Origin: Acidobacteriota bacterium
GTDB lineage: Bacteria; Acidobacteriota; Terriglobia; Bryobacterales; Bryobacteraceae
NCBI GenBank assembly: GCA_017307505.1
Contig: JAFKEE010000016.1
Location: 496,001 to 560,000, forward strand
Reading direction: 5' to 3'
Length of the DNA: 64,000 nucleotides
Shown piece by piece: positions 1-64,000 of the stretch. The position numbers were made by a program, and so were the translations under genes. The notes beneath the pieces are model-generated. The model was not told the DNA's origin, did no database searches, and saw only the letters and a list, made by a program, of their open reading frames with translations. Each line of letters opens with the position of its first letter. The first letter of the stretch is position 1.

Positions 1-127
1 CCGCAGCGGACCCGCGTGAAGGGTTAGCAGTCTTCAAGAGCACTCAAAAGCCCCATCAAGGCCTCTTCCCGGACCCGGATCTTCGCAAAGGAGTCCGGTG
101 GAAAACGCAACCTGTACAACGCTACGA

Positions 128-3112
128 TCAGACGTCCTCGGCATTGACAACGACCTTGAAATCGACTCCGAGGGCCTCGAAGTGCTTCATTCCGCAGCGC
201 ACCTTATCCGCCTCGCTCGTTCTCAGCTTTAGGAAATCCTTGGTACTCTTCGTTTCCCGCACGAGATACATTGCTTGGCCGTCGTCTTTGAGAATGGCCC
301 AGTCCGGATTATACTTACCAACTGGCGTGTCGACTTCAAACCAGGAAGGCAGCTTCACGAACAATCTGATGTCCTCTCGCTGGTCAAGTTTTCTGGCGAA
401 CTCGCGTTCGACTTCCGACTCGTAGGTCACATATTCATACAATGAATGCTTAACCTGCAACGCCATTAAGTAGCTGATCAGCTCTTCGCTCTTGAACAGC
501 ACCATTTCCCATTCGGCGTCGCTTCCGTTGCCGTCAAGGCGCTCGTATTTTATGCCATCAACGAGAAGGCGATGAAGCTCGTACTTAAGGATACCGGCAA
601 CCGCATCCATAAACCGTTGTGGATCTGTGAAGAGATCACCGAGTCTACCTGATTCTTTGAGGATACGGACTAGCGTCGATCGGGTTAGCTCCGTTTCATT
701 TTGAAGGTAGGCCAGGATATCCGGCACCCGAAGGGGCAGGGCGGGCACGCGTTCCTCGGAGGCGCTCAGGGCTGTGGCGGTGATACCGCCGCGTTTCACA
801 CCGAGTTGGCCGATACTGACCGTGATCTTAGGCGCTTCGACCTTGCTCATCCGCTTTAACGCTTCAACCGCCCGCTGGACGAGCGCATTCGTTTCGAATT
901 CGACGCGATAGCTCGTCTTCGGCTTGATTCGCCCCCACAGTTCCTTGAACTCGGCGCTTAGCTGAACTTCCTTCCTGAGCTTGTTTAGGCCCTCGTCCTG
1001 GTCCTTCCGGATATGGCGCTCTATTTGGTACGAAGCCAACAGGTCGACCACTGCGGGCGCTAAGCTCGCATACTCTTGCGGGAGATTGATCTTGAATCCT
1101 TGCCTTTTCGGGTCGAACGCCAACTGTATACGGCCCTCCGCATCCAGCATCCCTTCATCAACCAGCGCCTTACGAATCGTCTCGGCGGCGTCTCTGCCAA
1201 CCGGACGCTCTTCAGAATCAACAATGTGCATGAGACGCGCGATAGCTGTAAGCGGGACTTTACCGAACGTCACCCCGCAGTCTTCTTCATACTCGCTCTG
1301 GAGCGCTCTCGCGAAGTCTTCATAGTTCTCGTTCGCTACCACGAGAAGCTTGTTGACGGATTCGTCGAATACCCGCTGGCCATGCTGATCGACCGGGAGC
1401 CGCAATCCACGTCCTATTTCTTGTCGCTTCTTAACGGTGCTCTTAGTCTCGTTGAGCGTACAAATCTGAAAAACGTTTGGGTTATCCCATCCTTCGCGAA
1501 GAGCGGAGTGGCTGAAAATGAAACGCAGCGGCTCATCAGCCGAAAGAAGTCGCTCCTTCTCCTTCATGATGAGGTTGTATACTTCATCATCCGCTTGGGT
1601 GTCGCCTCTCGTGTCCTTCAAGACACCCTTCTTGTCTTGGGCAAAATAGCCGTTGTGCAGAGAATCAAACGGAGCTTTGAGCCATTCGAGCGACGCGTAT
1701 CGCGGCTCCCTCGCGAATTCTGCGAGAGCGGCTTCAAATCCTTGAGCAAATTTCCCCTGGACCGGCCGCCCGGCTTCGTCGTACTCGCGGTAGTTCGCAA
1801 CACGATCAATGAAGAACAGGCTGAGAACCTTGATTCCCCGCTGCCGTACCTGAAGCTCCTTCTCAAGGTGCTTCTTTACAGTCGTTCTGATCTGGGCACG
1901 CCATATGTTGTCTCGCATTCCTCCGGACTCTGCGCCTAACCGGAGAACCCGCCCGCTATTGAACTGAACATACTCGTTCCCCGGCTCCGCGTTGATCTCG
2001 ACAATAACAAATCCATTCTCGTATTGAGCTCGTTCCCCCGACAGCGCAAAGAGGTCAGCGCCGTTCTTGACGGTGAACAATCTTTCTTTGGGGCCATCGG
2101 CCGTCTGCGTGTGGATGCGCACCTTTGCCTTAATCCCCTTCTTGTAGTCGATCTCTTCGACACGCACAAACGGCTCATTAGCCCCAACACCGCCAGACGC
2201 ATTCGCGACGACTATTTGCTTCACTAATCGGAGTTCGAACGCCCTGACAGGGTCAAGGCGGTAGATGAGGTTGTATGGGTTTCGGTGAGTCGCCGAATAT
2301 CGAAGAGTACAAAGCGGATTAAGCGCTTTGACGGCCTCTTGCGCCTTCTCGGTCGAATCGACGCTCTGCGGCTCATCGACAATGACGATAGGCCGCGCCG
2401 CCTGCACGAATTCGATCGGCTGCCGGCCGGAGAGCTTATCGTTCTCTTTGTATATGACATTGCTCTTCTGCTCGTCCTCCGTGCCTGCAAAGTTCCTTCG
2501 GAATGCATCGATGTTGATAACGAGGATCTGCACCGTGTTGCTGAGGGCGAACTGTCGCAGTCGATTAACCTTCTTCGCATCGTAAACGAAATGCTCGAAC
2601 GGCATCTTGTTGTAAAGCGCCCGAAAATGCTCCGAGGTGATCTCGATGTTCTTCAGCACCCCTTCACGAATGGCAACGCTCGGAACGACGATGATGAATT
2701 TGCGAAACCCGTAGCGGCGCGACAACTCGAAGATAGTGCGCAGGTAAACATATGTCTTTCCTGTCCCGGTTTCCATCTCAACCGAGAAATGCGGGCAGGC
2801 GCGTGCCTGGTTGGCAGGGCCATCGAAGAGCTCCCACGCCTCGAGAGCGGCCGAAGGATCAGCGACTTCGATGTCGTTGCGGACCTGAATGTCACGTACA
2901 TTCTTCAGGAGCCTGTCCGGTGACAGGAGCATCTGATTGCCTAGGCCTAGTTCTGTTTGTTCCTGGCCGGCGAAAATGCCGCCCCAATCGCCCATCTTGA
3001 TCACGGAGTATTCAGGCGAGCCTTGTGGTTGGCCCTCGAAGATGTCGACGGTACTGGCAATAGCGTCAAGCTGGTAGCCCTGATTTGGATCAAACTGCAG
3101 CTTCACATTCAC
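128..3112 (-). CDS. res: Type III restriction enzyme, Res subunit
   Basis: 994 aa, the usual Res size. It should translocate or signal along DNA and cut when unmethylated target sites meet, in complex with the Mod subunit encoded just upstream. Visible features: Walker A METGTGKTYVYL near residue 115, the DEPQ motif (IVIVDEPQS) typical of type III Res, late helicase motifs REGWDNPN and QEIGRGLRLP, and a C-terminal PD-(D/E)XK nuclease (NPDWAIL, then ETKST). All key residues are present, so it looks functional. It starts 5 bp after the mod stop and is the last gene of a five-gene operon. Motif content makes this assignment secure; recognition specificity cannot be read. Confidence 0.93.
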   Translation of the reverse strand: MNVKLQFDPNQGYQLDAIASTVDIFEGQPQGSPEYSVIKMGDWGGIFAGQEQTELGLGNQMLLSPDRLLKNVRDIQVRNDIEVADPSAALEAWELFDGPANQARACPHFSVEMETGTGKTYVYLRTIFELSRRYGFRKFIIVVPSVAIREGVLKNIEITSEHFRALYNKMPFEHFVYDAKKVNRLRQFALSNTVQILVINIDAFRRNFAGTEDEQKSNVIYKENDKLSGRQPIEFVQAARPIVIVDEPQSVDSTEKAQEAVKALNPLCTLRYSATHRNPYNLIYRLDPVRAFELRLVKQIVVANASGGVGANEPFVRVEEIDYKKGIKAKVRIHTQTADGPKERLFTVKNGADLFALSGERAQYENGFVIVEINAEPGNEYVQFNSGRVLRLGAESGGMRDNIWRAQIRTTVKKHLEKELQVRQRGIKVLSLFFIDRVANYREYDEAGRPVQGKFAQGFEAALAEFAREPRYASLEWLKAPFDSLHNGYFAQDKKGVLKDTRGDTQADDEVYNLIMKEKERLLSADEPLRFIFSHSALREGWDNPNVFQICTLNETKSTVKKRQEIGRGLRLPVDQHGQRVFDESVNKLLVVANENYEDFARALQSEYEEDCGVTFGKVPLTAIARLMHIVDSEERPVGRDAAETIRKALVDEGMLDAEGRIQLAFDPKRQGFKINLPQEYASLAPAVVDLLASYQIERHIRKDQDEGLNKLRKEVQLSAEFKELWGRIKPKTSYRVEFETNALVQRAVEALKRMSKVEAPKITVSIGQLGVKRGGITATALSASEERVPALPLRVPDILAYLQNETELTRSTLVRILKESGRLGDLFTDPQRFMDAVAGILKYELHRLLVDGIKYERLDGNGSDAEWEMVLFKSEELISYLMALQVKHSLYEYVTYESEVEREFARKLDQREDIRLFVKLPSWFEVDTPVGKYNPDWAILKDDGQAMYLVRETKSTKDFLKLRTSEADKVRCGMKHFEALGVDFKVVVNAEDV

Positions 3113-3117
3113 CTCCG

Positions 3118-4974
3118 CTACACGGTTTTGAAGCTGGTAACGCCCTTCGTCTTGAAGGTCTGAACCGCGTTCGCCTTGAGCTGGTCATTGCCGGCGAAGC
3201 CCTCATCCAGGCACACCACGCGCTCCGGGTTAGCGTCAGCGATGCCCCTGATCAGATCAAACGACAGCTTGCGCTCAAGGCAAATGACCAACGCCCCGTC
3301 CGCGACCGAATAGACCGTCAATCCTGCGACGGTCTTGATCTCCACCGGTGTGGTCGGGGGGAACCCGCTTTTCAGCAGCAGCTCATACAGTATGTCTTCG
3401 GGGCCTCTGCCCGCCCTTAGATGGTTCACGTGCAACTCAAGCTGTTGCGACAGTTGCGGAACGTCCTTAGCGGAGTCGGCTTCCCAAGGTGTGAAGTTCG
3501 AATCGGCCAGGGAGAAGACGCGAAACCCCATGTCGGCCGGCTCGCCACCGACCGCCGTCTTCATCGTCTGGGCAACTCGCCGAATTCGTTCCTTGGCGAT
3601 CTCCGTAACGGTCGGGAGGTCCTTTTGACCCGTAGGCTCCGGCAATTGAACGAGAACGAATGTACGGGACGTCTTTTCCTCGCGATTCAGAGCAAGGACA
3701 GCCAAAGCCGTTGTCCCACTACCAGCAAAGAAGTCGAGGACCACGTCGGTGGGCGAAAGGTTAGCAATTTGCGCTAGACGTTTTATAAGACGAATTGGCT
3801 TGGGTGTGTACTTCAAGTCAGGAATCACCTCCCTGAGCTCCTTTGTTGCTTCGTCCGTATTTCCGACAACCTCTTGTTTGAGCAGTGTCATGGGCATCAT
3901 GCCTTGTTTGATGTCCGTAAGAAAGTTCTTCAGGGCGGGAACCTCGGCAGTACCGTCTTTTCCCCACCAGATCCGATCTTCCTTTTCGTTCGCTTTATGC
4001 ACCTCCGGTGAGAATGCCCAAACACGGGTCTTCTTGGGGAACACTCCCTTTTTTGTATTCGGATTGACGATCTTGTAATACAGGTTGGGCCTCTCGTCCT
4101 TCGTATAGCGGCACGTGTAGTCCATGGGCTTCCAGTCGCCGCGCGGATCTTTATCGGGATTCTTGTAGCGGGCCTTCTGCTCCGCCGTTAGCGGCAGCAA
4201 CCCCATCGTATAGTCAGCGCTTTTCCGATACAGAAGAATGTTTTCGTGCACATACCCGACTTCCTTCGTGTCAGGCGGCGGGGAATAACGCTTTTCCCAC
4301 ACGAAGGTACAAACGAAGTTTTCTTCCCCGAATATTTCGTCGCACATTCTCCGCAGGTTGTGGACTTCATGATCGTCGATACTGATAAACATCACGCCAT
4401 CGCTCTTCAGTAAGTTTCTCGCCAGGTAAAGGCGCGGGTACATCATGTTCAGCCATTTCGAGTGGAACCGGCCATTTGCCTCGGTGTTGGTGCTGAACGC
4501 CCGTCCGCTGCTGTCCACCTGCCCGGTGTACTCCAAGTACGTCTGAATCGACTCACTGAAGTCATCCGGATAGAGAAAATCGTTGCCGGTGTTATAAGGA
4601 GGGTCTATGTAAATCATTTTGACCGCCCCCATGTAGCTCTTTTGAACGAGCTTCAGAACTTCGAGGTTATCGCCCTCTATGATCAGGTTCCCGGTTGTCC
4701 CGAAATCGATGCTCTGCTCGTGGCGCGGTAGGAGCGTGCCAAGGCTGGGTGTTTGAATCACTCTGAAGCACTCCGACCGGCCAGGCCAAGTCATTGCGAA
4801 GCGCTCTTTTCCGAAGTCCACCGCGTCGCCGAGCGCAAGTCGTATTCTGTCGAAATCGACCTTGCCGCCCTCCGTTCGTGCTTCGGGAAACATCTGCAGA
4901 ATGGCACTGCAGGTGTTTTCGGTCGGTTCAGTTTTCTGCAGATGCTCGGTTTCTTTCACGCTCAGTCCTTTCAC
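3118..4974 (-). CDS. mod: Type III DNA adenine methyltransferase, Mod subunit
   Basis: 618 aa. It should methylate N6 of adenine in an asymmetric site, protect host DNA and supply site recognition to Res. The catalytic DPPY motif is in IYIDPPYNTGNDFLY, and the AdoMet motif FAGSG is downstream (VLDFFAGSGTTALAVLAL). This order, DPPY before FxGxG, is that of beta-class methylases such as type III Mod. The central part between the motifs is the probable target-recognition domain. A 24-bp gap separates it from dcm upstream and 5 bp from res downstream, consistent with co-translation. No truncation is seen. Confidence 0.93.
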   Translation of the reverse strand: MKGLSVKETEHLQKTEPTENTCSAILQMFPEARTEGGKVDFDRIRLALGDAVDFGKERFAMTWPGRSECFRVIQTPSLGTLLPRHEQSIDFGTTGNLIIEGDNLEVLKLVQKSYMGAVKMIYIDPPYNTGNDFLYPDDFSESIQTYLEYTGQVDSSGRAFSTNTEANGRFHSKWLNMMYPRLYLARNLLKSDGVMFISIDDHEVHNLRRMCDEIFGEENFVCTFVWEKRYSPPPDTKEVGYVHENILLYRKSADYTMGLLPLTAEQKARYKNPDKDPRGDWKPMDYTCRYTKDERPNLYYKIVNPNTKKGVFPKKTRVWAFSPEVHKANEKEDRIWWGKDGTAEVPALKNFLTDIKQGMMPMTLLKQEVVGNTDEATKELREVIPDLKYTPKPIRLIKRLAQIANLSPTDVVLDFFAGSGTTALAVLALNREEKTSRTFVLVQLPEPTGQKDLPTVTEIAKERIRRVAQTMKTAVGGEPADMGFRVFSLADSNFTPWEADSAKDVPQLSQQLELHVNHLRAGRGPEDILYELLLKSGFPPTTPVEIKTVAGLTVYSVADGALVICLERKLSFDLIRGIADANPERVVCLDEGFAGNDQLKANAVQTFKTKGVTSFKTV

Positions 4975-4998
4975 TCCTAATCCATGAACTCAAGGCTG

Positions 4999-6222
4999 TT
5001 ACTCGACCTCTTCTTCTATTGCAGACTGATAATCGGAAATCGGCTTAAGACCAGCCCGGTACTTCGAAAGCTCGTCTCCGAGGGCATCGAGGGCCTCAAA
5101 GCTGTTTGCTCGCGAGGGCCAGAGCTTGCCCTCTCGGTTCGATGCCAGTGCAAAGAGCAAGTCGTAGAGTTGAAGAGGCATCGGCTGCTCTGCACGGATC
5201 GAGCGCACGAGCAGACCGGCTGCCGCTTGACTGCTAAGAGACTCTTGTTCCGAAGAGGCGTCGAGAAAATCGTGTAGATTGTCGGCAAGCGGAGGCTCAG
5301 CATGGTTGATCGTCCAGACCCATCCATCCTCATATAGCCCTGCCTCGGTTATCAAGCCAAATCCCTCTCGCACACCGTCGAAATGAGCCGTCTCTGTGAC
5401 GGCTCCGAGGACGAAATGCCCCATCGGGCGCGGCACCGCATTCCCTGCCATCCTCAGGAGCGTCGATGCTGCCAGCCTTGGATGAGAATGATTGAGATCA
5501 TCAAAGCCCTGCAGCCGGAGACACTCCCGAGCGCTTAGCTTTCGGACGTGGTCGTCGATCATTACTGCTACGGGTGCTCGGCCTTTATTGTCAGTAGCTC
5601 CAATCTTTAAGGCTGGAATGTAGCCGCGCGAGAAGCATATCGATCGCTTGCCGCCTGTCCAATAGAAGCCGTAGACATCGCGCTTGGACCCTCGGCTGCA
5701 GGACTCTGGGAGCGCGGCGTGGATTGCTTCTGCGCGTTCCCGGCAGGAAGACGCCACGATGAACAGCCTCCGACGCTGCTGCGGGAGGCCGAAGTAGCGT
5801 GCATTTAGGACGCGCCATCCGATAAAGGGGTATCCTGCGCCGACCAGGGTGTCAATCACAGTTTGAAAATCCCTGCCGTTATTGATGGTCAATAGGTTGG
5901 GTACGTTCTCGCCAATCAGCGTATGAGCTCTGGCAGCCGTTGCCGTCCTTAACATTTCGAAGAATAGGCCCGATCGATCGCCAAGAATGCCGCCTAACGT
6001 TCCTGCTGAACTGATATCCTGACACGGCCATCCACCTACGACGAAATCCGCCGGCGGCGGCGAATGGAGGGAACGAATGTCGTCACAGATTGGGACGTCT
6101 GGGTGCGTCAATGAAAGCACCTGCTGGCACGCCTCATCCCGCTCACAGTAGAGGAGCGGGGCCACCTTGGGATGCTCAAGCCCACCGATCCCGCTGAAGA
6201 TGCTCAAATATGCTTCTGCCAT
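4999..6222 (-). CDS. dcm: DNA cytosine-5 methyltransferase (Dcm-like) with C-terminal extension
   Basis: 407 aa from the ATG at 6222, which gives a canonical motif I start (MAEAYLSIFSGIGGLE). A longer open frame upstream overlaps vsr and is not protein-like. Catalytic PCQ is in VGGWPCQDISSAGT; ENVP, QQRRRLF, the RECLRLQGF motif IX and the motif X GNAVP are all present. After motif X there is an unusual tail of about 120 residues (from FDGVREGFGL to the end), acidic at its extreme end and with no family I recognise. Placed between vsr and mod, it adds 5mC modification to a type III system. Its role could be protection, or guidance for the SNF2/Vsr partners (inference). Confidence 0.92.
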   Translation of the reverse strand: MAEAYLSIFSGIGGLEHPKVAPLLYCERDEACQQVLSLTHPDVPICDDIRSLHSPPPADFVVGGWPCQDISSAGTLGGILGDRSGLFFEMLRTATAARAHTLIGENVPNLLTINNGRDFQTVIDTLVGAGYPFIGWRVLNARYFGLPQQRRRLFIVASSCRERAEAIHAALPESCSRGSKRDVYGFYWTGGKRSICFSRGYIPALKIGATDNKGRAPVAVMIDDHVRKLSARECLRLQGFDDLNHSHPRLAASTLLRMAGNAVPRPMGHFVLGAVTETAHFDGVREGFGLITEAGLYEDGWVWTINHAEPPLADNLHDFLDASSEQESLSSQAAAGLLVRSIRAEQPMPLQLYDLLFALASNREGKLWPSRANSFEALDALGDELSKYRAGLKPISDYQSAIEEEVE

Positions 6223-6224
6223 GT

Positions 6225-6686
6225 CTACGTGGTCCTGTTGACTCGAAGGCGCAGGAAGCGCGCAAGACGGTTTCGGAGGCGAGCCATGTTGTCTAGCTCG
6301 CACTGCCACACCGTGAGCACACTGAACCCCTGCTCGCTTAGCTGTTGCCGGACGTCCTCGTCCCTCTCCTGATTTCGAGAGATCTTGGGCTTCCAGAAGT
6401 CGACGTTGACCTTTGGCAGACGCCCTCGTGCGCAATCGTGACCATGCCAGAAGCAACCATGGACGAAAATACACCAGGCGTGAGCACGATTGGAAATGTC
6501 AGGTCGGCCCGTGATGGCTCTGGAGCAGACACGATAGCGCGCGCCGAGCGAATGCAAGATGCGACGAACGGCCAGCTCAGGAACCGTGTGACTCTGCTTG
6601 ACCGCGCTCATCCGTGCGGAGACGCTTGCGGAAGGACGCTGCGCGCCGGCGCGTCCTCGCTTTATGGGGTCCGGCGAATGACTCAT
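6225..6686 (-). CDS. vsr: Very short patch repair (Vsr) endonuclease
   Basis: 153 aa. Vsr nicks 5' of the T in T:G mismatches that arise from deamination of 5-methylcytosine, and it typically accompanies C5 methylases. Hallmarks visible: the RMSAVKQSHTVPELAVRRIL-like start of the domain, GRPDI with the catalytic Asp, and FVHGCFWHGHDC with the zinc/catalytic His and Cys residues. I chose the ATG at 6686 because it forms an ATGA overlap with the stop of the SNF2 gene; an ATG four codons upstream is possible. It ends two bases before dcm, so repair and methylation are translationally linked. Confidence 0.9.
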   Translation of the reverse strand: MSHSPDPIKRGRAGAQRPSASVSARMSAVKQSHTVPELAVRRILHSLGARYRVCSRAITGRPDISNRAHAWCIFVHGCFWHGHDCARGRLPKVNVDFWKPKISRNQERDEDVRQQLSEQGFSVLTVWQCELDNMARLRNRLARFLRLRVNRTT

Positions 6687-9631
6687 ACAACGTGCCACCG
6701 TAACATGAAGAGATCTTCTAGTTCAGTGTTTTGGTTCAGTCTTTGGCTAATGTCGTCCAAGAGCGCGTCCTTCTTACGTTCCAGCTCACGTGATGAGGAG
6801 TCAAAGTTCCTCCATGCCTCATTCCGTTTCGCTTCACATTGCCTAAGCTGTCTTTGCAGATCGAGTTTGCTGGGCAAGTTAGGGGCGCTGCGGGCCTGCC
6901 TCTTCAGGTCCTTGATTGTGGTATCCAGTTCTTCTAAGTCTGCCTTTAGAGAACCGCGCTGGTCTTCTGCCCAACGATCGAGTTTGTCCATCTCCGCATC
7001 GAACCAGACGCCGTTTTTCTCCGCTAGTCGAGCGGATATGCGCCGTACCTCTGCGGCAATCTGGCCACTGCAGCGGCTGCGAACGTCCATTTCGCATGGA
7101 ACGATGGCCTCTTCCTTTCCGGGAAGGTCGAACAGTCTCCGACACTGATTGTGGTCGAGATCGTCCCCGCCGTCGGCTATTCCGGCGAAAAGCAAATAGT
7201 CCTCTGTCTCAAAAGCTGTCAGCGACGCCCGACTGCATAGCAGCCAGCCCTGCTGTCCAATCAAGTGTTCGATCACCGCGATCCGTTTGCCACTGTGCTG
7301 GTAGTCGAAGCGGACCGATTTGACTTCTACGTTCAGGTTCTTGCAAACAGTCAAGATTCGCTGCGCCAGTGGATGCCCGATCCGATAAGTATTGGCGTCC
7401 TCGACCCGCTTGCCTAAGCGGTAAGGTCCGGGGTGGATTTGTTCGCCTTCGAAAGGGTTTCGTTCTAATACGAACGAATGGCCGGGACCGTCGAAGCGCG
7501 CATAGGGGCCGAGATAATACGTCGTGACTTGCCACAGCCACTCTTCGAACCGGTCAAGGTAGTCGCCGCTAGTGACGCGGACCTTTTCGACGACCTCCTG
7601 ATCGAAGTTGTTTAGGAGCTGCTCGCGTGCCTCTTTGCGCCGATCGTCAATTTCGGTTTCCAGGTCCTTCTGGAGCTGGTCGAATTCGAACGAAATCTGC
7701 TCCGGCGTGCGGCACCTCTGATAAATATTGACAATTCGCTTTTCGAAATCAATGCCGGACTCTATGGACCCGAGCACCTCGTCGCTAGCGCCGAACACCC
7801 CGTTAAACAGTCGGAACTTCTCATCGAGAAGCTGATAGACTCGGACATCCGCAGCGTTACTCCGGTTCAGAAAATTGACCACAACGACATCGAATTTCTG
7901 ACCGTACCGATGACAGCGGCCAATTCGCTGCTCGATTCGCTGAGGATTCCAAGGCAGGTCATAATTGACAACAAGATTGCAGAATTGTAAGTTGATTCCC
8001 TCTGCCGCGGCCTCGGTCGCAATCATTACTGCTGCTTCATCCCGGAAATACTCGATTAGGGCTGCGCGCTTGTCCGCGGTCGGTGAGTTCGTGACGACAT
8101 CGGTCCCACCGTGACGGTGGAGCCATCGCTTGTAGATCTCATTGGATTTGGGGTCGGTATTCGAGCCGTTGAACAGAACGATCTTTCCTGCGAATTCCGT
8201 TCGCTCTAAAATCTGGTACAAGTATTCTTGCGTTCGCCGCGATTCCGTAAAGATCAGGGCTTTTTGCTGGAGCGCAGGAACGCCTTTGCTCTTCTGTGCC
8301 TGTTCCGAGGCCGCGAAGCCTCGCCGCAGAGCGGTCAGAAGAACTTCACCTTTCGAGTTCTTGACGATCGATTTCGCGAGCGTGTGAAATTCGCGGAGCA
8401 TCGTCATCTCTTGCTTCAGCTCGATAAGCTGCTCCGGGGACAGGAGCTGCGCGCCAGGCGCGTCGTACTCGTGTTCGTCCACTTCGTCCCATTCGTCTTC
8501 GATCTCCGGGAAATCTTCGAAATTCCCAGCAATGGTGTCGCCCGCTGTCGTAACATGCTCGGCCGCGTCCGCAATCTCCTGAAGCCGCCCAGCCAAGCCC
8601 TCTAGTGTGTCTGAAATCGCGTACGTTGACGAGGCCAGCAACTTCCGAAGAATCAGCGTCATCAGTTGTCGCTGACTCGCGGGCAAGGCGTAGAGCCTGT
8701 CCTTCTGGAGATAGCGAGAAACAAGGTCGTAGAGGCGCTGCTCCTCGACGCTCGGAGTGAACTCTTGCACGAGAGCATGGCGGTTCGTGTACTTGACGTA
8801 CTCTAGAACCTGCTTGCGCAATGTTCGCTTACAGACTGGCTGAAGTCGTTGTTTCAGTTCGTCATAGCCAGCATCTCCGTTCAGGTGAGCGAATTGTGCG
8901 CGGAAGCTCTTTAGGTCACCGAAAGTGAACTCGTCGATGATGCTCACCAAACCATAGAGCTCCAACAGCGAGTTTTGAAGAGGCGTGGCGGTCAAGAGCA
9001 CCTTTTGAAAGGGGAAGACCGCTTGTTTGATTGCGTTGCTGATTTTGTTGTTCGCCTTGTACACGTTCCGCAGCCGGTGCGCTTCGTCGATGGCTACGAG
9101 GTCCCAGTGTGTCTGCCTGACATAGGGCTCCTTGGCGCGTGCGAATTGATAGGAGCAGATGATTGCGGCGTCAGACTGAAAAGGATTCAGTTTGCCGGCC
9201 CGGACTGCATCGTTGAAAGTTCGAGTCTCCAGTATTGTAGAGGGCAGAAAAAACTTCTCGGCAAGTTCCTCGCTCCATTGTTTCCGCAGGTTCGCCGGGC
9301 AAATGATGAGGAGTCGGCGCCTGCCCTCCGCCCACTTTTGGGACAGAAGAATACCGGCTTCGATCGTCTTTCCCAAGCCGACCTCGTCGGCAAGGATGAC
9401 TCCTTTAGAAAGAGGAGAGCGGAACGCGAACAGTGCCGCTTCGATTTGGTGGGGATTCAGGTCCACCTGGGCGTTGGATAACGCCGTAGCAAGCTTCGCG
9501 ACATTGTCAGAGGCACACCGTTTCGTGAGCTCGTGCGCGAAGTATTTCGCGTGGTAAGCCGTCAATCGCTTCTTCTCCTCACCCGACTTTTGCAGAGACG
9601 GGAGGGGGTACGGCTCGGAAGGTGCCCTCAC
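6683..9631 (-). CDS. SNF2/RapA-like helicase, first gene of restriction operon
   Basis: 982 aa from a GTG with AGGA 8 bases upstream. SF2 Swi2/Snf2 helicase: motif I ADEVGLGKT (residues 81-89), DEAH (182-185), motif III LLTATPLQNS, and C-terminal motifs with ATEAAAEGINLQ, DLPWNPQRIEQR and GRCHRYGQ. The last 100 or so residues are strongly charged and predicted coiled coil. Such proteins move along duplex DNA and occur as partners in several defence systems (for example DrmD of class 1 DISARM), but the other DISARM markers (DrmA/B/C) are absent. It heads the operon and overlaps vsr by ATGA. Function as a translocase for the downstream enzymes is inference. Confidence 0.85.
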   Translation of the reverse strand: MRAPSEPYPLPSLQKSGEEKKRLTAYHAKYFAHELTKRCASDNVAKLATALSNAQVDLNPHQIEAALFAFRSPLSKGVILADEVGLGKTIEAGILLSQKWAEGRRRLLIICPANLRKQWSEELAEKFFLPSTILETRTFNDAVRAGKLNPFQSDAAIICSYQFARAKEPYVRQTHWDLVAIDEAHRLRNVYKANNKISNAIKQAVFPFQKVLLTATPLQNSLLELYGLVSIIDEFTFGDLKSFRAQFAHLNGDAGYDELKQRLQPVCKRTLRKQVLEYVKYTNRHALVQEFTPSVEEQRLYDLVSRYLQKDRLYALPASQRQLMTLILRKLLASSTYAISDTLEGLAGRLQEIADAAEHVTTAGDTIAGNFEDFPEIEDEWDEVDEHEYDAPGAQLLSPEQLIELKQEMTMLREFHTLAKSIVKNSKGEVLLTALRRGFAASEQAQKSKGVPALQQKALIFTESRRTQEYLYQILERTEFAGKIVLFNGSNTDPKSNEIYKRWLHRHGGTDVVTNSPTADKRAALIEYFRDEAAVMIATEAAAEGINLQFCNLVVNYDLPWNPQRIEQRIGRCHRYGQKFDVVVVNFLNRSNAADVRVYQLLDEKFRLFNGVFGASDEVLGSIESGIDFEKRIVNIYQRCRTPEQISFEFDQLQKDLETEIDDRRKEAREQLLNNFDQEVVEKVRVTSGDYLDRFEEWLWQVTTYYLGPYARFDGPGHSFVLERNPFEGEQIHPGPYRLGKRVEDANTYRIGHPLAQRILTVCKNLNVEVKSVRFDYQHSGKRIAVIEHLIGQQGWLLCSRASLTAFETEDYLLFAGIADGGDDLDHNQCRRLFDLPGKEEAIVPCEMDVRSRCSGQIAAEVRRISARLAEKNGVWFDAEMDKLDRWAEDQRGSLKADLEELDTTIKDLKRQARSAPNLPSKLDLQRQLRQCEAKRNEAWRNFDSSSRELERKKDALLDDISQRLNQNTELEDLFMLRWHVV

Positions 9632-9766
9632 GCCTGAGTTCCTAAGCCACTATCAAAACACGATTTCGGGACGTTCTGCCGGTGAGCACCGGTACGTGGT
9701 AAAGAACGGGCCGTGAGATGAACGATTTGGGATTCGAGCCTTGCACTGGGAAGTTCGGTTCAGGTG
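9632..9766. other. Intergenic region between restriction operon and receptor gene
   Basis: 135 bp carrying the expected promoter of the SNF2-vsr-dcm-mod-res operon and the end of the receptor unit. It holds a short perfect inverted repeat, CCGGTGAGCACCGG, around 9679-9692, which could be a terminator stem or an operator. I see no convincing sigma-70 hexamer pair. Confidence 0.4.
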
Positions 9767-12613
9767 TTAGAATCTCAATCTGATGCCTAGTTGGATTAGA
9801 CGCTGATCGAGTGCGGCGGTCCAAGCTTTCGAGGGGGCGTTGATGAGGACGCCAATACCCGAAACCAGTGCCGTGCTGTTTAGGCCCGCCACGTTGGTGC
9901 GGTTGAGAATGTTCGTTGATTCGGCAATGAATTGCACCCGCAGCGACTCATGTACGGGGAAAGCACGTACATAGCGCACATTCAGTTCCGCTGTGCGCGG
10001 GGCGAGTAGGGTGTTCCTACCGGCGAACAGGGGGCGTTGAAGACTCGCGGGAATCGACGGGTCTCCGTTCAGGATCTGATTGCTCCCGACATTAAACAGA
10101 TCGCCGCTCTGGACGGTCGCCATCAATGCGAACACATTCCCGTTGACGAGAGCACGGACGAAGGGACTTCCCGAAGAAGCCGTCGGCGTGTAGAGCAGGT
10201 TGCCGTTGAACACGTGCCGCCGATCAGTCAGCGAATTTCCCTGATCGCGGCGGCGGTTCGTCGGGTCGGACAGTACCAGGTTCGAGCTATCAATGTTGTT
10301 TTGCTCCGGCGCGTCGTCGATGGCGTGCGACCAGGTGTACGTCGCGAACGCCTCCAACCCGCGGGAGAAGCGCTTGGTCAGCGTCAGGTTCAGGCCGTTG
10401 TAGATCGACTGGCCGACAGACTCCGCGACCAGGATGTTGCCGAATCCGGCGTACACCCTCCCAGAGCCGAAGATGGGGCGGCCGTCCGCCAGCGTCAAAC
10501 CGGACGGGACGAGGTTGATGTTGCGATACACCGGCAGGCGGTTGCCGCGAGTGAAGAGGTAGGTCGCAGTCACCGCCAGATCCGACGAGAACTCTCGGCT
10601 GACCGAAACATTGGCATTGGCGGAGTACAGTGTCGCGAAGTCCGGGCTGACCGTCGTGATGTCTTGCGCGATCGCTGGCAGGCCCTGGATGCTCGTAGGC
10701 AGCACGTTCGGAAACGCGGGCGCGAACGGCTGTTGCGCGAGAAGGCTGACGGCGAAGTACTGAGGACTCCCGTTATTCAGCAGTGCACGGCGGTAGAGGT
10801 CCGTCTGAAAAGGATCGTAGAAGATTCCGCCACTCGCCCGCACAACCGTCCTCCCTTTCCCGATCGCGACGCCGAGGCGCGGCGCAAAGTTGTTCCTGTC
10901 CGTTCGAAAACGTCGCGGGTAATCGAAGGGCGAATTCTCGTTCGCGCTCGGCGGGCTGTAGACGTCGTACCGAATCCCGTAGGTGATGGTGACGTTCGAG
11001 AGGGGCTTCCAAGTGTCCTGAGCGTAGGCACCGCTGAACAGAGAGTTGTACGACATGGCCGGATTACCGAGCGTCTGGATGAAGTTCAGGTAGGCTTTGG
11101 GGTTCACGCCGGACTTTGCCGCCAGGTAGGCGGCCACATTCGGAAAGGTGTAGTTCGCAATAGTCGGCTGGACTTGGGTGTCCCGAGCGGCGCGTGCACT
11201 TCCTCCAAACTTAAACGCATGAGCGCCCCGGTTCCAGCTGAAGTTGTCGGTGAACTCAGGTGTCATTTCATCGAACAGGTAGCCCACATCGAGGGAGTTC
11301 CCGAAGTAAGCAACGCCGGGAATCGTGATCGACGGACCTGTGCCAGTCGCCTGGAAGCGATTCTGCGCCTGGCTCCGGAATGGAATCTGGAGTCGCGCCT
11401 CGTTGACCGCGTTAGCGGTAAGCACGCTCACGAGTTGCACCGCGCCGGCATGAGATCGGTCGGCAAAGGTAAAGGTGCGATCAACCAGGTACTGACCGCC
11501 GATCACCGAACTGTTGTACGGCGAATCGTTCCGATGCCCGTTGTATCGAACCGAGAGGCGGTTCGCGTTCGAAATCTGCCAGTCCAACTTGCCGAGGAAG
11601 AACGTGACGTTTTGGCTGAACGGAATGGCGTTTCCGAAGCTCTGGGGCAATCCGAGCAGCGAGAGCGTGTCGGCGGGAACCGTCACCGGCGCCGGCAGGT
11701 CTCGCTTCACATGCTCCGCGCCCGCGAAGAAGAACAGCCGATCTCGAACGATCCGCCCCCCAGCATTGCCGAAGAAACTGTCCACGTTCACCTCCGGCGT
11801 CGGGGCGCTGTCCGGAAGCAGCGCCGGCCTAGCGCTCATCGGAGTGCGACGGAACAGGTATCCGCTTTCACCGTGAAGTGCGTTTGTTCCAGAGCGGGTG
11901 ACCGTATTGAACACGGTTCCAACCGTGTTACCGAACTCGGGCGCGAAGCCATTGCTCACAGCCTGAACTTCCTGGACCCAGGTCTGCGAAATCGGGAGCA
12001 GCCGAATCCCGGCGCGGTCGCTTTGCACATTGTTGCTGCCATCCAACTGATAGTTGATCCTGCCGTTAAACCCGTTCGCGTTGACCTTGCGCGGCACGCC
12101 GAACTCGGTGTTGCTGTGGCCGCTGACATTTGGCTGCTGAAGAACGAAGTTGTACGGATTCCTGGACACGAGCGGCAGGTTGTCTACCGCGTTCGAGGAC
12201 AAGGTGGCGCCGACGTCGGTCCGCCCGACGTCGATTAACGGTGCCCCGGACTCCACTAGGACCTCTGTCGCAATGCCCTTGAGTTGCAGGGCCACATCGA
12301 TGGTCGCGACGCTGCCAGCGGTCAGAACAACGCCGGTGCGCCGATATGGGGTGAACCCGGCGGCTTCGACGGTGACCGAGTACTCACCCAGGGGCAGCAA
12401 TAGCGCCTGAAATAGGCCAGACGATGATGTCGTGGCTGTCTGGCGGTAGCCGGTTCCACCATTCACAACCTCAACATGGGCGGCGGCGACCGGTGCGCCG
12501 CTCGGATCGGTCACCGTTCCCGAGATCTGGCCGTTTATGGCCGCGGCCTGGCCGAAAGCAGCAGCGGCGATGACCGCGCCAAGTATGCAGACACGTATGA
12601 TTGCAAATTGCAT
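9767..12613 (-). CDS. TonB-dependent receptor (Oar-like) with carboxypeptidase-regulatory N-terminus
   Basis: 948 aa from the ATG at 12613, chosen because GGAGGA sits 4 bases upstream and a signal peptide begins at once (MQFAIIRVCILGAVIAAAAF). After the signal comes a carboxypeptidase-regulatory-like beta sandwich (ISGTVTDPSGAPVAAAHVEV), then a plug region (LPLVSRNPYNFVLQQPN; NGFNGRINYQLDG), then a long outer-membrane barrel with many aromatic strands, ending in phenylalanine (LIQLGIRLRF) as outer-membrane proteins do. This Oar-type architecture is expanded in Acidobacteriota, where it is thought to import polymers or glycans. The substrate is unknown. Its upstream region is occupied by the iteron-like repeats, starting 30 bp before the ATG. 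Confidence 0.9.
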   Translation of the reverse strand: MQFAIIRVCILGAVIAAAAFGQAAAINGQISGTVTDPSGAPVAAAHVEVVNGGTGYRQTATTSSSGLFQALLLPLGEYSVTVEAAGFTPYRRTGVVLTAGSVATIDVALQLKGIATEVLVESGAPLIDVGRTDVGATLSSNAVDNLPLVSRNPYNFVLQQPNVSGHSNTEFGVPRKVNANGFNGRINYQLDGSNNVQSDRAGIRLLPISQTWVQEVQAVSNGFAPEFGNTVGTVFNTVTRSGTNALHGESGYLFRRTPMSARPALLPDSAPTPEVNVDSFFGNAGGRIVRDRLFFFAGAEHVKRDLPAPVTVPADTLSLLGLPQSFGNAIPFSQNVTFFLGKLDWQISNANRLSVRYNGHRNDSPYNSSVIGGQYLVDRTFTFADRSHAGAVQLVSVLTANAVNEARLQIPFRSQAQNRFQATGTGPSITIPGVAYFGNSLDVGYLFDEMTPEFTDNFSWNRGAHAFKFGGSARAARDTQVQPTIANYTFPNVAAYLAAKSGVNPKAYLNFIQTLGNPAMSYNSLFSGAYAQDTWKPLSNVTITYGIRYDVYSPPSANENSPFDYPRRFRTDRNNFAPRLGVAIGKGRTVVRASGGIFYDPFQTDLYRRALLNNGSPQYFAVSLLAQQPFAPAFPNVLPTSIQGLPAIAQDITTVSPDFATLYSANANVSVSREFSSDLAVTATYLFTRGNRLPVYRNINLVPSGLTLADGRPIFGSGRVYAGFGNILVAESVGQSIYNGLNLTLTKRFSRGLEAFATYTWSHAIDDAPEQNNIDSSNLVLSDPTNRRRDQGNSLTDRRHVFNGNLLYTPTASSGSPFVRALVNGNVFALMATVQSGDLFNVGSNQILNGDPSIPASLQRPLFAGRNTLLAPRTAELNVRYVRAFPVHESLRVQFIAESTNILNRTNVAGLNSTALVSGIGVLINAPSKAWTAALDQRLIQLGIRLRF

Positions 12614-12642
12614 GGATTCCTCCAGAAGACGGGCCAACCGCG

Positions 12643-12870
12643 ACGGGACTTTACGTGCGCCTCAGGTGAGGAGCAGCGCCCAACGGGACTTTACGTGCGC
12701 GGCCAGCGATTGAAAATGCCCCTCATCTATCGAACGCAAGAAACCGACGGGACTTTACGTGCGCTGTTCAAAACCGCTGTGGGAAATCGGGATTTGAACG
12801 GGACATTACGTGCCCCGTAGAGCCCGTCTGTCGGGCCTTTGCGTGCGGTTCGTCGGGACCTTGCGTGCTC
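12643..12870 (+). repeat. Six iteron-like direct repeats, consensus CGGGAcTTTaCGTGC
   Basis: Three identical 18-mers ACGGGACTTTACGTGCGC start at 12643, 12683 and 12747. Three diverged copies follow at 12798 (ACGGGACATTACGTGCCC), 12831 (TCGGGCCTTTGCGTGCGG) and 12853 (TCGGGACCTTGCGTGCTC). All lie in the same orientation, with start-to-start distances of 40, 64, 51, 33 and 22 bp. Directly repeated initiator-binding sites beside AT-rich DNA are typical of iteron plasmid origins, and a plasmid-type RepA is encoded at 59.9 kb, but far away. Alternatives: transposase-binding end repeats of a lost insertion sequence, or operators of the receptor gene. The pattern is certain; the function is not. Confidence 0.75.
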
Positions 12871-12994
12871 TCTCTATATATCCTGTATATCCAAGTAGAG
12901 AACCTGTAGTCGGACCTCAAATTCCTGTGGAATTGTGGAAATCGCCAACCGCGCGCCGCAGGCGGGGAAACCGCCCACACGGCATAATCGAATT
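12871..12994. other. AT-rich segment and palindrome next to the repeats
   Basis: Directly after the last repeat comes a run rich in TATA steps (about 12871-12900: CTCTATATATCCTGTATATC), then a perfect inverted repeat AATTCC-TGT-GGAATT at 12920-12934. AT-rich DNA flanking direct repeats would suit an origin unwinding element; it would equally suit a promoter for the TPR gene at 12995. No gene is seen between 12614 and 12994. Confidence 0.45.
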
Positions 12995-13858
12995 ATGCGA
13001 AGAGCCTTGGCCAACTGGCTCAATTACCAGGGCCGAACGTCGGATCAAAGCGGAAATGTCCCCGCCGCCTTGCGTTGGTATCGACTGGCGACCCGCTTAG
13101 ATCCGAACTGGAGTGTGCCGTGGTACAACCTCGGACTGATCGCGAAGTACTCCGGCGATTGGCAAGAGTCTCTGAGGCTGAACGCACAATCGGCCGGCCT
13201 CGCTGGTGATGATGAGGCGTCATGGTGGAATCTTGGGATTGCAGCGACAGCTGTTCGCGATTGGAGGACCGCTCGGAAGGCGTGGGGTCAGGTAGGTATC
13301 GACGTTCCGCCTGGCGACGAGGAATGGCAGTGGGAGCCAACCGCTGCCTGCGTTCGTCTTAATCCAGACGGTAACGGAGAAGTTGTCTGGGGCGAGCGTA
13401 TTGATCCAGCCAGGATTGTCCTTACGAATGTGCCGCTCCCAGAAAGCAAACACAGATTCCGAGACATAGTGCTTCACGATGGGGCAGCCAATGGGCACCG
13501 CGTTTTGAATGAAACCGAAGTGCCTGTCTTTGACGAACTCGAAGTGTGGGCGCCAAGTTCCTTTGTTACGTTTGTCACTGTTCTTTTGCTGCCCAATCAC
13601 GAATCCGAACACCGGCTCATCGAGATCTGTTTAGAGATGGGGCTCGGAATTGAAGACTGGTCAACCATTCGATGGATCTGTGCGACTTGCAGCCGGGGGA
13701 ATCCCGGCCCGCATGACTGCACCGCCGGACCGCTTGCGAACGAAGATAGACGATACGCCATCGCAGCACACACGTTCGAAGAAGCAAACGAAGCGCTGAC
13801 GAGATGGGTTGCTGCCGGAACTGGCGTTGTAGTCAGATCACTAGAGTCGGCCGGCTGA
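12995..13858 (+). CDS. TPR-repeat protein of unknown function
   Basis: 287 aa from the ATG at 12995 (MRRALANWLNYQG); the preceding open frame has no protein-like content. Residues 20-110 contain two to three tetratricopeptide repeats (AALRWYRLATRLDPNWSVPW; ALAGDD..WWNLGIAATAVRDW). The middle is beta-rich with an 'ERIDPARIVLTNVPLP' stretch. The C-terminal part holds a CATCSRGNPGPHDC cluster that may bind metal. No signal peptide or membrane segment, so probably cytoplasmic. The TPR fold suggests protein-protein interaction; the partner is unknown. It converges on the S41-like gene, with only 2 bp between the stops. Confidence 0.75.
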   Translation: MRRALANWLNYQGRTSDQSGNVPAALRWYRLATRLDPNWSVPWYNLGLIAKYSGDWQESLRLNAQSAGLAGDDEASWWNLGIAATAVRDWRTARKAWGQVGIDVPPGDEEWQWEPTAACVRLNPDGNGEVVWGERIDPARIVLTNVPLPESKHRFRDIVLHDGAANGHRVLNETEVPVFDELEVWAPSSFVTFVTVLLLPNHESEHRLIEICLEMGLGIEDWSTIRWICATCSRGNPGPHDCTAGPLANEDRRYAIAAHTFEEANEALTRWVAAGTGVVVRSLESAG

Positions 13859-13860
13859 AG

Positions 13861-14883
13861 CTAGACGTGCACCAGCGTCCCCATCGCCTCATCAATGGCG
13901 ACATCCTGTGCGCCACCAGCGACCGAGGTTTCAAGATCGGGCATCACACCGCGGCCCTCCAGCATCTCGCCGCTCCAGGTGTACCAGGCGCGCGCCGGGA
14001 CGCGGACGAAGTAGCCGTGTCCGACCTTGTACGTGCTGGAACAGATCAGCCGACCTGCTGTCCGGGCTCCGACGATTGTCGCCAGGCCCCGTTCCTTCGC
14101 GAACGCTGCGATTCTCTCGCCGGCACCCGTCGTGGTCTCGTCAACGACAATCGCAATTCGACCATGGAACGGCTTCGGACCGAGACCCTCGGTGAGGATC
14201 GACACCGAATCGTCGCGGAAACCGAACTTGAGCGCCAAGAGCAGCAGACCGGCCTTCTTGGCCGGGATGAAGTCGAAAACCGGTAGGCTCTCCTTCGTGT
14301 AGCCCTTCTGCGCCCGCGCACGTGTCACGCTGTACCCGACCGGCAGCCTATCCGGAGTTAAATAGCTCATCACGCGCAGGAACGCCAACCCGCCGCCGGC
14401 GTTGCCGCGAAGGTCCAAGATAAGGCGGCTGCAGTCGCTCAACTGGGCAACGGCGTCGTCGATCTGCTTCGCGATATCGACCCCGACCGCACCTGGGAAT
14501 TTGGTGACCTTCAGCCACCCCACGCCGTCAGCGAGCTTCGACAAGAACACGTCTCCAGCCTCAGACGCCTGCGTGTAGGACGGCGCGCACTCATTGGGCT
14601 GGCAGTATTGAAAACGGGCCGAGATCCCTTTGGGGACCTTCTTCTTAGTGCTCTCGTGGAAGAATCCGGAATCGGGGGTTCCAACCGAGCGGACGAGCCG
14701 GTCCAGAGCCGAAACGAACGGCTCCGTGTTCGGCGCGTCCACTGCTGGCCTTCCCTGCTGTTCGACTTTGGCCCGCCAAGCCGCCGAATCAAATCTCGGG
14801 TCGTAGAACCGCTTCTCCACCGTCTCCGCTACGTTCTTCAGGATTTCTTGGCGTTCGGTCTTCCCAAGCTGGGTCATCATCAA
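13861..14883 (-). CDS. S41 (C-terminal processing) peptidase-like protein lacking catalytic serine
   Basis: 340 aa, no signal peptide. The tail-specific-protease fold is recognisable: RLILDLRGNAGGGLAFLRVM, then IAIVVDETTTGAGERIAAFA, then GLATIVGARTAGRL and LEGRGVMPDLE near the end. In active S41 enzymes the segment reads T-x-S-A-G/A-E with the nucleophile serine; here it is T-T-G-A-G-E, so glycine replaces serine. It may be a pseudo-protease that binds peptides or partner proteins, or the family may use another residue. It overlaps the CHAT gene by ATGA and is the last gene of the sigma/CHAT operon, suggesting a shared pathway. Fold confident; inactivity is inferred from motif alignment by eye. 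Confidence 0.82.
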   Translation of the reverse strand: MMMTQLGKTERQEILKNVAETVEKRFYDPRFDSAAWRAKVEQQGRPAVDAPNTEPFVSALDRLVRSVGTPDSGFFHESTKKKVPKGISARFQYCQPNECAPSYTQASEAGDVFLSKLADGVGWLKVTKFPGAVGVDIAKQIDDAVAQLSDCSRLILDLRGNAGGGLAFLRVMSYLTPDRLPVGYSVTRARAQKGYTKESLPVFDFIPAKKAGLLLLALKFGFRDDSVSILTEGLGPKPFHGRIAIVVDETTTGAGERIAAFAKERGLATIVGARTAGRLICSSTYKVGHGYFVRVPARAWYTWSGEMLEGRGVMPDLETSVAGGAQDVAIDEAMGTLVHV

Positions 14884-17525
14884 TCTCCTTCAATAGTTCC
14901 GTGAGGATCGCCGACCAGGCGGAACCCAGCCCAAAGGAATGGCTGAGCGTTCGATCCGTATTTCGCTAGTAGGTCTCGTTTGGCGAGCGTCAAGGCTTCT
15001 GCCTTATCGGCGCCGTTCTTCAGATGCTGGTAAAAGTTCCGCATCAACTCCGCCGTCGCGTTGTCCTCCGCGGCCCAAGTGCTGGCAACCACGGTCTTCG
15101 CGCCGGCCATTAGGAACGCTTGAACCAGGCTGTTCATGCCAGCCAGACCTTCGACTCTTCCGCTGCCCGCATCACACGCTGAAAGGGTCACCAAATTGGC
15201 ATTCAGAGGTAGGCTCAGGACTTCACGAGCTTGCAGCAACCCGTCTTGACCAGGCCCCGAGTTCTTTGCAAGACGAAGGGCGGAGCGGTCTGGAAACTGT
15301 TCATCAATACTGGCGTGAACTGCGAAGTGGATCGCGCGGTATTGTGCGAGATTTGCGGCCTTAACCGCCGTCTCCGTGGCGCTATCGCCGGTTAGCGCGT
15401 CCGCTCCGTCCACCGCCAGCGGCGTTATCGCTGCAATCTCTTTCGATGCGCCGGGCAACGCCGCAAGTGTTGGAGAGGCGTCAGCCTCGAACAAGTTTCC
15501 GCTTCTCAGGGCCATCCGCAACTTGTCGGTGGCCTGGTCACCTCCATAGCTGACGCCACCGACCGCCAGGAGCTCCTTACCCCGATGGCAGTGCTGACCG
15601 TGAACTGCCCGCGAGAGGAGAAAGTTGACCGATGCGGAGGGTGCGTAGGAGATGACAGCTCTGCTGACAAGAAGGGCTCCGGAGGCATCGACCAACGCGT
15701 CGAATGGTAGACCGTGAAGCGCTCCGTCCGGAACGATGACGATTCGGCGTGCAGACTGAGCTCCTGAGATCGGAGCCAGGAGCATTTGGTACAACTGCCT
15801 TGCCTGTTGAGCCACATCGCCAAGATCTTTGGCCGTCGCGATGTAGTGTTCTACAGCGCCTTCGATCAAGCGCCGTGGTGGCAAGACATAGCTCTTCACG
15901 TGACGCCGGCCAATCTCCAGCGCAAACGACCGGTCTTGGCCGAGAACGTACTCAAGGATAATTTCTTGAGGCTTGAGAATCGACTGAAGATCTCGGAGCC
16001 TGACGGGTTCCGGCGTGGGCAAATCCACAGGTTGCTGTGCCCGGTATTTGAATGACCGAACTTCCGTTTCCCAGAGCCTGTCCAGCAAGGACCGCCTGGT
16101 GGCGGGATTCGACTCAGAGGTAAGCCTCGTCTGCAATGCCACGAGTTGCGTCGAGTTGATCGTCGAGCCCAGCGGGACGTTTCCCTTCCGCGAACTGCGG
16201 ATCACTTCCAGTAGCCCCCGCGCCCTTGCCGCTTCGAGCACATGGAACGCCTTTGCGGGATCATTAAGCTGCAGCACCGAAAGCTCGAAGTGGCCGACGA
16301 AGACCCGGCCCATCGCACCGATGAGCGTACTTTTGTCCTTCGAGTAAGGAACCGTCTGGACCAGCTCGTCGATGAGCTTGCTCGCCTTGGCGAAGGTGCA
16401 ATCAGCCGCCTTCGTCTGACCGCTAGCAGCCTGAACCTCGGCGACGACGGCGAGTTTCTGCGGTAGGGCGTACGTGTCGCCCGCTCGCTCAGCTGCATCG
16501 ACACTCCGGTTCGCGTACGGCAGAGCGCCGCTAGCGCCATTCAACCTGAGCGCCACGTCAGCCAGTTTCGTCGTCACGTCCGACTCGATTCTGTACATTC
16601 CGGCCGCCGCGGCTATGTCTGCCGCCTGCTTCAGATCCTCGTACGCATCTTTCGGGCGGGACCCGTCCAGCAGATCGCCGAGCGTCGCCAGAATGCGCGC
16701 CTCGCGCACTCGATATCCCCGTTCGCGTGACGTCGCAAGTTCCCGTTCCAGCATTTGCTCAGCCTCGGACGCCTTCCCGGCTTCGGCGAGTAGTCTGGCC
16801 TTGCCGACGAATGCCGTGAACGGGAAGTACGCGCCTGGATTCTCCCGGTACAACCGAAGGGCGCGGTCGAAGAACTTCGTTGCATCAGGCTTACGGCCGA
16901 ATTTGCCCAAACCCTCTCCAAGAGCCGTGCTGTAGCGGATTCGTGATGCGGTATCGCCGTTGGCCTCGGCCTTGAGCGCTGCGCTGGACACGAGTTGCAG
17001 CGCGCGGACAACGTGGCCGTTAAGAAAGGCAATCGTCCCGAGTTCGCCGTCAGCCCGAGCCGCCCAGACGGAATCGCGGCGTTCGGAGGCGAGCCGACTC
17101 GCCTGCTGCCAGATCGACTCGGCCCCTTGCAGGTCGTACTGGAACAAGACATCGCCAAGCGCCGATAGGACCAGCAGCCGAAGTTCCGGATCAGCAATAG
17201 CCTCCCGCGTCGCCAGTAGGGCCCGTAGTTGCTCCGCAACGTCAGCCAGTCGGCCGGACTCAACCCTCCCTCGGAGCCTCACCGCGGAACAGAAGACCGT
17301 CGTCTTTTCGTCGCGCGGAAGTGCGGACCGTGCCTCCATTCGGCTGAGACGCTCCGCCGCATCTGCCCAGTTATTGAGCCAAACCAGGTGCTTAACGTAA
17401 TCGAGGGTGTCGGAATCAGGAACCGGAGGAGCGGCGCGCCTGCGTACGAGGGTGAAACTGGCGACAAGAACAAGAAGCCCCACGATTAGCGCAACGCCGA
17501 TACCTTTGGCCAGTCGGATTGACAT
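14880..17525 (-). CDS. Membrane-anchored TPR-CHAT caspase-like protease
   Basis: 881 aa. An N-terminal membrane segment (residues 8-28, GIGVALIVGLLVLVASFTLV) is followed by an alpha-helical TPR-like array (about 35-430) with repeated A-L/A-D-x pairs, then a C-terminal CHAT domain (about 560-875). The CHAT catalytic dyad is visible: His737 in HFAVHASIDE and Cys784 in TLSACDAGSG; the closing LWAGFRLVGDP is typical. CHAT proteins are clan CD proteases that cleave specific partners; in other systems the TPR part senses an activator. The topology puts most of the protein in either cytoplasm or periplasm. A TM-anchored protease in an operon with a TM-anchored anti-sigma-like protein suggests cleavage control of the sigma factor (inference). 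Confidence 0.88.
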   Translation of the reverse strand: MSIRLAKGIGVALIVGLLVLVASFTLVRRRAAPPVPDSDTLDYVKHLVWLNNWADAAERLSRMEARSALPRDEKTTVFCSAVRLRGRVESGRLADVAEQLRALLATREAIADPELRLLVLSALGDVLFQYDLQGAESIWQQASRLASERRDSVWAARADGELGTIAFLNGHVVRALQLVSSAALKAEANGDTASRIRYSTALGEGLGKFGRKPDATKFFDRALRLYRENPGAYFPFTAFVGKARLLAEAGKASEAEQMLERELATSRERGYRVREARILATLGDLLDGSRPKDAYEDLKQAADIAAAAGMYRIESDVTTKLADVALRLNGASGALPYANRSVDAAERAGDTYALPQKLAVVAEVQAASGQTKAADCTFAKASKLIDELVQTVPYSKDKSTLIGAMGRVFVGHFELSVLQLNDPAKAFHVLEAARARGLLEVIRSSRKGNVPLGSTINSTQLVALQTRLTSESNPATRRSLLDRLWETEVRSFKYRAQQPVDLPTPEPVRLRDLQSILKPQEIILEYVLGQDRSFALEIGRRHVKSYVLPPRRLIEGAVEHYIATAKDLGDVAQQARQLYQMLLAPISGAQSARRIVIVPDGALHGLPFDALVDASGALLVSRAVISYAPSASVNFLLSRAVHGQHCHRGKELLAVGGVSYGGDQATDKLRMALRSGNLFEADASPTLAALPGASKEIAAITPLAVDGADALTGDSATETAVKAANLAQYRAIHFAVHASIDEQFPDRSALRLAKNSGPGQDGLLQAREVLSLPLNANLVTLSACDAGSGRVEGLAGMNSLVQAFLMAGAKTVVASTWAAEDNATAELMRNFYQHLKNGADKAEALTLAKRDLLAKYGSNAQPFLWAGFRLVGDPHGTIEGD

Positions 17526-17632
17526 CGATACTGCTCCCGCCGACGGGCCGGACTCCTCGGCCTCACTCTACACGGGGGATCTCCTTGGGGCGAAAAAGAT
17601 GGTTCCTGAAGTAGACGCCTGCAGACGAAAAA
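17526..17632. other. Short gap inside sigma/CHAT operon
   Basis: 107 bp between the CHAT gene start and the stop of the zinc-finger gene. It carries a GGAG-containing stretch just before the CHAT ATG and no obvious terminator, so read-through from the sigma operon is likely. Confidence 0.35.
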
Positions 17633-18310
17633 CTATTCGAGAGTTGTCGGGAAAAAATGCCAGTCCTCACCCTCTCTCTTCAATGCTAGCTGGTACTGGC
17701 CAGCATGCAAGTCTGAAAGGGTCATTGGTGTGTGGATTGTTACCACCTGGTTCTCCAGAGCGGCACCGGCTTTCGTGGTGAAAACCGTTTCGAGTGAGCC
17801 GTTTACAAGCCGCAAATCGTACTGTCCTGGTTCGTACCCTATCGGAAGCAGAATATCGGCCCGGAGATCGCCTCGCGATAACTTGATCGGCGGGCGGGCG
17901 GGCGTCTGTGTCCCTCGGGTCACAAGGAAACTGCGTAGATCCAAGACAGCGATCTCGGGCCCGATCCTTCTCGGTTGGGCGTCATGCCGATTGAACCACC
18001 AAAAGCTGCTTACGGCTCCGATAACCAACAAGATGCCGGCTGCGATTGCGAGCAATTTGCCCCGCGCCTGTGGGTTCGGACGGTTCAAACCGTCTGCCTG
18101 AAACCGGCGAAACTGCTGGTAACACGGTGAGCAACGGGAAAGGTGCTCATATCCGGGATCGCTAATCGGCCGCGAACGCTGAGCAAGTTGTCGGAGAGTC
18201 TCCTCGGACAGGCAGTCCACGCGATCCGGGTTGGGACTGGCATTCTTGAAAAACCAGTCGACCTCCCGATCGACCGGGGTCTGGTCGCGCTCGCTGTCCT
18301 CCCTGCCCAT
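17633..18310 (-). CDS. Zinc-finger, single-pass membrane anti-sigma-like protein
   Basis: 225 aa from the ATG at 18310 (MGREDSERDQ), about 11 bases after GGGAG; longer starts would overlap the sigma gene. The N-terminal half holds HLSRCSPCYQQF, matching the HxxxCxxC core of zinc-binding anti-sigma (ZAS) domains. One transmembrane helix follows at about residue 95-115 (KLLAIAAGILLVIGAVSSFW). The remaining 110 residues form a beta-rich extracytoplasmic domain (ADILLPIGYEPGQYDLRLV). It lies directly downstream of an ECF sigma gene, the standard place for its antagonist. Sequestration of the sigma factor at the membrane is inferred from family and context. Confidence 0.8.
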   Translation of the reverse strand: MGREDSERDQTPVDREVDWFFKNASPNPDRVDCLSEETLRQLAQRSRPISDPGYEHLSRCSPCYQQFRRFQADGLNRPNPQARGKLLAIAAGILLVIGAVSSFWWFNRHDAQPRRIGPEIAVLDLRSFLVTRGTQTPARPPIKLSRGDLRADILLPIGYEPGQYDLRLVNGSLETVFTTKAGAALENQVVTIHTPMTLSDLHAGQYQLALKREGEDWHFFPTTLE

Positions 18311-18383
18311 CAAAATGTTCTCCCTCGCTTTACCGTGCGTAGGGTCCGGAACAATGCCCGCCATTATCGTCTTCCGCCTGGCA

Positions 18384-18932
18384 TCAGCATTCTCCCTGCG
18401 ACCCAAGCAACTTCTTCAGTTTGTGCCGCACACGAAAGTATGCCTGATCTATGGCGCGGTCGGTAGACCCCAACTGCTCCGCTATTTCAGCCGACGTGAA
18501 CTGGGCCACCTTCAGCAAGGCCACACGACGCTCCAATTCCGTTACTTGCGCAAGGGCCTGCTCGATGGCCAGACGTTCCTCTATCGCCGTTGCATGTTGA
18601 TCGGAACTCATATACGACATCAACCGCTCGCCTTCCTCGGACCCGATCGATTCTAGCTGCACCTTTGAGCGAGAGAGGCGCAGTTCTGAGACGCCGAGGT
18701 TGTGCAGCACTGTCCACGCGAAACCATGCAGGCTCTCGATAGGACCGGACTTCCGTTCTTTTTCTTTGATCCGCTGACCGGCTTGTTCGAGCAGTCCCGT
18801 AACCACGGCTTCGTCCTGCAATGGGAACCAGCGATTGAACCTGGGGAGGAGGTCGTGGAGGGCGCGCTGGATTCGTTCAGGAAGTGGTTGCCCGTCTGAG
18901 CCTACCAGCGGGATCTTTCTTCGCGACTTCAT
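18384..18932 (-). CDS. ECF-family RNA polymerase sigma factor
   Basis: 182 aa. Sigma region 2 is present with ESLHGFAWTVLHNLGVSELR (a -10 recognition-type helix), and region 4 with VTELERRVALLKVAQFTSAE followed by the helix-turn-helix IAEQLGSTDRAIDQAYFRVR. The size and two-domain layout are those of extracytoplasmic-function sigma factors. It is the first gene of an operon with a zinc-finger membrane protein, a TPR-CHAT protease and a pseudo-S41 protein. It is transcribed from a consensus-like sigma-70 promoter rather than an obvious ECF autoregulatory one, so activity is probably controlled after translation. The target regulon is unknown. Confidence 0.88.
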   Translation of the reverse strand: MKSRRKIPLVGSDGQPLPERIQRALHDLLPRFNRWFPLQDEAVVTGLLEQAGQRIKEKERKSGPIESLHGFAWTVLHNLGVSELRLSRSKVQLESIGSEEGERLMSYMSSDQHATAIEERLAIEQALAQVTELERRVALLKVAQFTSAEIAEQLGSTDRAIDQAYFRVRHKLKKLLGSQGEC

Positions 18933-18976
18933 GGTGTAGACTGCTCACCCTTCGCTCAGAAGAGCCCGAAGTCCCC

Positions 18977-19004
18977 AGTATAGACCGAACGCTCTCGATG
19001 TCAA
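18977..19004 (-). promoter_or_regulatory. Sigma-70-type promoter of the ECF/CHAT operon
   Basis: Read on the minus strand: TTGACA (19004-18999), a 16-bp spacer, then TATACT (18982-18977), a near-consensus pair. The transcription start would fall near 18970, leaving a leader of about 38 nt before the sigma ATG at 18932. It lies in the 128-bp divergent region shared with the 139-aa gene. Confidence 0.7.
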
Positions 19005-19060
19005 ATTCCGTAAGTTCTTGGGGCCACCAAAGCGTTCAGCTCAATAGGGAGGCGAAGGCA

Positions 19061-19480
19061 ATGGCGTCAAAGCCGGAAATATCGTCGTTCGATTCGTGGG
19101 ATTCTGCGGAATTGTTTGTAACTGAACAGCAGGTCGCATTCGGGATCTGCGAGGTGATCAGCGTTGGGGGGTGCGATGAGTTGCCGTATATATTCGAGAT
19201 CGTTGGCGGTCAGAAATTATCGTTCAGTCTCACCGCTTCTCATGAAGTCGATCTTGTTCTCTGCGACGAGGGTGCCTACGACGAATGGGTCGATGCTGGT
19301 CTCCAGACGCAGCATCCCGAGGATGCCCTGCTGACTCTACGGCATGCGTGTCAGCATTCGCTGGAATTCAGGCCGGAGCAGGACACGACCCTCATCGCGA
19401 TCATCATCAACCTCGCAGATCGTCCGGTGCAGTCCGTTGTAGCGGCGAACGTTCTCGACGCGGCCGGCCAGCCGTGCTGA
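19061..19480 (+). CDS. Orphan 139-aa protein divergent from the sigma/CHAT operon
   Basis: Start chosen at the ATG at 19061, preceded by AGGGAGG (19046-19052). I do not recognise the family. It has no signal or membrane segment and is acidic. It reads as beta-rich: YIFEIVGGQKLSFSLTASHE, then VDLVLCDEGAYDEWVD, then TTLIAIIINLADRPVQSVV. The pattern loosely recalls GOLD/PPC-type beta-sandwich accessory domains, but this is only an impression. Its divergent position next to the sigma factor makes it a candidate sensor, substrate or target of the CHAT pathway. Cysteines at several positions (ICEV, GGCDEL, LCDE) are notable. Confidence 0.6.
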   Translation: MASKPEISSFDSWDSAELFVTEQQVAFGICEVISVGGCDELPYIFEIVGGQKLSFSLTASHEVDLVLCDEGAYDEWVDAGLQTQHPEDALLTLRHACQHSLEFRPEQDTTLIAIIINLADRPVQSVVAANVLDAAGQPC

Positions 19481-19512
19481 TCCGGCGCAGACTCGTGGAC
19501 AATTGAAAGACC

Positions 19513-20145
19513 GTGGGATTCTACGCGAAACACATTTTGCCGCACGTCATCGACCTGGCCATGAGGAATCCCGCCGCCACTCGCTTGCGAGCTGAGTGGA
19601 TTCCAAGGGCTACGGGTGATGTGCTGGAAGTCGGTATCGGCTCGGGGCTCAATCTGCCGTTCTACACGAATCGTGTCCGGCGCGTTTACGGCCTCGATCC
19701 CTCGGCGGAACTTCAGCAGATGGCTCGAAGCCGTGCTGCCGCCATGCCATTTGAAGTTGAGTTCATGCCGCAAATGGCGGAGCGTCCGATTCCGCTCCCC
19801 AGTGGAACCATCGACACTGTGGTGCTCACCTGGACGCTGTGCTCGGTGGATGATCCTGGCCTCACTCTCGCCGAGATTCGGCGCGTTTTAAAGACGGACG
19901 GTCGCCTGGTCTTCATCGAGCACGGTAGTGCCCCTGACTTGCGGGTGCGAGCTTTGCAGCATCGAATCACACCTTGGTGGAAGCGACTGGCCGGCGGATG
20001 CCACCTGAATCGCCAAGTCAGAACTGTGCTCTCCCGAACCGGCTTTGAATGTGTCGAATGCCAGGAGGGATATCTTCCCGGTCCGCGGCCGCTGATGTTC
20101 ACATACCGCGGAGTCGCGGGACGGTCCGGCAACATGAATGGTTGA
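19513..20145 (+). CDS. Class I SAM-dependent methyltransferase
   Basis: 210 aa from a GTG with GAAAGA just upstream. Motif I VLEVGIGSGLNLPFY binds AdoMet; an acidic residue at the end of beta-2 (YGLDPSAEL) and the post-motif LTWTLCSVDDPGLTLAEIRR are typical of the Methyltransf_11 family. The C-terminal part (WWKRLAGGCHLNRQVRTVL) resembles ubiquinone/phospholipid-type methylases, but the substrate cannot be read. It follows the 139-aa gene by 32 bp in the same direction and may be co-transcribed. It converges on the ATPase-helicase gene. Confidence 0.85.
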   Translation: MGFYAKHILPHVIDLAMRNPAATRLRAEWIPRATGDVLEVGIGSGLNLPFYTNRVRRVYGLDPSAELQQMARSRAAAMPFEVEFMPQMAERPIPLPSGTIDTVVLTWTLCSVDDPGLTLAEIRRVLKTDGRLVFIEHGSAPDLRVRALQHRITPWWKRLAGGCHLNRQVRTVLSRTGFECVECQEGYLPGPRPLMFTYRGVAGRSGNMNG

Positions 20146-20229
20146 GGTGCCGTCTGCTGGAAACGTTGCCAGACGGGGTGTATGTCACTTTTCGTGTCGC
20201 CAACATCCAGACGAACGCACCTGTTCATG

Positions 20230-23200
20230 TCAATCGTCTGCCGTCGCTGGGATTGAAATCTGCACGTCCACGGCGGACTCATCGCACCGAACCTCGTACT
20301 GTCGTTCGGCTCGTTTGTAGACGTTCACCATCTGATGCCCAGTCGAGAAGGTATTGTCTTCGAGATATGTCCTGCTGCCCAAGATCATTTCTTCGAGCCG
20401 GTGTGCGGCCAACTCGGAGTACGCGCCAGTTCGCTCTTTGACGAGGCTCTCGATCAGAGACACTTTTTGCAGATTCCGAATGTTCTCCGTCTGCTCGTCG
20501 GGCATGATGATGAACAGATAGTCCCGCGCGCGGCTGATGGCAACATTGAGAATGTTGTGCCGGTTCAGGAACATCTGCGGGTTCGCCGAAATGTTCGGTG
20601 GAGGGTTGAACACTGCAATGATCGCGTCGCACTCGTCGCCCTGGAACCCGTGAATGGTGCCAACCTGCACGGCCACCCCATCTGGCCTGTCGTCCCATGA
20701 GTCCACCAGTTTGTCGATGATATTAGCCTGAGCTCGATAAGGGGCGATGATGCCGATTTTGAAAGGACAACCACCACACCCAGCTGCCGCCACCTGCCCT
20801 GCGAGATGACACATAAATTCGAACGAAAACAGCGCCGAATAGGTCTGGTAGGGCGTTCCCGTCTTCAACCGTCGGGGTCGGTAGATGCTCTCATACTTGC
20901 TGACGGGGAACTTAATGAGGTTGAGCGGTTTTGCGTCAACGCCGTTCACCCGCAAGCCGCGCCGCGGTGAAGGCCCGCGGTAGTGCGATAGCATCCCGTC
21001 ATAGGTGAACCGGCTGAATACTTCACCAACGTCGGGAATGCTGCGAAACTGCGTCTTCAGATGGGTAACGTTGAAACTGTGTGGTTCCGTCACTGGACAA
21101 CGAAAAGAGCCGGGGCTGCTGAGTCCCGTTAAGCTGTAGATGTTCTCGTCCTTCCACTGCTCAACGGCAACGATTGGCTCAATCTGGAAGGGGTCACCGG
21201 CAATGATGAACTTCGCAGGAGCCTTAGCGTAGATCGGGTAGACAACACTGGCAATCGGGATCATCGAGGCTTCGTCCATCACGATGACGTCCCAATCGAT
21301 TTCGTGAAGCCTTCCGTTCTCAACCGTGAAGCCGTCGTAGGCGAATCGGGCCACGGTCGTGACCACGACCGAACGCGACAAGCCGCAAAAATCGAAGGAG
21401 CGATCGCGCCAGACGCCGGCTTGTTCGATGCGCTCATCCGACGACGTCCCGAAGCGCACGAGCCATTCTTTGTTGCTCGCATCAGTCCCCATGGCATCGA
21501 GAATGCGCGTGATCAGCACATCCGCCGCTTTGTTGGTCGGCGCAAGCACCAGAACATGTGCCGGCTCGGCGCTATTCATCAGCGGCAACAACACTCTCTC
21601 GGCCAGATGGGTGGTCTTGCCGGTTCCAGGCGGTCCGAATACGAACTCGATGTTCTCGGGCAAGCCGGCTTTCATGTCGTACTTTTCATCGTGCCTGAGC
21701 GACCGGAATCGTTCTAACAATGATTGGAGCAGGAAGGAGGGATTCTGGACGTCAATGCGGGCTTCCACGACCCTGCTCACGTCAACGCCCTCCAGCTCGT
21801 CCGGGGAGTCAAGTTTACCTTCGAGGGAAAACTCTCTGGCCGTGAACGAGTCAACTTGTAGCTTGCCCGTGGTTCCGTCGCCAAACTGCAGGTCGACGCG
21901 GACGCCGGAAAACTCCTCGATAGATTGAGGAATGAAACGGTCTGGTTCCTTGAGGATAATGGTCCGCGCCGATCTTCTGTCGCGCTCGACCTTTCCGAAC
22001 CGAAGCGAGAGCGTCTCACCGTCCGCGTTTTTGTCAGCGCTGGCCATGCACTCTAGTTCCAGCAGAGCAAGGAACCAGCCGTAGCTGTACTTCGGCAGCG
22101 AAGCGGCTTTATCTGACAACTCCTGCTCGCGCTCCAATCGATTAATCTCGTCGGCGAGGCGGTCCTTCGCGCGGTCGAGTTTCTTGCTGTAATCCAACGG
22201 GCGTGGCCGGAAATCGTCCGCGTCACCGTCGGAATCGGTCGTGGGCGCGGCTGGGCGATGGTTCTCCGTGTGCGGCCTGTCTGCAGGCTTTTCCTTCTTG
22301 GCATCGATTCGAGCGCAGATACCTCGAAGTACCTGGCGCTCAGTCGGATCTGTCTGTGGGTGGTTGCCGCGATTTCTGTCTGCGGAGTCGTCCTCAGCCT
22401 CTCTCTTCCGCCTGGCGGCATCGCGGATCGCGGTGCGAAGTTCTTCTTCAGAAAGCCCTGACTGCTCAAGTTCTTCCGCCAGCTTGATCTTACGCTTTTG
22501 CTCTTCGGTCAGTTGGGCCGTAACCAGCGATTCGTCGCGGATGCCCAGGAACTTGACGAACGACTCTGCCGCGGCGCCCGTCGCATCGTACTCGTCCGAG
22601 AGCGTCTGGATAGTTACCTCGCTGGCGGAGACCAGCTCACCGGACTTGTTCAGGATCCACTTCTCCGTCCGCAGTCGGAGCATTTCTGTCGACGCGCGGA
22701 TCTCCGAGCGAGTCTTGTGGTAGAACCAGGAGTGAACGCCATTCAAAGACTGCATCAGACTCTGGGCAATCCGCCACATAAGCAACGAACGGCCGGGGTT
22801 GATGTCTTGAACGACTTCTTTGCACCCGTCCAGAGTTTTATCATCGAACGTGTGGCTATGTCCTTCAGTAGTCCAGCCGCGTTGATTCAGATCCCTCCAG
22901 CAAAGCTCGGATCGTACACTCAAGATACGAGGGAGCTTCGCAACTCCGAGCCGCATGAGGAACTCGTCAAGTCTTCCCCAGTCCTTTTCGCCGACCGCTT
23001 CTCTGTACTCATCCAGGAGCAAAAACCTGCTGTCCGGCTTTGGCTCAAACCATAGCTTCAAGTCGTCCGTAGACAGGTAGATGTCCCTGCCGCGGCCGCG
23101 ATGGACGGACCTATTTTGGGCAGTGGTGTACTTCAGAAAGGCCTTGTCGACTAGCAACTGAATGAAGTCGCCAACGTCTTCGTTCTTGCACTGATTGAAG

Positions 23201-24990
23201 TAGCGAAAGAACTTCATGAAGTGAGGCGTGGTGTCGATGCCCTGGTCGGTGCGGTACTGCGGAAGGATTTTATTATAGATGTCATCGCGAAGGCTCGGCT
23301 TCGTGATCCCACACTTCTCGATGAAAACACGGGTGTCCCTGTTCTCCAGGAGTTCCTTATTGACCGTCGTGTAGCCGTCGATATCCGCGTCTGGCAAGAA
23401 CACAATAAGATGGCCGCTGGAGTCAAAGGCCGGTACTGCGTTGCCGTCCTGGTCAAGAAAGATCGGACGATCCTTCACGAGCCTCCGATAGGATTCGCGC
23501 TCGGAGAGATAAGCATAAAGGCGGTGCAGCCAGTCGTATGGCTGCTTGCCAATGAATTCCGCATTCAGTCTCTTGAGAACGGCCTCCGGGTCGAGACTTG
23601 AGACAATTAGGTTTGGCTCTTTGCGAATCCACGAACGGGCGTCGCCGCCGTCGATATAATCTGCAAGCGCGTTCTTCTTCGCACTCAGAACCTCCTTCTT
23701 GCCCAAGCTCCGAAACACCCAGTGAGCACCCTCGGTGCCGGTGAGGTGAGCAAGTTGCTTGTCGGAAAACAGCTCGACCAGTTCCGTGTCGGAGGCCCAA
23801 TAAGATCGGCTCTTGTCAGAGTACGCGCCGTCGGCTGCGGGCAGCAGCGTGTCGTTCTTCAGCCGCTCCTTGAGGGCATCGTAGAAGGGCTTGAAGGAAA
23901 TGTGGCTCCTGTTGGACGGATCGCTGAAGTGGGCTTCGTCGTAGGGAACGATATCGAGAATGCCATCATCAATCAAGTGCTCTTCGCGCAGAACGGGCAG
24001 GCTGTCGCTTGCAAGACAGGCTAACTTCTCCACCATGTCCTGATTGTGCTTTTCCCCGGCCTTGATTCCTTCACGGCTGTCCGTCAACAGGAACGGAGCA
24101 TGAACGATGAAACTCAGATTTGTAGACTCTTTGGTAGGGAAGAAGCAGAAAGCGGGTTGAGACATAGGTCTCAATTTGCCATCGGAGACGGAAAAGCCGA
24201 CGCAAAACGGAAGCCCCTGGCCCGAGGCGCGCGAAAACAGCCAGATGTCTTCCTCCGTCGTTTGTTGCCAGACTGTGGACGCCAATCTGACGAGTCTGGC
24301 AGTCAGGTCGTCACCCTGTACGGTCCGTATGATTCGCTTTGTATACCCTCCAGCTTCGCCGTTGACCTCCCATGAAACCGATCCGAGCTTAAACAGAAAC
24401 AGTGTCGGGAAGATCAGCGATTTCAGCTTCGCGGCGATTTCATCGTGGCATTCGAGAGGCCGCTTCCTGTCGTCGTCGAACGGCAACCAGAAGACGGTCT
24501 CATGATCCTGTCGGCCAGGGAAATCGGAATCCAAAGCGTGCGGGACAATGAACCGCTCAATTCTGAAGCAAAAGGCGGGGTCGTAGATGTGCGGGGTCTT
24601 CGTGTATTGGAAGACAGATTTGAAACCGACTCCGAACTTGCCGATTGAGGCCGCGGTCTTGTTGGAGTTGGCGATTGAGGTAATGGCATTTACATGCCCC
24701 AACGCTCCGCTTGCAGAATCGGCCTCTTCTGTTGCCGGATCGGAAATCGAGAATCGTGTCTCTCCGTTATGCTTGAAGACCAAACCATCTCGCGTCAGGA
24801 CGAACGATGCGGACGTCGCTCTCGCGTCGTCGGCGTTCTGAAGCAGTTCGTAAATGAAGTGCGCCTGATCGGAGTACTTGTCGACCACGCTCCGCTGAAC
24901 GCCACGCATGGAAGGCTTTTCCAACGTGTTCGCATTCTCAGTGCGGTCCTGCGTCAACGCGTCGAACCATCGTCGCTGCTGAAGGAGCAT
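20230..24990 (-). CDS. Sacsin/Hsp90-type ATPase fused to Upf1-like SF1 helicase
   Basis: 1586 aa. Residues about 30-200 form a GHKL ATPase of the sacsin/NOV type: N box FIYELLQNADDA near 45-56 and G2 box GKFGVGFKSVF near 117. A long middle region without recognised domain follows, with a charged linker around 880-960 (KPADRPHTENHRPAAP). The C-terminal third is an SF1B helicase: GPPGTGKTT near 1112, VMDEASMIP near 1237, AGDPFQIEP, QVGTIHGFQGDE near 1442 and NVAISRARD near 1480. All ATPase motifs are intact. Similar ATPase-helicase giants occur in defence islands, and antiphage function is inference. It is a single gene, with no obvious partner within 300 bp. Confidence 0.85.
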   Translation of the reverse strand: MLLQQRRWFDALTQDRTENANTLEKPSMRGVQRSVVDKYSDQAHFIYELLQNADDARATSASFVLTRDGLVFKHNGETRFSISDPATEEADSASGALGHVNAITSIANSNKTAASIGKFGVGFKSVFQYTKTPHIYDPAFCFRIERFIVPHALDSDFPGRQDHETVFWLPFDDDRKRPLECHDEIAAKLKSLIFPTLFLFKLGSVSWEVNGEAGGYTKRIIRTVQGDDLTARLVRLASTVWQQTTEEDIWLFSRASGQGLPFCVGFSVSDGKLRPMSQPAFCFFPTKESTNLSFIVHAPFLLTDSREGIKAGEKHNQDMVEKLACLASDSLPVLREEHLIDDGILDIVPYDEAHFSDPSNRSHISFKPFYDALKERLKNDTLLPAADGAYSDKSRSYWASDTELVELFSDKQLAHLTGTEGAHWVFRSLGKKEVLSAKKNALADYIDGGDARSWIRKEPNLIVSSLDPEAVLKRLNAEFIGKQPYDWLHRLYAYLSERESYRRLVKDRPIFLDQDGNAVPAFDSSGHLIVFLPDADIDGYTTVNKELLENRDTRVFIEKCGITKPSLRDDIYNKILPQYRTDQGIDTTPHFMKFFRYFNQCKNEDVGDFIQLLVDKAFLKYTTAQNRSVHRGRGRDIYLSTDDLKLWFEPKPDSRFLLLDEYREAVGEKDWGRLDEFLMRLGVAKLPRILSVRSELCWRDLNQRGWTTEGHSHTFDDKTLDGCKEVVQDINPGRSLLMWRIAQSLMQSLNGVHSWFYHKTRSEIRASTEMLRLRTEKWILNKSGELVSASEVTIQTLSDEYDATGAAAESFVKFLGIRDESLVTAQLTEEQKRKIKLAEELEQSGLSEEELRTAIRDAARRKREAEDDSADRNRGNHPQTDPTERQVLRGICARIDAKKEKPADRPHTENHRPAAPTTDSDGDADDFRPRPLDYSKKLDRAKDRLADEINRLEREQELSDKAASLPKYSYGWFLALLELECMASADKNADGETLSLRFGKVERDRRSARTIILKEPDRFIPQSIEEFSGVRVDLQFGDGTTGKLQVDSFTAREFSLEGKLDSPDELEGVDVSRVVEARIDVQNPSFLLQSLLERFRSLRHDEKYDMKAGLPENIEFVFGPPGTGKTTHLAERVLLPLMNSAEPAHVLVLAPTNKAADVLITRILDAMGTDASNKEWLVRFGTSSDERIEQAGVWRDRSFDFCGLSRSVVVTTVARFAYDGFTVENGRLHEIDWDVIVMDEASMIPIASVVYPIYAKAPAKFIIAGDPFQIEPIVAVEQWKDENIYSLTGLSSPGSFRCPVTEPHSFNVTHLKTQFRSIPDVGEVFSRFTYDGMLSHYRGPSPRRGLRVNGVDAKPLNLIKFPVSKYESIYRPRRLKTGTPYQTYSALFSFEFMCHLAGQVAAAGCGGCPFKIGIIAPYRAQANIIDKLVDSWDDRPDGVAVQVGTIHGFQGDECDAIIAVFNPPPNISANPQMFLNRHNILNVAISRARDYLFIIMPDEQTENIRNLQKVSLIESLVKERTGAYSELAAHRLEEMILGSRTYLEDNTFSTGHQMVNVYKRAERQYEVRCDESAVDVQISIPATADD

Positions 24991-25436
24991 TAGCTTGAGC
25001 CTACTTCCCTTTTCCTTGCGTCTGAACTATGAGCGACCCTGCTTCCGTGCGAGGACACGGAACTTAGACTGTTACCCGGAGCCCCTGCCGATCCTGCGTT
25101 AACAACACTGAGATCCGTGAAGTTCACTGTTTCCCGCGAGCCAGCTAAGTGGTGAACAACAGAACAGAATAGCGTTACGAAGACGGCCGAACAACATGGT
25201 GGCGTCATTAGATCGGAATTGCTGAGTTGGTGGGATCTACGGCGATAAAAGCTGATCCGGGACCATGGTACAAGATTCGCCGAATCCGAGTGACTTCTGC
25301 TCGTTACAGATCAGGAAGGGGAAGCCGGCTTCGTCCGGCGATCCTGCCCGGATTACGCGCGACTAGGAAGCAATCCCTGCAGCGAGCCTGTCTCCCAGTC
25401 GGAAACGGGGACTAGACGGGCTGATCGAGTTCGCCT
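24991..25436. other. 446-bp intergenic region
   Basis: No convincing gene on either strand; short open frames here lack protein-like composition. It must hold the promoter of the ATPase-helicase gene at its left side. A small perfect hairpin, GCCGG-cttcgt-CCGGC (25324-25339), may end transcription arriving from the trb operon. No tRNA or attachment-like sequence is visible. Confidence 0.5.
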
Positions 25437-25715
25437 TCAGCGGCGACGCCAAGGCTGGTTGAGCATACGTTCGACACTCCAGCCGCAAGCAGCTTTGCTT
25501 CGTTTTCGATAGCGCAACCCCGTTTTGATAGCGATCAGAATGAGAAACGTCGCCCCGAGCACCGCCAGAAAATTTTGCGTTTCACGATGCACGCGTCCGA
25601 AGCCAACTGACGCGGTGTTGCCGACTGCAATGCTTAATCCCAGCCCTGAGATGGCTACCAGCGAAGCCAGAACACCGACAACCAGATCCCATCGCTTTAC
25701 ACGCGACGACCTCAT
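25437..25715 (-). CDS. Small two-helix membrane protein
   Basis: 92 aa, start ATG at 25715 with GAGAG 8 bases upstream, 10 bp after the ribbon-helix-helix stop. Two hydrophobic segments: WDLVVGVLASLVAISGLGLS (about 9-31) and FLAVLGATFLILIAIKTGL (about 49-67), with a basic tail rich in Arg and Lys. No family recognised. It is the last gene of the minus-strand trb unit and could be an accessory of the conjugation apparatus. Confidence 0.55.
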   Translation of the reverse strand: MRSSRVKRWDLVVGVLASLVAISGLGLSIAVGNTASVGFGRVHRETQNFLAVLGATFLILIAIKTGLRYRKRSKAACGWSVERMLNQPWRRR

Positions 25716-25725
25716 TCAGTTTCTC

Positions 25726-26100
25726 TCAGCGAAGCTTCAAGGCACCTTTTTGCGCGAGCCAGTGCGCGAGCGCAGTGTTCACCAGGATGTTCATGGAAGT
25801 TCCGCGATCCGTCGAGATCTTCTTCAGCTTCTTGTGAAGCGCCCGCGGAATCGTGATCGTGGTGTCCCGAACCATCTTTTCCTCGACGCTGATCAGGCCG
25901 GCGTCTTCCAGATCGACTGACGAGAGTGCCTCGATTGCCATGCCCGACAGATCCCCGCGATAACGAATGAGCCCACGAAGGGCGTCGTTGATTGCTTCGT
26001 TCAAGCGAATGGCCAGCTTCAGCGTGTGTTCAACCGCACCCGCTGCCTTCTTCTTCGGCTTTCCAGATCCGCTCTCCAAACGTACATATCGCGATTCCAT
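25726..26100 (-). CDS. Ribbon-helix-helix DNA-binding protein
   Basis: 124 aa from the ATG at 26100; a longer start would run through the palindrome at 26126-26147. The basic N-terminus (SGSGKPKKKAAG) is followed by a helical part, and the C-terminus carries the beta-helix-helix pattern: DTTITIPRALHKKLKKISTD then RGTSMNILVNTALAHWLAQK. Such proteins bind operators as dimers and often autoregulate. The gene follows trbI by 87 bp with its own palindrome. It is one candidate for the regulator that binds the ICE-wide operator, but nothing proves this. Confidence 0.72.
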   Translation of the reverse strand: MESRYVRLESGSGKPKKKAAGAVEHTLKLAIRLNEAINDALRGLIRYRGDLSGMAIEALSSVDLEDAGLISVEEKMVRDTTITIPRALHKKLKKISTDRGTSMNILVNTALAHWLAQKGALKLR

Positions 26101-26125
26101 AGTCTCCGCAGCACCAACCAAAGGG

Positions 26126-26147
26126 TGTAGATCGTACAAGATACACC
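26126..26147. promoter_or_regulatory. Imperfect palindrome upstream of the ribbon-helix-helix gene
   Basis: A 22-bp imperfect palindrome (half-sites GTGTAGATCGT and, on the opposite strand, GTGTATCTTGT) lies 26 bp before the ATG at 26100. It shares the central GTAC with the ICE operator but not its CTAGC arms. Likely an autoregulatory site. Confidence 0.45.
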
Positions 26148-26187
26148 GTACCATCAATCGGTTGCGCGCGAAAACCGCACCAGTCCC

Positions 26188-27537
26188 TCACATTCGAAAC
26201 GGCCGATACGCAGCTTCGAACAGAAGATCCCGGTTCACCCGGACATTGAACCGGTATCCGACAGGGACTTTGATCGTCGGCTGCACGTTCAAATTGCGCC
26301 TGGTGACGTCAGCCCCGAGCCGTGAGAGCTCAGCCCCGACCGCGCTTCCGGCTGTCTCGCTGGCGGATGGATACCCGAGGACTCCGCCCCGATTAGACTG
26401 CGAGAGCCGGAAGGCCGCACTGAAACCGCTCGTTAGGACGGCAAAACCGAGGAGGCGGCGGTAGTGGTTATCCACATCCTGCCTGAGGCCAGCCCGTCCC
26501 TGCGCGTCTTGGCCAGCCATGCCTTCGAGGTCGATTGAGGACGCGTCCGGGAAGATGAGCCGATTCCAAACGACGGTGACACCGTTCTGCGCGTAGGCGA
26601 TCCGCGAATCGTAGGTGCCCACCAGGCGCGATCCTTGTGGGATCAGAAGGAAGTTGCCGGACGCCGTATCGTAGACATTCTCCCTGACAAGGGCGCGGAT
26701 CTCGCCCGGCAGGTCGGAATTGAGCCCTTGCTCCAGGACCGCGGGAATGTCCCACCCGGCTTTGATCTCGTATTTGCTCAACGGTCGAACCCGCGACGAT
26801 TTCGTGTAGTTCTCTCGCGTTTCTGCCCGTGCGCCCGCCAGAAATGCGGTCTTCCGGTCCTGCATGTTTTGGCTGGAGTACTCGTCTCCGTCTGCCGGAG
26901 CCGTGGTCAAAGCGATCTTCGCCTCGGAGCCGGAACCGCGCAGATTCACCGCTGCGCGCTGCGCCTCGGGTCCTTGCATCGTCTTGAGCAGCGTCGTCAT
27001 CTGTTCGATGTCTCCCTCTCGGGTGGGCAGTGAACTGCCGCCGGAGCGGCCAGCGCCGCCGAGGTTTCCGGCGATGGCCGTCGGCGCCGCGAGGGCATCG
27101 AGCTCCTGCCGGTACGCAGCGATGCGAGCCTTTTCCTCGGCGCTCAATTCCCGAACTGGCGAAGGCTGGGGCGGCGGCAGATAAGGACGCATTTGGGAAG
27201 GGGCTGAGCCGAGCGAGGGACGGCTCCCGGCCGGTTCGGGAACCTGCAACTCTTGCTTCTCCGGAGTCGCAGCGGTCATGCCGGCGGTAATCATCCTCGC
27301 CGGGACTTCGGCCGCGATCACCTTTCCCGCATCACTGGCCGCAGTGAGCCGCGTTGGATCGGCGCGTTCCATCGCCGCAGCAGTCCGTTGCCGTCGTGTC
27401 GCAATGCCGTATCCGACCAGGCCGACGACAGCGGTGACCACCACAAGCACGATGAGCCCGGCGCGCTTGCTCAGGCGTACGGGATTCGGCGGGTCCGGTC
27501 GGAGATCGATGCCGGTTGGAGAATCAATGTCGTTCAT
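26188..27537 (-). CDS. trbI: Conjugal transfer protein TrbI (VirB10-like)
   Basis: 449 aa from the ATG at 27537, which overlaps the trbG stop as ATGA; a longer open frame to 28143 is out-of-frame trbG sequence. Cytoplasmic N-terminus, one inner-membrane helix (AGLIVLVVVTAVVGLVGYGI, about 26-46), a proline-rich periplasmic linker (RPYLPPPQPSPVRELSAEE), then the beta-barrel domain (IPAVLEQGLNSDLPGEIRAL; GNFLLIPQGSRLVGTYDSRI; VGYRFNVRVNRDLLFEA). TrbI spans the envelope and transmits energy to the outer-membrane pore. Last trb core gene of the operon. Confidence 0.93.
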   Translation of the reverse strand: MNDIDSPTGIDLRPDPPNPVRLSKRAGLIVLVVVTAVVGLVGYGIATRRQRTAAAMERADPTRLTAASDAGKVIAAEVPARMITAGMTAATPEKQELQVPEPAGSRPSLGSAPSQMRPYLPPPQPSPVRELSAEEKARIAAYRQELDALAAPTAIAGNLGGAGRSGGSSLPTREGDIEQMTTLLKTMQGPEAQRAAVNLRGSGSEAKIALTTAPADGDEYSSQNMQDRKTAFLAGARAETRENYTKSSRVRPLSKYEIKAGWDIPAVLEQGLNSDLPGEIRALVRENVYDTASGNFLLIPQGSRLVGTYDSRIAYAQNGVTVVWNRLIFPDASSIDLEGMAGQDAQGRAGLRQDVDNHYRRLLGFAVLTSGFSAAFRLSQSNRGGVLGYPSASETAGSAVGAELSRLGADVTRRNLNVQPTIKVPVGYRFNVRVNRDLLFEAAYRPFRM

Positions 27538-28664
27538 TGGTTGGCCTCCACCTTGGCGTAGGGATCGCCTTTGACCTTCCCGTGGAAGGTGCCCCGGATG
27601 ATCTCTGCTTTCCGCGCCTGCTTGCCCGCGCCCAGAATGAGCGCCCCGCGTTCGAAGAGCCGGTCGACGATGTACATGTCGCCCTTCACGCGGTAGTTGA
27701 CCATTTCCGGACCTTTCGGCCCGACGATCACCAGCGCCGGCAATTCCCTCGGAGCGGCGTTCGGGGTCATTTGCAGGTACGTCTTCTTGCCGTCGTCCAC
27801 CACGCGAACTGGGCGCATGTTGGGGTCGCCCCCGATGACTCGATAATCGAAGTAGAGGGCCTCGATCGATTCGACTGGCGTGATCTGGGACGCTTCGAAC
27901 TCTTCCTTGCGGCGTGCTTCCTGCTCGGCCAGCCGCGCCTTCCAGCGACTCGTCTCGTCTTCCGGATACGCAAAGGCGACACGCGCGAGGTAATCGTCGG
28001 GCTTCGACACCAGCCGAAGGTAGTAGGCCCGTCTGTCCGTCGTGATCAGCAGTGTGGTGTCGAGGCCAGCCTGTTTGGGCTTGATGACGAGCATAGGCGT
28101 TTCCAGCCGACCGCTCCCGGCCATAGCCGGGGAAATTACCCAACGGACCGAATCGCCTACGTGAGGTTCGCCCGAGAGGTGCTCACCAGGTTCGAGTTCC
28201 ACGACGCAGACGCGCATCGGAGCGCAGACGACGGTCGGCATCCCCGCGCCAAACGTGTAGAGCACCCGGCCATCGGCGCCGGGCGCCGGCGTTTGCTTCT
28301 CAGCCATCCACCCTTTCGCGACGCTCAGCGCCGATTGCGCCGTCGACGGCAGAGCGACGTCTTTCGATGCACGGAAGTCCGAAGGGACCTCAGATGCAGA
28401 CGCGCTTCCCGTCGATGCCGGTGTGTTCGATACTCCGTTTCCGGCCTCGGCAGCGCCAACAGTCGGATCTGATCCGAGCGTCTGGATCAGTTGGCCGAAC
28501 GGAAACTTATCCGGCGCTGGGACGGGCTCTTTCGGCAGAGGCTTTGGTGGCGGAACCCGCTTCACTTCGACCGGCCCAGTCTTGCCATCTTTCGTTTGGG
28601 CACACATCGGCACGGCCACGAAAACCAAAGCCAGCGTGCATTGTTCAAGAATTCGAATTCGCAT
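27534..28664 (-). CDS. trbG: Conjugal transfer protein TrbG (VirB9-like)
   Basis: 376 aa with a signal peptide (MRIRILEQCTLALVFVAVPM). The body contains VLYTFGAGMPTVVCAPMRVC, LEPGEHLSGEPHVGDSVRW and LVIKPKQAGLDTTLLITTDR, the VirB9 N-domain signature. The C-terminal beta domain (YFDYRVIGGDPNMRPVRVVD; YRVKGDMYIVDRLFERGALI) contacts the outer-membrane core. A long low-complexity linker (about 65-110) follows the signal. It starts 11 bp after trbF and overlaps trbI. Confidence 0.93.
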   Translation of the reverse strand: MRIRILEQCTLALVFVAVPMCAQTKDGKTGPVEVKRVPPPKPLPKEPVPAPDKFPFGQLIQTLGSDPTVGAAEAGNGVSNTPASTGSASASEVPSDFRASKDVALPSTAQSALSVAKGWMAEKQTPAPGADGRVLYTFGAGMPTVVCAPMRVCVVELEPGEHLSGEPHVGDSVRWVISPAMAGSGRLETPMLVIKPKQAGLDTTLLITTDRRAYYLRLVSKPDDYLARVAFAYPEDETSRWKARLAEQEARRKEEFEASQITPVESIEALYFDYRVIGGDPNMRPVRVVDDGKKTYLQMTPNAAPRELPALVIVGPKGPEMVNYRVKGDMYIVDRLFERGALILGAGKQARKAEIIRGTFHGKVKGDPYAKVEANQ

Positions 28665-28675
28665 GTTTCAGCCCT

Positions 28676-29437
28676 TCACAGCACTTTCGACCAACTCAAA
28701 TTCGTCAGGTAAAGTCCGAGCGGATTCACGCGCGCCAGGCGTTCGTCGGACGGCGGGTTCACGGCAACCGTGAAGGAACCCTTCCACCTTTGTTCGGACT
28801 GGACATCGCCAGTGACGCCCCGCGCGGTCTCAACCCACTCCACTTCCCAGCTCTTGTCGCTACTCGCGTACACCGCCTTCACGTCCACGCTCACCATTTG
28901 CGTTTGCGCGCGCTTATAGGGCGGATCATTCCGGTAGTACTCGCTGACCTGAACTTGCGCCGGCGTTCCGCGTCCGATCATGGAGTACACACGATCAATC
29001 GCCTTGCGCTGGGCAACTCCGTCGCTGGTCACCGTTCGCCAATCGCTCACCCACTGAACGAGCGCGGCACGTTTCAGTCGATCGTCGGCCGCGGAGACCT
29101 GGTCGGCTGTTCCGGACGCGACAACACGACCGAGGCTATCGACGGCCACGACGAACGGGACCACCTTCGATCGCATGGCGAGCGCAACCAGGCCGCCGGT
29201 CTCAATCACGGCGATGCCGAGAGCCAGGAAAGCTGCGAAGCGCCAGTTCCGGGCGCGAGTGATCAGATTGCCGTACCGCTCATCCCACTCGCGGCGCGCC
29301 GCCAAATACGGGTTGAACGTGGTGGGTTCCGGGTTCGGCATTCTAGGGGCGCTCTGCTTAACGGGTTGTTCTGTTTCGAGGTTGTGCGGCACGAGCCGCG
29401 GAACTGCTTCTGTTGCCACGATGGCCCTCCTTTTCAT
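28676..29437 (-). CDS. trbF: Conjugal transfer protein TrbF (VirB8-like)
   Basis: 253 aa. Cytoplasmic N-terminus with NPYLAARREWDERYGNLITR, typical of TrbF, one membrane helix (WRFAAFLALGIAVIETGGLV), then a periplasmic NTF2-like domain (LVQWVSDWRTVTSDGVAQRK; VEWVETARGVTGDVQSEQRW). It is an inner-membrane assembly factor of the type IV secretion system. Its ATG overlaps the trbL stop (ATGA). A later start at MPNPEPTTF is possible, but the overlap favours the longer one. Confidence 0.92.
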   Translation of the reverse strand: MKRRAIVATEAVPRLVPHNLETEQPVKQSAPRMPNPEPTTFNPYLAARREWDERYGNLITRARNWRFAAFLALGIAVIETGGLVALAMRSKVVPFVVAVDSLGRVVASGTADQVSAADDRLKRAALVQWVSDWRTVTSDGVAQRKAIDRVYSMIGRGTPAQVQVSEYYRNDPPYKRAQTQMVSVDVKAVYASSDKSWEVEWVETARGVTGDVQSEQRWKGSFTVAVNPPSDERLARVNPLGLYLTNLSWSKVL

Positions 29438-30933
29438 TCCTCACCTTCCGATCTCAGAGTCGGCGGAGCGGTGTGCGGCGCGTGATCAGGCGGCACGGCT
29501 GAACGAGCCATCCGCACGAATTGAGTTCCGACAGTCAACTTCCGCGAAACCCGGTTTGTTGCTTCGCTTGCACGCGCGAGTCGGCCGGCTACCGGCTTCG
29601 ACTTCCCAGCCGCTGATGGGGGACTGACCTGGCCCGGCGTGCCCGAAGCCTTAGCGCCACTTGCTGAAGGTCCAGCGGAGTTCGTGCCTTCACCTTGAGC
29701 GGCTTGCTGCTTTCCTGAGTCGCTCCCCTCGCCGGACGAACTTGCAGTCGAAGTCGAATTTGCGGCCGGCTCGGCAGTCGAACTCGCGGTAGACGGCGGG
29801 GACACCTGGCCACTGGGTCCGGATGGACTGGCAGCCGCACCGCCGCCGCTACCGCCAGGTCTGGGCGATGGACCACCACTCGAACCGCCCGAGGTTGCCG
29901 GGCCCGCGGACCCGAATCCGCCACCCATCCCGCCACCGGATGCAGCTCCCCCAGCTCCGAGCCCCGCAGCTTGGCCGGCCGTCATCGCGCCACCTTTCGC
30001 GGCGAGCATCTTCGCGCCAAGCGCAACACCGCCTGCTGCTGCCGCGCCCACCAGCAATGCGCCTTGCGCCAATCCTCCCGCGGTCCCCACAGCATCGCCA
30101 CCTGTGAAGGATGGCGACCCGCCGAGAATGCTCGCGGCCAACTTCGGCGCATTCCAGCAGATCATCAGCAGGATCACAGCGGAAGCAGCGATATCCAGCG
30201 CATCGACGGCTGGAGATGGACTGCCCGGAACTGCGGTAGCCGCTGCTTCCCAGGTGTTCGTCAATGCCATGCCCGCGCCAAGAAGCAGATACAGAACCAT
30301 CACCTTCACGCCCGTGGAGACCGCGAAGGCAATGAAACGTTCGACATACGGAGCGGTCCAGCGAGAACCGCCGAAGCCAAGAAAGATGAAGCCCGCGCCG
30401 ACGACGAGATAGCTTTCGACCAGCGTTACGACCAGTTGAACCGTGAGCCCCAGGAACGCGAGGAACGCGAGCAAGGCGGCGAACACCAGAGCCAGAGCCG
30501 TCCCGAAGCTCCCCATCCAACCGGAGTTGGCGGCTCCGCTCAGAAGATTACCGGCGATATTTAGACCACGCACCAGGACGTCGGTGGGAGCCAAAGAGGG
30601 CAGACCAGAGGCCGACTGCCCGACAATCTGGAAGCTTTCGATGATCCGCGGAATCCAGTCAGCGCCGAAATTCAACAGGGCGAAGAACGCGCCGATGAAC
30701 ATCATTTTCCGAATCAGAGCCGCGGTCCAACCTTGCAGATCGGTGCGCTCCAGAACGAGCATTGCGCCGGTCCACGCGAACTCGATCAGCGCTAACAGGC
30801 CGAACAGACGATTTGCATACCCGGCGGCGACAGTTAGCCAAGTGCCGCGAACCGCTCGATACTGATCGAGCATGGCGCTGGGCGAGGTTTGCGCCCAGGC
30901 GGAATTGGCGGTAAGGAGAACAATCGAGGCCAA
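29434..30933 (-). CDS. trbL: Conjugal transfer protein TrbL (VirB6-like)
   Basis: About 499 aa. The frame is open far upstream, but the protein-like part begins with a signal-like segment (ASIVLLTANSAWAQTSPSA), so I place the start at a TTG at 30933; this start is uncertain. It is a polytopic inner-membrane channel protein with five to six hydrophobic segments between about residues 30 and 270 (LFGLLALIEFAWTGAMLVLE; LALVFAALLAFLAFLGLTVQ). The long C-terminal tail is Gly/Ser/Ala-rich and probably disordered (about 330-480), as in other TrbL proteins. It follows trbK and overlaps trbF. Confidence 0.88.
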   Translation of the reverse strand: MASIVLLTANSAWAQTSPSAMLDQYRAVRGTWLTVAAGYANRLFGLLALIEFAWTGAMLVLERTDLQGWTAALIRKMMFIGAFFALLNFGADWIPRIIESFQIVGQSASGLPSLAPTDVLVRGLNIAGNLLSGAANSGWMGSFGTALALVFAALLAFLAFLGLTVQLVVTLVESYLVVGAGFIFLGFGGSRWTAPYVERFIAFAVSTGVKVMVLYLLLGAGMALTNTWEAAATAVPGSPSPAVDALDIAASAVILLMICWNAPKLAASILGGSPSFTGGDAVGTAGGLAQGALLVGAAAAGGVALGAKMLAAKGGAMTAGQAAGLGAGGAASGGGMGGGFGSAGPATSGGSSGGPSPRPGGSGGGAAASPSGPSGQVSPPSTASSTAEPAANSTSTASSSGEGSDSGKQQAAQGEGTNSAGPSASGAKASGTPGQVSPPSAAGKSKPVAGRLARASEATNRVSRKLTVGTQFVRMARSAVPPDHAPHTAPPTLRSEGEE

Positions 30934-30967
30934 GGCGACGAGCCATTCGGCTCGCCGGGGAAATGCG

Positions 30968-31291
30968 CTACTTGGTGCCCGCGCCGAATCCGCGCCCGTC
31001 GCCTTTGCGTGGGGTGAACTGGAACACCGTGGCCGCGCTGGCGGCTTTGCACACGCGCCCTTCTGTGGAGTCTCCCCATGTGGCAGGTGCGCTCTGTTGG
31101 ATCGGTGCGCAGCGCCCCTTGATCTCGTTAGCGATGTCGGCGTGCTGCCGGAACCATTGTTCCAGTGATTGTTGCGAAGCCGAGCGAACATCGCCCGCAC
31201 CAGCGTTCTGGACGCGCTGGACGATCTCACTGGGACGCTCCTGCGTACAGCTCGCCAGTAAAACAAAAAGCAGAAGGCACGTGAGCTTCAT
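30968..31291 (-). CDS. trbK: TrbK-like small lipoprotein (entry-exclusion candidate)
   Basis: 107 aa from the ATG at 31291, giving MKLTCLLLFVLLASCTQERP: a lipoprotein signal with lipobox LASC, so Cys15 would be lipidated after cleavage. The mature part (QSLEQWFRQHADIANEIKGR; FQFTPRKGDGRGFGAGTK) contains two further cysteines (GRCAPI, RVCKAA). Its place between trbJ and trbL matches TrbK of IncP plasmids, which blocks entry of a second related plasmid. Sequence similarity to TrbK is weak by eye; position and lipobox carry the call. Confidence 0.75.
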   Translation of the reverse strand: MKLTCLLLFVLLASCTQERPSEIVQRVQNAGAGDVRSASQQSLEQWFRQHADIANEIKGRCAPIQQSAPATWGDSTEGRVCKAASAATVFQFTPRKGDGRGFGAGTK

Positions 31292-31298
31292 CCCTCCA

Positions 31299-32012
31299 TC
31301 ATCGACCAGCTTGGAAGCCTCTGCCATCGCCGGTTCTTCCGCCGAATTGAAAGTATCTTTCCGTACCTGCTTCTTCAGAGGCTTGCTTCTGAATCTGCGC
31401 GGCTTGGTACGCCTGTTTGCTTTGAAGATCCGCGAGGATCAACTGCCGGAGCTTCATCAACTGCTGAACCTGCTGCTCCATGATCTGGTTCGAGACCTGA
31501 AGCGCCTTCATCCGGCCGTCACTGGATTGGGCCATGGTCCGCAGCTGGTCGAGCACCGCCTGTTCGCTGGCGAGTTGTTGACCTTGCAGACCCGCGGCAC
31601 GCAGAGTGCCCAGCGTCGTGTCCAGACTTGTCTGTGACCAGTCGCGGTAGTCCCTAAACCAGGTATTCGCGTTGTAGCCGTACCCGCGGAATCGATTGCG
31701 GAACTCGGCGTCAAGGTTCGCCATTGAGTAGGCGAGCGCGCGCCCGTTCTGGACCACTGAAGCAAGTCGGCTGATATCGCCCATGATCGGGCCGAAGACC
31801 TGCATCGGCAGGTTGAGCGAGTTCTTCGACATGTCCGCCACCATCAGAATCTTCTGCCGCAGTTCTTCACCTTGGCGGATGTAGGAATTGATGAGTTGGA
31901 GATTATTGGCGAGTTGCGTCCACTCCGTCGCAAACCCGCCGACAACTCCGGAATTCCCCGTTCCAGGCAGCGCGAGAGCCGCCGCAAATATCAAAAAACG
32001 CCTGCGAATCAT
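31299..32012 (-). CDS. trbJ: Conjugal transfer protein TrbJ (VirB5-like)
   Basis: 237 aa with a short signal peptide (MIRRRFLIFAAALALPGTGN). The mature protein is helical: ATEWTQLANNLQLINSYIRQ is the TrbJ hallmark (TQLLNN-type), followed by a glutamine-rich coiled region (VSNQIMEQQVQQLMKLRQLI). It is a minor pilus component exported to the periplasm. The ATG overlaps the trbE stop by ATGA, and trbK starts 7 bp later. Confidence 0.92.
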   Translation of the reverse strand: MIRRRFLIFAAALALPGTGNSGVVGGFATEWTQLANNLQLINSYIRQGEELRQKILMVADMSKNSLNLPMQVFGPIMGDISRLASVVQNGRALAYSMANLDAEFRNRFRGYGYNANTWFRDYRDWSQTSLDTTLGTLRAAGLQGQQLASEQAVLDQLRTMAQSSDGRMKALQVSNQIMEQQVQQLMKLRQLILADLQSKQAYQAAQIQKQASEEAGTERYFQFGGRTGDGRGFQAGR

Positions 32013-34462
32013 TGCTCACCTCCTACCGTGTACTTTTCTTCGAGATACGCTGCCCATTCGGGCAGACCACGCATGCGCAGCCATTCTGCCGGCCACTGCT
32101 CCCCGTGGATTTCGATTACATCCTCCAGTTGCTGTCGCTCCTCCCGCCCGTTCACGCCGACGAATGACAGCGCGACGCCACCGAGGCCGAGCGCGATCAT
32201 CCTGCGGCCGATCGGCGAGACGACGTAGTACTGCCGCTTCGGGATGCTCTTCTGGACCATCTCGACCTCGCGGTCATTCAGTCCGATGGATTCATAGAAC
32301 TGCCTCGATGCAGGGTTGGCTGCCTCGGCGTTCGGAAGCAGGATCTTCGTCGGGCAAGATTCCAATACGACATCGCGGATCGGACTGTTGAAGATGTCCG
32401 ATAGATTCTGCGTCGCGAGCAGCACCGCGCCGTTGAACTTCCTGAGAGTCTTGAGCCAATCCCGCACCCGCTCCCGAAAGAGCGGATGCCGGAGGTAAAC
32501 CCACGCTTCGTCGAGCGGCACCAGAGTCGGGGAACCATCGAGCCGCTTCTCGATCCGCCTGAACAAGTAGAGAAGGACCGCGACGACAGCCTTTTCGCCA
32601 AGGTTCATCAGGTGCTCCGTCTCGAACGTCAAGAATCGGCCGTCGCCGAGCATGTCCTGGTCTGCATCGAGCAGATGCCCCATCGCGCCGGCGAGCGTGT
32701 AGTATTGCAGCGCTTCGCGAACTTCGGTGTCTTGTACGTTCGCTGATAGCTCCGTAAGGGTTCGGGTGGGCGAGTTCTGGAGCAGGATCACGGCTTCGGT
32801 CAGGGCGTTGCGCTCGCGGGGACTCACTTTGAAGTCCTGCAACGCGCAGAGGCCTTCCAGCCAGTCAACGGCCCACGCTACGTCCGCCGGAGTGTCGATC
32901 TCTTTCAAGGGGCAGAACGCCCAGGCCGTCCTTTCCCCGCCGATATCGTAGAATTCGCCGCCTGCCGCAGAGGTGAGCGCCATCAGCGAGTAGCCCTTGT
33001 CGAATGCAAAAACCTGGGCGCGCGGATAACGGAACCACTGCGCCGTGATTGCCCCGAGGCACGTCGATTTGCCCGAACCCGGAGGTCCGACCATCAGCGT
33101 GTGACCGAGATCGCCGACATGCAAATTGAGACGGAATGGAGTCGCACCGGTCGTAGCCGCGAACATAAGCGGCGGACTCTTTGCCGGCATCAACGGTGAA
33201 GGGTTCTTCCTGGAACCGGCCCAGACCGCCGTAATCGGCATCATGTCGGCCAGGTTCAGGGTGTGCAGGATCACTCGACGAGCGTTCCGGTACCCATCAC
33301 CAGGCAGGCTACCCCGCCAGGCTTCGAGCGCGTTCACCGACTCAATTCGACAGGCAAAGCCGAGATTCTGAATCGTTTTCACCACGAGAGCCGCCGATTC
33401 CTCGAGACGGCTCTGATCCGTGTCGAAGACGAGGATCAGTGTGGTGAAGAGACAAAACTGAACATCGCCGGAGGCGGCAACGCTCATCGCTTCCTCAGCG
33501 TCGGCCGCCATCTCCTGGGCGTAGAGGTTTGTGGGACCGGTTTCGGTCCGCAGCAACTGATCCTTCCAGCCGCGCACCTTCGAGCGCCACTTGCGCCTGG
33601 TCTTGTCCAAAAGCCCACGAGCCTCTTCTGGGTCCAGGAGGATCGCCCGCGTGTGCCACCGGTATTCGATGGCGAGGTTGTCGACCGCCCCCAGAATGCC
33701 GGGGAAGCTCGCCCGCGGAAAACCGTCAACTGCTATCGCCCGGAGATGCTTCGTCCCGATCTTCGGTGCGATCCCTCCGACGAGATCTTGCGTGCCCAGC
33801 AGGTCGTTGAGGTAAGCGGGTACCGCGGGGAGTTCGATTGGGTGATCTGCCATCGTTACGCATCGGTGCACGTAGCGCAGAAGATCGTCCTGGACGTGGG
33901 GAAAACCGGCGGCGTCGGCGAAACGCCTGCCCTTGAGGCGACGGACCTGAAAGAGCGAGCCGAACAGGTCTTCAAACGAAGCGACGCGGCTCTTGAAGTA
34001 CTCAAGTGTCTTCTGAGCACCGGACTTGATCTGCCGTTGTCCCTCGAAGAGAAAGCCTTTTACGCGCTCCTCATGCTGCTCGGGTGGCAGGTACGTCAAT
34101 GCAAGGAAGTATTCGCTTTCGAAATGCACGCCTTCGGCCATGAACTGTTCCCGGCGCTCTTCGTCGATGAGCGCCGTCACCAGGTCCGGAAATGCGCCGG
34201 CTTCCGGGTAACCGGGAGCCTTTGATCGGATGGCGTCACACTGAACCATCCAGCCGCCGCCTAGTCGGAGCACCGTATTCAACCGGGCGCTCAGCGCCGC
34301 CATCTCGGCGTGCGTTGCCGACGCCATGTCGGGGCCACGGAAGGTCCAAGCTGCCAGGAGAGCTCCGTCCTGGAGCAGCAGAACGCCATCGTCAATCATG
34401 GAGTCGTATAGGAGCAGGTCAGCCAGACCGCGTGCGCCAGCTCGATGCTCAGTGATCTGCAC
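32009..34462 (-). CDS. trbE: Conjugal transfer ATPase TrbE (VirB4-like)
   Basis: 817 aa. Cytoplasmic energiser of the mating apparatus. N-terminal CagE/TrbE domain (LLLYDSMIDDGVLLLQDGAL), then the RecA-like ATPase with Walker A VGPPGSGKSTCLGA (about 467) and Walker B TLVPLDEAWVYLRHPLF (about 645), and the arginine/glutamine sensor VLLATQNLSDIFNSPIRDV. Full-length and intact. It starts 4 bp after trbD and overlaps trbJ. Confidence 0.95.
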   Translation of the reverse strand: MQITEHRAGARGLADLLLYDSMIDDGVLLLQDGALLAAWTFRGPDMASATHAEMAALSARLNTVLRLGGGWMVQCDAIRSKAPGYPEAGAFPDLVTALIDEERREQFMAEGVHFESEYFLALTYLPPEQHEERVKGFLFEGQRQIKSGAQKTLEYFKSRVASFEDLFGSLFQVRRLKGRRFADAAGFPHVQDDLLRYVHRCVTMADHPIELPAVPAYLNDLLGTQDLVGGIAPKIGTKHLRAIAVDGFPRASFPGILGAVDNLAIEYRWHTRAILLDPEEARGLLDKTRRKWRSKVRGWKDQLLRTETGPTNLYAQEMAADAEEAMSVAASGDVQFCLFTTLILVFDTDQSRLEESAALVVKTIQNLGFACRIESVNALEAWRGSLPGDGYRNARRVILHTLNLADMMPITAVWAGSRKNPSPLMPAKSPPLMFAATTGATPFRLNLHVGDLGHTLMVGPPGSGKSTCLGAITAQWFRYPRAQVFAFDKGYSLMALTSAAGGEFYDIGGERTAWAFCPLKEIDTPADVAWAVDWLEGLCALQDFKVSPRERNALTEAVILLQNSPTRTLTELSANVQDTEVREALQYYTLAGAMGHLLDADQDMLGDGRFLTFETEHLMNLGEKAVVAVLLYLFRRIEKRLDGSPTLVPLDEAWVYLRHPLFRERVRDWLKTLRKFNGAVLLATQNLSDIFNSPIRDVVLESCPTKILLPNAEAANPASRQFYESIGLNDREVEMVQKSIPKRQYYVVSPIGRRMIALGLGGVALSFVGVNGREERQQLEDVIEIHGEQWPAEWLRMRGLPEWAAYLEEKYTVGGEQ

Positions 34463-34466
34463 TCGT

Positions 34467-34778
34467 TTACCTCCAACTCTGGGGCGTCGTTATCGACCGC
34501 CCATGTATTGCAGCCTTCGCCGGATAGAAGGGCCGGTACCGCAGATGACGCAGGTAGACCTGCCGCAGGAGGGGATCTGCCTTTCCCATTCGGCTCAGAA
34601 TGGCGATCGACAGGAACCAAAGCACGATGCCAGTCAGCACGCCCCACCAGGTCACGAGCGCGAAGATCAGCATCGCGGAAAGCAAAGCCGAAAACAGCAC
34701 CAGTTCTCGATCGCCCCCAAGTAGCAGATGGGGGCGGTTTGCGCTTTGATGAATTACGACCTCCCGCGGCTTGTCCAT
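34467..34778 (-). CDS. trbD: Conjugal transfer protein TrbD (VirB3-like)
   Basis: 103 aa. VIHQSANRPHLLLGGDRELV is the typical TrbD opening, followed by one long hydrophobic hairpin (LFSALLSAMLIFALVTWWGV; GIVLWFLSIAILSRMGKADP). The conserved tail DPLLRQVYLRHLRYRPFYPA is present. It is an inner-membrane partner of TrbE. It lies 7 bp after trbC. Confidence 0.93.
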   Translation of the reverse strand: MDKPREVVIHQSANRPHLLLGGDRELVLFSALLSAMLIFALVTWWGVLTGIVLWFLSIAILSRMGKADPLLRQVYLRHLRYRPFYPAKAAIHGRSITTPQSWR

Positions 34779-34785
34779 AGCGCCC

Positions 34786-35103
34786 CTAAATGACCGTGGC
34801 TCCGCCGACGCCGAACAGACTCGTCATGAAGCCGGCCCCGAGCACGAGGAAGGCAATCGCCAGCACGGCCACGCAGGACCGCCGCGCGAACTCGCTCAGT
34901 TCGCCGCCGAACACAAGGGTTCCACCGGCCACCATAAGGGCGATCAATGAAATGGAAAGAGCTACGGGTCCCGTCAGTGACTGAGCCACCGTGTTGAGCG
35001 GAGTCTCCCACGGGAGTCCGCCGCCACCGCCGCCCGCCCATGCTGCGCGGCTTGCCAGCAGGAAGAGCGGAGCCAGCATCGTTCGCTTGAAGAGTGAGTT
35101 CAT
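34786..35103 (-). CDS. trbC: Conjugal pilin precursor TrbC (VirB2-like)
   Basis: 105 aa from the ATG at 35103, preceded by GGAGGT at 5 bases; a longer frame overlapping trbB is not needed. A long signal sequence (FKRTMLAPLFLLASRAAWAG) precedes a mature part with two hydrophobic helices (SLTGPVALSISLIALMVAGG; SCVAVLAIAFLVLGAGFMTS), the pilin fold. In IncP the product is cyclised by the peptidase TraF, also encoded in this window. Confidence 0.92.
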   Translation of the reverse strand: MNSLFKRTMLAPLFLLASRAAWAGGGGGGLPWETPLNTVAQSLTGPVALSISLIALMVAGGTLVFGGELSEFARRSCVAVLAIAFLVLGAGFMTSLFGVGGATVI

Positions 35104-35125
35104 TCGTACCTCCAAATGGATTCGG

Positions 35126-36172
35126 TCAGACATACTCGACCAGGTAACGGCCTTGGTCGTACCCGGTCACTACGAGCAGCTCCCGCACTTTTCGGCCAGC
35201 TGCCAAACTTGATTCCTCGTCGATGAAGATCACCAGATCGACGGCTTCGGCGATGAGACTTTGCTGGGGTGCGCTGGTCGCCTCGGCTACGAGGGATTCC
35301 AGTCGCACGAGCCCGCTGAGGGCATCGTTGGCGTGAATTGTCGCCACTCCGCCCGGATGCCCCGTATTCCAGCTCTTGAGCATTACGTGGGCCTCGGCCC
35401 CGCGAACCTCGCCCACTACGATTCGGGTCGGCTTCAGGCGCATGCAGGCTCGGAGACAATCGAGCATGGTCACGCCGGCAACGGCCCGAAGGTCAACGTA
35501 GTTCTCGACAGGACACTGCAACTCCATCGTGTCCTCGATCGTGATGACCCGGTCCGATGGGGAGATCCGGGCGACGGCTTCCAAAATGGCGTTCACGAGG
35601 GTAGTCTTACCGGAGCCCGTTGAGCCGACGATCAGGATGTTCCTTCGATCCCGGATGGCCGTCCGAATCACTTCGCCATGGCTTAGGCCGCGGACCGTTT
35701 CCGCAAAGGAACGTCGCGTGTGTTGCGCGTTCCGAGGATCTGAACAGCAGCTCAGAATGTCGCCGGCCTCGTAGTCCTCCAACGTGAACACCCGGCGGGG
35801 TCGGAGGCGGATGGCAAAAATGGGACGCCGGACGACCGGCGGCACGATTCCCTCGAACCGGCTCCCGTCCACTGGAAGTTCCGTCTCCAGGATGGGGCGG
35901 TCGTAGTTTGCGACGGTGCCGCGCTGTGCGGCAATTGTTCCGATCGCGGCCTGAGCCTGGGCAGCGAACATCTCGCCCGCGACGGCGAATCCCATCCCCT
36001 GCCGCTTCACCCACAGGCGCCCGTCTGGGTTGAGAACGATGTCCTCGGTCCGGACATCGTCTAGCGCCGACAGGACAGTGTCGCCCAGTTCGCGCCTCAG
36101 TTTGGCGTCGAGGCGGGCACGGTGATCCGCCGATTCCAGAACCAAGCGCCCATTTGCCCCTTGACTGTTCAT
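35126..36172 (-). CDS. trbB: Conjugal transfer ATPase TrbB (VirB11-like)
   Basis: 348 aa hexameric secretion ATPase. RLDAKLRRELGDTVLSALDD opens the N-domain; Walker A LIVGSTGSGKTTLVNAIL (about 180), the Asp box RVITIEDTMELQ, Walker B-type PTRIVVGEVRGAEAHVML and the His box NTGHPGGVATIHAND are all present. First gene of the trb operon. The ICE operator directly abuts the ATG and no Shine-Dalgarno is visible, so the mRNA may be nearly leaderless. Confidence 0.94.
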   Translation of the reverse strand: MNSQGANGRLVLESADHRARLDAKLRRELGDTVLSALDDVRTEDIVLNPDGRLWVKRQGMGFAVAGEMFAAQAQAAIGTIAAQRGTVANYDRPILETELPVDGSRFEGIVPPVVRRPIFAIRLRPRRVFTLEDYEAGDILSCCSDPRNAQHTRRSFAETVRGLSHGEVIRTAIRDRRNILIVGSTGSGKTTLVNAILEAVARISPSDRVITIEDTMELQCPVENYVDLRAVAGVTMLDCLRACMRLKPTRIVVGEVRGAEAHVMLKSWNTGHPGGVATIHANDALSGLVRLESLVAEATSAPQQSLIAEAVDLVIFIDEESSLAAGRKVRELLVVTGYDQGRYLVEYV

Positions 36173-36192
36173 GCTAGCTTGTACAAGCTAGC
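36173..36192. promoter_or_regulatory. Perfect 20-bp operator palindrome between trbB and primase genes
   Basis: GCTAGCTTGTACAAGCTAGC is an exact inverted repeat lying between the divergent trb operon and the RepB-like primase gene. Close or partial copies precede traK (41986), the relaxase unit (42192) and the ardC-traG unit (52264). It is the best copy of an element-wide regulator site. The regulator is not identified. Confidence 0.8.
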
Positions 36193-36218
36193 TTTACGCA
36201 CTCACGTGCGCTTGTCAA
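36190..36218 (-). promoter_or_regulatory. Candidate trb operon promoter
   Basis: On the minus strand TTGACA (36218-36213) is followed after 17 bp by AAAGCT (36195-36190), a poor -10 that merges with the operator. A start near 36183 would give a leader of about 12 nt. Binding to the palindrome would cover the -10, the start site and the start codon. Confidence 0.4.
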
Positions 36219-36243
36219 CTGCAAATCGCAAGGAGTGGCCCAC

Positions 36244-37113
36244 ATGAACCGGATAACCCTAGACGCAATCACTCGCCAGGCGGACGCTATGGCGGTAGAT
36301 GTTTTCGAGATCGGCCTCTACAAACCGGCCGTTGATGGAACCGCGAACGAGCCCGAAATGCTGCCGAGAACATGGGACAAGGCGACGCTGCTGAAGTCCG
36401 TTGGCTGGCTCAAATACCAGAACAGCCAGGGGCGGAACATCTACATTCGGCCAAAGGGCGAGCACGCCCTGAGTCTTGTCGACGACCTCAACGCCGCGGC
36501 TCTGGACCGCATGAAAGTGCAAGGGTTCCAGCCGGCCATCATAGTGGAGACGTCGCCCGGCAACTTTCAGGCGTGGCTGAATCATGGCCGTGTTCTTCCC
36601 AAAGCGGAATCCACGGCCGCGGCCCGTGCCTTGGCCGAACGTTTCGGTGGAGATCGGGGCGCGGCGGACTGGCGACATTTCGGCCGGCTCGCGGGTCTGA
36701 CGAATCGGAAGCAGAAGTATGAATCGCATGGCATGTACCCGTTCGTTCGGCTCGTGGAGGCAACCGGACAGCCTTACTCGCAAAGGCAGTCGTTGGTGGA
36801 CACAGTACATCGCGAGATTGAGGTCGGGCGGAAGGAGCGGACGCTCCAGTCGCTGTCTCGTCCCCACGTCCAAGCGCGCGAACCGATGTCAATTGAGTTC
36901 TTTCGTGCCAAACCGGCGTACGCTGGCGACAACACCAAGGCAGACTTGGCGTATGCCGTGTATGCGCTCGCCCACAGAGTTTCGGAAAGCGACGTCAGAC
37001 AAGCACTTGGCAGCAGAGATCTGCGCCACAAAGGAAGCGAAAAGCGTCAGGAGCAGTACATCGAAAGAACAGTGAAAAAGGCCTATGCCGCGCTGAACTG
37101 CCAAGGTCGCTAG
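36244..37113 (+). CDS. RepB-like DNA primase of the conjugative element
   Basis: 289 aa from the ATG at 36244, 9 bases after AGGAG; an upstream GTG lies inside that ribosome site. The RepB primase family pattern is visible: WLKYQNSQGRNIYIRPKGEH, LVDDLNAAALDRMKVQGFQP, IIVETSPGNFQAWLNHGRVL, and RAALAERFGGDRGAADWRHF-like text before LAGLTNRKQKY. Such primases make RNA primers on the incoming transferred strand or for vegetative replication. It diverges from trbB, sharing the operator. A C-terminal helical part (ADLAYAVYALAHRVSESDVR) is specific to these ICE versions. Confidence 0.82.
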   Translation: MNRITLDAITRQADAMAVDVFEIGLYKPAVDGTANEPEMLPRTWDKATLLKSVGWLKYQNSQGRNIYIRPKGEHALSLVDDLNAAALDRMKVQGFQPAIIVETSPGNFQAWLNHGRVLPKAESTAAARALAERFGGDRGAADWRHFGRLAGLTNRKQKYESHGMYPFVRLVEATGQPYSQRQSLVDTVHREIEVGRKERTLQSLSRPHVQAREPMSIEFFRAKPAYAGDNTKADLAYAVYALAHRVSESDVRQALGSRDLRHKGSEKRQEQYIERTVKKAYAALNCQGR

Positions 37114-37271
37114 ATTGCGCGCCGCGTGCGGCCAACGCTGGATTACGGTTGCCGAGATCGCCACACGACGCGTCAAAACGCGGATTTTGCTGGTAATACA
37201 GATGAGGGAGCCCTCAGTATCACCACGGTCCCTTAGTCGTCACGGCTTTATTGCTGATAATCAGAATAGCT

Positions 37272-38981
37272 ATGGCGAAACCACCCTATGTCGAGATGGG
37301 CGTTATCGTTTCGTTCTCCGAGGTTTTCAATCGCCCAGCCACCCTCGATGGCGCGCGCGAGATCCTCTCTCAATACAAGCGCGAGGCGGTGTTACTCGTT
37401 CTCGCCAAGCTGAGCGCGGCGCTCCGCATTTGGTTTAGGCCGGATTATCAGAGTGACAATCGGCTCGCGCGCGACGTGTTCAAGAACGCGGGACGGACCG
37501 AAATCCAGGCATTGGTCGGGAACCCGCGTCGCCTGTTCTTCACTCGGCTAGGTGTGCTGGCAACGGCGCGTTTGGCGCTAAGCGCATGCAACAGGCCAGC
37601 GGCTTCTGATATCACGGAGCCGCAACAGGCGGCGCACGTCTTGGCGTGTTGCTTAATGATGAACGAACTGACCTCCAGCACTTCGCCACTGGAGGGGGTG
37701 GCGGATCTGCTCGTCCACCAGTTGGCTAATCACAATGCGATGGCACATTACGATTTCCGCGCTGACCTACTGCGAAGCGTGGAGATGTTCGAGCGTAACC
37801 GCGCGCTGCTAGAAAGGCAGCCGGGGACGGTGGATTTGGAAGCGGAGTTCAGACGCGCGACCGGGCTTTCGCCGCGCCAGTTCATAGAGTTGTGTCTGGT
37901 GATCGGCACCCCTTATCGAATGATGAACGCAGGATCGCTGATTAGCGACGATCCGACCTTCTTCATCGACAAGAACCGCTTTGCAAATATGAAAATCAGC
38001 GATGCCGAGCTGAGCTCGTTTTTTGGGATCGTTGCGCAGACTGCGCAGCAACTTGCTGAATTCCTGCCGACGCGAGGCGAGCGGCCCCTCGCCGACACGA
38101 CAGTATTCCAATCGTGGCCGGTTATCCGAGCAGAGGGTGCCGAGCGATACTACTGCTGCGACGTCGCGAGCCTGATGGACAAAACCGGGCGCGGTCTCTA
38201 TTGGACCCTGTTCGCTGCAGCGGATGCTCGTACAAAGAGCAAATTAGGTGGTACGTACGGGCGTGCGCTGGAAGCTTACCTGCACGATTGCGTGCAGCGC
38301 GCGGGCTTTCATCCGGATTCCTATATCGAGAGCCCGAAGTTCTCTGATGGTGCCGAGGTCTGCGACGGACTGTTCATCGATGGATCGCGCATCATTCTGT
38401 GCGAGTACAAGAGCAGTGTGCTCACCGTCGAGGCCAAGCTGAGCGGGCGCCTCGACCTTCTCGAACCGGACCTTCGCAAGAAGTTCGTTACGGGCGACGC
38501 CGATGGTCGCAAGGGAATCGCTCAGTTGAGCCACAGCATTGATCGACTGCTCACCGGCGAACCAGTCCCAGGCCTGCCGTCGAAGAAGTGGAGCCTCCTT
38601 CAGCCCGTCATGGTCTGTCTGGAGAACGCTATGCTCTGTCCTGGCATGTCCCGGTTTTTGAACGATCAATTCGACCGAACGCCCTTGAACAAGCGATCAC
38701 GCACTAGGGTCGCGCCACTGACTGTGATCGATATAGAGCATTTTGAGGACATGTTGCCCGACATGAGAGCGTTCGGCTTCGGCACGCTCCTAGAAGATTA
38801 CTATCGCTCGCACATGCGCAATACGGGCGGCGGCCATGACCAACTCGTGGCGTTCCGTCGCAAAAACATCCCCTTTCTCGACGACAAGCCAGAGTGCGCT
38901 CACGAGAAAGAGGCCGCCTTTCGGCACTTTTTCGCTGACCTAGGTGCCCGGCTATTCGGCGAAGCCGCGGGCGCTGAGTAA
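37272..38981 (+). CDS. PD-(D/E)XK nuclease-like orphan protein
   Basis: 569 aa from the ATG at 37272; a TTG seven codons earlier is possible, and neither has a strong ribosome site. The first 300 residues are helical without recognised domain. The C-terminal part has RALEAYLHDCV, then EVCDGLFIDGSRIILCEYKSS, which fits the E...D...ExK arrangement of restriction-type nucleases. No helicase or methylase accompanies it. It sits between the primase and ligase genes as apparent cargo. A stand-alone defence nuclease is a fair guess, but only the fold motif supports it. Confidence 0.62.
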   Translation: MAKPPYVEMGVIVSFSEVFNRPATLDGAREILSQYKREAVLLVLAKLSAALRIWFRPDYQSDNRLARDVFKNAGRTEIQALVGNPRRLFFTRLGVLATARLALSACNRPAASDITEPQQAAHVLACCLMMNELTSSTSPLEGVADLLVHQLANHNAMAHYDFRADLLRSVEMFERNRALLERQPGTVDLEAEFRRATGLSPRQFIELCLVIGTPYRMMNAGSLISDDPTFFIDKNRFANMKISDAELSSFFGIVAQTAQQLAEFLPTRGERPLADTTVFQSWPVIRAEGAERYYCCDVASLMDKTGRGLYWTLFAAADARTKSKLGGTYGRALEAYLHDCVQRAGFHPDSYIESPKFSDGAEVCDGLFIDGSRIILCEYKSSVLTVEAKLSGRLDLLEPDLRKKFVTGDADGRKGIAQLSHSIDRLLTGEPVPGLPSKKWSLLQPVMVCLENAMLCPGMSRFLNDQFDRTPLNKRSRTRVAPLTVIDIEHFEDMLPDMRAFGFGTLLEDYYRSHMRNTGGGHDQLVAFRRKNIPFLDDKPECAHEKEAAFRHFFADLGARLFGEAAGAE

Positions 38982-39224
38982 AGTGCCTCGTCATTCACTG
39001 TCGCACACGTTGTGCAGAGCGGCTGGGGCCGTCAGACAAATCCACCGTAACCATCCGGAGCCCTGAGGAAAAACACCCGAACGCTGAGAAATAATAGCCG
39101 TGCGATCTTGGCGTCGGTGTCGCCTCCAATCGTGAGGTGACCAGCTCTGCAGATATGCAGGCATCCCGCCACCGTCTGATACAGCCTCAGGTTTCCGTCG
39201 GTCCCTATGCTAGAGAACCAGAAG
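38982..39224. other. Gap between convergent nuclease and ligase units
   Basis: 243 bp. Contains a small inverted repeat GCACA-CGT-TGTGC shortly after the nuclease stop. A weak minus-strand reading frame (39032-39268) overlaps the ligase end; see that entry. Confidence 0.35.
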
Positions 39225-39268
39225 TCAGGCTTCTGCACGGCCCTGGGCCGAATCTCTGAGAATGCCAT
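39032..39268 (-). CDS. Doubtful 78-aa reading frame after the ligase gene
   Basis: 78 aa, ATG at 39268 with AAGG close upstream, overlapping the ligase 3' end by 44 bases. The translation (RLYQTVAGCLHICRAGHLTI) has plausible composition but no family I know. It could be a real small gene at the end of the traKLM-ligase unit or chance. Confidence 0.3.
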   Translation of the reverse strand: MAFSEIRPRAVQKPDFWFSSIGTDGNLRLYQTVAGCLHICRAGHLTIGGDTDAKIARLLFLSVRVFFLRAPDGYGGFV

Positions 39269-40205
39269 GTGCCTTCTTGTCCTCTCTCAGCCCGACGAAG
39301 CGGCTGTGTCGAAGATGTCCGTCTGGAGTCCACTCGACAAACTCGAACTGCCCAACCAGCAAGGGTTTCAACCAACGGCAATCCTCCATCTTTGCTGCTG
39401 TTAGCCCAGCACCCCATCTGCCGGCCTTCTTCTCGGGAAGATTTGCGAAAGGGCAGGTACGTGTTTCGAGAGGCGCGAACCGTTTCATCAACTCCGCTCT
39501 GAGCCCCGGAGTGAATCCATTGCGGGTTCGAGCGGCATACATGAGTTTGCCGCCCTCGTAGTAACCGAAAACCAGTGCGTCGAATGTGCTCCCGCCCACC
39601 GTATAGCCGCCGATTACGAACTCCTGGCCCTCGTTGACCCGCATCTTCTGCCAGGCCCCTGAGCGTTGACCGGGCTCATAGCGGCTGTCTCGGCGCTTGG
39701 CAACGAGTCCCTCAAGGCGTTGCGCCTTTACGGACTGAATCAGGTCGGCTAGGCTCGCGCGCAACTCCGGCGAATAGCGAACAGGCTCTGAGAGCTTCGG
39801 CAGGACCTCCCTTTCCAACATTTCCCGACGCCGTACCAGCGGTTCCGCCATCACATCTCGACCTCCAAGGATCAGGAGGTCGAAGACGTAGTAATTGAGT
39901 GGAGTTCCGGCGCCGCCATGGTTCTGCAGGGCGTTGAACGATGGCCTTCCCTCCGGATCGAGCGCCACCACTTCGCCATCGATCACCGTCTCGTCCGGCA
40001 TCGCCTCCAGGGCCTGAACGATTCCGGGGTAGTGGCCGTTGAAATCGTTGTCGTTACGAGAACGGAGATGGACCCGTCCACCGGTTTTAAATGCTAACGC
40101 GCGATAGCCGTCCAACTTGAGTTCCAGCAGCCAGTTCGGATCGTCGGGCAACTGCTCCTTGCGGAGAAGTAGCATTGGCTCGACGAAGTGGGCCTTTGAG
40201 CGCAC
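39225..40205 (-). CDS. ATP-dependent DNA ligase (LigD ligase-domain type)
   Basis: 326 aa from the GTG at 40205, giving RSKAHFVEPMLLLRKEQLPD, the usual start of single-domain LigD-type ligases; the longer frame upstream is the antisense/out-of-frame reading of a small membrane gene. The adenylated lysine is in ELKLDGYRALAFKT; RSRNDNDF, VIDGEVVAL, LEGLVAKRRDSRYEPG and WQKMRV are the other nucleotidyltransferase motifs. The C-terminal OB fold (EFVIGGYTVGGSTFDALVFG) is present. Polymerase and nuclease domains of full LigD are absent. It lies downstream of traM in the same direction, so it may seal transferred or integrated ICE DNA (inference). Confidence 0.9.
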   Translation of the reverse strand: MRSKAHFVEPMLLLRKEQLPDDPNWLLELKLDGYRALAFKTGGRVHLRSRNDNDFNGHYPGIVQALEAMPDETVIDGEVVALDPEGRPSFNALQNHGGAGTPLNYYVFDLLILGGRDVMAEPLVRRREMLEREVLPKLSEPVRYSPELRASLADLIQSVKAQRLEGLVAKRRDSRYEPGQRSGAWQKMRVNEGQEFVIGGYTVGGSTFDALVFGYYEGGKLMYAARTRNGFTPGLRAELMKRFAPLETRTCPFANLPEKKAGRWGAGLTAAKMEDCRWLKPLLVGQFEFVEWTPDGHLRHSRFVGLREDKKAHGILRDSAQGRAEA

Positions 40206-40258
40206 CAGCTTAGGATAAAGCCTGGCGCGGTCAATCGGCGCGCGCCACGAATTCCGCT

Positions 40259-40399
40259 TCAAGGACAGAGGTACAGGATCGCGCCGCAAACGGCCACGCA
40301 GAGGATCGCCGCGCCACCAAGGTAATAGCTCACCGCCAAGGCGAATCCAAAGCGAGGCCCGAAGAGACAGGCCAGGAAGGTCCAATTTCTAAGATTCAT
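40259..40399 (-). CDS. 46-aa membrane protein between traM and ligase
   Basis: Starts MNLRNWTFLACLFGP and is hydrophobic throughout (FALAVSYYLGGAAILCVAVC), giving one or two membrane helices. The ATG overlaps the traM stop by ATGA, strong evidence that it is translated. No family recognised. Its position suggests a small inner-membrane helper in DNA transfer. Confidence 0.6.
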   Translation of the reverse strand: MNLRNWTFLACLFGPRFGFALAVSYYLGGAAILCVAVCGAILYLCP

Positions 40400-40749
40400 T
40401 TCCACATTGCTCCAATCGCGAACCCGGCTGCAAACAGCAGCACCCCAAAGAGTGCCCCAAAGAAGACCACTCGCCGGCGGAGGTGGACTGGGCGGTGCGG
40501 AACGCCTCCACCGCCTTCGCTGAGAGCCCGTCGGATAGATTTGCCGAGCGTCTCCCCGATGCTCTTCTGCATCCTTTCCGCAGCTTCCTCCTGATCGGCG
40601 ATCGTTCGCCGTACCACTTCCAGGAAGTCCGTCTGAGCATCCCGTAACGCGATCTCGGCGATCGTCACGAGCAGGAATGCCGGATCATCCTCCGCGAGGA
40701 GAACACCGTGCTGGGCCGCGACCTCACCGATGATCCGTTTGCGATCCAT
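40396..40749 (-). CDS. traM: Conjugal transfer protein TraM-like
   Basis: 117 aa. GEVAAQHGVLLAEDDPAFLL and EIALRDAQTDFLEVVRRTIA match the opening of IncP-type TraM (AAKHGxxxxxDDP pattern), followed by a charged helical stretch and a C-terminal membrane helix (VVFFGALFGVLLFAAGFAIG). It is third in the order traK-traL-traM seen in IncP Tra1. It starts 10 bp after traL. Confidence 0.8.
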   Translation of the reverse strand: MDRKRIIGEVAAQHGVLLAEDDPAFLLVTIAEIALRDAQTDFLEVVRRTIADQEEAAERMQKSIGETLGKSIRRALSEGGGGVPHRPVHLRRRVVFFGALFGVLLFAAGFAIGAMWK

Positions 40750-40759
40750 CGTTCAGAAC

Positions 40760-41545
40760 CTAAAGAACCGCCAAGCTGTCGAGTTGCTCGAACAACTCCC
40801 GCTGTACGACCTTGAGTCGCTGCCGAACCATAATCGGGAAGTCCGCGCCTTCAAATGCCTGACGGAACGTCATCTTGCGGCGCAGGAGGTCCTCGACGTC
40901 GCGGCCAAACGTGTCCCGATTTCGCTTTGGGATCGCCACCGATCCCCAAACTTTATCGACATGATCTCGGTAGACGGGCAGTTCGCTCAAGGGCTTGCCG
41001 TCGCGCTCAACCCGTCCGAAGTACTCATTCACCCAGAGCACGACGTTTCGGTCCGGGGTCGTCTCTGCGAGTTTGGCGAAGCCGGTCAGAGTATCGGTCA
41101 GAGCCTGCCCGCCAGTGATGACGCAGTGAACGAAGACCCTCCTGCCGGTATCGCTCAGGACACGGACAACGTCGTTCTCCAGAATGTAGTTCCACATCGG
41201 GATGAACGTCGATGCGCCGTTGTCGACGACGAAGCACCCTTCCTCGGTGAGCAATCGCTCCACGAGCCCATCGAACGCCCTTTGGTCGATGCTTCCGTCG
41301 ACTAGCAGGTCGAGCCGTTCCACGCCGAGTTCCCGGTATTGGGCGAAGGTTTGATTCACTGGGTCGGTATCGAAGCACCGGACCTCCCGGCCGCGCGTTT
41401 GAAAATACTGTCCGAGGATCGATGCGACGAAGCTCTTCCCGACGCCGCCCTTTCCCTGTAAAACGAAGTGGACCGTAGCGGGCGCACTTGCCACTGGGCT
41501 GATTTCGCGCCGGCCCGCATCGCCATTAGCTGTTGCTGTTTTCAT
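40760..41545 (-). CDS. traL: Conjugal transfer ATPase TraL-like (ParA/MinD family)
   Basis: 261 aa from the ATG at 41545, with AGGAG 10 bases upstream. Deviant Walker A LQGKGGVGKSFVASILGQYF, then CFDTDPVNQTFAQYRELGV and VVDNGASTFIPMWNYILEND, all landmarks of IncP TraL. TGGQALTDTLTGFAKLAE and the final MVRQRLKVVQRELFEQLDSL also match. These ATPases assist relaxosome or pilus positioning. It overlaps the traK 3' end by 20 bases. Confidence 0.88.
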   Translation of the reverse strand: MKTATANGDAGRREISPVASAPATVHFVLQGKGGVGKSFVASILGQYFQTRGREVRCFDTDPVNQTFAQYRELGVERLDLLVDGSIDQRAFDGLVERLLTEEGCFVVDNGASTFIPMWNYILENDVVRVLSDTGRRVFVHCVITGGQALTDTLTGFAKLAETTPDRNVVLWVNEYFGRVERDGKPLSELPVYRDHVDKVWGSVAIPKRNRDTFGRDVEDLLRRKMTFRQAFEGADFPIMVRQRLKVVQRELFEQLDSLAVL

Positions 41546-41936
41546 CTCCGAATAGCTCCTTATCCGACATGGTTCCCGGATATCGGAATCCGGGTGGTTT
41601 CTCTTCAGTGAGGCGGCGAACGTTTTCAAGAGGGTCCCGCGGGCGCCGCTGCACGGAAGCGTCGGATGGTTTCTCCTGCCTTGGCAGCGCGGCTCGGTGC
41701 TGCCCCTCCGCTACATCTGACCTTCGAAAATCCGCCACGTACCGGCACAAGCTGGGATAGCTGACGTCGATTCCGTCCAGGCGAAGTTTCTCCAGCACCT
41801 CGCGCACCGTGTGGCCGATCTCCAGTGATGCGCGAATTTTCGGCCAGAGGAGTCGAACCAGCGCCCGCTTGCACGCTGGCCTGTGTTTCACCAGAGAATC
41901 GAGATTCGGCGAGGCGGGTACAGCGTCATCTTGCAT
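41526..41936 (-). CDS. traK: TraK-like oriT-binding protein
   Basis: 136 aa from the ATG at 41936. A longer frame to 42011 would place the operator inside the coding region, so the shorter start is preferred. RALVRLLWPKIRASLEIGHT followed by VREVLEKLRLDGIDVSYPSL and CRYVADFRR matches the TraK pattern (AL..G....IWE.L...G.isYxxFxxYV). TraK wraps oriT DNA in IncP plasmids. The C-terminal half is polar and probably disordered. First gene of the unit traK-traL-traM-small membrane gene-ligase. Confidence 0.72.
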   Translation of the reverse strand: MQDDAVPASPNLDSLVKHRPACKRALVRLLWPKIRASLEIGHTVREVLEKLRLDGIDVSYPSLCRYVADFRRSDVAEGQHRAALPRQEKPSDASVQRRPRDPLENVRRLTEEKPPGFRYPGTMSDKELFGDENSNS

Positions 41937-41980
41937 CAGTTCTCGTCTCAGTTCGAGTTGTACCAGAGCTTCGCAGCAAA

Positions 41981-42005
41981 TACAAGCTAGCTTGTACAAG
42001 TTCTC
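41981..42005. promoter_or_regulatory. Operator copy upstream of traK
   Basis: TACAAGCTAGCTTGTA (41981-41996) is a perfect 16-bp palindrome, and GCTAGCTTGTACAAG (41986-42000) is 15 bases of the operator consensus with the last arm degenerate. It lies 45-70 bp before the traK ATG at 41936. Confidence 0.65.
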
Positions 42006-42246
42006 ATGCATTCTCGCGCATTATCGTCTGGTCTCGCCGTCGGGTGTTTGCAGGCCGGCTCAGGTCGGCGGCGAGGCAAACCAGAAGAGCTGCAACAGCC
42101 CTGAGGCGGGTAGTGGAACATAAAGGAGAATACGTAGCGGCTGCTGTTTTTTCTTGCCTATCTCGCTCTGCTGCAATAGCATGGGCTTACGGTACAGGCT
42201 AGCTTTGATACCGGAACGTTTACGTAAGCATGATTGCGGCTGAGAA
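42006..42246. other. Candidate oriT region between traK and relaxase units
   Basis: This divergent 240-bp region lies between traK and the relaxase unit, where IncP-type oriT is found. It contains an imperfect inverted repeat at 42046-42081 (GTTTGC...GCAAAC ends, GCCG/CGGC inner arms). CTATCTCGCTC at 42159-42169 somewhat resembles the IncP nick region (CTATCCTGC) but is not a match. Location is inferred from gene order; the nick site cannot be fixed. Confidence 0.45.
42154..42206 (+). promoter_or_regulatory. Candidate relaxase promoter with operator half-site
   Basis: TTGCCT (42154-42159), 17-bp spacer, TAGCAT (42177-42182). The predicted start near 42189 is followed at once by GTACAGGCTAGCTTT (42192-42206), the right half of the ICE operator. 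The left half is not preserved. Confidence 0.5.
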
Positions 42247-42663
42247 ATGATGCGAAAGAATGAAAGGTTCGAACTCCTGGTCCCTCAAGATCTTCTTGAA
42301 CGTCTCAAAGTCGTGGCCGGAGAGCGCGGCACGTCGGTTGCGAGCGTTGTGCGCATGGCGATTGAAAACGAAATGCGCCATGGTGAGCCAGCCATCGCCA
42401 AGACCGAACGAATCGTGAGCGCTAGTATTGATCGCGTCGCAAGAGACCTGCGGACCTTGCAAACGGCTCAGCAGGCAGTCTTCGCCTTGACTGACAGCCT
42501 CGCCCGGCTTTTCTTGACCTGTGTTCCGGAGCCCGCTCCTGAAGTCCTCGACCAGGCCAAACGTCGCGCTCGAATGCGATATGACCGGTTCCTCAAGTCT
42601 GTCGCCCAGAACATGACGGCCGACTCGCAGACCTCGCTGGCGGAGCTGACAGAACGTGATTGA
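42247..42663 (+). CDS. Relaxosome accessory ribbon-helix-helix protein
   Basis: 138 aa; the ATG at 42247 or the next codon (42250, better spaced from GAGAA) starts it. N-terminus FELLVPQDLLERLKVVAGER followed by GTSVASVVRMAIENEM is a ribbon-helix-helix DNA-binding fold. The rest is helical, possibly coiled coil. Directly upstream of the relaxase and overlapping it by 8 bases, it is placed like TraJ or MobC, which bring the relaxase to oriT. It could also be a repressor. Confidence 0.72.
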   Translation: MMRKNERFELLVPQDLLERLKVVAGERGTSVASVVRMAIENEMRHGEPAIAKTERIVSASIDRVARDLRTLQTAQQAVFALTDSLARLFLTCVPEPAPEVLDQAKRRARMRYDRFLKSVAQNMTADSQTSLAELTERD

Positions 42664-43939
42664 CGAACGACCGATCGTTTTTCGACCGCGCCGCCCGAAG
42701 GGCCAGGAGAAAGATGAATCGAAGGTCTGGGCCAAAGCTTTCAAGAACCTCATCCGTGTAGTTCGGATGACCTCGAAGGGGTCAGGCTCTATTCGGGGTC
42801 GAAGGCAGGGTCGAGGCATGGCCGGCTCATCACAGACCTCCTATCGACAACGTTGCGCCGTGCGGGTCACGTATTCCGGCAACCGCGTACGAGGGCAATG
42901 GGCTGCCCACGGCCGCTACATCGTCCGGGACAGTGCTGTTCATATCGAGAGTGGAACCGGTAGCCCCGGCTTCGACGGCAATGGAGTCGTTCCCGACGTA
43001 CCCGCGAAGCTGCGCGAGTGGCAGTCTGCCGGCGATCCCCGGATGTTCAAACTAATTGTTTCTCCAGAGTTCGGGGAACGCGTTGACATCAAGAACCTCG
43101 TCCGCGAAACGATGACGGGCATGGAGGCAGACCTCGGGCGCCACCTCGAATGGGTTGCGGTCGTCCACTCGAACACCCAGCACCTCCACGCTCACGTGGC
43201 CCTCCGGGGAGTAGCAGATAAAGACGAACTTCGGCTGGATCGAGACTACGTGAAGCATGGCATCCGACGAAGGGCCGAAGATGAATGCACAGTACAGCTG
43301 GGCTTTCGGACCCACCAGGATGCACTTGAAGCGGCGGAACGCGAGGTCGGCCAGGTTCGGTTCACGTCCCTGGATCGTCAGATCGCCAGAAGCCGACCGG
43401 CAGCGGGACAGGAGTTCTTTCGGTTCGATCTCAGCGGCCGGAGCCAGGTCCCACTCAGGAACCGCCTCTTCGTCCTCCAGGAACTGGGCCTTGCGCGACG
43501 CGCTGATGAACACGCTTGGGACGTGAAGTCCGACTTCGACGCGGTTCTCCGCGGAATGCAGAAGGTAAGCGATCGTCAACGGATGATCGCCGCGTACGGA
43601 TCACTGCTTTCCAGTCCCATGCTGCCGACTCGTTATACGCCGCCGAACGAGATCTCCGAGCTGACCGGACGCGTGGTCGGCCACGCTCAGGACGACGGCG
43701 CCGATCGCCCCGTCATGATTCTCGAAGGTGCAGATGGTTTCGTGCACATTGTTCCTCACGATCAACGCATCGAGCGCTATCGCGTGGAAGGTCGCCTCGC
43801 AGTCGGCAAAACTGTGAGCCTTAAGTCTGTTTGCGGCAAACTGCGCGTTCAAGAGATCGTCTGCGAGGCGGCTACTGGAACAGAAGATCCGGCTCCCCCT
43901 CGCGGTCGCTACCCCTCATCGGCAAGACGCTCTCGATGA
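42656..43939 (+). CDS. Conjugative relaxase (MobP/VirD2-like, DUF3363-type)
   Basis: 427 aa from a GTG. It should nick oriT and lead the strand into the recipient. RGQWAAHGRYIVRDSA contains the likely nucleophile tyrosine; the three-histidine metal site is in VVHSNTQHLHAHVALRGV. The following VQLGFRTHQDALEAAEREVG and RFTSLDRQIA match relaxases annotated with DUF3363. There is no C-terminal helicase or primase domain, and the separate primase at 36.2 kb may fill that role. It shares its unit with the accessory protein. Family well supported; the exact MOB class is less so. Confidence 0.87.
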   Translation: MIDERPIVFRPRRPKGQEKDESKVWAKAFKNLIRVVRMTSKGSGSIRGRRQGRGMAGSSQTSYRQRCAVRVTYSGNRVRGQWAAHGRYIVRDSAVHIESGTGSPGFDGNGVVPDVPAKLREWQSAGDPRMFKLIVSPEFGERVDIKNLVRETMTGMEADLGRHLEWVAVVHSNTQHLHAHVALRGVADKDELRLDRDYVKHGIRRRAEDECTVQLGFRTHQDALEAAEREVGQVRFTSLDRQIARSRPAAGQEFFRFDLSGRSQVPLRNRLFVLQELGLARRADEHAWDVKSDFDAVLRGMQKVSDRQRMIAAYGSLLSSPMLPTRYTPPNEISELTGRVVGHAQDDGADRPVMILEGADGFVHIVPHDQRIERYRVEGRLAVGKTVSLKSVCGKLRVQEIVCEAATGTEDPAPPRGRYPSSARRSR

Positions 43940-44072
43940 TTGTTTCTTTCGACTCTTGGGCGGTCGTCTCCGCACTTCCCGAGGTAGGCAACGCCGCAAC
44001 ACAACAACAGTTTTTGCTGAAAGATTCGAACAGTCGAACAGTTATGACGAGCTTCGAGTGTTGATAGCACGG

Positions 44073-45017
44073 CTACCCTGCGTCACGAACTGCCCTTAGC
44101 TGCCAGAAGACGCGGCATCGCGCATACGCGATCAAAAAACCAAGCTCACGGGATAGGGCAATGCATTGGCCAATCCTGGCGCAATCGTTCTCCGACAAAA
44201 GAAGGGCCCAAGCGCGACGGCCCAACGCTCGGACGTTCTTCCAATTACTCCGAGGCCCGAACTCAACAGGCCTGCCATGACGATATTCAAGCAACGCGTC
44301 TGATCGCCCTTGCCAGTAGGCGCGCTTCAGGAAGTACCTCACCGTCTGCCGATCTGGGCCAATAATATGGGTCACGCGCGCTGACGCGATAAACGACACT
44401 CTCATGCCCGCAGATTGCACACGTCGGCACCATTCGAGCTCTTCAGAGGATCTCAGCACCGATCCAATCCGCCCGAACGACTCCAAGAACCCGCCAACTG
44501 CATCGAAGGCTTTGACACTCACAATCATATTCCCTCCGCAAATGTACTGCGCATCGTGAACTACTGGAAGGTCGTTGCCGTCATATAGGAGTTCCGCAAG
44601 CAATCGGCGGTGATCACAAGTGAACCAACTCGGCGGTTCCCCCTCAATGCCAAGTACAATCGCCCCGCCAGCCACTGACGCACCGTACTGATGCAGGCCT
44701 GCGTATAGTTCGGCCAGCCAGGACTGCTCCGGGACAGTGTCGTCGTCGAGGAACGCAACGTGCTCGCCCCGAGCGTGTGCGACCGCTACGTTGCGAGCCC
44801 GACTCAAACAGACCACTGGCTCGTGAACGATATGCAGCGAAAACGGATATAGCTCGTTGTGTAGTCCCGATAGCCTCGGGGCCTCATTATTATCCACGAG
44901 CACGACGTCGAAGTCCTTCCACGTCTGCTGAGCCAGAGCAGCGAAGACCCGCCGAAGTTGTGACGCTGCACCGTGACTAGGGATCAGCACTGAACACTGC
45001 GGACGATTCATGATCAC
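44073..45017 (-). CDS. Family 2 glycosyltransferase
   Basis: 314 aa GT-A fold enzyme. CSVLIPSHGAASQLRRVFAA opens the fold; the DxD-type metal site is in VAFLDDDTVPEQSWLAELYA, and EELEWCRRVQSAGMRVSFIA is the ED-type motif near the acceptor site. A C-terminal RAYWQGRSDALLEYR stretch is typical of bacterial GT2. Soluble, or peripheral at the membrane. It overlaps the upstream kinase gene by ATGA. Acceptor unknown. Last gene of the minus-strand cargo cluster. Confidence 0.88.
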   Translation of the reverse strand: MIMNRPQCSVLIPSHGAASQLRRVFAALAQQTWKDFDVVLVDNNEAPRLSGLHNELYPFSLHIVHEPVVCLSRARNVAVAHARGEHVAFLDDDTVPEQSWLAELYAGLHQYGASVAGGAIVLGIEGEPPSWFTCDHRRLLAELLYDGNDLPVVHDAQYICGGNMIVSVKAFDAVGGFLESFGRIGSVLRSSEELEWCRRVQSAGMRVSFIASARVTHIIGPDRQTVRYFLKRAYWQGRSDALLEYRHGRPVEFGPRSNWKNVRALGRRAWALLLSENDCARIGQCIALSRELGFLIAYARCRVFWQLRAVRDAG

Positions 45018-45676
45018 CGAAATAGTGCACGCCGAACACGCTGCTCAACCACATTCGCGGTTTCCTCTGGCGTCAAGTTCGTGGTATCAAGTACTACCAG
45101 AGTATCCGCTGGAAACAAGGGAATTGCCGCCCGATAAAACTCGGCATGGTACCGCAAGAAGTCCAGATCAGCCCAAATTGGGTCAAGTGGCTCACCGCTG
45201 AGTCGTCTTCGCCTATCGAGACCGACTGCCTCGTCGACGTACAACGCCACCAGAATGTCAGGACGGACCAACCGCCTGTTGGCATCTTTGAGTGTTCTAT
45301 TGAGAAGCCTGGTGAAGGGGGCGTGGGACCGAGACAGTCTCGCCGAGGCGTAGGAGAACGCAAGCGTACCGAGGACGTTCCTATCCTGAAACACCGTCCG
45401 CGACTGCATCAGTCCCTGTTGGATTACAGGCTGTCGATCGATCTCGGCTACCAAATACCACGATTGGATCTGTCCTACCGTAAGCAGGTGAGCCTCTCCA
45501 GTGTGATCCAATTCAGGAACAACGATACCGTCATAGCACTTCTTTAGCTGTGACAGTGTTGTCGTCTTGCCGGCACATGGAGAACCTTCGAGCACGACGA
45601 GCCGCCCTCTCTCTTTATGCGGAACGAAGCACTTCGCAAAGCTCGCGCTCACGCTAATACAGTTCGATTCCCCCAT
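45014..45676 (-). CDS. Thymidylate-kinase-like P-loop kinase
   Basis: 220 aa. P-loop VVLEGSPCAGKTTTLSQLKK, a DR-type motif VFQDRNVLGTLAFSYA, and a lid with GLDRRRRLSGEPLDP. The size fits nucleotide kinases, but the first loop and lid differ from housekeeping Tmk, so the substrate may be an unusual nucleotide or a sugar. It overlaps the GT4 gene by 23 bases and GT2 by 4. A second, divergent kinase of the same fold lies at 48.1 kb. Confidence 0.75.
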   Translation of the reverse strand: MGESNCISVSASFAKCFVPHKERGRLVVLEGSPCAGKTTTLSQLKKCYDGIVVPELDHTGEAHLLTVGQIQSWYLVAEIDRQPVIQQGLMQSRTVFQDRNVLGTLAFSYASARLSRSHAPFTRLLNRTLKDANRRLVRPDILVALYVDEAVGLDRRRRLSGEPLDPIWADLDFLRYHAEFYRAAIPLFPADTLVVLDTTNLTPEETANVVEQRVRRALFR

Positions 45677-46898
45677 TGCGGGCGACTCCGTAGCTGAATT
45701 CCACCGACGATAGATCGTTAGAGTCTGAGAAGCGGCCGCTCAGTAGAGCTTCCTCAAGCCACATTGGCATGCGCGCATGGCGAGTGTGGGTTGACAGCCG
45801 AGCCCGGATAGGTCGACAGAGCACCTGAGCGTACGTTTGCACCGCCAATCCGGCGATGTGCTCCCATTTGTACGTTCGACTCAATAGACCCTGTGACTCT
45901 GATATCTTGCGACGCACGTTTTCTCCATCGGCGAGCATCTCTTCAATGACGTCCGCGTAGCGCTCCAAATTGTCCTCAATTCTAATCGCCGCGAACCTGA
46001 GACCTTCAGCGGCGCAAGACGTTGCGATGGCGGGGAGGCCTGACGCTAAATAATGAAGCACTTTGACCCGAACGCCGCTACCTTCAAAAATTGGGGCTAT
46101 CCCGATTCCGGCACCCCGCAAGAACGCACAAGGGTCAGGAACCTCGCCCGGCATTTGGATTCCCAGTCTCAGGCAAATCTCTCGAATGTCCGCCGGGACA
46201 GCTCCAATAATCGTGCAGGATGCATCACTCCTGCGACGCCGTAGCGCGGGCCAGATTGTCTCCGCAATCGCCGTTATCGCCCGTTTGTTGGGTTCGAAGT
46301 ACCCGTTGCCAAGAAACACCACTGACGGCGAACCGACCCATCCATGGACGTCCACAGACGTCGTCACATCGACGCCGAACGGCACAAGGCTAATTCGTTC
46401 GGCTTCCGCATTGGACTCCTGCCGCCACCGTTTAAGATCCTGCTCACTGAAGGTGATAATGTGATCAACGCTGGAGCCCACATACTCTTCCAAGCACCGA
46501 ATTTCGGCCTGCCGGTCGAACGATAGCCCGAGTTGAGCAGCGAGAGTTCCACTATGATAGTGAGCCTCATAGACAAGCCGCACACCGGTTGCCGCAGCTA
46601 AAGGAAGACCGACATTTTGAACCGTCTCAAGGTCGTTCATCTGAACAATGTCAATGGCTTCCGCGGCGATCAGGCCGGACAGTAACTCCAAGTCGTTGTA
46701 ATACGTGCCTGGCTTGAAAAAGTACGTCGGGTATGGTTGCGTCGCTATGCGATCAAGTTGCGACCAACCCCTGAAGGCGTGAAACACGCACACGTGGTGT
46801 CCGGATCGTGCCACCGCTGAAGGTAGTCGGGAAAATCTTGTGCTCGCCCCATCACGTTCGGGAATGAACGTTCCATCAATGAAGAATGCAACTCGCAT
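45654..46898 (-). CDS. Family 4 (GT-B) glycosyltransferase
   Basis: 414 aa. MRVAFFIDGTFIPERDGAST and TRFSRLPSAVARSGHHVCVF form the N-terminal Rossmann domain; SVVFLGNGYFEPNKRAITAI begins the donor domain; GIAPIFEGSGVRVKVLHYLA is the GT4 donor-binding motif with E-x7-E-like spacing. Soluble. Starts 19 bp after the GT9 gene. It presumably builds a glycan with the neighbouring enzymes. Confidence 0.87.
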   Translation of the reverse strand: MRVAFFIDGTFIPERDGASTRFSRLPSAVARSGHHVCVFHAFRGWSQLDRIATQPYPTYFFKPGTYYNDLELLSGLIAAEAIDIVQMNDLETVQNVGLPLAAATGVRLVYEAHYHSGTLAAQLGLSFDRQAEIRCLEEYVGSSVDHIITFSEQDLKRWRQESNAEAERISLVPFGVDVTTSVDVHGWVGSPSVVFLGNGYFEPNKRAITAIAETIWPALRRRRSDASCTIIGAVPADIREICLRLGIQMPGEVPDPCAFLRGAGIGIAPIFEGSGVRVKVLHYLASGLPAIATSCAAEGLRFAAIRIEDNLERYADVIEEMLADGENVRRKISESQGLLSRTYKWEHIAGLAVQTYAQVLCRPIRARLSTHTRHARMPMWLEEALLSGRFSDSNDLSSVEFSYGVARNGGIELY

Positions 46899-46917
46899 CA
46901 GCCCTTTTCGTCACACC

Positions 46918-47955
46918 TCAAAGTGCGCCTTCTCCGCATGCTGGTCCGCCGCACTGCTCAAGGGCTGTCAAGACATCGCACACCTCGATTCCATCTCCCT
47001 CGCGCTCTATGAGCGGGCACGTAACATAGCGGTTTCGACAGATCCCGAGAACTTCCTCGAAATTCTCGCACCGCCGCAGATGACGGCTCTCCACCGGGAA
47101 CAGGTGGGCCGGATCGCCGCCCCAGAGCGCGGCTGATGTAACGATGTATAGGCCTATCGTGTTTACTCCAAGGCCCGTAGCCGCGTGGGCCGGCCAAGAA
47201 TCAGTGCTCACCATACACGTCATGCCACTCACTTTCTCAAGGACTTCGCTCACGTCGGTACTGCCAACTACGGCAAAAGTGTCCGGAAATTCATTCCTAA
47301 ACTCACGAAAGAGGACTTCAGAGAAGTTCCGTTCCTTTACTGTGTGACCCAAGAGGGCCGTTAATCGAACTCCACGCTTCAAGACAACACGGCAGAAAGC
47401 ATGCCACTTGTTTCGAGACCAACGTTTGAATCTGCTGCCTGTATGGACGTTGATGCCGATATGACATTCCTGTACCCCCTGTCGCGGCGCGACGAGCATT
47501 CGGAGGTATTGGCGATTGTGACAGCCATCGTTCACCCCTGCTGACCGAAGCAACCAATCGATCTTGTCGCGAATATTTGGGAGTTCCTTCTCCTGGTCGT
47601 TGAAAGCGAAGTTGAAAAACGAAAACGAGTCCCGATGAGCATTCCTGAACGCATAATAGCCCGTGTCGTATGCCGGACCAATGTGGCGCAGATTGATAAC
47701 ATGCGTCACATCGTTGGCGCGCATGAATGTGGAGATCTGATTCCAGTCCTGCGTATAGAACTTCCGCCAAATCGCCGGCACCACACCAATGCACGAGGTC
47801 AACGCCAACCTTCTCAGGAACGCCTCATCGCTAAAAAGCGTGCCGCCTGTGTGAAAGTACCTCATTCCAGGCAGTACGGCTTCCAGGTGCTTAAGGAAAG
47901 GCGCTTCGATGAGCCCATCGCCCATACCGCAGCAGTTTACGATTAGCGCGTTCAT
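46918..47955 (-). CDS. Heptosyltransferase-like GT9 glycosyltransferase
   Basis: 345 aa. The opening MNALIVNCCGMGDGLIEAPF is the GT9 start, and CHIGINVHTGSRFKRWSRNK and VSGMTCMVSTDSWPAHAATG with LGVNTIGLYI form the donor site (D-x-GPxHxA-like). GT9 enzymes add heptose or related sugars to lipid A core or to proteins. Its presence among mixed glycosyltransferases points to a surface or secreted glycan rather than DNA modification, though this is open. Confidence 0.82.
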   Translation of the reverse strand: MNALIVNCCGMGDGLIEAPFLKHLEAVLPGMRYFHTGGTLFSDEAFLRRLALTSCIGVVPAIWRKFYTQDWNQISTFMRANDVTHVINLRHIGPAYDTGYYAFRNAHRDSFSFFNFAFNDQEKELPNIRDKIDWLLRSAGVNDGCHNRQYLRMLVAPRQGVQECHIGINVHTGSRFKRWSRNKWHAFCRVVLKRGVRLTALLGHTVKERNFSEVLFREFRNEFPDTFAVVGSTDVSEVLEKVSGMTCMVSTDSWPAHAATGLGVNTIGLYIVTSAALWGGDPAHLFPVESRHLRRCENFEEVLGICRNRYVTCPLIEREGDGIEVCDVLTALEQCGGPACGEGAL

Positions 47956-48058
47956 CTTGCGTCACTCTCGTCGATTGCCTGGGTGGGGCGTTCGCCCGCG
48001 TCTCTTCGCCTGATTGACTCAATGCTCGATTCTCGCGGCAACGCAATCTGTGACCGGT

Positions 48059-48613
48059 TCATGACTCTACAGCGGCCCGTATATGGGTGACCGTGGCAGC
48101 GAGTCCAGACTCGCAGTTTGCCAGGACGTGCACTTTTAGATTGTGGTAACCGTCCATTACGTGTTGCTCAACCTCCATACGAAAAAATGCGTCCTCTGCT
48201 GCGGTAATCACACCGCGCGAAGCAATCCGCTGGCGACGCACATCATCTGGTACGACCAATAAGAACGAAAAATCCGGTTCGATTACGAGTGATGACGGTG
48301 GTATTGATACTTCGATGCCCGCCGCGCGCGAGTATGCAACCATCGTCGCGAGAAATTTGTCGCAGACAACTGGTTGGTGAGAAAGGATGGTTTCAATCTC
48401 AGCTGAGGCTTGAACGATACCAGCGAGGTAGTAGAGATACCTCGCGTGAGGTGTCGCTTTCTGCTCGACAACGTCTCTTATCGCGCGGAAGGGCTCAGGG
48501 GGAGTCGTGTACCACAGAGCACCGAGTTGTTCGGCAAGTGCGCGAGATACCGACGTCTTCCCGCTTCCCTTGAGTCCCTCGATTGTTATGAACTTGTGCT
48601 GTCTTTGCGTCAT
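48059..48613 (-). CDS. Second thymidylate-kinase-like P-loop protein
   Basis: 184 aa from the ATG at 48613 (AGGA 9 bases upstream); the longer frame is not protein-like. P-loop FITIEGLKGSGKTSVSRALA, then LSHQPVVCDKFLATMVAYSR and FLLVVPDDVRRQRIASRG. Smaller than and different from the kinase at 45.0 kb. Two such kinases among glycosyltransferases is unusual. Substrate unknown. Confidence 0.72.
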   Translation of the reverse strand: MTQRQHKFITIEGLKGSGKTSVSRALAEQLGALWYTTPPEPFRAIRDVVEQKATPHARYLYYLAGIVQASAEIETILSHQPVVCDKFLATMVAYSRAAGIEVSIPPSSLVIEPDFSFLLVVPDDVRRQRIASRGVITAAEDAFFRMEVEQHVMDGYHNLKVHVLANCESGLAATVTHIRAAVES

Positions 48614-48874
48614 CTCCGAGGTCCTGGTAATCCGCAGTTCCGATTGTTCAGCAGTACTATCTCGGCAAAGCGGCGACCGCATTGTACCAACAGGATCATG
48701 TTCGCGCTCGAACCTCTCGTGAAAACACCGTTCCACGGGCGCTCTTCAACTCCCGATCTCCGACCGCGCCCCCACCACGGCCGAAACGACGGGCAGGTTC
48801 CTGTAGAGAGCAAGCCCACCGAATCGTCGAAAGGAACACGCGGGCGCAGATGCCGTAGTCGGGTCCACCGTGCC
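48614..48874. other. Gap inside cargo cluster
   Basis: 261 bp between the second kinase and the fusion gene; no gene or clear promoter recognised. Confidence 0.35.
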
Positions 48875-51800
48875 TCAGCGCTCAAGCACATAAATCACTT
48901 CTCGTTCAGTTGGCGTGTTCTTATAGACTTGGAGAGAACGGATGGTCCAGCCAGTCGAGCGAAACAGAGCGCGGAGATCGTCAACGTAGAAGTCGTTGAT
49001 CCAGAGCGCGTTCCGACGCTGAGAGATGACGCTCTGGGGTCCGGGATGACTGTAGCCGGCGATGAGCGTCCTGGTGTGGTCGGCCGCGGCAGCCACGACG
49101 GCGGCCGGGTTGGTCAAGTACTCAAGCACTCCAAGCAGAACGACATAGTCATAGCGTCCCGGCGGAAACTCGCCAGCGTCCAGATCGACCCTTATCACTT
49201 CGGCACTCCATTTCGGGAGATCAGCGGGAAAGTATTGGCAGCCAGAAGGGAGGAACCGCCGCAGTGACATCCGGCCGCAGCCTAGATCGAGGACAGTTGC
49301 ACCTGGTGGAATCAGGGCTGCTGCCGCGCGGTTACGGCCTTCCCAAGAACTCGAGTAGTGCTCGCGGTTCCCCCAATAACCTACGCTCTCCGGGTCGTCA
49401 TCGGTGTTCTTCTCCCCACCGAATCGCTCCCAGACCTCAGCGAATCTCACTGGTCGCGCAAGCCAAGGCTTGGTAGGCCCGGCCCAATGGATAAGTTTCG
49501 CTCCGTCGAAGGGATCGAAGTAGGGCATTGCATTCCATTCACATTCCAGCTCTCGAAACCGACCTCGCGAGAAGATGTTGAGTGCTTGCTCGTCCTGTAT
49601 CCCGAACTCCTCGACGAGGCCCACCGTCGTTTGCGTGAAGTTCAATGCTCGCAATCGCGCCAGCGAGAGCACTAAGACTCCGGCGTTGAAGCAAGGGCGA
49701 CTCAATTCTACGTCAGCAGCAGACTGCCTCCGGAATCGTCTGGCAGCATTGGAGTCCAACGAGCGAGCACATTGTTCGACAATGTCGGATTGAAGCCTCA
49801 GTTGGGGCGCTGGATTGGGTCGAGCTGTAATGCCACAGGCCGACGGTTCTTGGTCAAGGAGTTCCGCCAAGTCGCCTAGGCACACTGCATCGATGTCCAA
49901 ATACACTACACGATCATCTTCCGGCAAAAGGTGAGGCAAGAACAGACGATCCATCGTGGAAATGCTGGTTGCGCCGGCCAAGCGGACCAACGTGTTTCTC
50001 AGGTATGAGTCCATAGGGAATATCCGCACTCGGTTCTCTGCGAGATGGACAAGCGTATCTAGATCTCCCGTACCAAGACCCCGAATGAGGAAAACAAATT
50101 GAACTTGCGCCGAGGCCATTTGTCGGATCGATCGCATGAGTGGGGGCACGTGTCGAACATACCCTCTATCAAAGGCTAGGACCACAGTGACTTTCGACTT
50201 GTGCGTGGCTACTTTAGGCCACACAGGTTCAGCGGCGCGTTCCATGGCAGGGTCAAAAAACCGTGGTGCGCTGGCGAGACGATGCCGAGCTTCGGCTACC
50301 CAAGGGCCGGTCGCCTGCGCCCATCGTGCACGCGTATCGTCTTCGCTCTCGCCGGTCAACACCGAGAAGAGTATGTCATTGAGAAGGGTGGCGATGCGAT
50401 TCCGCATCACGCCTAGACCACTTTCATCCAACTCATCCAACCCATCGAAACGGCGGTTACTCGGGTTTCGAGGCTGGAAGGCGACCGGTGTTCCAAGTGC
50501 ACGGCAAGGCAGGTAGGCGTGAAGCCTCGATGTGGTTACATGAGGAGAGCATGAGTAAAGTCTTACGAGTTTAAGTGCCTCCTCGATGTTATTCAGGAAG
50601 CTGTCATCGCGAATCTGCTGTCTCTCGTGCGAGATCTGTTCGACCGCGTGGTCGTCTGCAGGTGGGACCGCGTCGACATAGAGTACATCGCCTCCGTCGT
50701 GGATCCCAGGCGGCAGCAGCAACGTTGAGGTCAGACACCCGGAAAAGAACGCATCCACTCCCGCATTGAGGAGCCAATCTGTTGTAGACCAGTCACGACA
50801 CCCGATTGGCTGATGCAGGCGTAAGAAGGCGATCGTCTCATTGTTGAGGCTACGGTACTCATGAAGGTGAAACGATAGTATCAGCGCTTTAAGGTTAGTC
50901 GGGGGTGGAAAGGGGCTGCCAAACCCAAAATTCCACTGGTGGTACCACCCGTGAAGGATGCACCATACTTGGCGGTGGTGGTAGAGGGTCCGAACAGGCC
51001 AAGTGACGTCGCGGTCCAGAGTAGTGATATGAACGTGTCTGGAAACTTCACGCAGTTCCGCGGGCGCCCAACTACGGCTCATCTCTGCGACGATCCTGGC
51101 AAGTTCAGGATCAGAGAAACTCCACCGCGGGCCACAGAAGCGAGCAAGGTGCCGGATGAGTGAAAGAGTCTGAATGTAGTCACCGACGTTTGAACTTGTG
51201 GCACTTAGATCCGGCGACTTGTAGTCAAGCACGGCAAAGATCAGATCGGAAGCGTCGCCTGCGTCGATGGCGCTGTAGCGTTGCGATATCGCGGGTGATA
51301 CGGCGACGGGCGGATTTCTCAGAGCGCTTGAGAGGTACGCGATGAGCCAAGATGTTTTTGCATCTCGGGTGACCGCATCGATTGTGCTCAGGGCGGCGAT
51401 TGCTTCGTGTTCACGACCAAGGGCCAGTAAACTGACCGCTCGCCAATAGATGCATTCTGGGGTCGTTGCGAAGTGATCGCCCCCCGCAAGTGCTTCGATG
51501 GCCTTCATGTGACTGCCAACACCGCGCAGAGCTGCGGCTAGGGCTAAGTAGTCCGAGGGGAAGAAGGAACTGTTTGAGCGTGCCTCCTGGAACGCTTCAG
51601 TTGCCTCCCGGAATCTGCGTTGCTTCAGCAACGAATGCGCGCGGAGAAGGCCCACGATGGGCTGCATTCCCTCGTACGGTGTGAGGGCGTCTGCCCACCG
51701 CGTTAGCGTCGCATGCCGCTGCTCCGGGCCGACGAACTGCTTCCAGAGAGTATCCGACAGGGAAGAGTTACCGACGGCGACGCGAAGGTCTACTTCCGTG

Positions 51801-51880
51801 AGATCGTTACTGCGCAACGACGACACGCCCTGCGACTTCAGATCGTTCGGCCTGGAGGCCTCACCTTTCGACTCACGCAT
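48875..51880 (-). CDS. Pyruvyl-transferase-like / GT8 glycosyltransferase / methyltransferase fusion
   Basis: 1001 aa from the ATG at 51880, although no good ribosome site is visible and the start is uncertain. Residues about 40-180 look TPR-like (ATEAFQEARSNSSFFPSDYL). About 200-480 resembles polysaccharide pyruvyl transferase (SSNVGDYIQTLSLIRHLAR; PIGCRDWSTTDWLLNAGVDA; SCSPHVTTSRLHAYLPCRAL). About 570-830 is a GT8 transferase (VVYLDIDAVCLGDLAELLDQ with DxD; RPCFNAGVLVLSLARLRAL; LIHWAGPTKPW). The last 160 residues are a methyltransferase (ATVLDLGCGRMSLRRFLPSG; YDYVVLLGVLEYL). A rare combination. It is the first gene of the minus-strand cargo. Confidence 0.8.
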   Translation of the reverse strand: MRESKGEASRPNDLKSQGVSSLRSNDLTEVDLRVAVGNSSLSDTLWKQFVGPEQRHATLTRWADALTPYEGMQPIVGLLRAHSLLKQRRFREATEAFQEARSNSSFFPSDYLALAAALRGVGSHMKAIEALAGGDHFATTPECIYWRAVSLLALGREHEAIAALSTIDAVTRDAKTSWLIAYLSSALRNPPVAVSPAISQRYSAIDAGDASDLIFAVLDYKSPDLSATSSNVGDYIQTLSLIRHLARFCGPRWSFSDPELARIVAEMSRSWAPAELREVSRHVHITTLDRDVTWPVRTLYHHRQVWCILHGWYHQWNFGFGSPFPPPTNLKALILSFHLHEYRSLNNETIAFLRLHQPIGCRDWSTTDWLLNAGVDAFFSGCLTSTLLLPPGIHDGGDVLYVDAVPPADDHAVEQISHERQQIRDDSFLNNIEEALKLVRLYSCSPHVTTSRLHAYLPCRALGTPVAFQPRNPSNRRFDGLDELDESGLGVMRNRIATLLNDILFSVLTGESEDDTRARWAQATGPWVAEARHRLASAPRFFDPAMERAAEPVWPKVATHKSKVTVVLAFDRGYVRHVPPLMRSIRQMASAQVQFVFLIRGLGTGDLDTLVHLAENRVRIFPMDSYLRNTLVRLAGATSISTMDRLFLPHLLPEDDRVVYLDIDAVCLGDLAELLDQEPSACGITARPNPAPQLRLQSDIVEQCARSLDSNAARRFRRQSAADVELSRPCFNAGVLVLSLARLRALNFTQTTVGLVEEFGIQDEQALNIFSRGRFRELECEWNAMPYFDPFDGAKLIHWAGPTKPWLARPVRFAEVWERFGGEKNTDDDPESVGYWGNREHYSSSWEGRNRAAAALIPPGATVLDLGCGRMSLRRFLPSGCQYFPADLPKWSAEVIRVDLDAGEFPPGRYDYVVLLGVLEYLTNPAAVVAAAADHTRTLIAGYSHPGPQSVISQRRNALWINDFYVDDLRALFRSTGWTIRSLQVYKNTPTEREVIYVLER

Positions 51881-52226
51881 TCTACACGACGATATCAGTT
51901 CACTCCCTGGACCGCGGAGAGTTCGTCGCCATGCATCGGCCCAAACAGGGCGGTTTCGCCTGCTGAACAGTCCCACGCACGCCTTGTGTCTGCCTGCGGT
52001 CTGTACACGCCAACCGCTCGGGCTTCCTTCCGGTGAGTGGAGTTGCGCAACGTGCACCTTGCGAAACCCGCAGCCGGTTTCACTCTGCCGATAGCAGTTC
52101 GTGCCGGTCTGTCTGTCGTTAAGCCTTGCCACCGGGATGCTCCTCCAGGACCACCTGTTGACACGCCGTCAGCATGCGGAGGTCTGGACCTGTCATGTCC
52201 GACGGACTGGCGACTCCCATCTCGAT
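51881..52226. other. Upstream region of the fusion gene
   Basis: 346 bp without a convincing gene. The fusion reading frame stays open to 52132, but the translated extension is arginine- and cysteine-rich and not protein-like. The promoters of the cargo cluster (minus) and the ardC unit (plus) must be shared here. Confidence 0.45.
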
Positions 52227-52255
52227 TTGACAATTTTCGGGCCGTGAGTGAACAT
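52227..52255 (+). promoter_or_regulatory. Candidate promoter of the ardC-traG unit
   Basis: TTGACA (52227-52232), 17-bp spacer, GAACAT (52250-52255). The -35 is perfect and the -10 weak. The predicted start (about 52262) lies right at the operator copy at 52264-52283. Confidence 0.45.
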
Positions 52256-52263
52256 TGTGGCTA

Positions 52264-52283
52264 GCTAGCTTGTACAGGCTAGA
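52264..52283. promoter_or_regulatory. Operator copy upstream of the ardC-traG unit
   Basis: GCTAGCTTGTACAGGCTAGA matches the perfect ICE operator at 18 of 20 positions. It lies just downstream of a TTGACA -35 and 12 bp before the start codon of a 45-aa gene. Confidence 0.7.
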
Positions 52284-52295
52284 TTGAGGTACACG

Positions 52296-52433
52296 GTGGA
52301 CACACAACGACCCTCGCAACATGAACAGATTGCTCCCGTGCCTGACGATTCGCCCGCTGCGAGTGGCGAACCGCTGGAAGGCTCTGGTTTCGAACTGGAA
52401 GAGCCAGAACCGGACTTCGAGGAGGAGCAATGA
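52296..52433 (+). CDS. 45-aa acidic leader protein of the ardC unit
   Basis: Starts at a GTG (VDTQRPSQHEQIAPV) with GAGG 7 bases upstream and ends in an ATGA overlap with ardC, which supports real translation. Roughly a third of its residues are Asp or Glu, clustered in the C-terminal half (GFELEEPEPDFEEEQ). No known family; possibly an unstructured acidic peptide coupled to ArdC synthesis. Confidence 0.55.
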   Translation: MDTQRPSQHEQIAPVPDDSPAASGEPLEGSGFELEEPEPDFEEEQ

Positions 52434-53902
52434 ACGAAGCCGAAAACAGAGACGTCCAGGCGCAAGAACCCGCCACGCCAAAGCGGGATTACCGCCAGGA
52501 GGTAACGAACCAGATCATCGACATGCTTGAGAAGGGCACCGCCCCATGGCAGAAGCCTTGGGAGGCGGGGACTGCCGCGCTACCGTTCAATCCAACCTCG
52601 GACCGCGGCTACCGAGGCGGCAATGCACTCCATCTCATGGCTTCGGCCGCACGAAAGGGCTTCACCGACCCACGGTGGCTTACATACCGCCAGGCTCAGG
52701 AGAACGGCTGGCAGGTTCGCCAGGGCGAGAAGGGCACGCAGATCGAGTACTGGCAGTTCGGTGACCGCGCCGCTCGTTCCGGAGCAGGGGAGACTGCACC
52801 AGAAGCGCCTTCTACAAGGGCTGAAGAGGCACCAGCCCGGAACGCGCCGTTGCACAGGGTCTACACCGTCTTCAATGCGCAGCAGATCGACGGTATCCCC
52901 GCACAAGAACCGAAGCGCCTGCAGGACTGGGAAGTTGTTAAGACCGGCGAAGAGATTCTCCAGAACTCCGGGGCGGCGATTGCCCATGATCAACAGGACC
53001 GTGCGTTCTACAGCCGAGCGCAAGACTCGATTCACCTGCCGGCGAGAGAGGCCTTTCGTAGCGCGCCAGACTATTACGGGACCGCTCTCCATGAGCTTGC
53101 CCACTGGACCGGTCACCCTTCCCGGCTGAATAGCCAAACACTGAACGAAAGCTACCGATTCGGCGATCCGAACTACGCGAAGGAGGAACTCCGTGCCGAA
53201 CTCACCTCCGTATTCCTGGCCGCAGAGCGCGGAATTCCACACAACCCGGAGCAGCACGCGGCGTACGTAGGCTCCTGGATCAGCGCTCTGAAGAACGACA
53301 AGCACGAGATCTTCCGAGCTGCGAAAGACGCCCACAACGCCGCCGACTACTTGCTGGGGCTGGAGCGCAGCAAATCGGCCGAATCCAAAGCGGTGCCGCA
53401 GATTCGCACCGAAACCTCCGAGCATGTTGCGGCATACGAGCGCGGAACTGGCACCGTGAATATCGTCGAGAAGGAAACCGCCACGGAGACCAGGAATCCA
53501 GCGCGGACCGGCAAAGCCGGGATGCCGGACGGCCAGGCACCGGTGAAGGTGCAAACCGAGAAGATTTTGGACGGCGAAGTGGACGGTCGGCGACCACCCA
53601 GCGAAACGGAGTTGCAGCGATCCCTCGCCGAAGCGGAGAAGCAGGCCAAAGCTCAGTTCGGGAACACGACACGGCTTTACGCGGCAGACACGGACTCCGG
53701 GCGCTATCGCGGCGAGATCTGCGCCGAAACCGAGCACCATTTCCTGCAGAAGATAAGCCCCAAGTCAGTCATCGCTCACCCGAAGTCGCTCATCGTCGAC
53801 GTGCTGTCGCCAGGCCAGGGTGTCGCCATCAACTACAAGAACGGCCTCGCCGACACGAAGCCGTTCAAGGCCCGCGAACGCGCGCAGTCGCTTGCGAGGT
53901 AA
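52430..53902 (+). CDS. ardC: ArdC-like antirestriction protein with KfrB-type tail
   Basis: 490 aa. N-terminal ssDNA-binding domain (RQEVTNQIIDMLEKGTAPWQ; YRGGNALHLMASAARKGFTD), then a zincin-like metallopeptidase with HELAHWTGHPSRL and the downstream glutamate in YAKEELRAELTSVFLA. The C-terminal 120 residues (RYRGEICAETEHHFLQKISP) match the KfrB domain found on conjugative plasmids. ArdC coats transferred ssDNA and shields it from host nucleases early in the recipient. Ideally placed as the first large gene of the leading transfer unit. Confidence 0.88.
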   Translation: MNEAENRDVQAQEPATPKRDYRQEVTNQIIDMLEKGTAPWQKPWEAGTAALPFNPTSDRGYRGGNALHLMASAARKGFTDPRWLTYRQAQENGWQVRQGEKGTQIEYWQFGDRAARSGAGETAPEAPSTRAEEAPARNAPLHRVYTVFNAQQIDGIPAQEPKRLQDWEVVKTGEEILQNSGAAIAHDQQDRAFYSRAQDSIHLPAREAFRSAPDYYGTALHELAHWTGHPSRLNSQTLNESYRFGDPNYAKEELRAELTSVFLAAERGIPHNPEQHAAYVGSWISALKNDKHEIFRAAKDAHNAADYLLGLERSKSAESKAVPQIRTETSEHVAAYERGTGTVNIVEKETATETRNPARTGKAGMPDGQAPVKVQTEKILDGEVDGRRPPSETELQRSLAEAEKQAKAQFGNTTRLYAADTDSGRYRGEICAETEHHFLQKISPKSVIAHPKSLIVDVLSPGQGVAINYKNGLADTKPFKARERAQSLAR

Positions 53903-53904
53903 CG

Positions 53905-56007
53905 ATGGGACGAACCGCGAGCCTATATCGAACGCCTCCGAACCCCGGCTTTGTCGGGGGCTACAACTGGGCAGGAGTCATCGCCGGGGTTGCCCTGTTG
54001 ATCGCGGTCAACGTCGCCGCAACGCAGTTCATCGCGTACCGGTTTGCCTATCAAACTGCTCTTGGTGCGCCCCTCCTGCAGGTCCGGGGCGCGAGCGTAT
54101 ACCAGCCGTTCGCGTGGGCCAACTGGCTGCTGAAACACAGCGCATCACCGAACCCCAAGGTTCGTCTCCCGCTGCTTGGCGGAGCGTTGATCGTTGTCGT
54201 GGGGTCAGCGCTCGCCGTCGCCCTCGTATACGGACTGAACATCAGACGGGCGAAGCGCCTGTCCGAGAATGCCGAGGACCTTCACGGCTCGGCACGATGG
54301 GCGTCGCCGGAGGATGTGCTAGCGACGGGTTTGCTTGCCGCAAAACAGGGTGCGTACGTGGGCGGTTGGTGCAACCCACACGGAAACCGGCTCCACTACC
54401 TTCGTCACAACGGTCCGGAGCACATTCTGGCGTTCGCGCCCACCCGCAGCGGTAAGGGCGTTGGCCTTGTAATACCAACACTGCTCGCCTGGTCAGAATC
54501 GGCCGTGGTCTACGACATCAAAGGTGAGAATTGGGCCAAGACCGCGGGCTTCCGCCAAGCGCAAGGCCACATCTGCTTCAAGTTCTCTCCGGTCGAAATT
54601 GGAAACGGCTCCCGATTCAATCCTCTTTCGGAGGTTCGGATCGGAACACCGCGCGATGTTTCCGACGCGCAGAACGTAGCCGACATGATCGTGCGAACCG
54701 GCGAGGACAGCCCGCAGGAGCGCTACTGGCAAGATGCGGCCGCCTCGATCACAACGGGCATGATCCTCCACGTTTGCTACGCAGCCGCCGCGGAGGGCAA
54801 GGTCGCCTGCCTGTCCGACCTGGCTTCGGTATTCACAAAGCCGGGGCAGAGCTTCCGCGACACGCTTGCTGAACTGGAAAACTTCCCGCACGATCCGACC
54901 CGCTCACATGGTTGGCGCATGCCGGAGGGCGAACGAACCGCAACGCACCCTGTCGTGCGTGAGAAAGTCCGCGAAATGCTCGACAAGGAAGACAAGGACT
55001 TCTCCGGTGTTCTTTCCACGGCAAAGACCGCGCTGACCCTGTACAGCGATCCTCTCGTCTCGCGGAATACCTCGGCTAGCGACTTTACCATCGACGACCT
55101 TGTGAACCATGTCAGGCCCATCTCCTTGTACCTCGTGGTTCCACCTTCCGACAAGATCCGGTTGCGACCGCTCATCCGGCTGATCTTTACGATGATCGTC
55201 AACCGGCTCACCGAACGAATGGACTTCGAAGGCTCCGCACAGAAGCGGAATCGGCATCGGCTGCTCTTCATGGTGGATGAATTTCCCTCGCTGAAGAGGA
55301 TGGAGATCTTTGCCGACGCACTTTCCTACATGGCTGGGTACGGACTCAAGGCTTACCTCATCACCCAAGACATCCGCCAGATCGTCGATGAGTACGGCCC
55401 CAACGAAAGCATCGTCTCAAACTGCCACGTCCGAGTAGCATACGCCCCGAACCAGTACGACACCGCGGAACTGCTCTCGAAGATGACCGGGACCAAGACG
55501 GTTCAAAAGGCCAGTTTCAATTTCTCGGGATCGCGACTCGCCCCGATAGCCAACCACATGAGCGCGAGTGTCGAACAGATCGAGCGTCCGCTAATGACGC
55601 CCGATGAGGTGATGCGTTTGAAGCCGTCGAAGAAAAGCGGAAGCGGGACCTCAGAGCGGATCACCGCCCCCGGCGACATGCTGATCTTCGTAAGCGGTCA
55701 TCACCCCATCCACGGAACTCAAATCCTCTATTTCTCCGATCCAGTCTTGGCGAAACGGGCGGCGATCCCGCCTCCGACAGAGTTCGCAGCCATTGAGGAC
55801 GGCCGCGTGAATCCACAAAGAGCAGCGGATAGAACGGCGAACGTAATCAGCAAGCCGGAGGTCGTCACGGAGCCGGCCTCGACTATGGAGCGTGCCTTCG
55901 TGGACGCTCTTTCCGGTCGGGCCGTCGCGAGATCCGCCACGCAAAGCGGTCGAGCGCCGAAGCACGGATTTCTTGAACAGCTCAGCGTAGACGACAGGGA
56001 GGAGTAA
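53905..56007 (+). CDS. traG: Type IV coupling protein TraG/VirD4
   Basis: 700 aa. Two N-terminal membrane helices (NWAGVIAGVALLIAVNVAAT, about 20-40; LPLLGGALIVVVGSALAVAL, about 88-112), then the hexameric ATPase with Walker A AFAPTRSGKGVGLVIPTLL (about 180) and Walker B RLLFMVDEFPSLKRM (about 455). LITQDIRQIVDEYGPNESIV is the typical motif III. It links the relaxosome to the Trb channel. Starts 2 bp after ardC. Intact. Confidence 0.95.
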   Translation: MGRTASLYRTPPNPGFVGGYNWAGVIAGVALLIAVNVAATQFIAYRFAYQTALGAPLLQVRGASVYQPFAWANWLLKHSASPNPKVRLPLLGGALIVVVGSALAVALVYGLNIRRAKRLSENAEDLHGSARWASPEDVLATGLLAAKQGAYVGGWCNPHGNRLHYLRHNGPEHILAFAPTRSGKGVGLVIPTLLAWSESAVVYDIKGENWAKTAGFRQAQGHICFKFSPVEIGNGSRFNPLSEVRIGTPRDVSDAQNVADMIVRTGEDSPQERYWQDAAASITTGMILHVCYAAAAEGKVACLSDLASVFTKPGQSFRDTLAELENFPHDPTRSHGWRMPEGERTATHPVVREKVREMLDKEDKDFSGVLSTAKTALTLYSDPLVSRNTSASDFTIDDLVNHVRPISLYLVVPPSDKIRLRPLIRLIFTMIVNRLTERMDFEGSAQKRNRHRLLFMVDEFPSLKRMEIFADALSYMAGYGLKAYLITQDIRQIVDEYGPNESIVSNCHVRVAYAPNQYDTAELLSKMTGTKTVQKASFNFSGSRLAPIANHMSASVEQIERPLMTPDEVMRLKPSKKSGSGTSERITAPGDMLIFVSGHHPIHGTQILYFSDPVLAKRAAIPPPTEFAAIEDGRVNPQRAADRTANVISKPEVVTEPASTMERAFVDALSGRAVARSATQSGRAPKHGFLEQLSVDDREE

Positions 56008-56010
56008 CCA

Positions 56011-56445
56011 ATGCAGAAGAACAGAATCGAGCTCGCCGGCTACCTCGCGGCGAAGCCTGACGTCCGGTATCTGCCTTCAGGGACGCCGGTCGCGAACGCG
56101 CGGCTTGCAGAAGGCTACCGCTACAAGGACCGGAATGAGCAGGTCCAGGAGCACACGAACTGGCACAGCATCGTCTTCTACGGCGAGTTATCTGAGATCG
56201 CGGTCGGCTTCGACAAGGGCGACAACGTGTTCGTCGAAGGCACGCTGCAGACCAGGAAATTCACACCGCGTGACGGCAGCCAGCGGACGGTTTACGAGGT
56301 TGTAGCGCGGTCGGCGCATCAGATCGCTCGACGGAATGGCAAAGAGGCAGCGTCCGACAACTCCCCCGATGCCAAGGACCAGCCGGTGCCCGCAGCTGAG
56401 GAACATGTGGAGAATCCCGATGACAGCGAAATCTGGCCTTCGTAA
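56011..56445 (+). CDS. ssb: Single-stranded DNA-binding protein
   Basis: 144 aa with an N-terminal OB fold: NRIELAGYLAAKPDVRYLPS, NWHSIVFYGELSEIAVGFDK, GDNVFVEGTLQTRKFTPRDG. The C-terminal tail is acidic and ends DDSEIWPS, a variant of the DDDIPF tip that recruits partners. Plasmid-type SSB likely coats the transferred strand. 3 bp after traG; its end overlaps traF by 26 bases. Confidence 0.92.
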   Translation: MQKNRIELAGYLAAKPDVRYLPSGTPVANARLAEGYRYKDRNEQVQEHTNWHSIVFYGELSEIAVGFDKGDNVFVEGTLQTRKFTPRDGSQRTVYEVVARSAHQIARRNGKEAASDNSPDAKDQPVPAAEEHVENPDDSEIWPS

Positions 56446-56950
56446 CGTCGCGGTCGCCGTCGCGTTGACCACGGCTTCGGCTTTTGTGGCTGGCTTGGCT
56501 GGAGTGCGCGTCAATACCAGTTCAAGCCTGCCGCTTGGCCTCTACGTCCGGAGCAGCCAATCGAGTGCGGGCCTGATCGAGTTCTGCCCGTCCGAGCCAT
56601 ACGCATCGCTATCGCGGGACCGCGGCTACCGCGTTCGAGGATTCGCCTGTCCCGATCGCGCCGTTCCGCTCATGAAGCCAGTGGTTGCCCGTGCCGGCGA
56701 CGTCGTGGCGGTTTCTCCAGCTGGGATTGCGGTTAATGGTCGGCTACTACCGAACACCGCGCCGCTGCGCCGTGACGCTGCAAACCGCCCCCTTCAGGCC
56801 TGGCCGAGCGGGATCTATCGAGTCCGTCCGGGAACTGTCTGGGTTGCATCGACCTACAGCCGCGGCAGCTACGACTCGCGGTACATCGGTCCAGTTGAAG
56901 AGAAGTCGATCCGAGGGAGGCTCAGGCCGTTGTGGCTACTGCACTCATAA
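56420..56950 (+). CDS. traF: TraF-like S26 signal-peptidase-type protease
   Basis: 176 aa from the ATG at 56420 (GGAG upstream). N-terminal membrane helix (VAVAVALTTASAFVAGLAGV), catalytic serine in NTSSSLPLGLYV and catalytic lysine in PLMKPVVARAGDVVAVSPAG. TraF matures and cyclises the TrbC pilin in IncP plasmids. Gene order traF-traB is the same as in Ti-plasmid tra operons. Confidence 0.9.
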   Translation: MTAKSGLRNVAVAVALTTASAFVAGLAGVRVNTSSSLPLGLYVRSSQSSAGLIEFCPSEPYASLSRDRGYRVRGFACPDRAVPLMKPVVARAGDVVAVSPAGIAVNGRLLPNTAPLRRDAANRPLQAWPSGIYRVRPGTVWVASTYSRGSYDSRYIGPVEEKSIRGRLRPLWLLHS

Positions 56951-58074
56951 GCACGTTGGCCGCAGGTGTGATTGGCGCGTTTTGCTGGCGGACCTGGTGG
57001 TCCATCGGATTCGCCTTCGCGGTGCCGATCATCGTAGGGCTTCAATCGCGAAGAGCGTGGGCGCTCGCTGTCGCGATCGCTTACTTCGGGGCGGCGTCCT
57101 GGCCCCTGGCCCGCACATACGCAGCGTTCGCCGGCACAACCGTGGTGGCGGGATGCCTGGCCTGGATCGTCGCGGCCGTTGTACTCGCACTGCCCCTAAC
57201 CTTCGCCTGGACTCGGAACCGCACCGCTGCCGCGTGGAGAATTCCGATTGCGTTGGCATCTGGCGTTCTACCGCCGCTTGGCCTCATTGGTTGGGCGTCT
57301 CCCGTCACCTCCGCAGGGGTGCTCTTCCCCGGAACGGCTTGGCTTGGCCTTGCCGCTGTGATCACCGCACCGGGGCTCATTCTCCTGGGAAGACCGCGAC
57401 TCTGGATCGCTCTCGCCGCAGCATCCGTTCTCTCCTTCTGCTTCTCAAGACCGGTTCCACCGCCATCAGCGTGGGCGGCGGTCAAAACGAATCTTGCTCC
57501 AGGACGCAGGTTCGAGGGCGCCGACGAGTTGATCGCTTCTGACACCGTACAGAGAATCGTCTCCGACTCAAGGGCAGGGGTCGCCGTTCTGCCGGAGACG
57601 GTCATCAGCCGTTGGACCGAAGCAACGGAAGCGTTCTGGGAACCCACTCTCGAGGAATTGCACCGGCAACACCGCTTGGCCGTAATCGGGGCAGGCGTGC
57701 CGATCCCCAACTCGCCGGCTTACAGAAATGCCGCGCTCATTCTCGGCGGCGATAAACCGCAAGCTTTCTTCCAGCGCATTCCCGTTCCTGTCGGCATGTG
57801 GCGTCCGTTCGGAACCGGCCCCAGCGTCCCACTTCGCCTCGGTCGGCCGGCAGCGATCGAAGTCGCCGGCCAGCGGGTCGCTTTCCTGATCTGCTACGAG
57901 CAGCTGCTGGTCCTGCCGGTCCTCGTATCGGCTATCGACCACCCTACGCTGATCGTCGGTATGGCGAACCAGTATTGGGTTCGCGACACAACCATTCCTG
58001 CAGCGCAAAGGGCCTCCCTGGTGGCTTGGTCACGACTATTCGCGCTGCCCCTTCTAATCGCTGAAAACAAGTGA
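56932..58074 (+). CDS. traB: TraB-like membrane amidase (apolipoprotein N-acyltransferase-like)
   Basis: 380 aa from a GTG, overlapping traF. Five to six N-terminal membrane helices (about 1-160), then a carbon-nitrogen hydrolase domain with catalytic Glu in AVLPETVISRW and Cys in VAFLICYEQLLVLP. The usual lysine position reads QRIPVPVGMWRP, so Lys may be replaced by Arg; I cannot tell whether that is normal for TraB. Ti-plasmid TraB helps mating efficiency. Assignment rests on domain layout and gene order. Confidence 0.85.
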   Translation: MATALISTLAAGVIGAFCWRTWWSIGFAFAVPIIVGLQSRRAWALAVAIAYFGAASWPLARTYAAFAGTTVVAGCLAWIVAAVVLALPLTFAWTRNRTAAAWRIPIALASGVLPPLGLIGWASPVTSAGVLFPGTAWLGLAAVITAPGLILLGRPRLWIALAAASVLSFCFSRPVPPPSAWAAVKTNLAPGRRFEGADELIASDTVQRIVSDSRAGVAVLPETVISRWTEATEAFWEPTLEELHRQHRLAVIGAGVPIPNSPAYRNAALILGGDKPQAFFQRIPVPVGMWRPFGTGPSVPLRLGRPAAIEVAGQRVAFLICYEQLLVLPVLVSAIDHPTLIVGMANQYWVRDTTIPAAQRASLVAWSRLFALPLLIAENK

Positions 58075-58083
58075 GGTCAAAAC

Positions 58084-58290
58084 GTGCAAGAAGCAACGAT
58101 CAAGTCCGAGATTCTGACCATTCGTGAAGTCGCCGAGGTCCTTCGATGCTCGAAGGCGCACGTCAGCAACGTCCTGCGCGGACGCGTCGAGGGCTTACCG
58201 AAGCTCACTCATTTTTCGCTAGGCCGTCGCAAGCTGGTCCGGCGCGAATGGCTCGATACCTGGATGGAGCAAAACAAGCAACAGTGGTAG
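58084..58290 (+). CDS. AlpA/Xis-type excisionase
   Basis: 68 aa from a GTG. A winged helix-turn-helix of the excisionase class: LTIREVAEVLRCSKAHVSNV then RGRVEGLPKLTHFSLGRRKL and VRREWLDTWMEQ. It should bend att DNA and favour excision by the integrase encoded 28 bp downstream. It starts 9 bp after traB. Confidence 0.82.
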   Translation: MQEATIKSEILTIREVAEVLRCSKAHVSNVLRGRVEGLPKLTHFSLGRRKLVRREWLDTWMEQNKQQW

Positions 58291-58318
58291 CATCGGCCCA
58301 TGGTCTGGATGTACGCCA

Positions 58319-59488
58319 TTGACGCGGAAACGGAGAATCGAATTGCGTCGAAGGCGATTTCAACGAGGCGGTATCACGCCTCGCAAACGAAGTGGAAAAC
58401 TCTACTGGTACGCGCAGTGGAGGGAAGACGGTATCAAGAGGTCCAAGGAGTTGGGACTCTGCTCAACCATGACCAGAGGCCAGGCGAATGCGATCCTCGC
58501 AGAGATTCTTCAGCCGATAAATCAATCGGTGGGGATCAACGAGAGCCCTTTCGTGAACCACACGTTCGGGCAGTTCGTGGAACGCGTCTACATCCCCGTG
58601 TACAAAGGCAAGTGGAAGGTGTCCACGGCCATGACGGAGCTCGACCGGCTCAATCATCATCTCGTCGGCTCACTCGGGGAACGTGTGATGTCGGCGATTA
58701 CGCGGGACGAGCTACAGAAGTTGCTCGACAGGAAGGCCAAGGCGCTATCGGAGAGCGTCGTGACGCATCTCCGGTTTCGGCTTCGGTCCGTCTTCGATCT
58801 GGCGGTCAGCGAGGGAGCGGTGCAGCGGAACCCCGCCAGCACTCTCTATACGCCGAAGTTCTGCAAGGCCGGTCGTGCAAAGCGGGTGCTCACACCTGAG
58901 GACCTCGATTCGATGACCAAAGCACTCGACTTCCGGGAACAGATCGTCCTCCGCCTGGCAACATTCGAAGGAATGCGGCCTGGCGAAATTCTCGGTCTTC
59001 AACGGGGTGATGTGGACTTCGCGGAAGAGTGCCTCTGGGTTCGGCGTCGCGTTTACAAAACGGACGTCGATTCGCCGAAGAGCGACCGTTCAACAAGACA
59101 GGTTGCGCTTTCGGAAGGAACAATTGAACAGCTGAAGAAGTGGTTCAATTGGATGATCCGCACAGACGAACTCGCCTGGGTATTCTCAACCGAGAACTCC
59201 AAACGGCCGTTGACGCGGGACTTCATCTGGACAAAGAGAATGCTCCCATTCCTGAAACCAATCGGCCTGGACTGGGCGACGTTTCAGGTAATGCGCCGGA
59301 CACACGCGAGCCGGTCCAAGGAAGCCGGGGTGGACGCCCACACCCGGTCGGCTCAGATGGGCAATACCGTCGATGTGAACGAAAATGAATATGCGGTCAG
59401 CGACTTCAAGACGCGCCGGGAGGCGGTCCGGAAGTTGGAGGCCGCGCTGACAGTCAAAGTGAAAGACAAGGGGGAGTCCTCGGAGTGA
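58319..59488 (+). CDS. int: Tyrosine recombinase integrase
   Basis: 389 aa starting at a TTG; no ATG precedes the arm-binding domain. N-terminal basic part (RKRRIELRRRRFQRGG), SAM-like core-binding domain, then catalytic residues: Arg in EGMRPGEILGLQ, Lys in DSPKSDRSTRQVAL, Arg in QVMRRTHASRSKEAG and Tyr in DVNENEYAVS. The first motif-II position is Gln instead of His, and the later GH reads MGNTV with Asn. Such changes are seen in tRNA-targeting integrases of this kind, so it may be active. It points to the tRNA fragment 157 bp downstream, the likely att site. Confidence 0.9.
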   Translation: MTRKRRIELRRRRFQRGGITPRKRSGKLYWYAQWREDGIKRSKELGLCSTMTRGQANAILAEILQPINQSVGINESPFVNHTFGQFVERVYIPVYKGKWKVSTAMTELDRLNHHLVGSLGERVMSAITRDELQKLLDRKAKALSESVVTHLRFRLRSVFDLAVSEGAVQRNPASTLYTPKFCKAGRAKRVLTPEDLDSMTKALDFREQIVLRLATFEGMRPGEILGLQRGDVDFAEECLWVRRRVYKTDVDSPKSDRSTRQVALSEGTIEQLKKWFNWMIRTDELAWVFSTENSKRPLTRDFIWTKRMLPFLKPIGLDWATFQVMRRTHASRSKEAGVDAHTRSAQMGNTVDVNENEYAVSDFKTRREAVRKLEAALTVKVKDKGESSE

Positions 59489-59537
59489 GAGGCTCTTCAA
59501 AACAGAGGCTAGCGAGGTATTTGGAGGTGTTTGGCCA

Positions 59538-59557
59538 GAGGGCGTTGCAGCGCCCTC
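59538..59557. terminator. Hairpin downstream of integrase
   Basis: GAGGGCG-TTGCAG-CGCCCTC forms a perfect 7-bp stem with a 6-base loop, 50 bp after the int stop. No T-run follows, so termination strength is uncertain. Confidence 0.45.
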
Positions 59558-59584
59558 CAGCCGGCTCCGCGAGGTGATCGGGAG

Positions 59585-59605
59585 CTAAACGTAGTAATCG
59601 GAGTA
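59585..59605 (+). repeat. 21-bp direct repeat, copy 1 (left of tRNA fragment)
   Basis: Begins CTAAACG and ends AGTAATCGGAGTA; it matches copy 2 at 59787-59807 at 20 of 21 positions, same orientation, 202 bp apart. Together they bracket the tRNA-Gly fragment. Possible integrase arm sites or remnants of recombination. Confidence 0.8.
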
Positions 59606-59644
59606 AACTTGAGACTCGGTGGTCTTCCTAAGTTATTGATTCTA

Positions 59645-59689
<45 letters not shown>

Positions 59690-59786
59690 CTTGCACGTCA
59701 TTTGGAAATAAAGAACTTCTGCGTCCAAGGCGTAAATCCTGACCACAGAAATACGCTGAGTTTTCACGTTGTCCCCGAAAACGCGC

Positions 59787-59807
59787 CTAAACGGAGTAAT
59801 CGGAGTA
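59787..59807 (+). repeat. 21-bp direct repeat, copy 2 (right of tRNA fragment)
   Basis: CTAAACG...AGTAATCGGAGTA, one mismatch from copy 1 at 59585. It lies 65 bp before the repA start, so it might also belong to repA control. Confidence 0.8.
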
Positions 59808-59871
59808 CAGATTTGGCTTTGTTCAGGACGTGTCCTTAAGATTGCGGGATTGCCTTCCAAAGAGGTGATCC

Positions 59872-60843
59872 ATGGGGCGAGTATGCTCCGAAAATCCAGG
59901 TCTGGCAAGAGCTGGGGACGTCCTGCGCGAAACGCATGCGGAGTTCGTCGTCTCGAAGCAGAAGCTCAGAAAGGCGGAGGGTATCTGTCTTGTGCGCGAG
60001 AAGCGCGAAACCGCCGCTCAGACGCTAGGGTTTACTGCGCGTCCGTTCGTACTGTGCGGGCTTCCGATTCGACGACCGCCGGAAGGTCAACTGCTCTTTG
60101 AACGCCGGAACGGGCACTTCACCCTTCAGATCACTGGTCACCCGCAATTCGGGCTGCCGTTCGGTCAGGACCGGCTTGTACCAATCTTCTTAGCTACGAT
60201 GGCCGTCCGGCAGCAGAGTCGAATCGTGCGATTTGAGTCAGCAGCCGAGCTGCTCGACACATTCGGTCTCTCTAAGGGCGGCAAGGAATACAGGCGTTTG
60301 GTCGCCGCGTTCGAGCGCATCTTCGGCGCAACGATCTTTTTTGGGACGGAATCGAACCGATCAGCCGCTAAAGTGATCCACCGATCTCGGTTCAACTTCC
60401 TCTCCGAAGCGCAGATTTGGTACAGTCGCGACTCGGAGCAGGCGCCTTTGTCAGAAGAGTTCGCCAACGTGGTGGTACTCAGCGATGAATTCTATCAAGA
60501 GATATCAGAGCATCCAATTCCGGCCGATCTCGAGGCAGTCAAAGTCTTGGCGTGCGCACCCGCAGCACTTGACTTGTTCGTTTGGCTGACCTATCGCTGC
60601 TTCTCGGCGAAGGGTCCAGAGCGGATTCCGCTTTTCGGCAGCTTTGGACTGGTCAACCAGCTCGGCTGTGTGGAGTACTCGCGACCACGGCGGTTCCGGG
60701 CGATGCTTGACCAATGGCTGGCTTCGATCCGAAGGCTATGGCCAGATTGCCCGGCGGTTATTTCGAGCGATGGTCGAGCGTTGCTGGTGAACTACTCCAA
60801 GTCGGTCCTCCCGCAGCAAGAGTCTCGCGCATGGCTTGGTTGA
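59872..60843 (+). CDS. repA: Plasmid-type replication initiator RepA (PF04796-like)
   Basis: 323 aa, ATG with AGAGG 6 bases upstream. PFVLCGLPIRRPPEGQLLFE, GQDRLVPIFLATMAVRQQSR and AELLDTFGLSKGGKEYRRLV follow the RPA/RepA pattern (GxxARLLLxxLxTxAVRTQS..., LGLxxGGKxYR). FDLFVWLTYRCF-like text in the C-terminal half (ALDLFVWLTYRCFSAKGPER) also fits. It should bind iterons and start replication. It lies outside the presumed att fragment, so it may belong to a second, tandem element or to an ICE that replicates like a plasmid. Confidence 0.8.
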   Translation: MGRVCSENPGLARAGDVLRETHAEFVVSKQKLRKAEGICLVREKRETAAQTLGFTARPFVLCGLPIRRPPEGQLLFERRNGHFTLQITGHPQFGLPFGQDRLVPIFLATMAVRQQSRIVRFESAAELLDTFGLSKGGKEYRRLVAAFERIFGATIFFGTESNRSAAKVIHRSRFNFLSEAQIWYSRDSEQAPLSEEFANVVVLSDEFYQEISEHPIPADLEAVKVLACAPAALDLFVWLTYRCFSAKGPERIPLFGSFGLVNQLGCVEYSRPRRFRAMLDQWLASIRRLWPDCPAVISSDGRALLVNYSKSVLPQQESRAWLG

Positions 60844-61187
60844 GTTTAGTGTAGGGACCAACCGATGATGGGCAGCAGCGCGCTTACACCGGGGATGGCA
60901 TCCGGAAATGCATTTCACCGGAACGACCGTCCTGAAACTCAAGGATGGCAAGATCGTCGAAGAGGTCGGCCTCGACGACGGAATTGCCCCCTCATGCAGC
61001 TTGGCCTTCTACTCAAGACACATTGATCGCCCGACTAGCAATCACTCAACACATCACCAGTCGGATCTGACCCGGGCTGCGGCACACGGTGTTAAGGAGT
61101 CTCCTCCTTGCAGCACGACGTGTGCCGTCGGTATTTAGCGATGCGACTAGTGGTGTTGTGTCGCTCCGATGGCAGATCTACCATCCT
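60844..61187. other. Intergenic region after repA
   Basis: 344 bp that contains only the decayed cyclase remnant described separately. No promoter or repeat is evident. It ends at the convergent membrane gene. Confidence 0.4.
60878..61026 (+). pseudogene. C-terminal remnant of a SnoaL-like ester cyclase
   Basis: The frame gives MHFTGTTVLKLKDGKIVEEV, typical of the last strands of SnoaL/NTF2-like ester cyclases, with a short RG-x-H-like lead-in. After GLDDG the frame shifts by one base to continue MQLGLLLKTH then stop, as those proteins end. About 45 codons remain and no start is left. Chromosomal debris or the scar of an earlier insertion. Confidence 0.5.
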
Positions 61188-62345
61188 CTACTCAAGGCTG
61201 GAAACCCTTTTAAGAAACGTGAGCGCGTCGTCGAGGGTTTTGGGCGTGACGTCCGCGCAAACACGCAGCATTCCCGTGTATTTTTGGACCGTTGAATCCG
61301 CGCTGCTCTTCTCATCAACCAACACGATCTTCCGTCCCAGCGCTTTCGCGAACCCGACCTCGACCGCAAGATTGTAGCCGCCGGGATTCGACGCCTCTAG
61401 AAACGCGAGAACCCAATCACTCTTGCGGACACCCTGAAGGTCCCAGTAGGTGTACTGCCGCTCATCGGCCAGATGGTGGCTTCGAGGATCGACTACATCC
61501 CAATCCGGCAGTTCAGCAATGACCTTGGCTTGCCAATCCGAACGCATCCCGCCAGCCAGATAGATCGTCCGCTTCCTGAGTGATTGTGGCGCTGTCGCCG
61601 AGGTCTCCGTCTTCTCTTTCTGCATTTCCAGGTTCACCAGAGCAATGCTGAACGGGGTGCGAACTGCTCGCGAATAAAACTCCGCGCGCCGGTCGAAGAA
61701 GAAATAGGCGGTGATCACGGCCAGCGCAAGGACGCCGAGATCTAGCGCTGGAACCTGAGGAAACAGGGAAGATCCCCAAGGCTGTAGGAAGGAGAAAGAC
61801 AGAGCCCACTTGGCTATTAACCAGGCGGCTGCAAGTAGCACGACCACAGTCCCGACACCGAGGCTCATCAGCGAGATGAACATGAAGCGATAGACAGTGT
61901 GGTTCTGATCTGGCGTCAGTAAGCTCATCGCTATGTTCCGCCAGTCATGCAGTTCCCCGGCGGGAATCGTTGCATAGGACGGCCACCGATCGACCGCTCG
62001 CCGCAAGAAGGCAACGTACGTGGGAGAAGTCGTAATTGGATCGGGTTCTCCTGTACTTTTCGAACTGCGGGTCAGCGCGGCGTTGATAGACGATCCGATT
62101 TTGGTGAGCTTCTGACCGATGCTGGATATGAAGTGCCCGAGCACGTAGGCTAGAGCCACGAGCGCCCAGTCTAGTCCATGAGAGAAGCTGGAAGGCCACT
62201 TCCCAGGCATCGCTGGCACTCCAAACAATAGGGTCCATCCCGCTATTAGTAGCCCACCAGGGATGATGGAGCCTATGATGTCCAGAAAGAAACGTTCGAC
62301 TGTAGTGACCAGGTCGCCGGCTTTGGGGCTTTTATCGTCCGCCAT
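61188..62345 (-). CDS. Membrane protein with C-terminal nucleoside deoxyribosyltransferase-like domain
   Basis: 385 aa. Four hydrophobic segments: about 24-44 (IIGSIIPGGLLIAGWTLLFG), 58-76, 150-180 (FMFISLMSLGVGTVVVLLAA) and 200-216. From about residue 265 a soluble domain follows: RTIYLAGGMRSDWQAKVIAE, DLQGVRKSDWVLAFLEASNP, YNLAVEVGFAKALGRKIVLV. This is the nucleoside 2-deoxyribosyltransferase fold, with Asp and Glu in the expected places. Membrane-tethered members could act as nucleotide- or NAD-cleaving effectors (inference). It is 129 bp from the receiver-like gene, same strand. Confidence 0.75.
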   Translation of the reverse strand: MADDKSPKAGDLVTTVERFFLDIIGSIIPGGLLIAGWTLLFGVPAMPGKWPSSFSHGLDWALVALAYVLGHFISSIGQKLTKIGSSINAALTRSSKSTGEPDPITTSPTYVAFLRRAVDRWPSYATIPAGELHDWRNIAMSLLTPDQNHTVYRFMFISLMSLGVGTVVVLLAAAWLIAKWALSFSFLQPWGSSLFPQVPALDLGVLALAVITAYFFFDRRAEFYSRAVRTPFSIALVNLEMQKEKTETSATAPQSLRKRTIYLAGGMRSDWQAKVIAELPDWDVVDPRSHHLADERQYTYWDLQGVRKSDWVLAFLEASNPGGYNLAVEVGFAKALGRKIVLVDEKSSADSTVQKYTGMLRVCADVTPKTLDDALTFLKRVSSLE

Positions 62346-62474
62346 CGTGAGCCTTCATCCTACTTCGTTCTCGATGTTGTCGTCTCGGTCAATTCGGCAA
62401 TTTCCTTATCGAAAAGCCACTAGGCTTCGATGGAATGATGGAATCGCCATCCAGGATCGTACTGTCGGTTGGAG

Positions 62475-64000
62475 CTAACTAACGTCGCCCACCGACAGAA
62501 GAATTCCGGCTTTGTAAAGTTCCCCACTGGTCACCTGACGGTTTTCCGCTTCAACGAAGGACTTGTTCCCCACCCAGCCGATAGTCCTGATCTTTGCCTG
62601 CGCTCCCTCACCCGTCAATGCGCCGGTTGGCGACGGAATGTCCTTCCAGCTCGTTGCGTTCGAGCTTGGCAAGACCACTCCACGTTCAAGTGCGAGGAGC
62701 AAATCGCCACAACTTCGCAGATAGTCGAGAGCTGCGCGAGCTTTTTCATGAACGGAGGCAAGGTCGACCTGTTCAATCTCTTGGCATATCGCATCGCAGG
62801 CGGGCTCGGACAGAACGAGCATTGTGGCATCGCTATCATCGACTCTGCCAACAAAACGAACGCCACCCGTCTGATCAAGCAGAGGTATATTCAAGCGCCG
62901 GGGCCGCTTTTCTAGATCTGGGACGTAAACATCGACTGACAGCTTAAATGTCGCCGGCATCGGCACCGCCAGGCCAACACGTCCAAGGTCAGACAAAAGC
63001 TTCTGTTGCAGCTCCAGCGCAGGCGACTCGCGAAGACGGGCGGCAAGAGTGAGCCCCCGGGGATCTTCGAGAATCACATCCAACTCGGCGTGTGAAATAG
63101 TCTCGATATGCTTGAGGTCCCACTTGATCCAGAACGATTCGCCGTTTGACATACGCATTACCGGCGTCCGGATCGGGTCATCGTTGTAGGTCCATGCTGT
63201 CGGACTGAAAGCACGCACCTCACCAACGAGCAAAATTATGCGCTTGGCACCTTGACGCTGCAAGTCGCAGGCGGGCGACATTACGGCGACTACCTGATTG
63301 CGCCCTATAGCTGACAGCGGCCCCTTGAAATCTGCGGGTTCTCCCTCGGCCGGCGGATTCCGCTGTTTGCGCCAAAGCAAGTCTCCGAATGCAACTTTGC
63401 TCTCCTGCGAGCCCGGCAGCCGCAGTCGCTGATGGTTCTGAAACAGCGCACAATTGACGAGCTGTTGGAGCTCCTTCGAGCCATCTAAGTAAGGGGGCGG
63501 ATACGCTGATTCGTTAAGCGAATTGAGCCCAATGGCGGCGTCAATGATTGCCGCCTGACTCTCCAGCTCGTACTGGAAAGCCTTATCGAAGACATCAACC
63601 AGGTAACTACCTGTAGAGACACCCTCCGCGTCTAACAGCATCCGTCTGATCTGGGCAATATCGGTCAGATCCAAGCGCCGAATCAGCTCCGACGCGCGCT
63701 CGCTTGCTCGCTGCACGCCCGTTTGCCAGGCATTTAGAAATGCAGACAACTTCAACGAATCCCGGTAGTGATACGCGAGCCGACTGAGTACACGCTTGAG
63801 TCTAGGGAGGTCCGCCAAATCAGCTTTACTGATAATCCGAAATGCGGATTCGAACAAGCACGCTCGATCGCGGAAATCGGCACGCTTACTTTCGAGTCGA
63901 GGGCTGCGAGACATCAAAATGACAAGGGGCGGCGCTTCGACCCTGGCTGATGAAACGGCGGCTACTCCTTTCACAGCTTGGTCGATGTCATCAGACTGCT
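62475..64000 (-). CDS. Receiver-like protein of unknown function, cut by the window edge
   Basis: At least 508 codons; the frame is open through the last base, so the 5' end is missing. A GTG at 63974 is not a convincing start, since the coding sequence before it (QSDDIDQAV) reads naturally. The first part, PPLVILMSRSPRLESKRADF and RDRACLFESAFRIISKADL, looks like the second half of a response-regulator receiver. Further on, VVAVMSPACDLQRQGAKRII and a beta-rich C-terminal part have no family I know. It is upstream of the membrane deoxyribosyltransferase-like gene and may act with it. Confidence 0.65.
   Translation of the reverse strand, partial: QSDDIDQAVKGVAAVSSARVEAPPLVILMSRSPRLESKRADFRDRACLFESAFRIISKADLADLPRLKRVLSRLAYHYRDSLKLSAFLNAWQTGVQRASERASELIRRLDLTDIAQIRRMLLDAEGVSTGSYLVDVFDKAFQYELESQAAIIDAAIGLNSLNESAYPPPYLDGSKELQQLVNCALFQNHQRLRLPGSQESKVAFGDLLWRKQRNPPAEGEPADFKGPLSAIGRNQVVAVMSPACDLQRQGAKRIILLVGEVRAFSPTAWTYNDDPIRTPVMRMSNGESFWIKWDLKHIETISHAELDVILEDPRGLTLAARLRESPALELQQKLLSDLGRVGLAVPMPATFKLSVDVYVPDLEKRPRRLNIPLLDQTGGVRFVGRVDDSDATMLVLSEPACDAICQEIEQVDLASVHEKARAALDYLRSCGDLLLALERGVVLPSSNATSWKDIPSPTGALTGEGAQAKIRTIGWVGNKSFVEAENRQVTSGELYKAGILLSVGDVS

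Follow-up and report, generated by a model that had tools for sequence, protein, structure and literature searches.

Comparison of loci across the Acidobacteriota shows that genes predicted to encode an ECF-like sigma factor (SIG), a membrane zinc-finger protein resembling anti-sigma factors (ZF), a TPR-CHAT caspase-like protease and an S41B-like peptidase form a conserved module, which in the window (the whole stretch of 64,000 nucleotides analysed here; loci and genomes are numbered with the prefixes L and G) lies within an integrative conjugative element. We tentatively read the module as a sigma/anti-sigma switch that spans the envelope and is carried along by Acidobacteriota conjugative elements, a reading that we hold to be quite possible though still short of probable. 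The parts are of known kinds, and their combination with conjugation seems new as far as the literature was searched; no description of the module was recognised among the open-access matches listed, subscription papers lying outside that scope.

All five genes named in the preliminary description of this region are present as open frames (open reading frame list and family scans). On the minus strand the order is sigma, ZF, TPR-CHAT and S41, and a gene for a 139-aa protein (19061..19480, plus strand) faces the opposite direction. The sigma factor (182 aa, 18384..18932) combines sigma region 4 with an ECF architecture; it matches Pfam Sigma70_r4_2 above the Pfam cut-off (E 7.6e-7) and the NCBIfam model sigma70-ECF (TIGR02937) slightly under that model's own cut-off (E 5e-11, 42.5 bits for a cut-off of 42.9). 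According to homologue alignments and a structure model, ZF (17633..18307) has a single TM helix and the motif C-x22-H-x3-C-x2-C; its likely start is the ATG at 18307, with a GGGAG site recognised by eye, and the open frame extends to 18406. The TPR-CHAT protease (881 aa, 14880..17525) begins with a hydrophobic segment and matches the Pfam CHAT domain with E 5.8e-63, and the S41B-like peptidase homologue (13861..14880; Pfam S41 E 4.1e-24, and alignments) is degenerate in the window. The S41 ATG at 14880 overlaps the CHAT stop by one base (TGATG), which corrects the ATGA overlap reported before. One promoter had been said to drive the operon, and a single sigma70-like promoter (TTGACA-16-TATACT, 11 of 12 matches; 18977..19004, minus strand) does lie upstream of sigma; its count in the region (one, vs a mean of 0.6 in shuffles) is, however, not significant by itself.

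Seven aligned S41 proteins (one peptide pattern) served to scan a collection of 84,980 species; of the 144 relatives that this gave, 80 were kept (L034-L113). By title all 80 are Acidobacteriota, some of the genus names being ones that we take to belong to this phylum. Another 17 loci came from a draw of 396 genomes of this phylum; adding the window and three paralogues to these and the 80 gives 101 S41 loci, two pairs of which have identical S41 ends. Of these loci 93 have CHAT, 89 of them no more than 200 bp from S41 and 86 on the same strand, and seven of the eight loci that lack it are shorter than 12 kb. ZF was found in the stretch of 66/101 loci, or 42/50 when only loci of at least 15 kb are considered; at most 200 bp separate it from S41 or CHAT in 35 loci, and the distance exceeds 1.2 kb in 27. 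Of the 396 genomes drawn, 18 have S41 (E up to 1e-40), and 34 have ZF at E up to 1e-8, 17 at E up to 1e-40. These strong ZF matches, by a cut that was set post hoc with the list already inspected, fall in 15 of the 18 S41-positive genomes vs 2 of the 378 others (Fisher p 2e-22); G181, G211 and G330 are the S41-positive genomes without one, and S41 and ZF are 110 kb apart in G428 and on different contigs in G419. Since the gene set recurs across the Acidobacteriota, well beyond close strains, it is not a product of chance.

The four genes are co-directional in the window, L049, L050, L051 and L111, and in many loci CHAT-S41 is a unit of its own, convergent with ZF-SIG. The latter arrangement is also found in L013 of the same genome as the window (C17:579-586 kb), which has all five genes, the small one again divergent; this genome holds three additional S41 copies and nine additional CHAT matches. 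SIG-ZF-CHAT operons without S41 in the stretch are seen in L014, L201 and L202, the last two of which were scanned for type IV secretion system (T4SS) genes and have none in the stretch either. Variable cargo separates CHAT-S41 from ZF-SIG in L054, L057, L070, L164 and others; it comprises an SbcCD-like pair, SIR2-like plus NTPase, HATPase plus AlbA-like, and efflux genes, several of them assigned by inspection. L015 (C49 of the window genome, 4677-6374) encodes a 565-aa fragment without a CHAT domain, which by eye looks almost the same as the initial part of the L011 CHAT paralogue (C49:76 kb).

Gene content marks the window as an integrative conjugative element, with T4SS, VirD4, integrase and, by way of DUF3363, a probable relaxase in one stretch. 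The T4SS genes VirB11, VirB4, VirB6, VirB8, VirB9 and VirB10 (26188..36172, minus strand; Pfam T2SSE, CagE_TrbE_VirB, TrbL, VirB8, CagX, TrbI) are separated by 62 bp, at VirB11, from a RepB-type primase (36235..37113; Pfam RepB_primase E 1e-34), and this is followed, likewise on the plus strand, by a DUF3363 protein that we take to be the probable relaxase (42656..43939; E 8.8e-11), ArdC (52430-53902; family scan), the coupling protein VirD4 (53905-56007; E 5.6e-101) and a tyrosine integrase (58319-59488; family scan). Consecutive genes of the left arm of the element (128-9631) encode a type III R-M pair (res, mod), a C5 cytosine methylase and an SNF2 helicase, and to the right of the module lies a 1586-aa HATPase-helicase resembling the defence proteins TmtA and MkoA (20230-24990). 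About 7 kb lie between the module and the nearest T4SS gene, and no module stands at the junction between RepB primase and VirB11; a palindrome seen there by eye (GCTAGCTTGTACAAGCTAGC, window 36060-36330) is a possible repressor operator for the T4SS. A tRNA-Leu(GAG) gene of the same genome (C17:477856-477942; L174 1857-1943), followed at 0.8 kb by AbiEi/AbiEii-like genes and then, farther downstream, by the element, is a candidate integration site; the stretches searched for the element ends held no exact repeat of the tRNA-Leu of at least 15 bp, and the right end may lie elsewhere.

Genes of such elements also accompany the module in its relatives. Among S41 loci of at least 15 kb they were found in 16/36 named and 8/13 phylum-drawn loci vs 0/20 control stretches (p 4e-5), a comparison in which the controls come from four window relatives, in genomes different from those of the test loci, and which is biased toward the test set by queries taken from the window element and relatives, some of them test loci; over loci of every length the counts are 23/80 and 9/17. 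In 8 of the 18 genomes a VirD4 gene shares the contig and is no more than 60 kb away. Three genomes, of 3, 2 and 4 contigs, have the module on contigs of 115, 128 and 137 kb, respectively; these sizes, together with the T4SS genes, may indicate plasmids, and a search of PLSDB with one S41 and the window ZF gave no match.

A T4SS match occurs in 17 of the loci scanned, 13 of which have a called sigma gene, and in 11 of the 13 this gene is head-to-head with the first called T4SS gene (0-1167 bp apart), the other two, L034 and L062, having a lone T4SS-like match 6.7 and 9.9 kb away. With L161, L177 and L198-L200 the head-to-head arrangement is found in 16 loci outside the window, five of which (L157-L161) form two groups of near relatives. 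L198-L200 are all three strong-ZF loci of the two genomes without S41; CHAT and S41 are absent from 8 to 9 kb downstream in L199 and L200, and L198 is clipped by the contig end. L177 belongs to the window genome (C30:84000-103000), and its ZF next to sigma is a fragment with a stop. The orientation is identical in all 16 cases, with T4SS operons that start with VirB11 or with VirB3, the latter preceded by a pilin-like gene (by inspection). On a ZF tree of 72 rows, including 14 of the 16 loci, the T4SS label needs nine changes, a possible overcount as the rows labelled 'other' include short contigs hiding any T4SS; at least four are forced by well-supported branches. ZF lies within 5 kb of only 7/57 VirB4 matches (at most two per genome), so a T4SS can do without the module, and all 20 stretches upstream of VirB4 that were sampled from the 50 without ZF also lack a sigma gene. 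As judged from these gene arrangements, the SIG-ZF pair is therefore an optional companion of the T4SS with a fixed orientation.

From gene adjacency we infer that ZF binds and inhibits sigma, in line with the antagonist role suggested earlier for the membrane zinc-finger protein: a protein predicted to be anti-sigma-like adjoins an ECF-like sigma factor. The H-x3-C-x2-C motif is kept in 51/53 ZF homologues and a TM-like segment in 53/53 (in L013 the strongest such segment falls within the outer domain), and the four zinc-ligand columns are invariant in one set of 30 aligned sequences, as are C32, H55, C59 and C62 in one of 28. The structure model (mean pLDDT 88.7) places helices at 51-56 and 60-74 and an outer beta-sandwich of about 120 aa. 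ZF thus shares with the zinc-binding class I anti-sigma factors (ASDI), as characterised in PMC7406223, the motif across two helices, an N-terminal helical domain, a TM helix and an adjacent sigma gene. Unlike them, it has a conserved outer beta-sandwich of its own and matched no Pfam anti-sigma or zinc-finger model among 30 members at E 0.01. Foldseek matches of the model are mostly Ig-like and phage-baseplate proteins (best E 5.9e-4), with no anti-sigma factor among the best 50 matches listed. A ZF homologue in L026/L062 is without H-x3-C-x2-C and retains the TM segment and outer domain.

The His737/Cys784 dyad of the window CHAT, described as intact, is confirmed, and in a family alignment of 77 rows the Cys is present in 77 and the His in 76. 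In the S41 alignment (87 rows, four repeating another row) 79 rows retain the catalytic Ser, 77 the His and 85 the Glu; at the position that we take to be that of the CtpA-type Lys, 76 rows have Arg and 6 have Lys. The window copy, one of eight rows without Ser, has Gly in place of Ser and Asp in place of His, and lacks about 70 residues that form a PDZ-like stretch in relatives, its His-to-DLRG spacing being 86 residues vs 155 in L013 and L034; the sole other row with a spacing below 130 is L093 (118; His column empty). The serine-less S41 of the preliminary description is thus real for the window and an exception in the family, and a pseudo-enzyme as a family trait is ruled out, since Ser stands in 79/87 rows. 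By these alignments CHAT is the protease that the set retains, and the dead window S41 appears as a local loss, partly seen in a few others. The best PDB match of S41 is RBP3 (E 1.6e-47); the Ser-His-Glu layout of most members and the PDZ-like stretch resemble S41B-like peptidases (tricorn, IRBP/RBP3) and CtpB, from which the family differs by its pairing with CHAT, the Arg at the CtpA-type Lys position, a non-hydrophobic N-terminus (85 of 86 proteins) and the dead window copy.

Topology was judged for CHAT, ZF and S41 by simple scores rather than a trained predictor. Among 63 CHAT proteins of at least 830 aa not truncated at a locus end, 56 pass the hydrophobicity cut at the N-terminus, 45 have a signal-peptidase-like motif after this segment and 57 show an N-in charge bias, the window copy being one of six with the opposite bias (flank charges 2 vs 3, contrary to the N-in rule). 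Since most CHAT proteins have such a signal-like or anchor segment, they probably sit outside the cytoplasm, whereas Csx29 is cytosolic; S41 is predicted to be usually cytosolic. Given this topology, the outer domain of the anti-sigma factor would be the most likely place for a cut by CHAT, as with DegS and RseA.

The preliminary description had drawn a parallel with the TPR-CHAT/sigma logic of type III-E CRISPR systems (CASP/Craspase: Csx29, which is a TPR-CHAT protein, Csx30 and CASP-sigma; PMC10028731). The likeness of parts stands, with a TPR-CHAT protease bearing a His/Cys dyad, an ECF-like sigma factor and a putative sigma restrainer in one locus. However, the restrainer is a membrane zinc protein rather than Csx30, from which it is set apart by description, the module is linked to conjugation, and most CHAT proteins look exported and S41 does not, so the parallel is a loose one. 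The window CHAT was rejected as a member of Csx29 (14.7 bits, cut-off 300). PADLOC gave no Cas match of note for six window proteins (sigma: CARF match, 15.5 bits), and no Cas gene was recognised among the window proteins scanned. The regulated proteolysis of membrane anti-sigma factors, as in RseA/DegS/RpoE (described in part in PMC10028731), offers a membrane anti-sigma factor with an outer domain, an ECF sigma factor and, as the counterpart of the protease co-encoded here and predicted outside the cytoplasm, a trypsin-like PDZ protease instead of a caspase-like CHAT. By analogy, a DegS/RseA-like cut in the outer domain fits better than the type III-E parallel.

The 139-aa protein had been called an orphan. 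It is indeed divergent from sigma, but the label is ruled out by homologues, which stand in the same divergent position in eight loci, all belonging to one subtype (window, L013, L021, L022, L034, L038, L043, L044; the first two from one genome, L044 clipped at the contig end). An AlphaFold2 model from four sequences shows a confident beta-sandwich from about residue 31, with pLDDT below 50 for nearly all residues 1-26, and its top match in the PDB is the TMED1 GOLD domain (Foldseek E 2.2e-5, rmsd 2.0, 8% identity; TM-score 0.82 on target, 0.60 on query), PPC-like beta-sandwiches being also among the matches. We model it as a GOLD-fold protein that shares the fold of p24/TMED domains and, unlike these, is a stand-alone bacterial protein of low identity. 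In other loci its position is occupied by a Myb/HTH-like protein (HTHB), without a Pfam match above cut-off. A protein family of about 320 aa, encoded in L105 (1053-2015) and six other loci, occurs near Myb/HTH-like genes, the one member scanned having no Pfam match.

Drawing on predicted topology and folds, we infer binding, cleavage, signal and regulon as follows. At rest the anti-sigma factor would keep sigma at the membrane; an envelope signal (e.g., T4SS assembly, mating contact or envelope damage) would reach CHAT through its TPRs, and CHAT, as site-1 protease, would cut the outer domain of the anti-sigma factor as DegS cuts RseA. Host proteases, perhaps with cytosolic S41, would remove the remainder, and the released sigma would drive the divergent gene, be it the T4SS operon, the GOLD protein or the Myb/HTH-like protein. 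In the window the module is cargo of the element, apart from its T4SS and with a dead S41, which would leave the task to CHAT and host proteases. This complete chain, in which a TPR-CHAT site-1 protease cuts a membrane zinc anti-sigma factor on an envelope or mating signal and frees an element sigma for transfer machinery or its GOLD/HTH stand-ins, all without CRISPR, is rather unlikely to hold as a whole. Several observations speak against the switch. In the window the sigma operon has a sigma70-like promoter, the module is divergent from the GOLD gene and about 7 kb off the T4SS, and the CHAT flank charges run contrary to the N-in rule. Few VirB4 matches (7/57) have ZF nearby, L201 and L202 have SIG-ZF-CHAT with neither S41 nor T4SS in the stretch (L014 likewise is without S41), and PLSDB held no match. 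Inspection by eye of the regions upstream of SIG, CHAT and T4SS revealed no shared promoter element.

The left arm of the window element and its HATPase-helicase, which put type III R-M, a C5 methylase, an SNF2 helicase and a TmtA/MkoA-like protein on the element, would suit a defence or cell-death cargo in which the sigma pair senses damage or phage, CHAT (with S41) is the executioner and the element is a mere carrier, and so would the LmuA/ThsA-like, TmtA-like, PD-T4-6-like and AbiU-like proteins encoded between S41 and ZF in relatives. We find this rather improbable: an exported CHAT would be an odd intracellular executioner, PADLOC has no match for CHAT, S41, ZF or the GOLD protein, the slot between S41 and ZF also holds genes that by inspection resemble efflux and metabolic genes, and 64 control proteins matched many PADLOC models as well (62 families, vs 110 for the 64 slot proteins). 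Defence enrichment of the slot genes was accordingly dropped, many PADLOC models having matched the controls too. If CHAT and S41 were instead outputs, induced by a sigma that another sensor frees and acting to remodel envelope proteins, their frequent occurrence as a separate convergent unit would be expected, as would L199 and L200 with SIG-ZF beside the T4SS and neither protease downstream; the five loci with four co-directional genes argue against it, as does the lack of any sigma-dependent promoter recognised by eye upstream of CHAT, and we regard it as unlikely. Inspection by eye of the regions upstream of SIG, CHAT and T4SS revealed no shared promoter element.

A common insertion site could account for the head-to-head placement, and it is conceivable, if very unlikely, that module and T4SS merely occupy one insertion hot spot while sigma serves host envelope-stress genes unrelated to transfer. 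The junction between RepB primase and VirB11, empty in the window, carries the module inserted between the two genes in L098 and L113, and the absence of SIG from all 20 sampled T4SS stretches without ZF is consistent with it; an orientation that is constant in 16 cases, whether the T4SS operon begins with VirB11 or VirB3, is not what this explanation would lead one to expect.

TPR-CHAT proteases are widespread in bacteria and, to our knowledge, few have a known substrate. The conserved set points to the anti-sigma factor as a candidate substrate and to the divergent operon, which in some lineages is that of the T4SS, as a candidate output, and it suggests a likely topology; with candidates named, the cleavage target of CHAT becomes directly testable. 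If this reading is right, a caspase-like proteolytic switch would govern conjugation in a large soil phylum, and the output of type III-E CRISPR systems would have a non-CRISPR counterpart.
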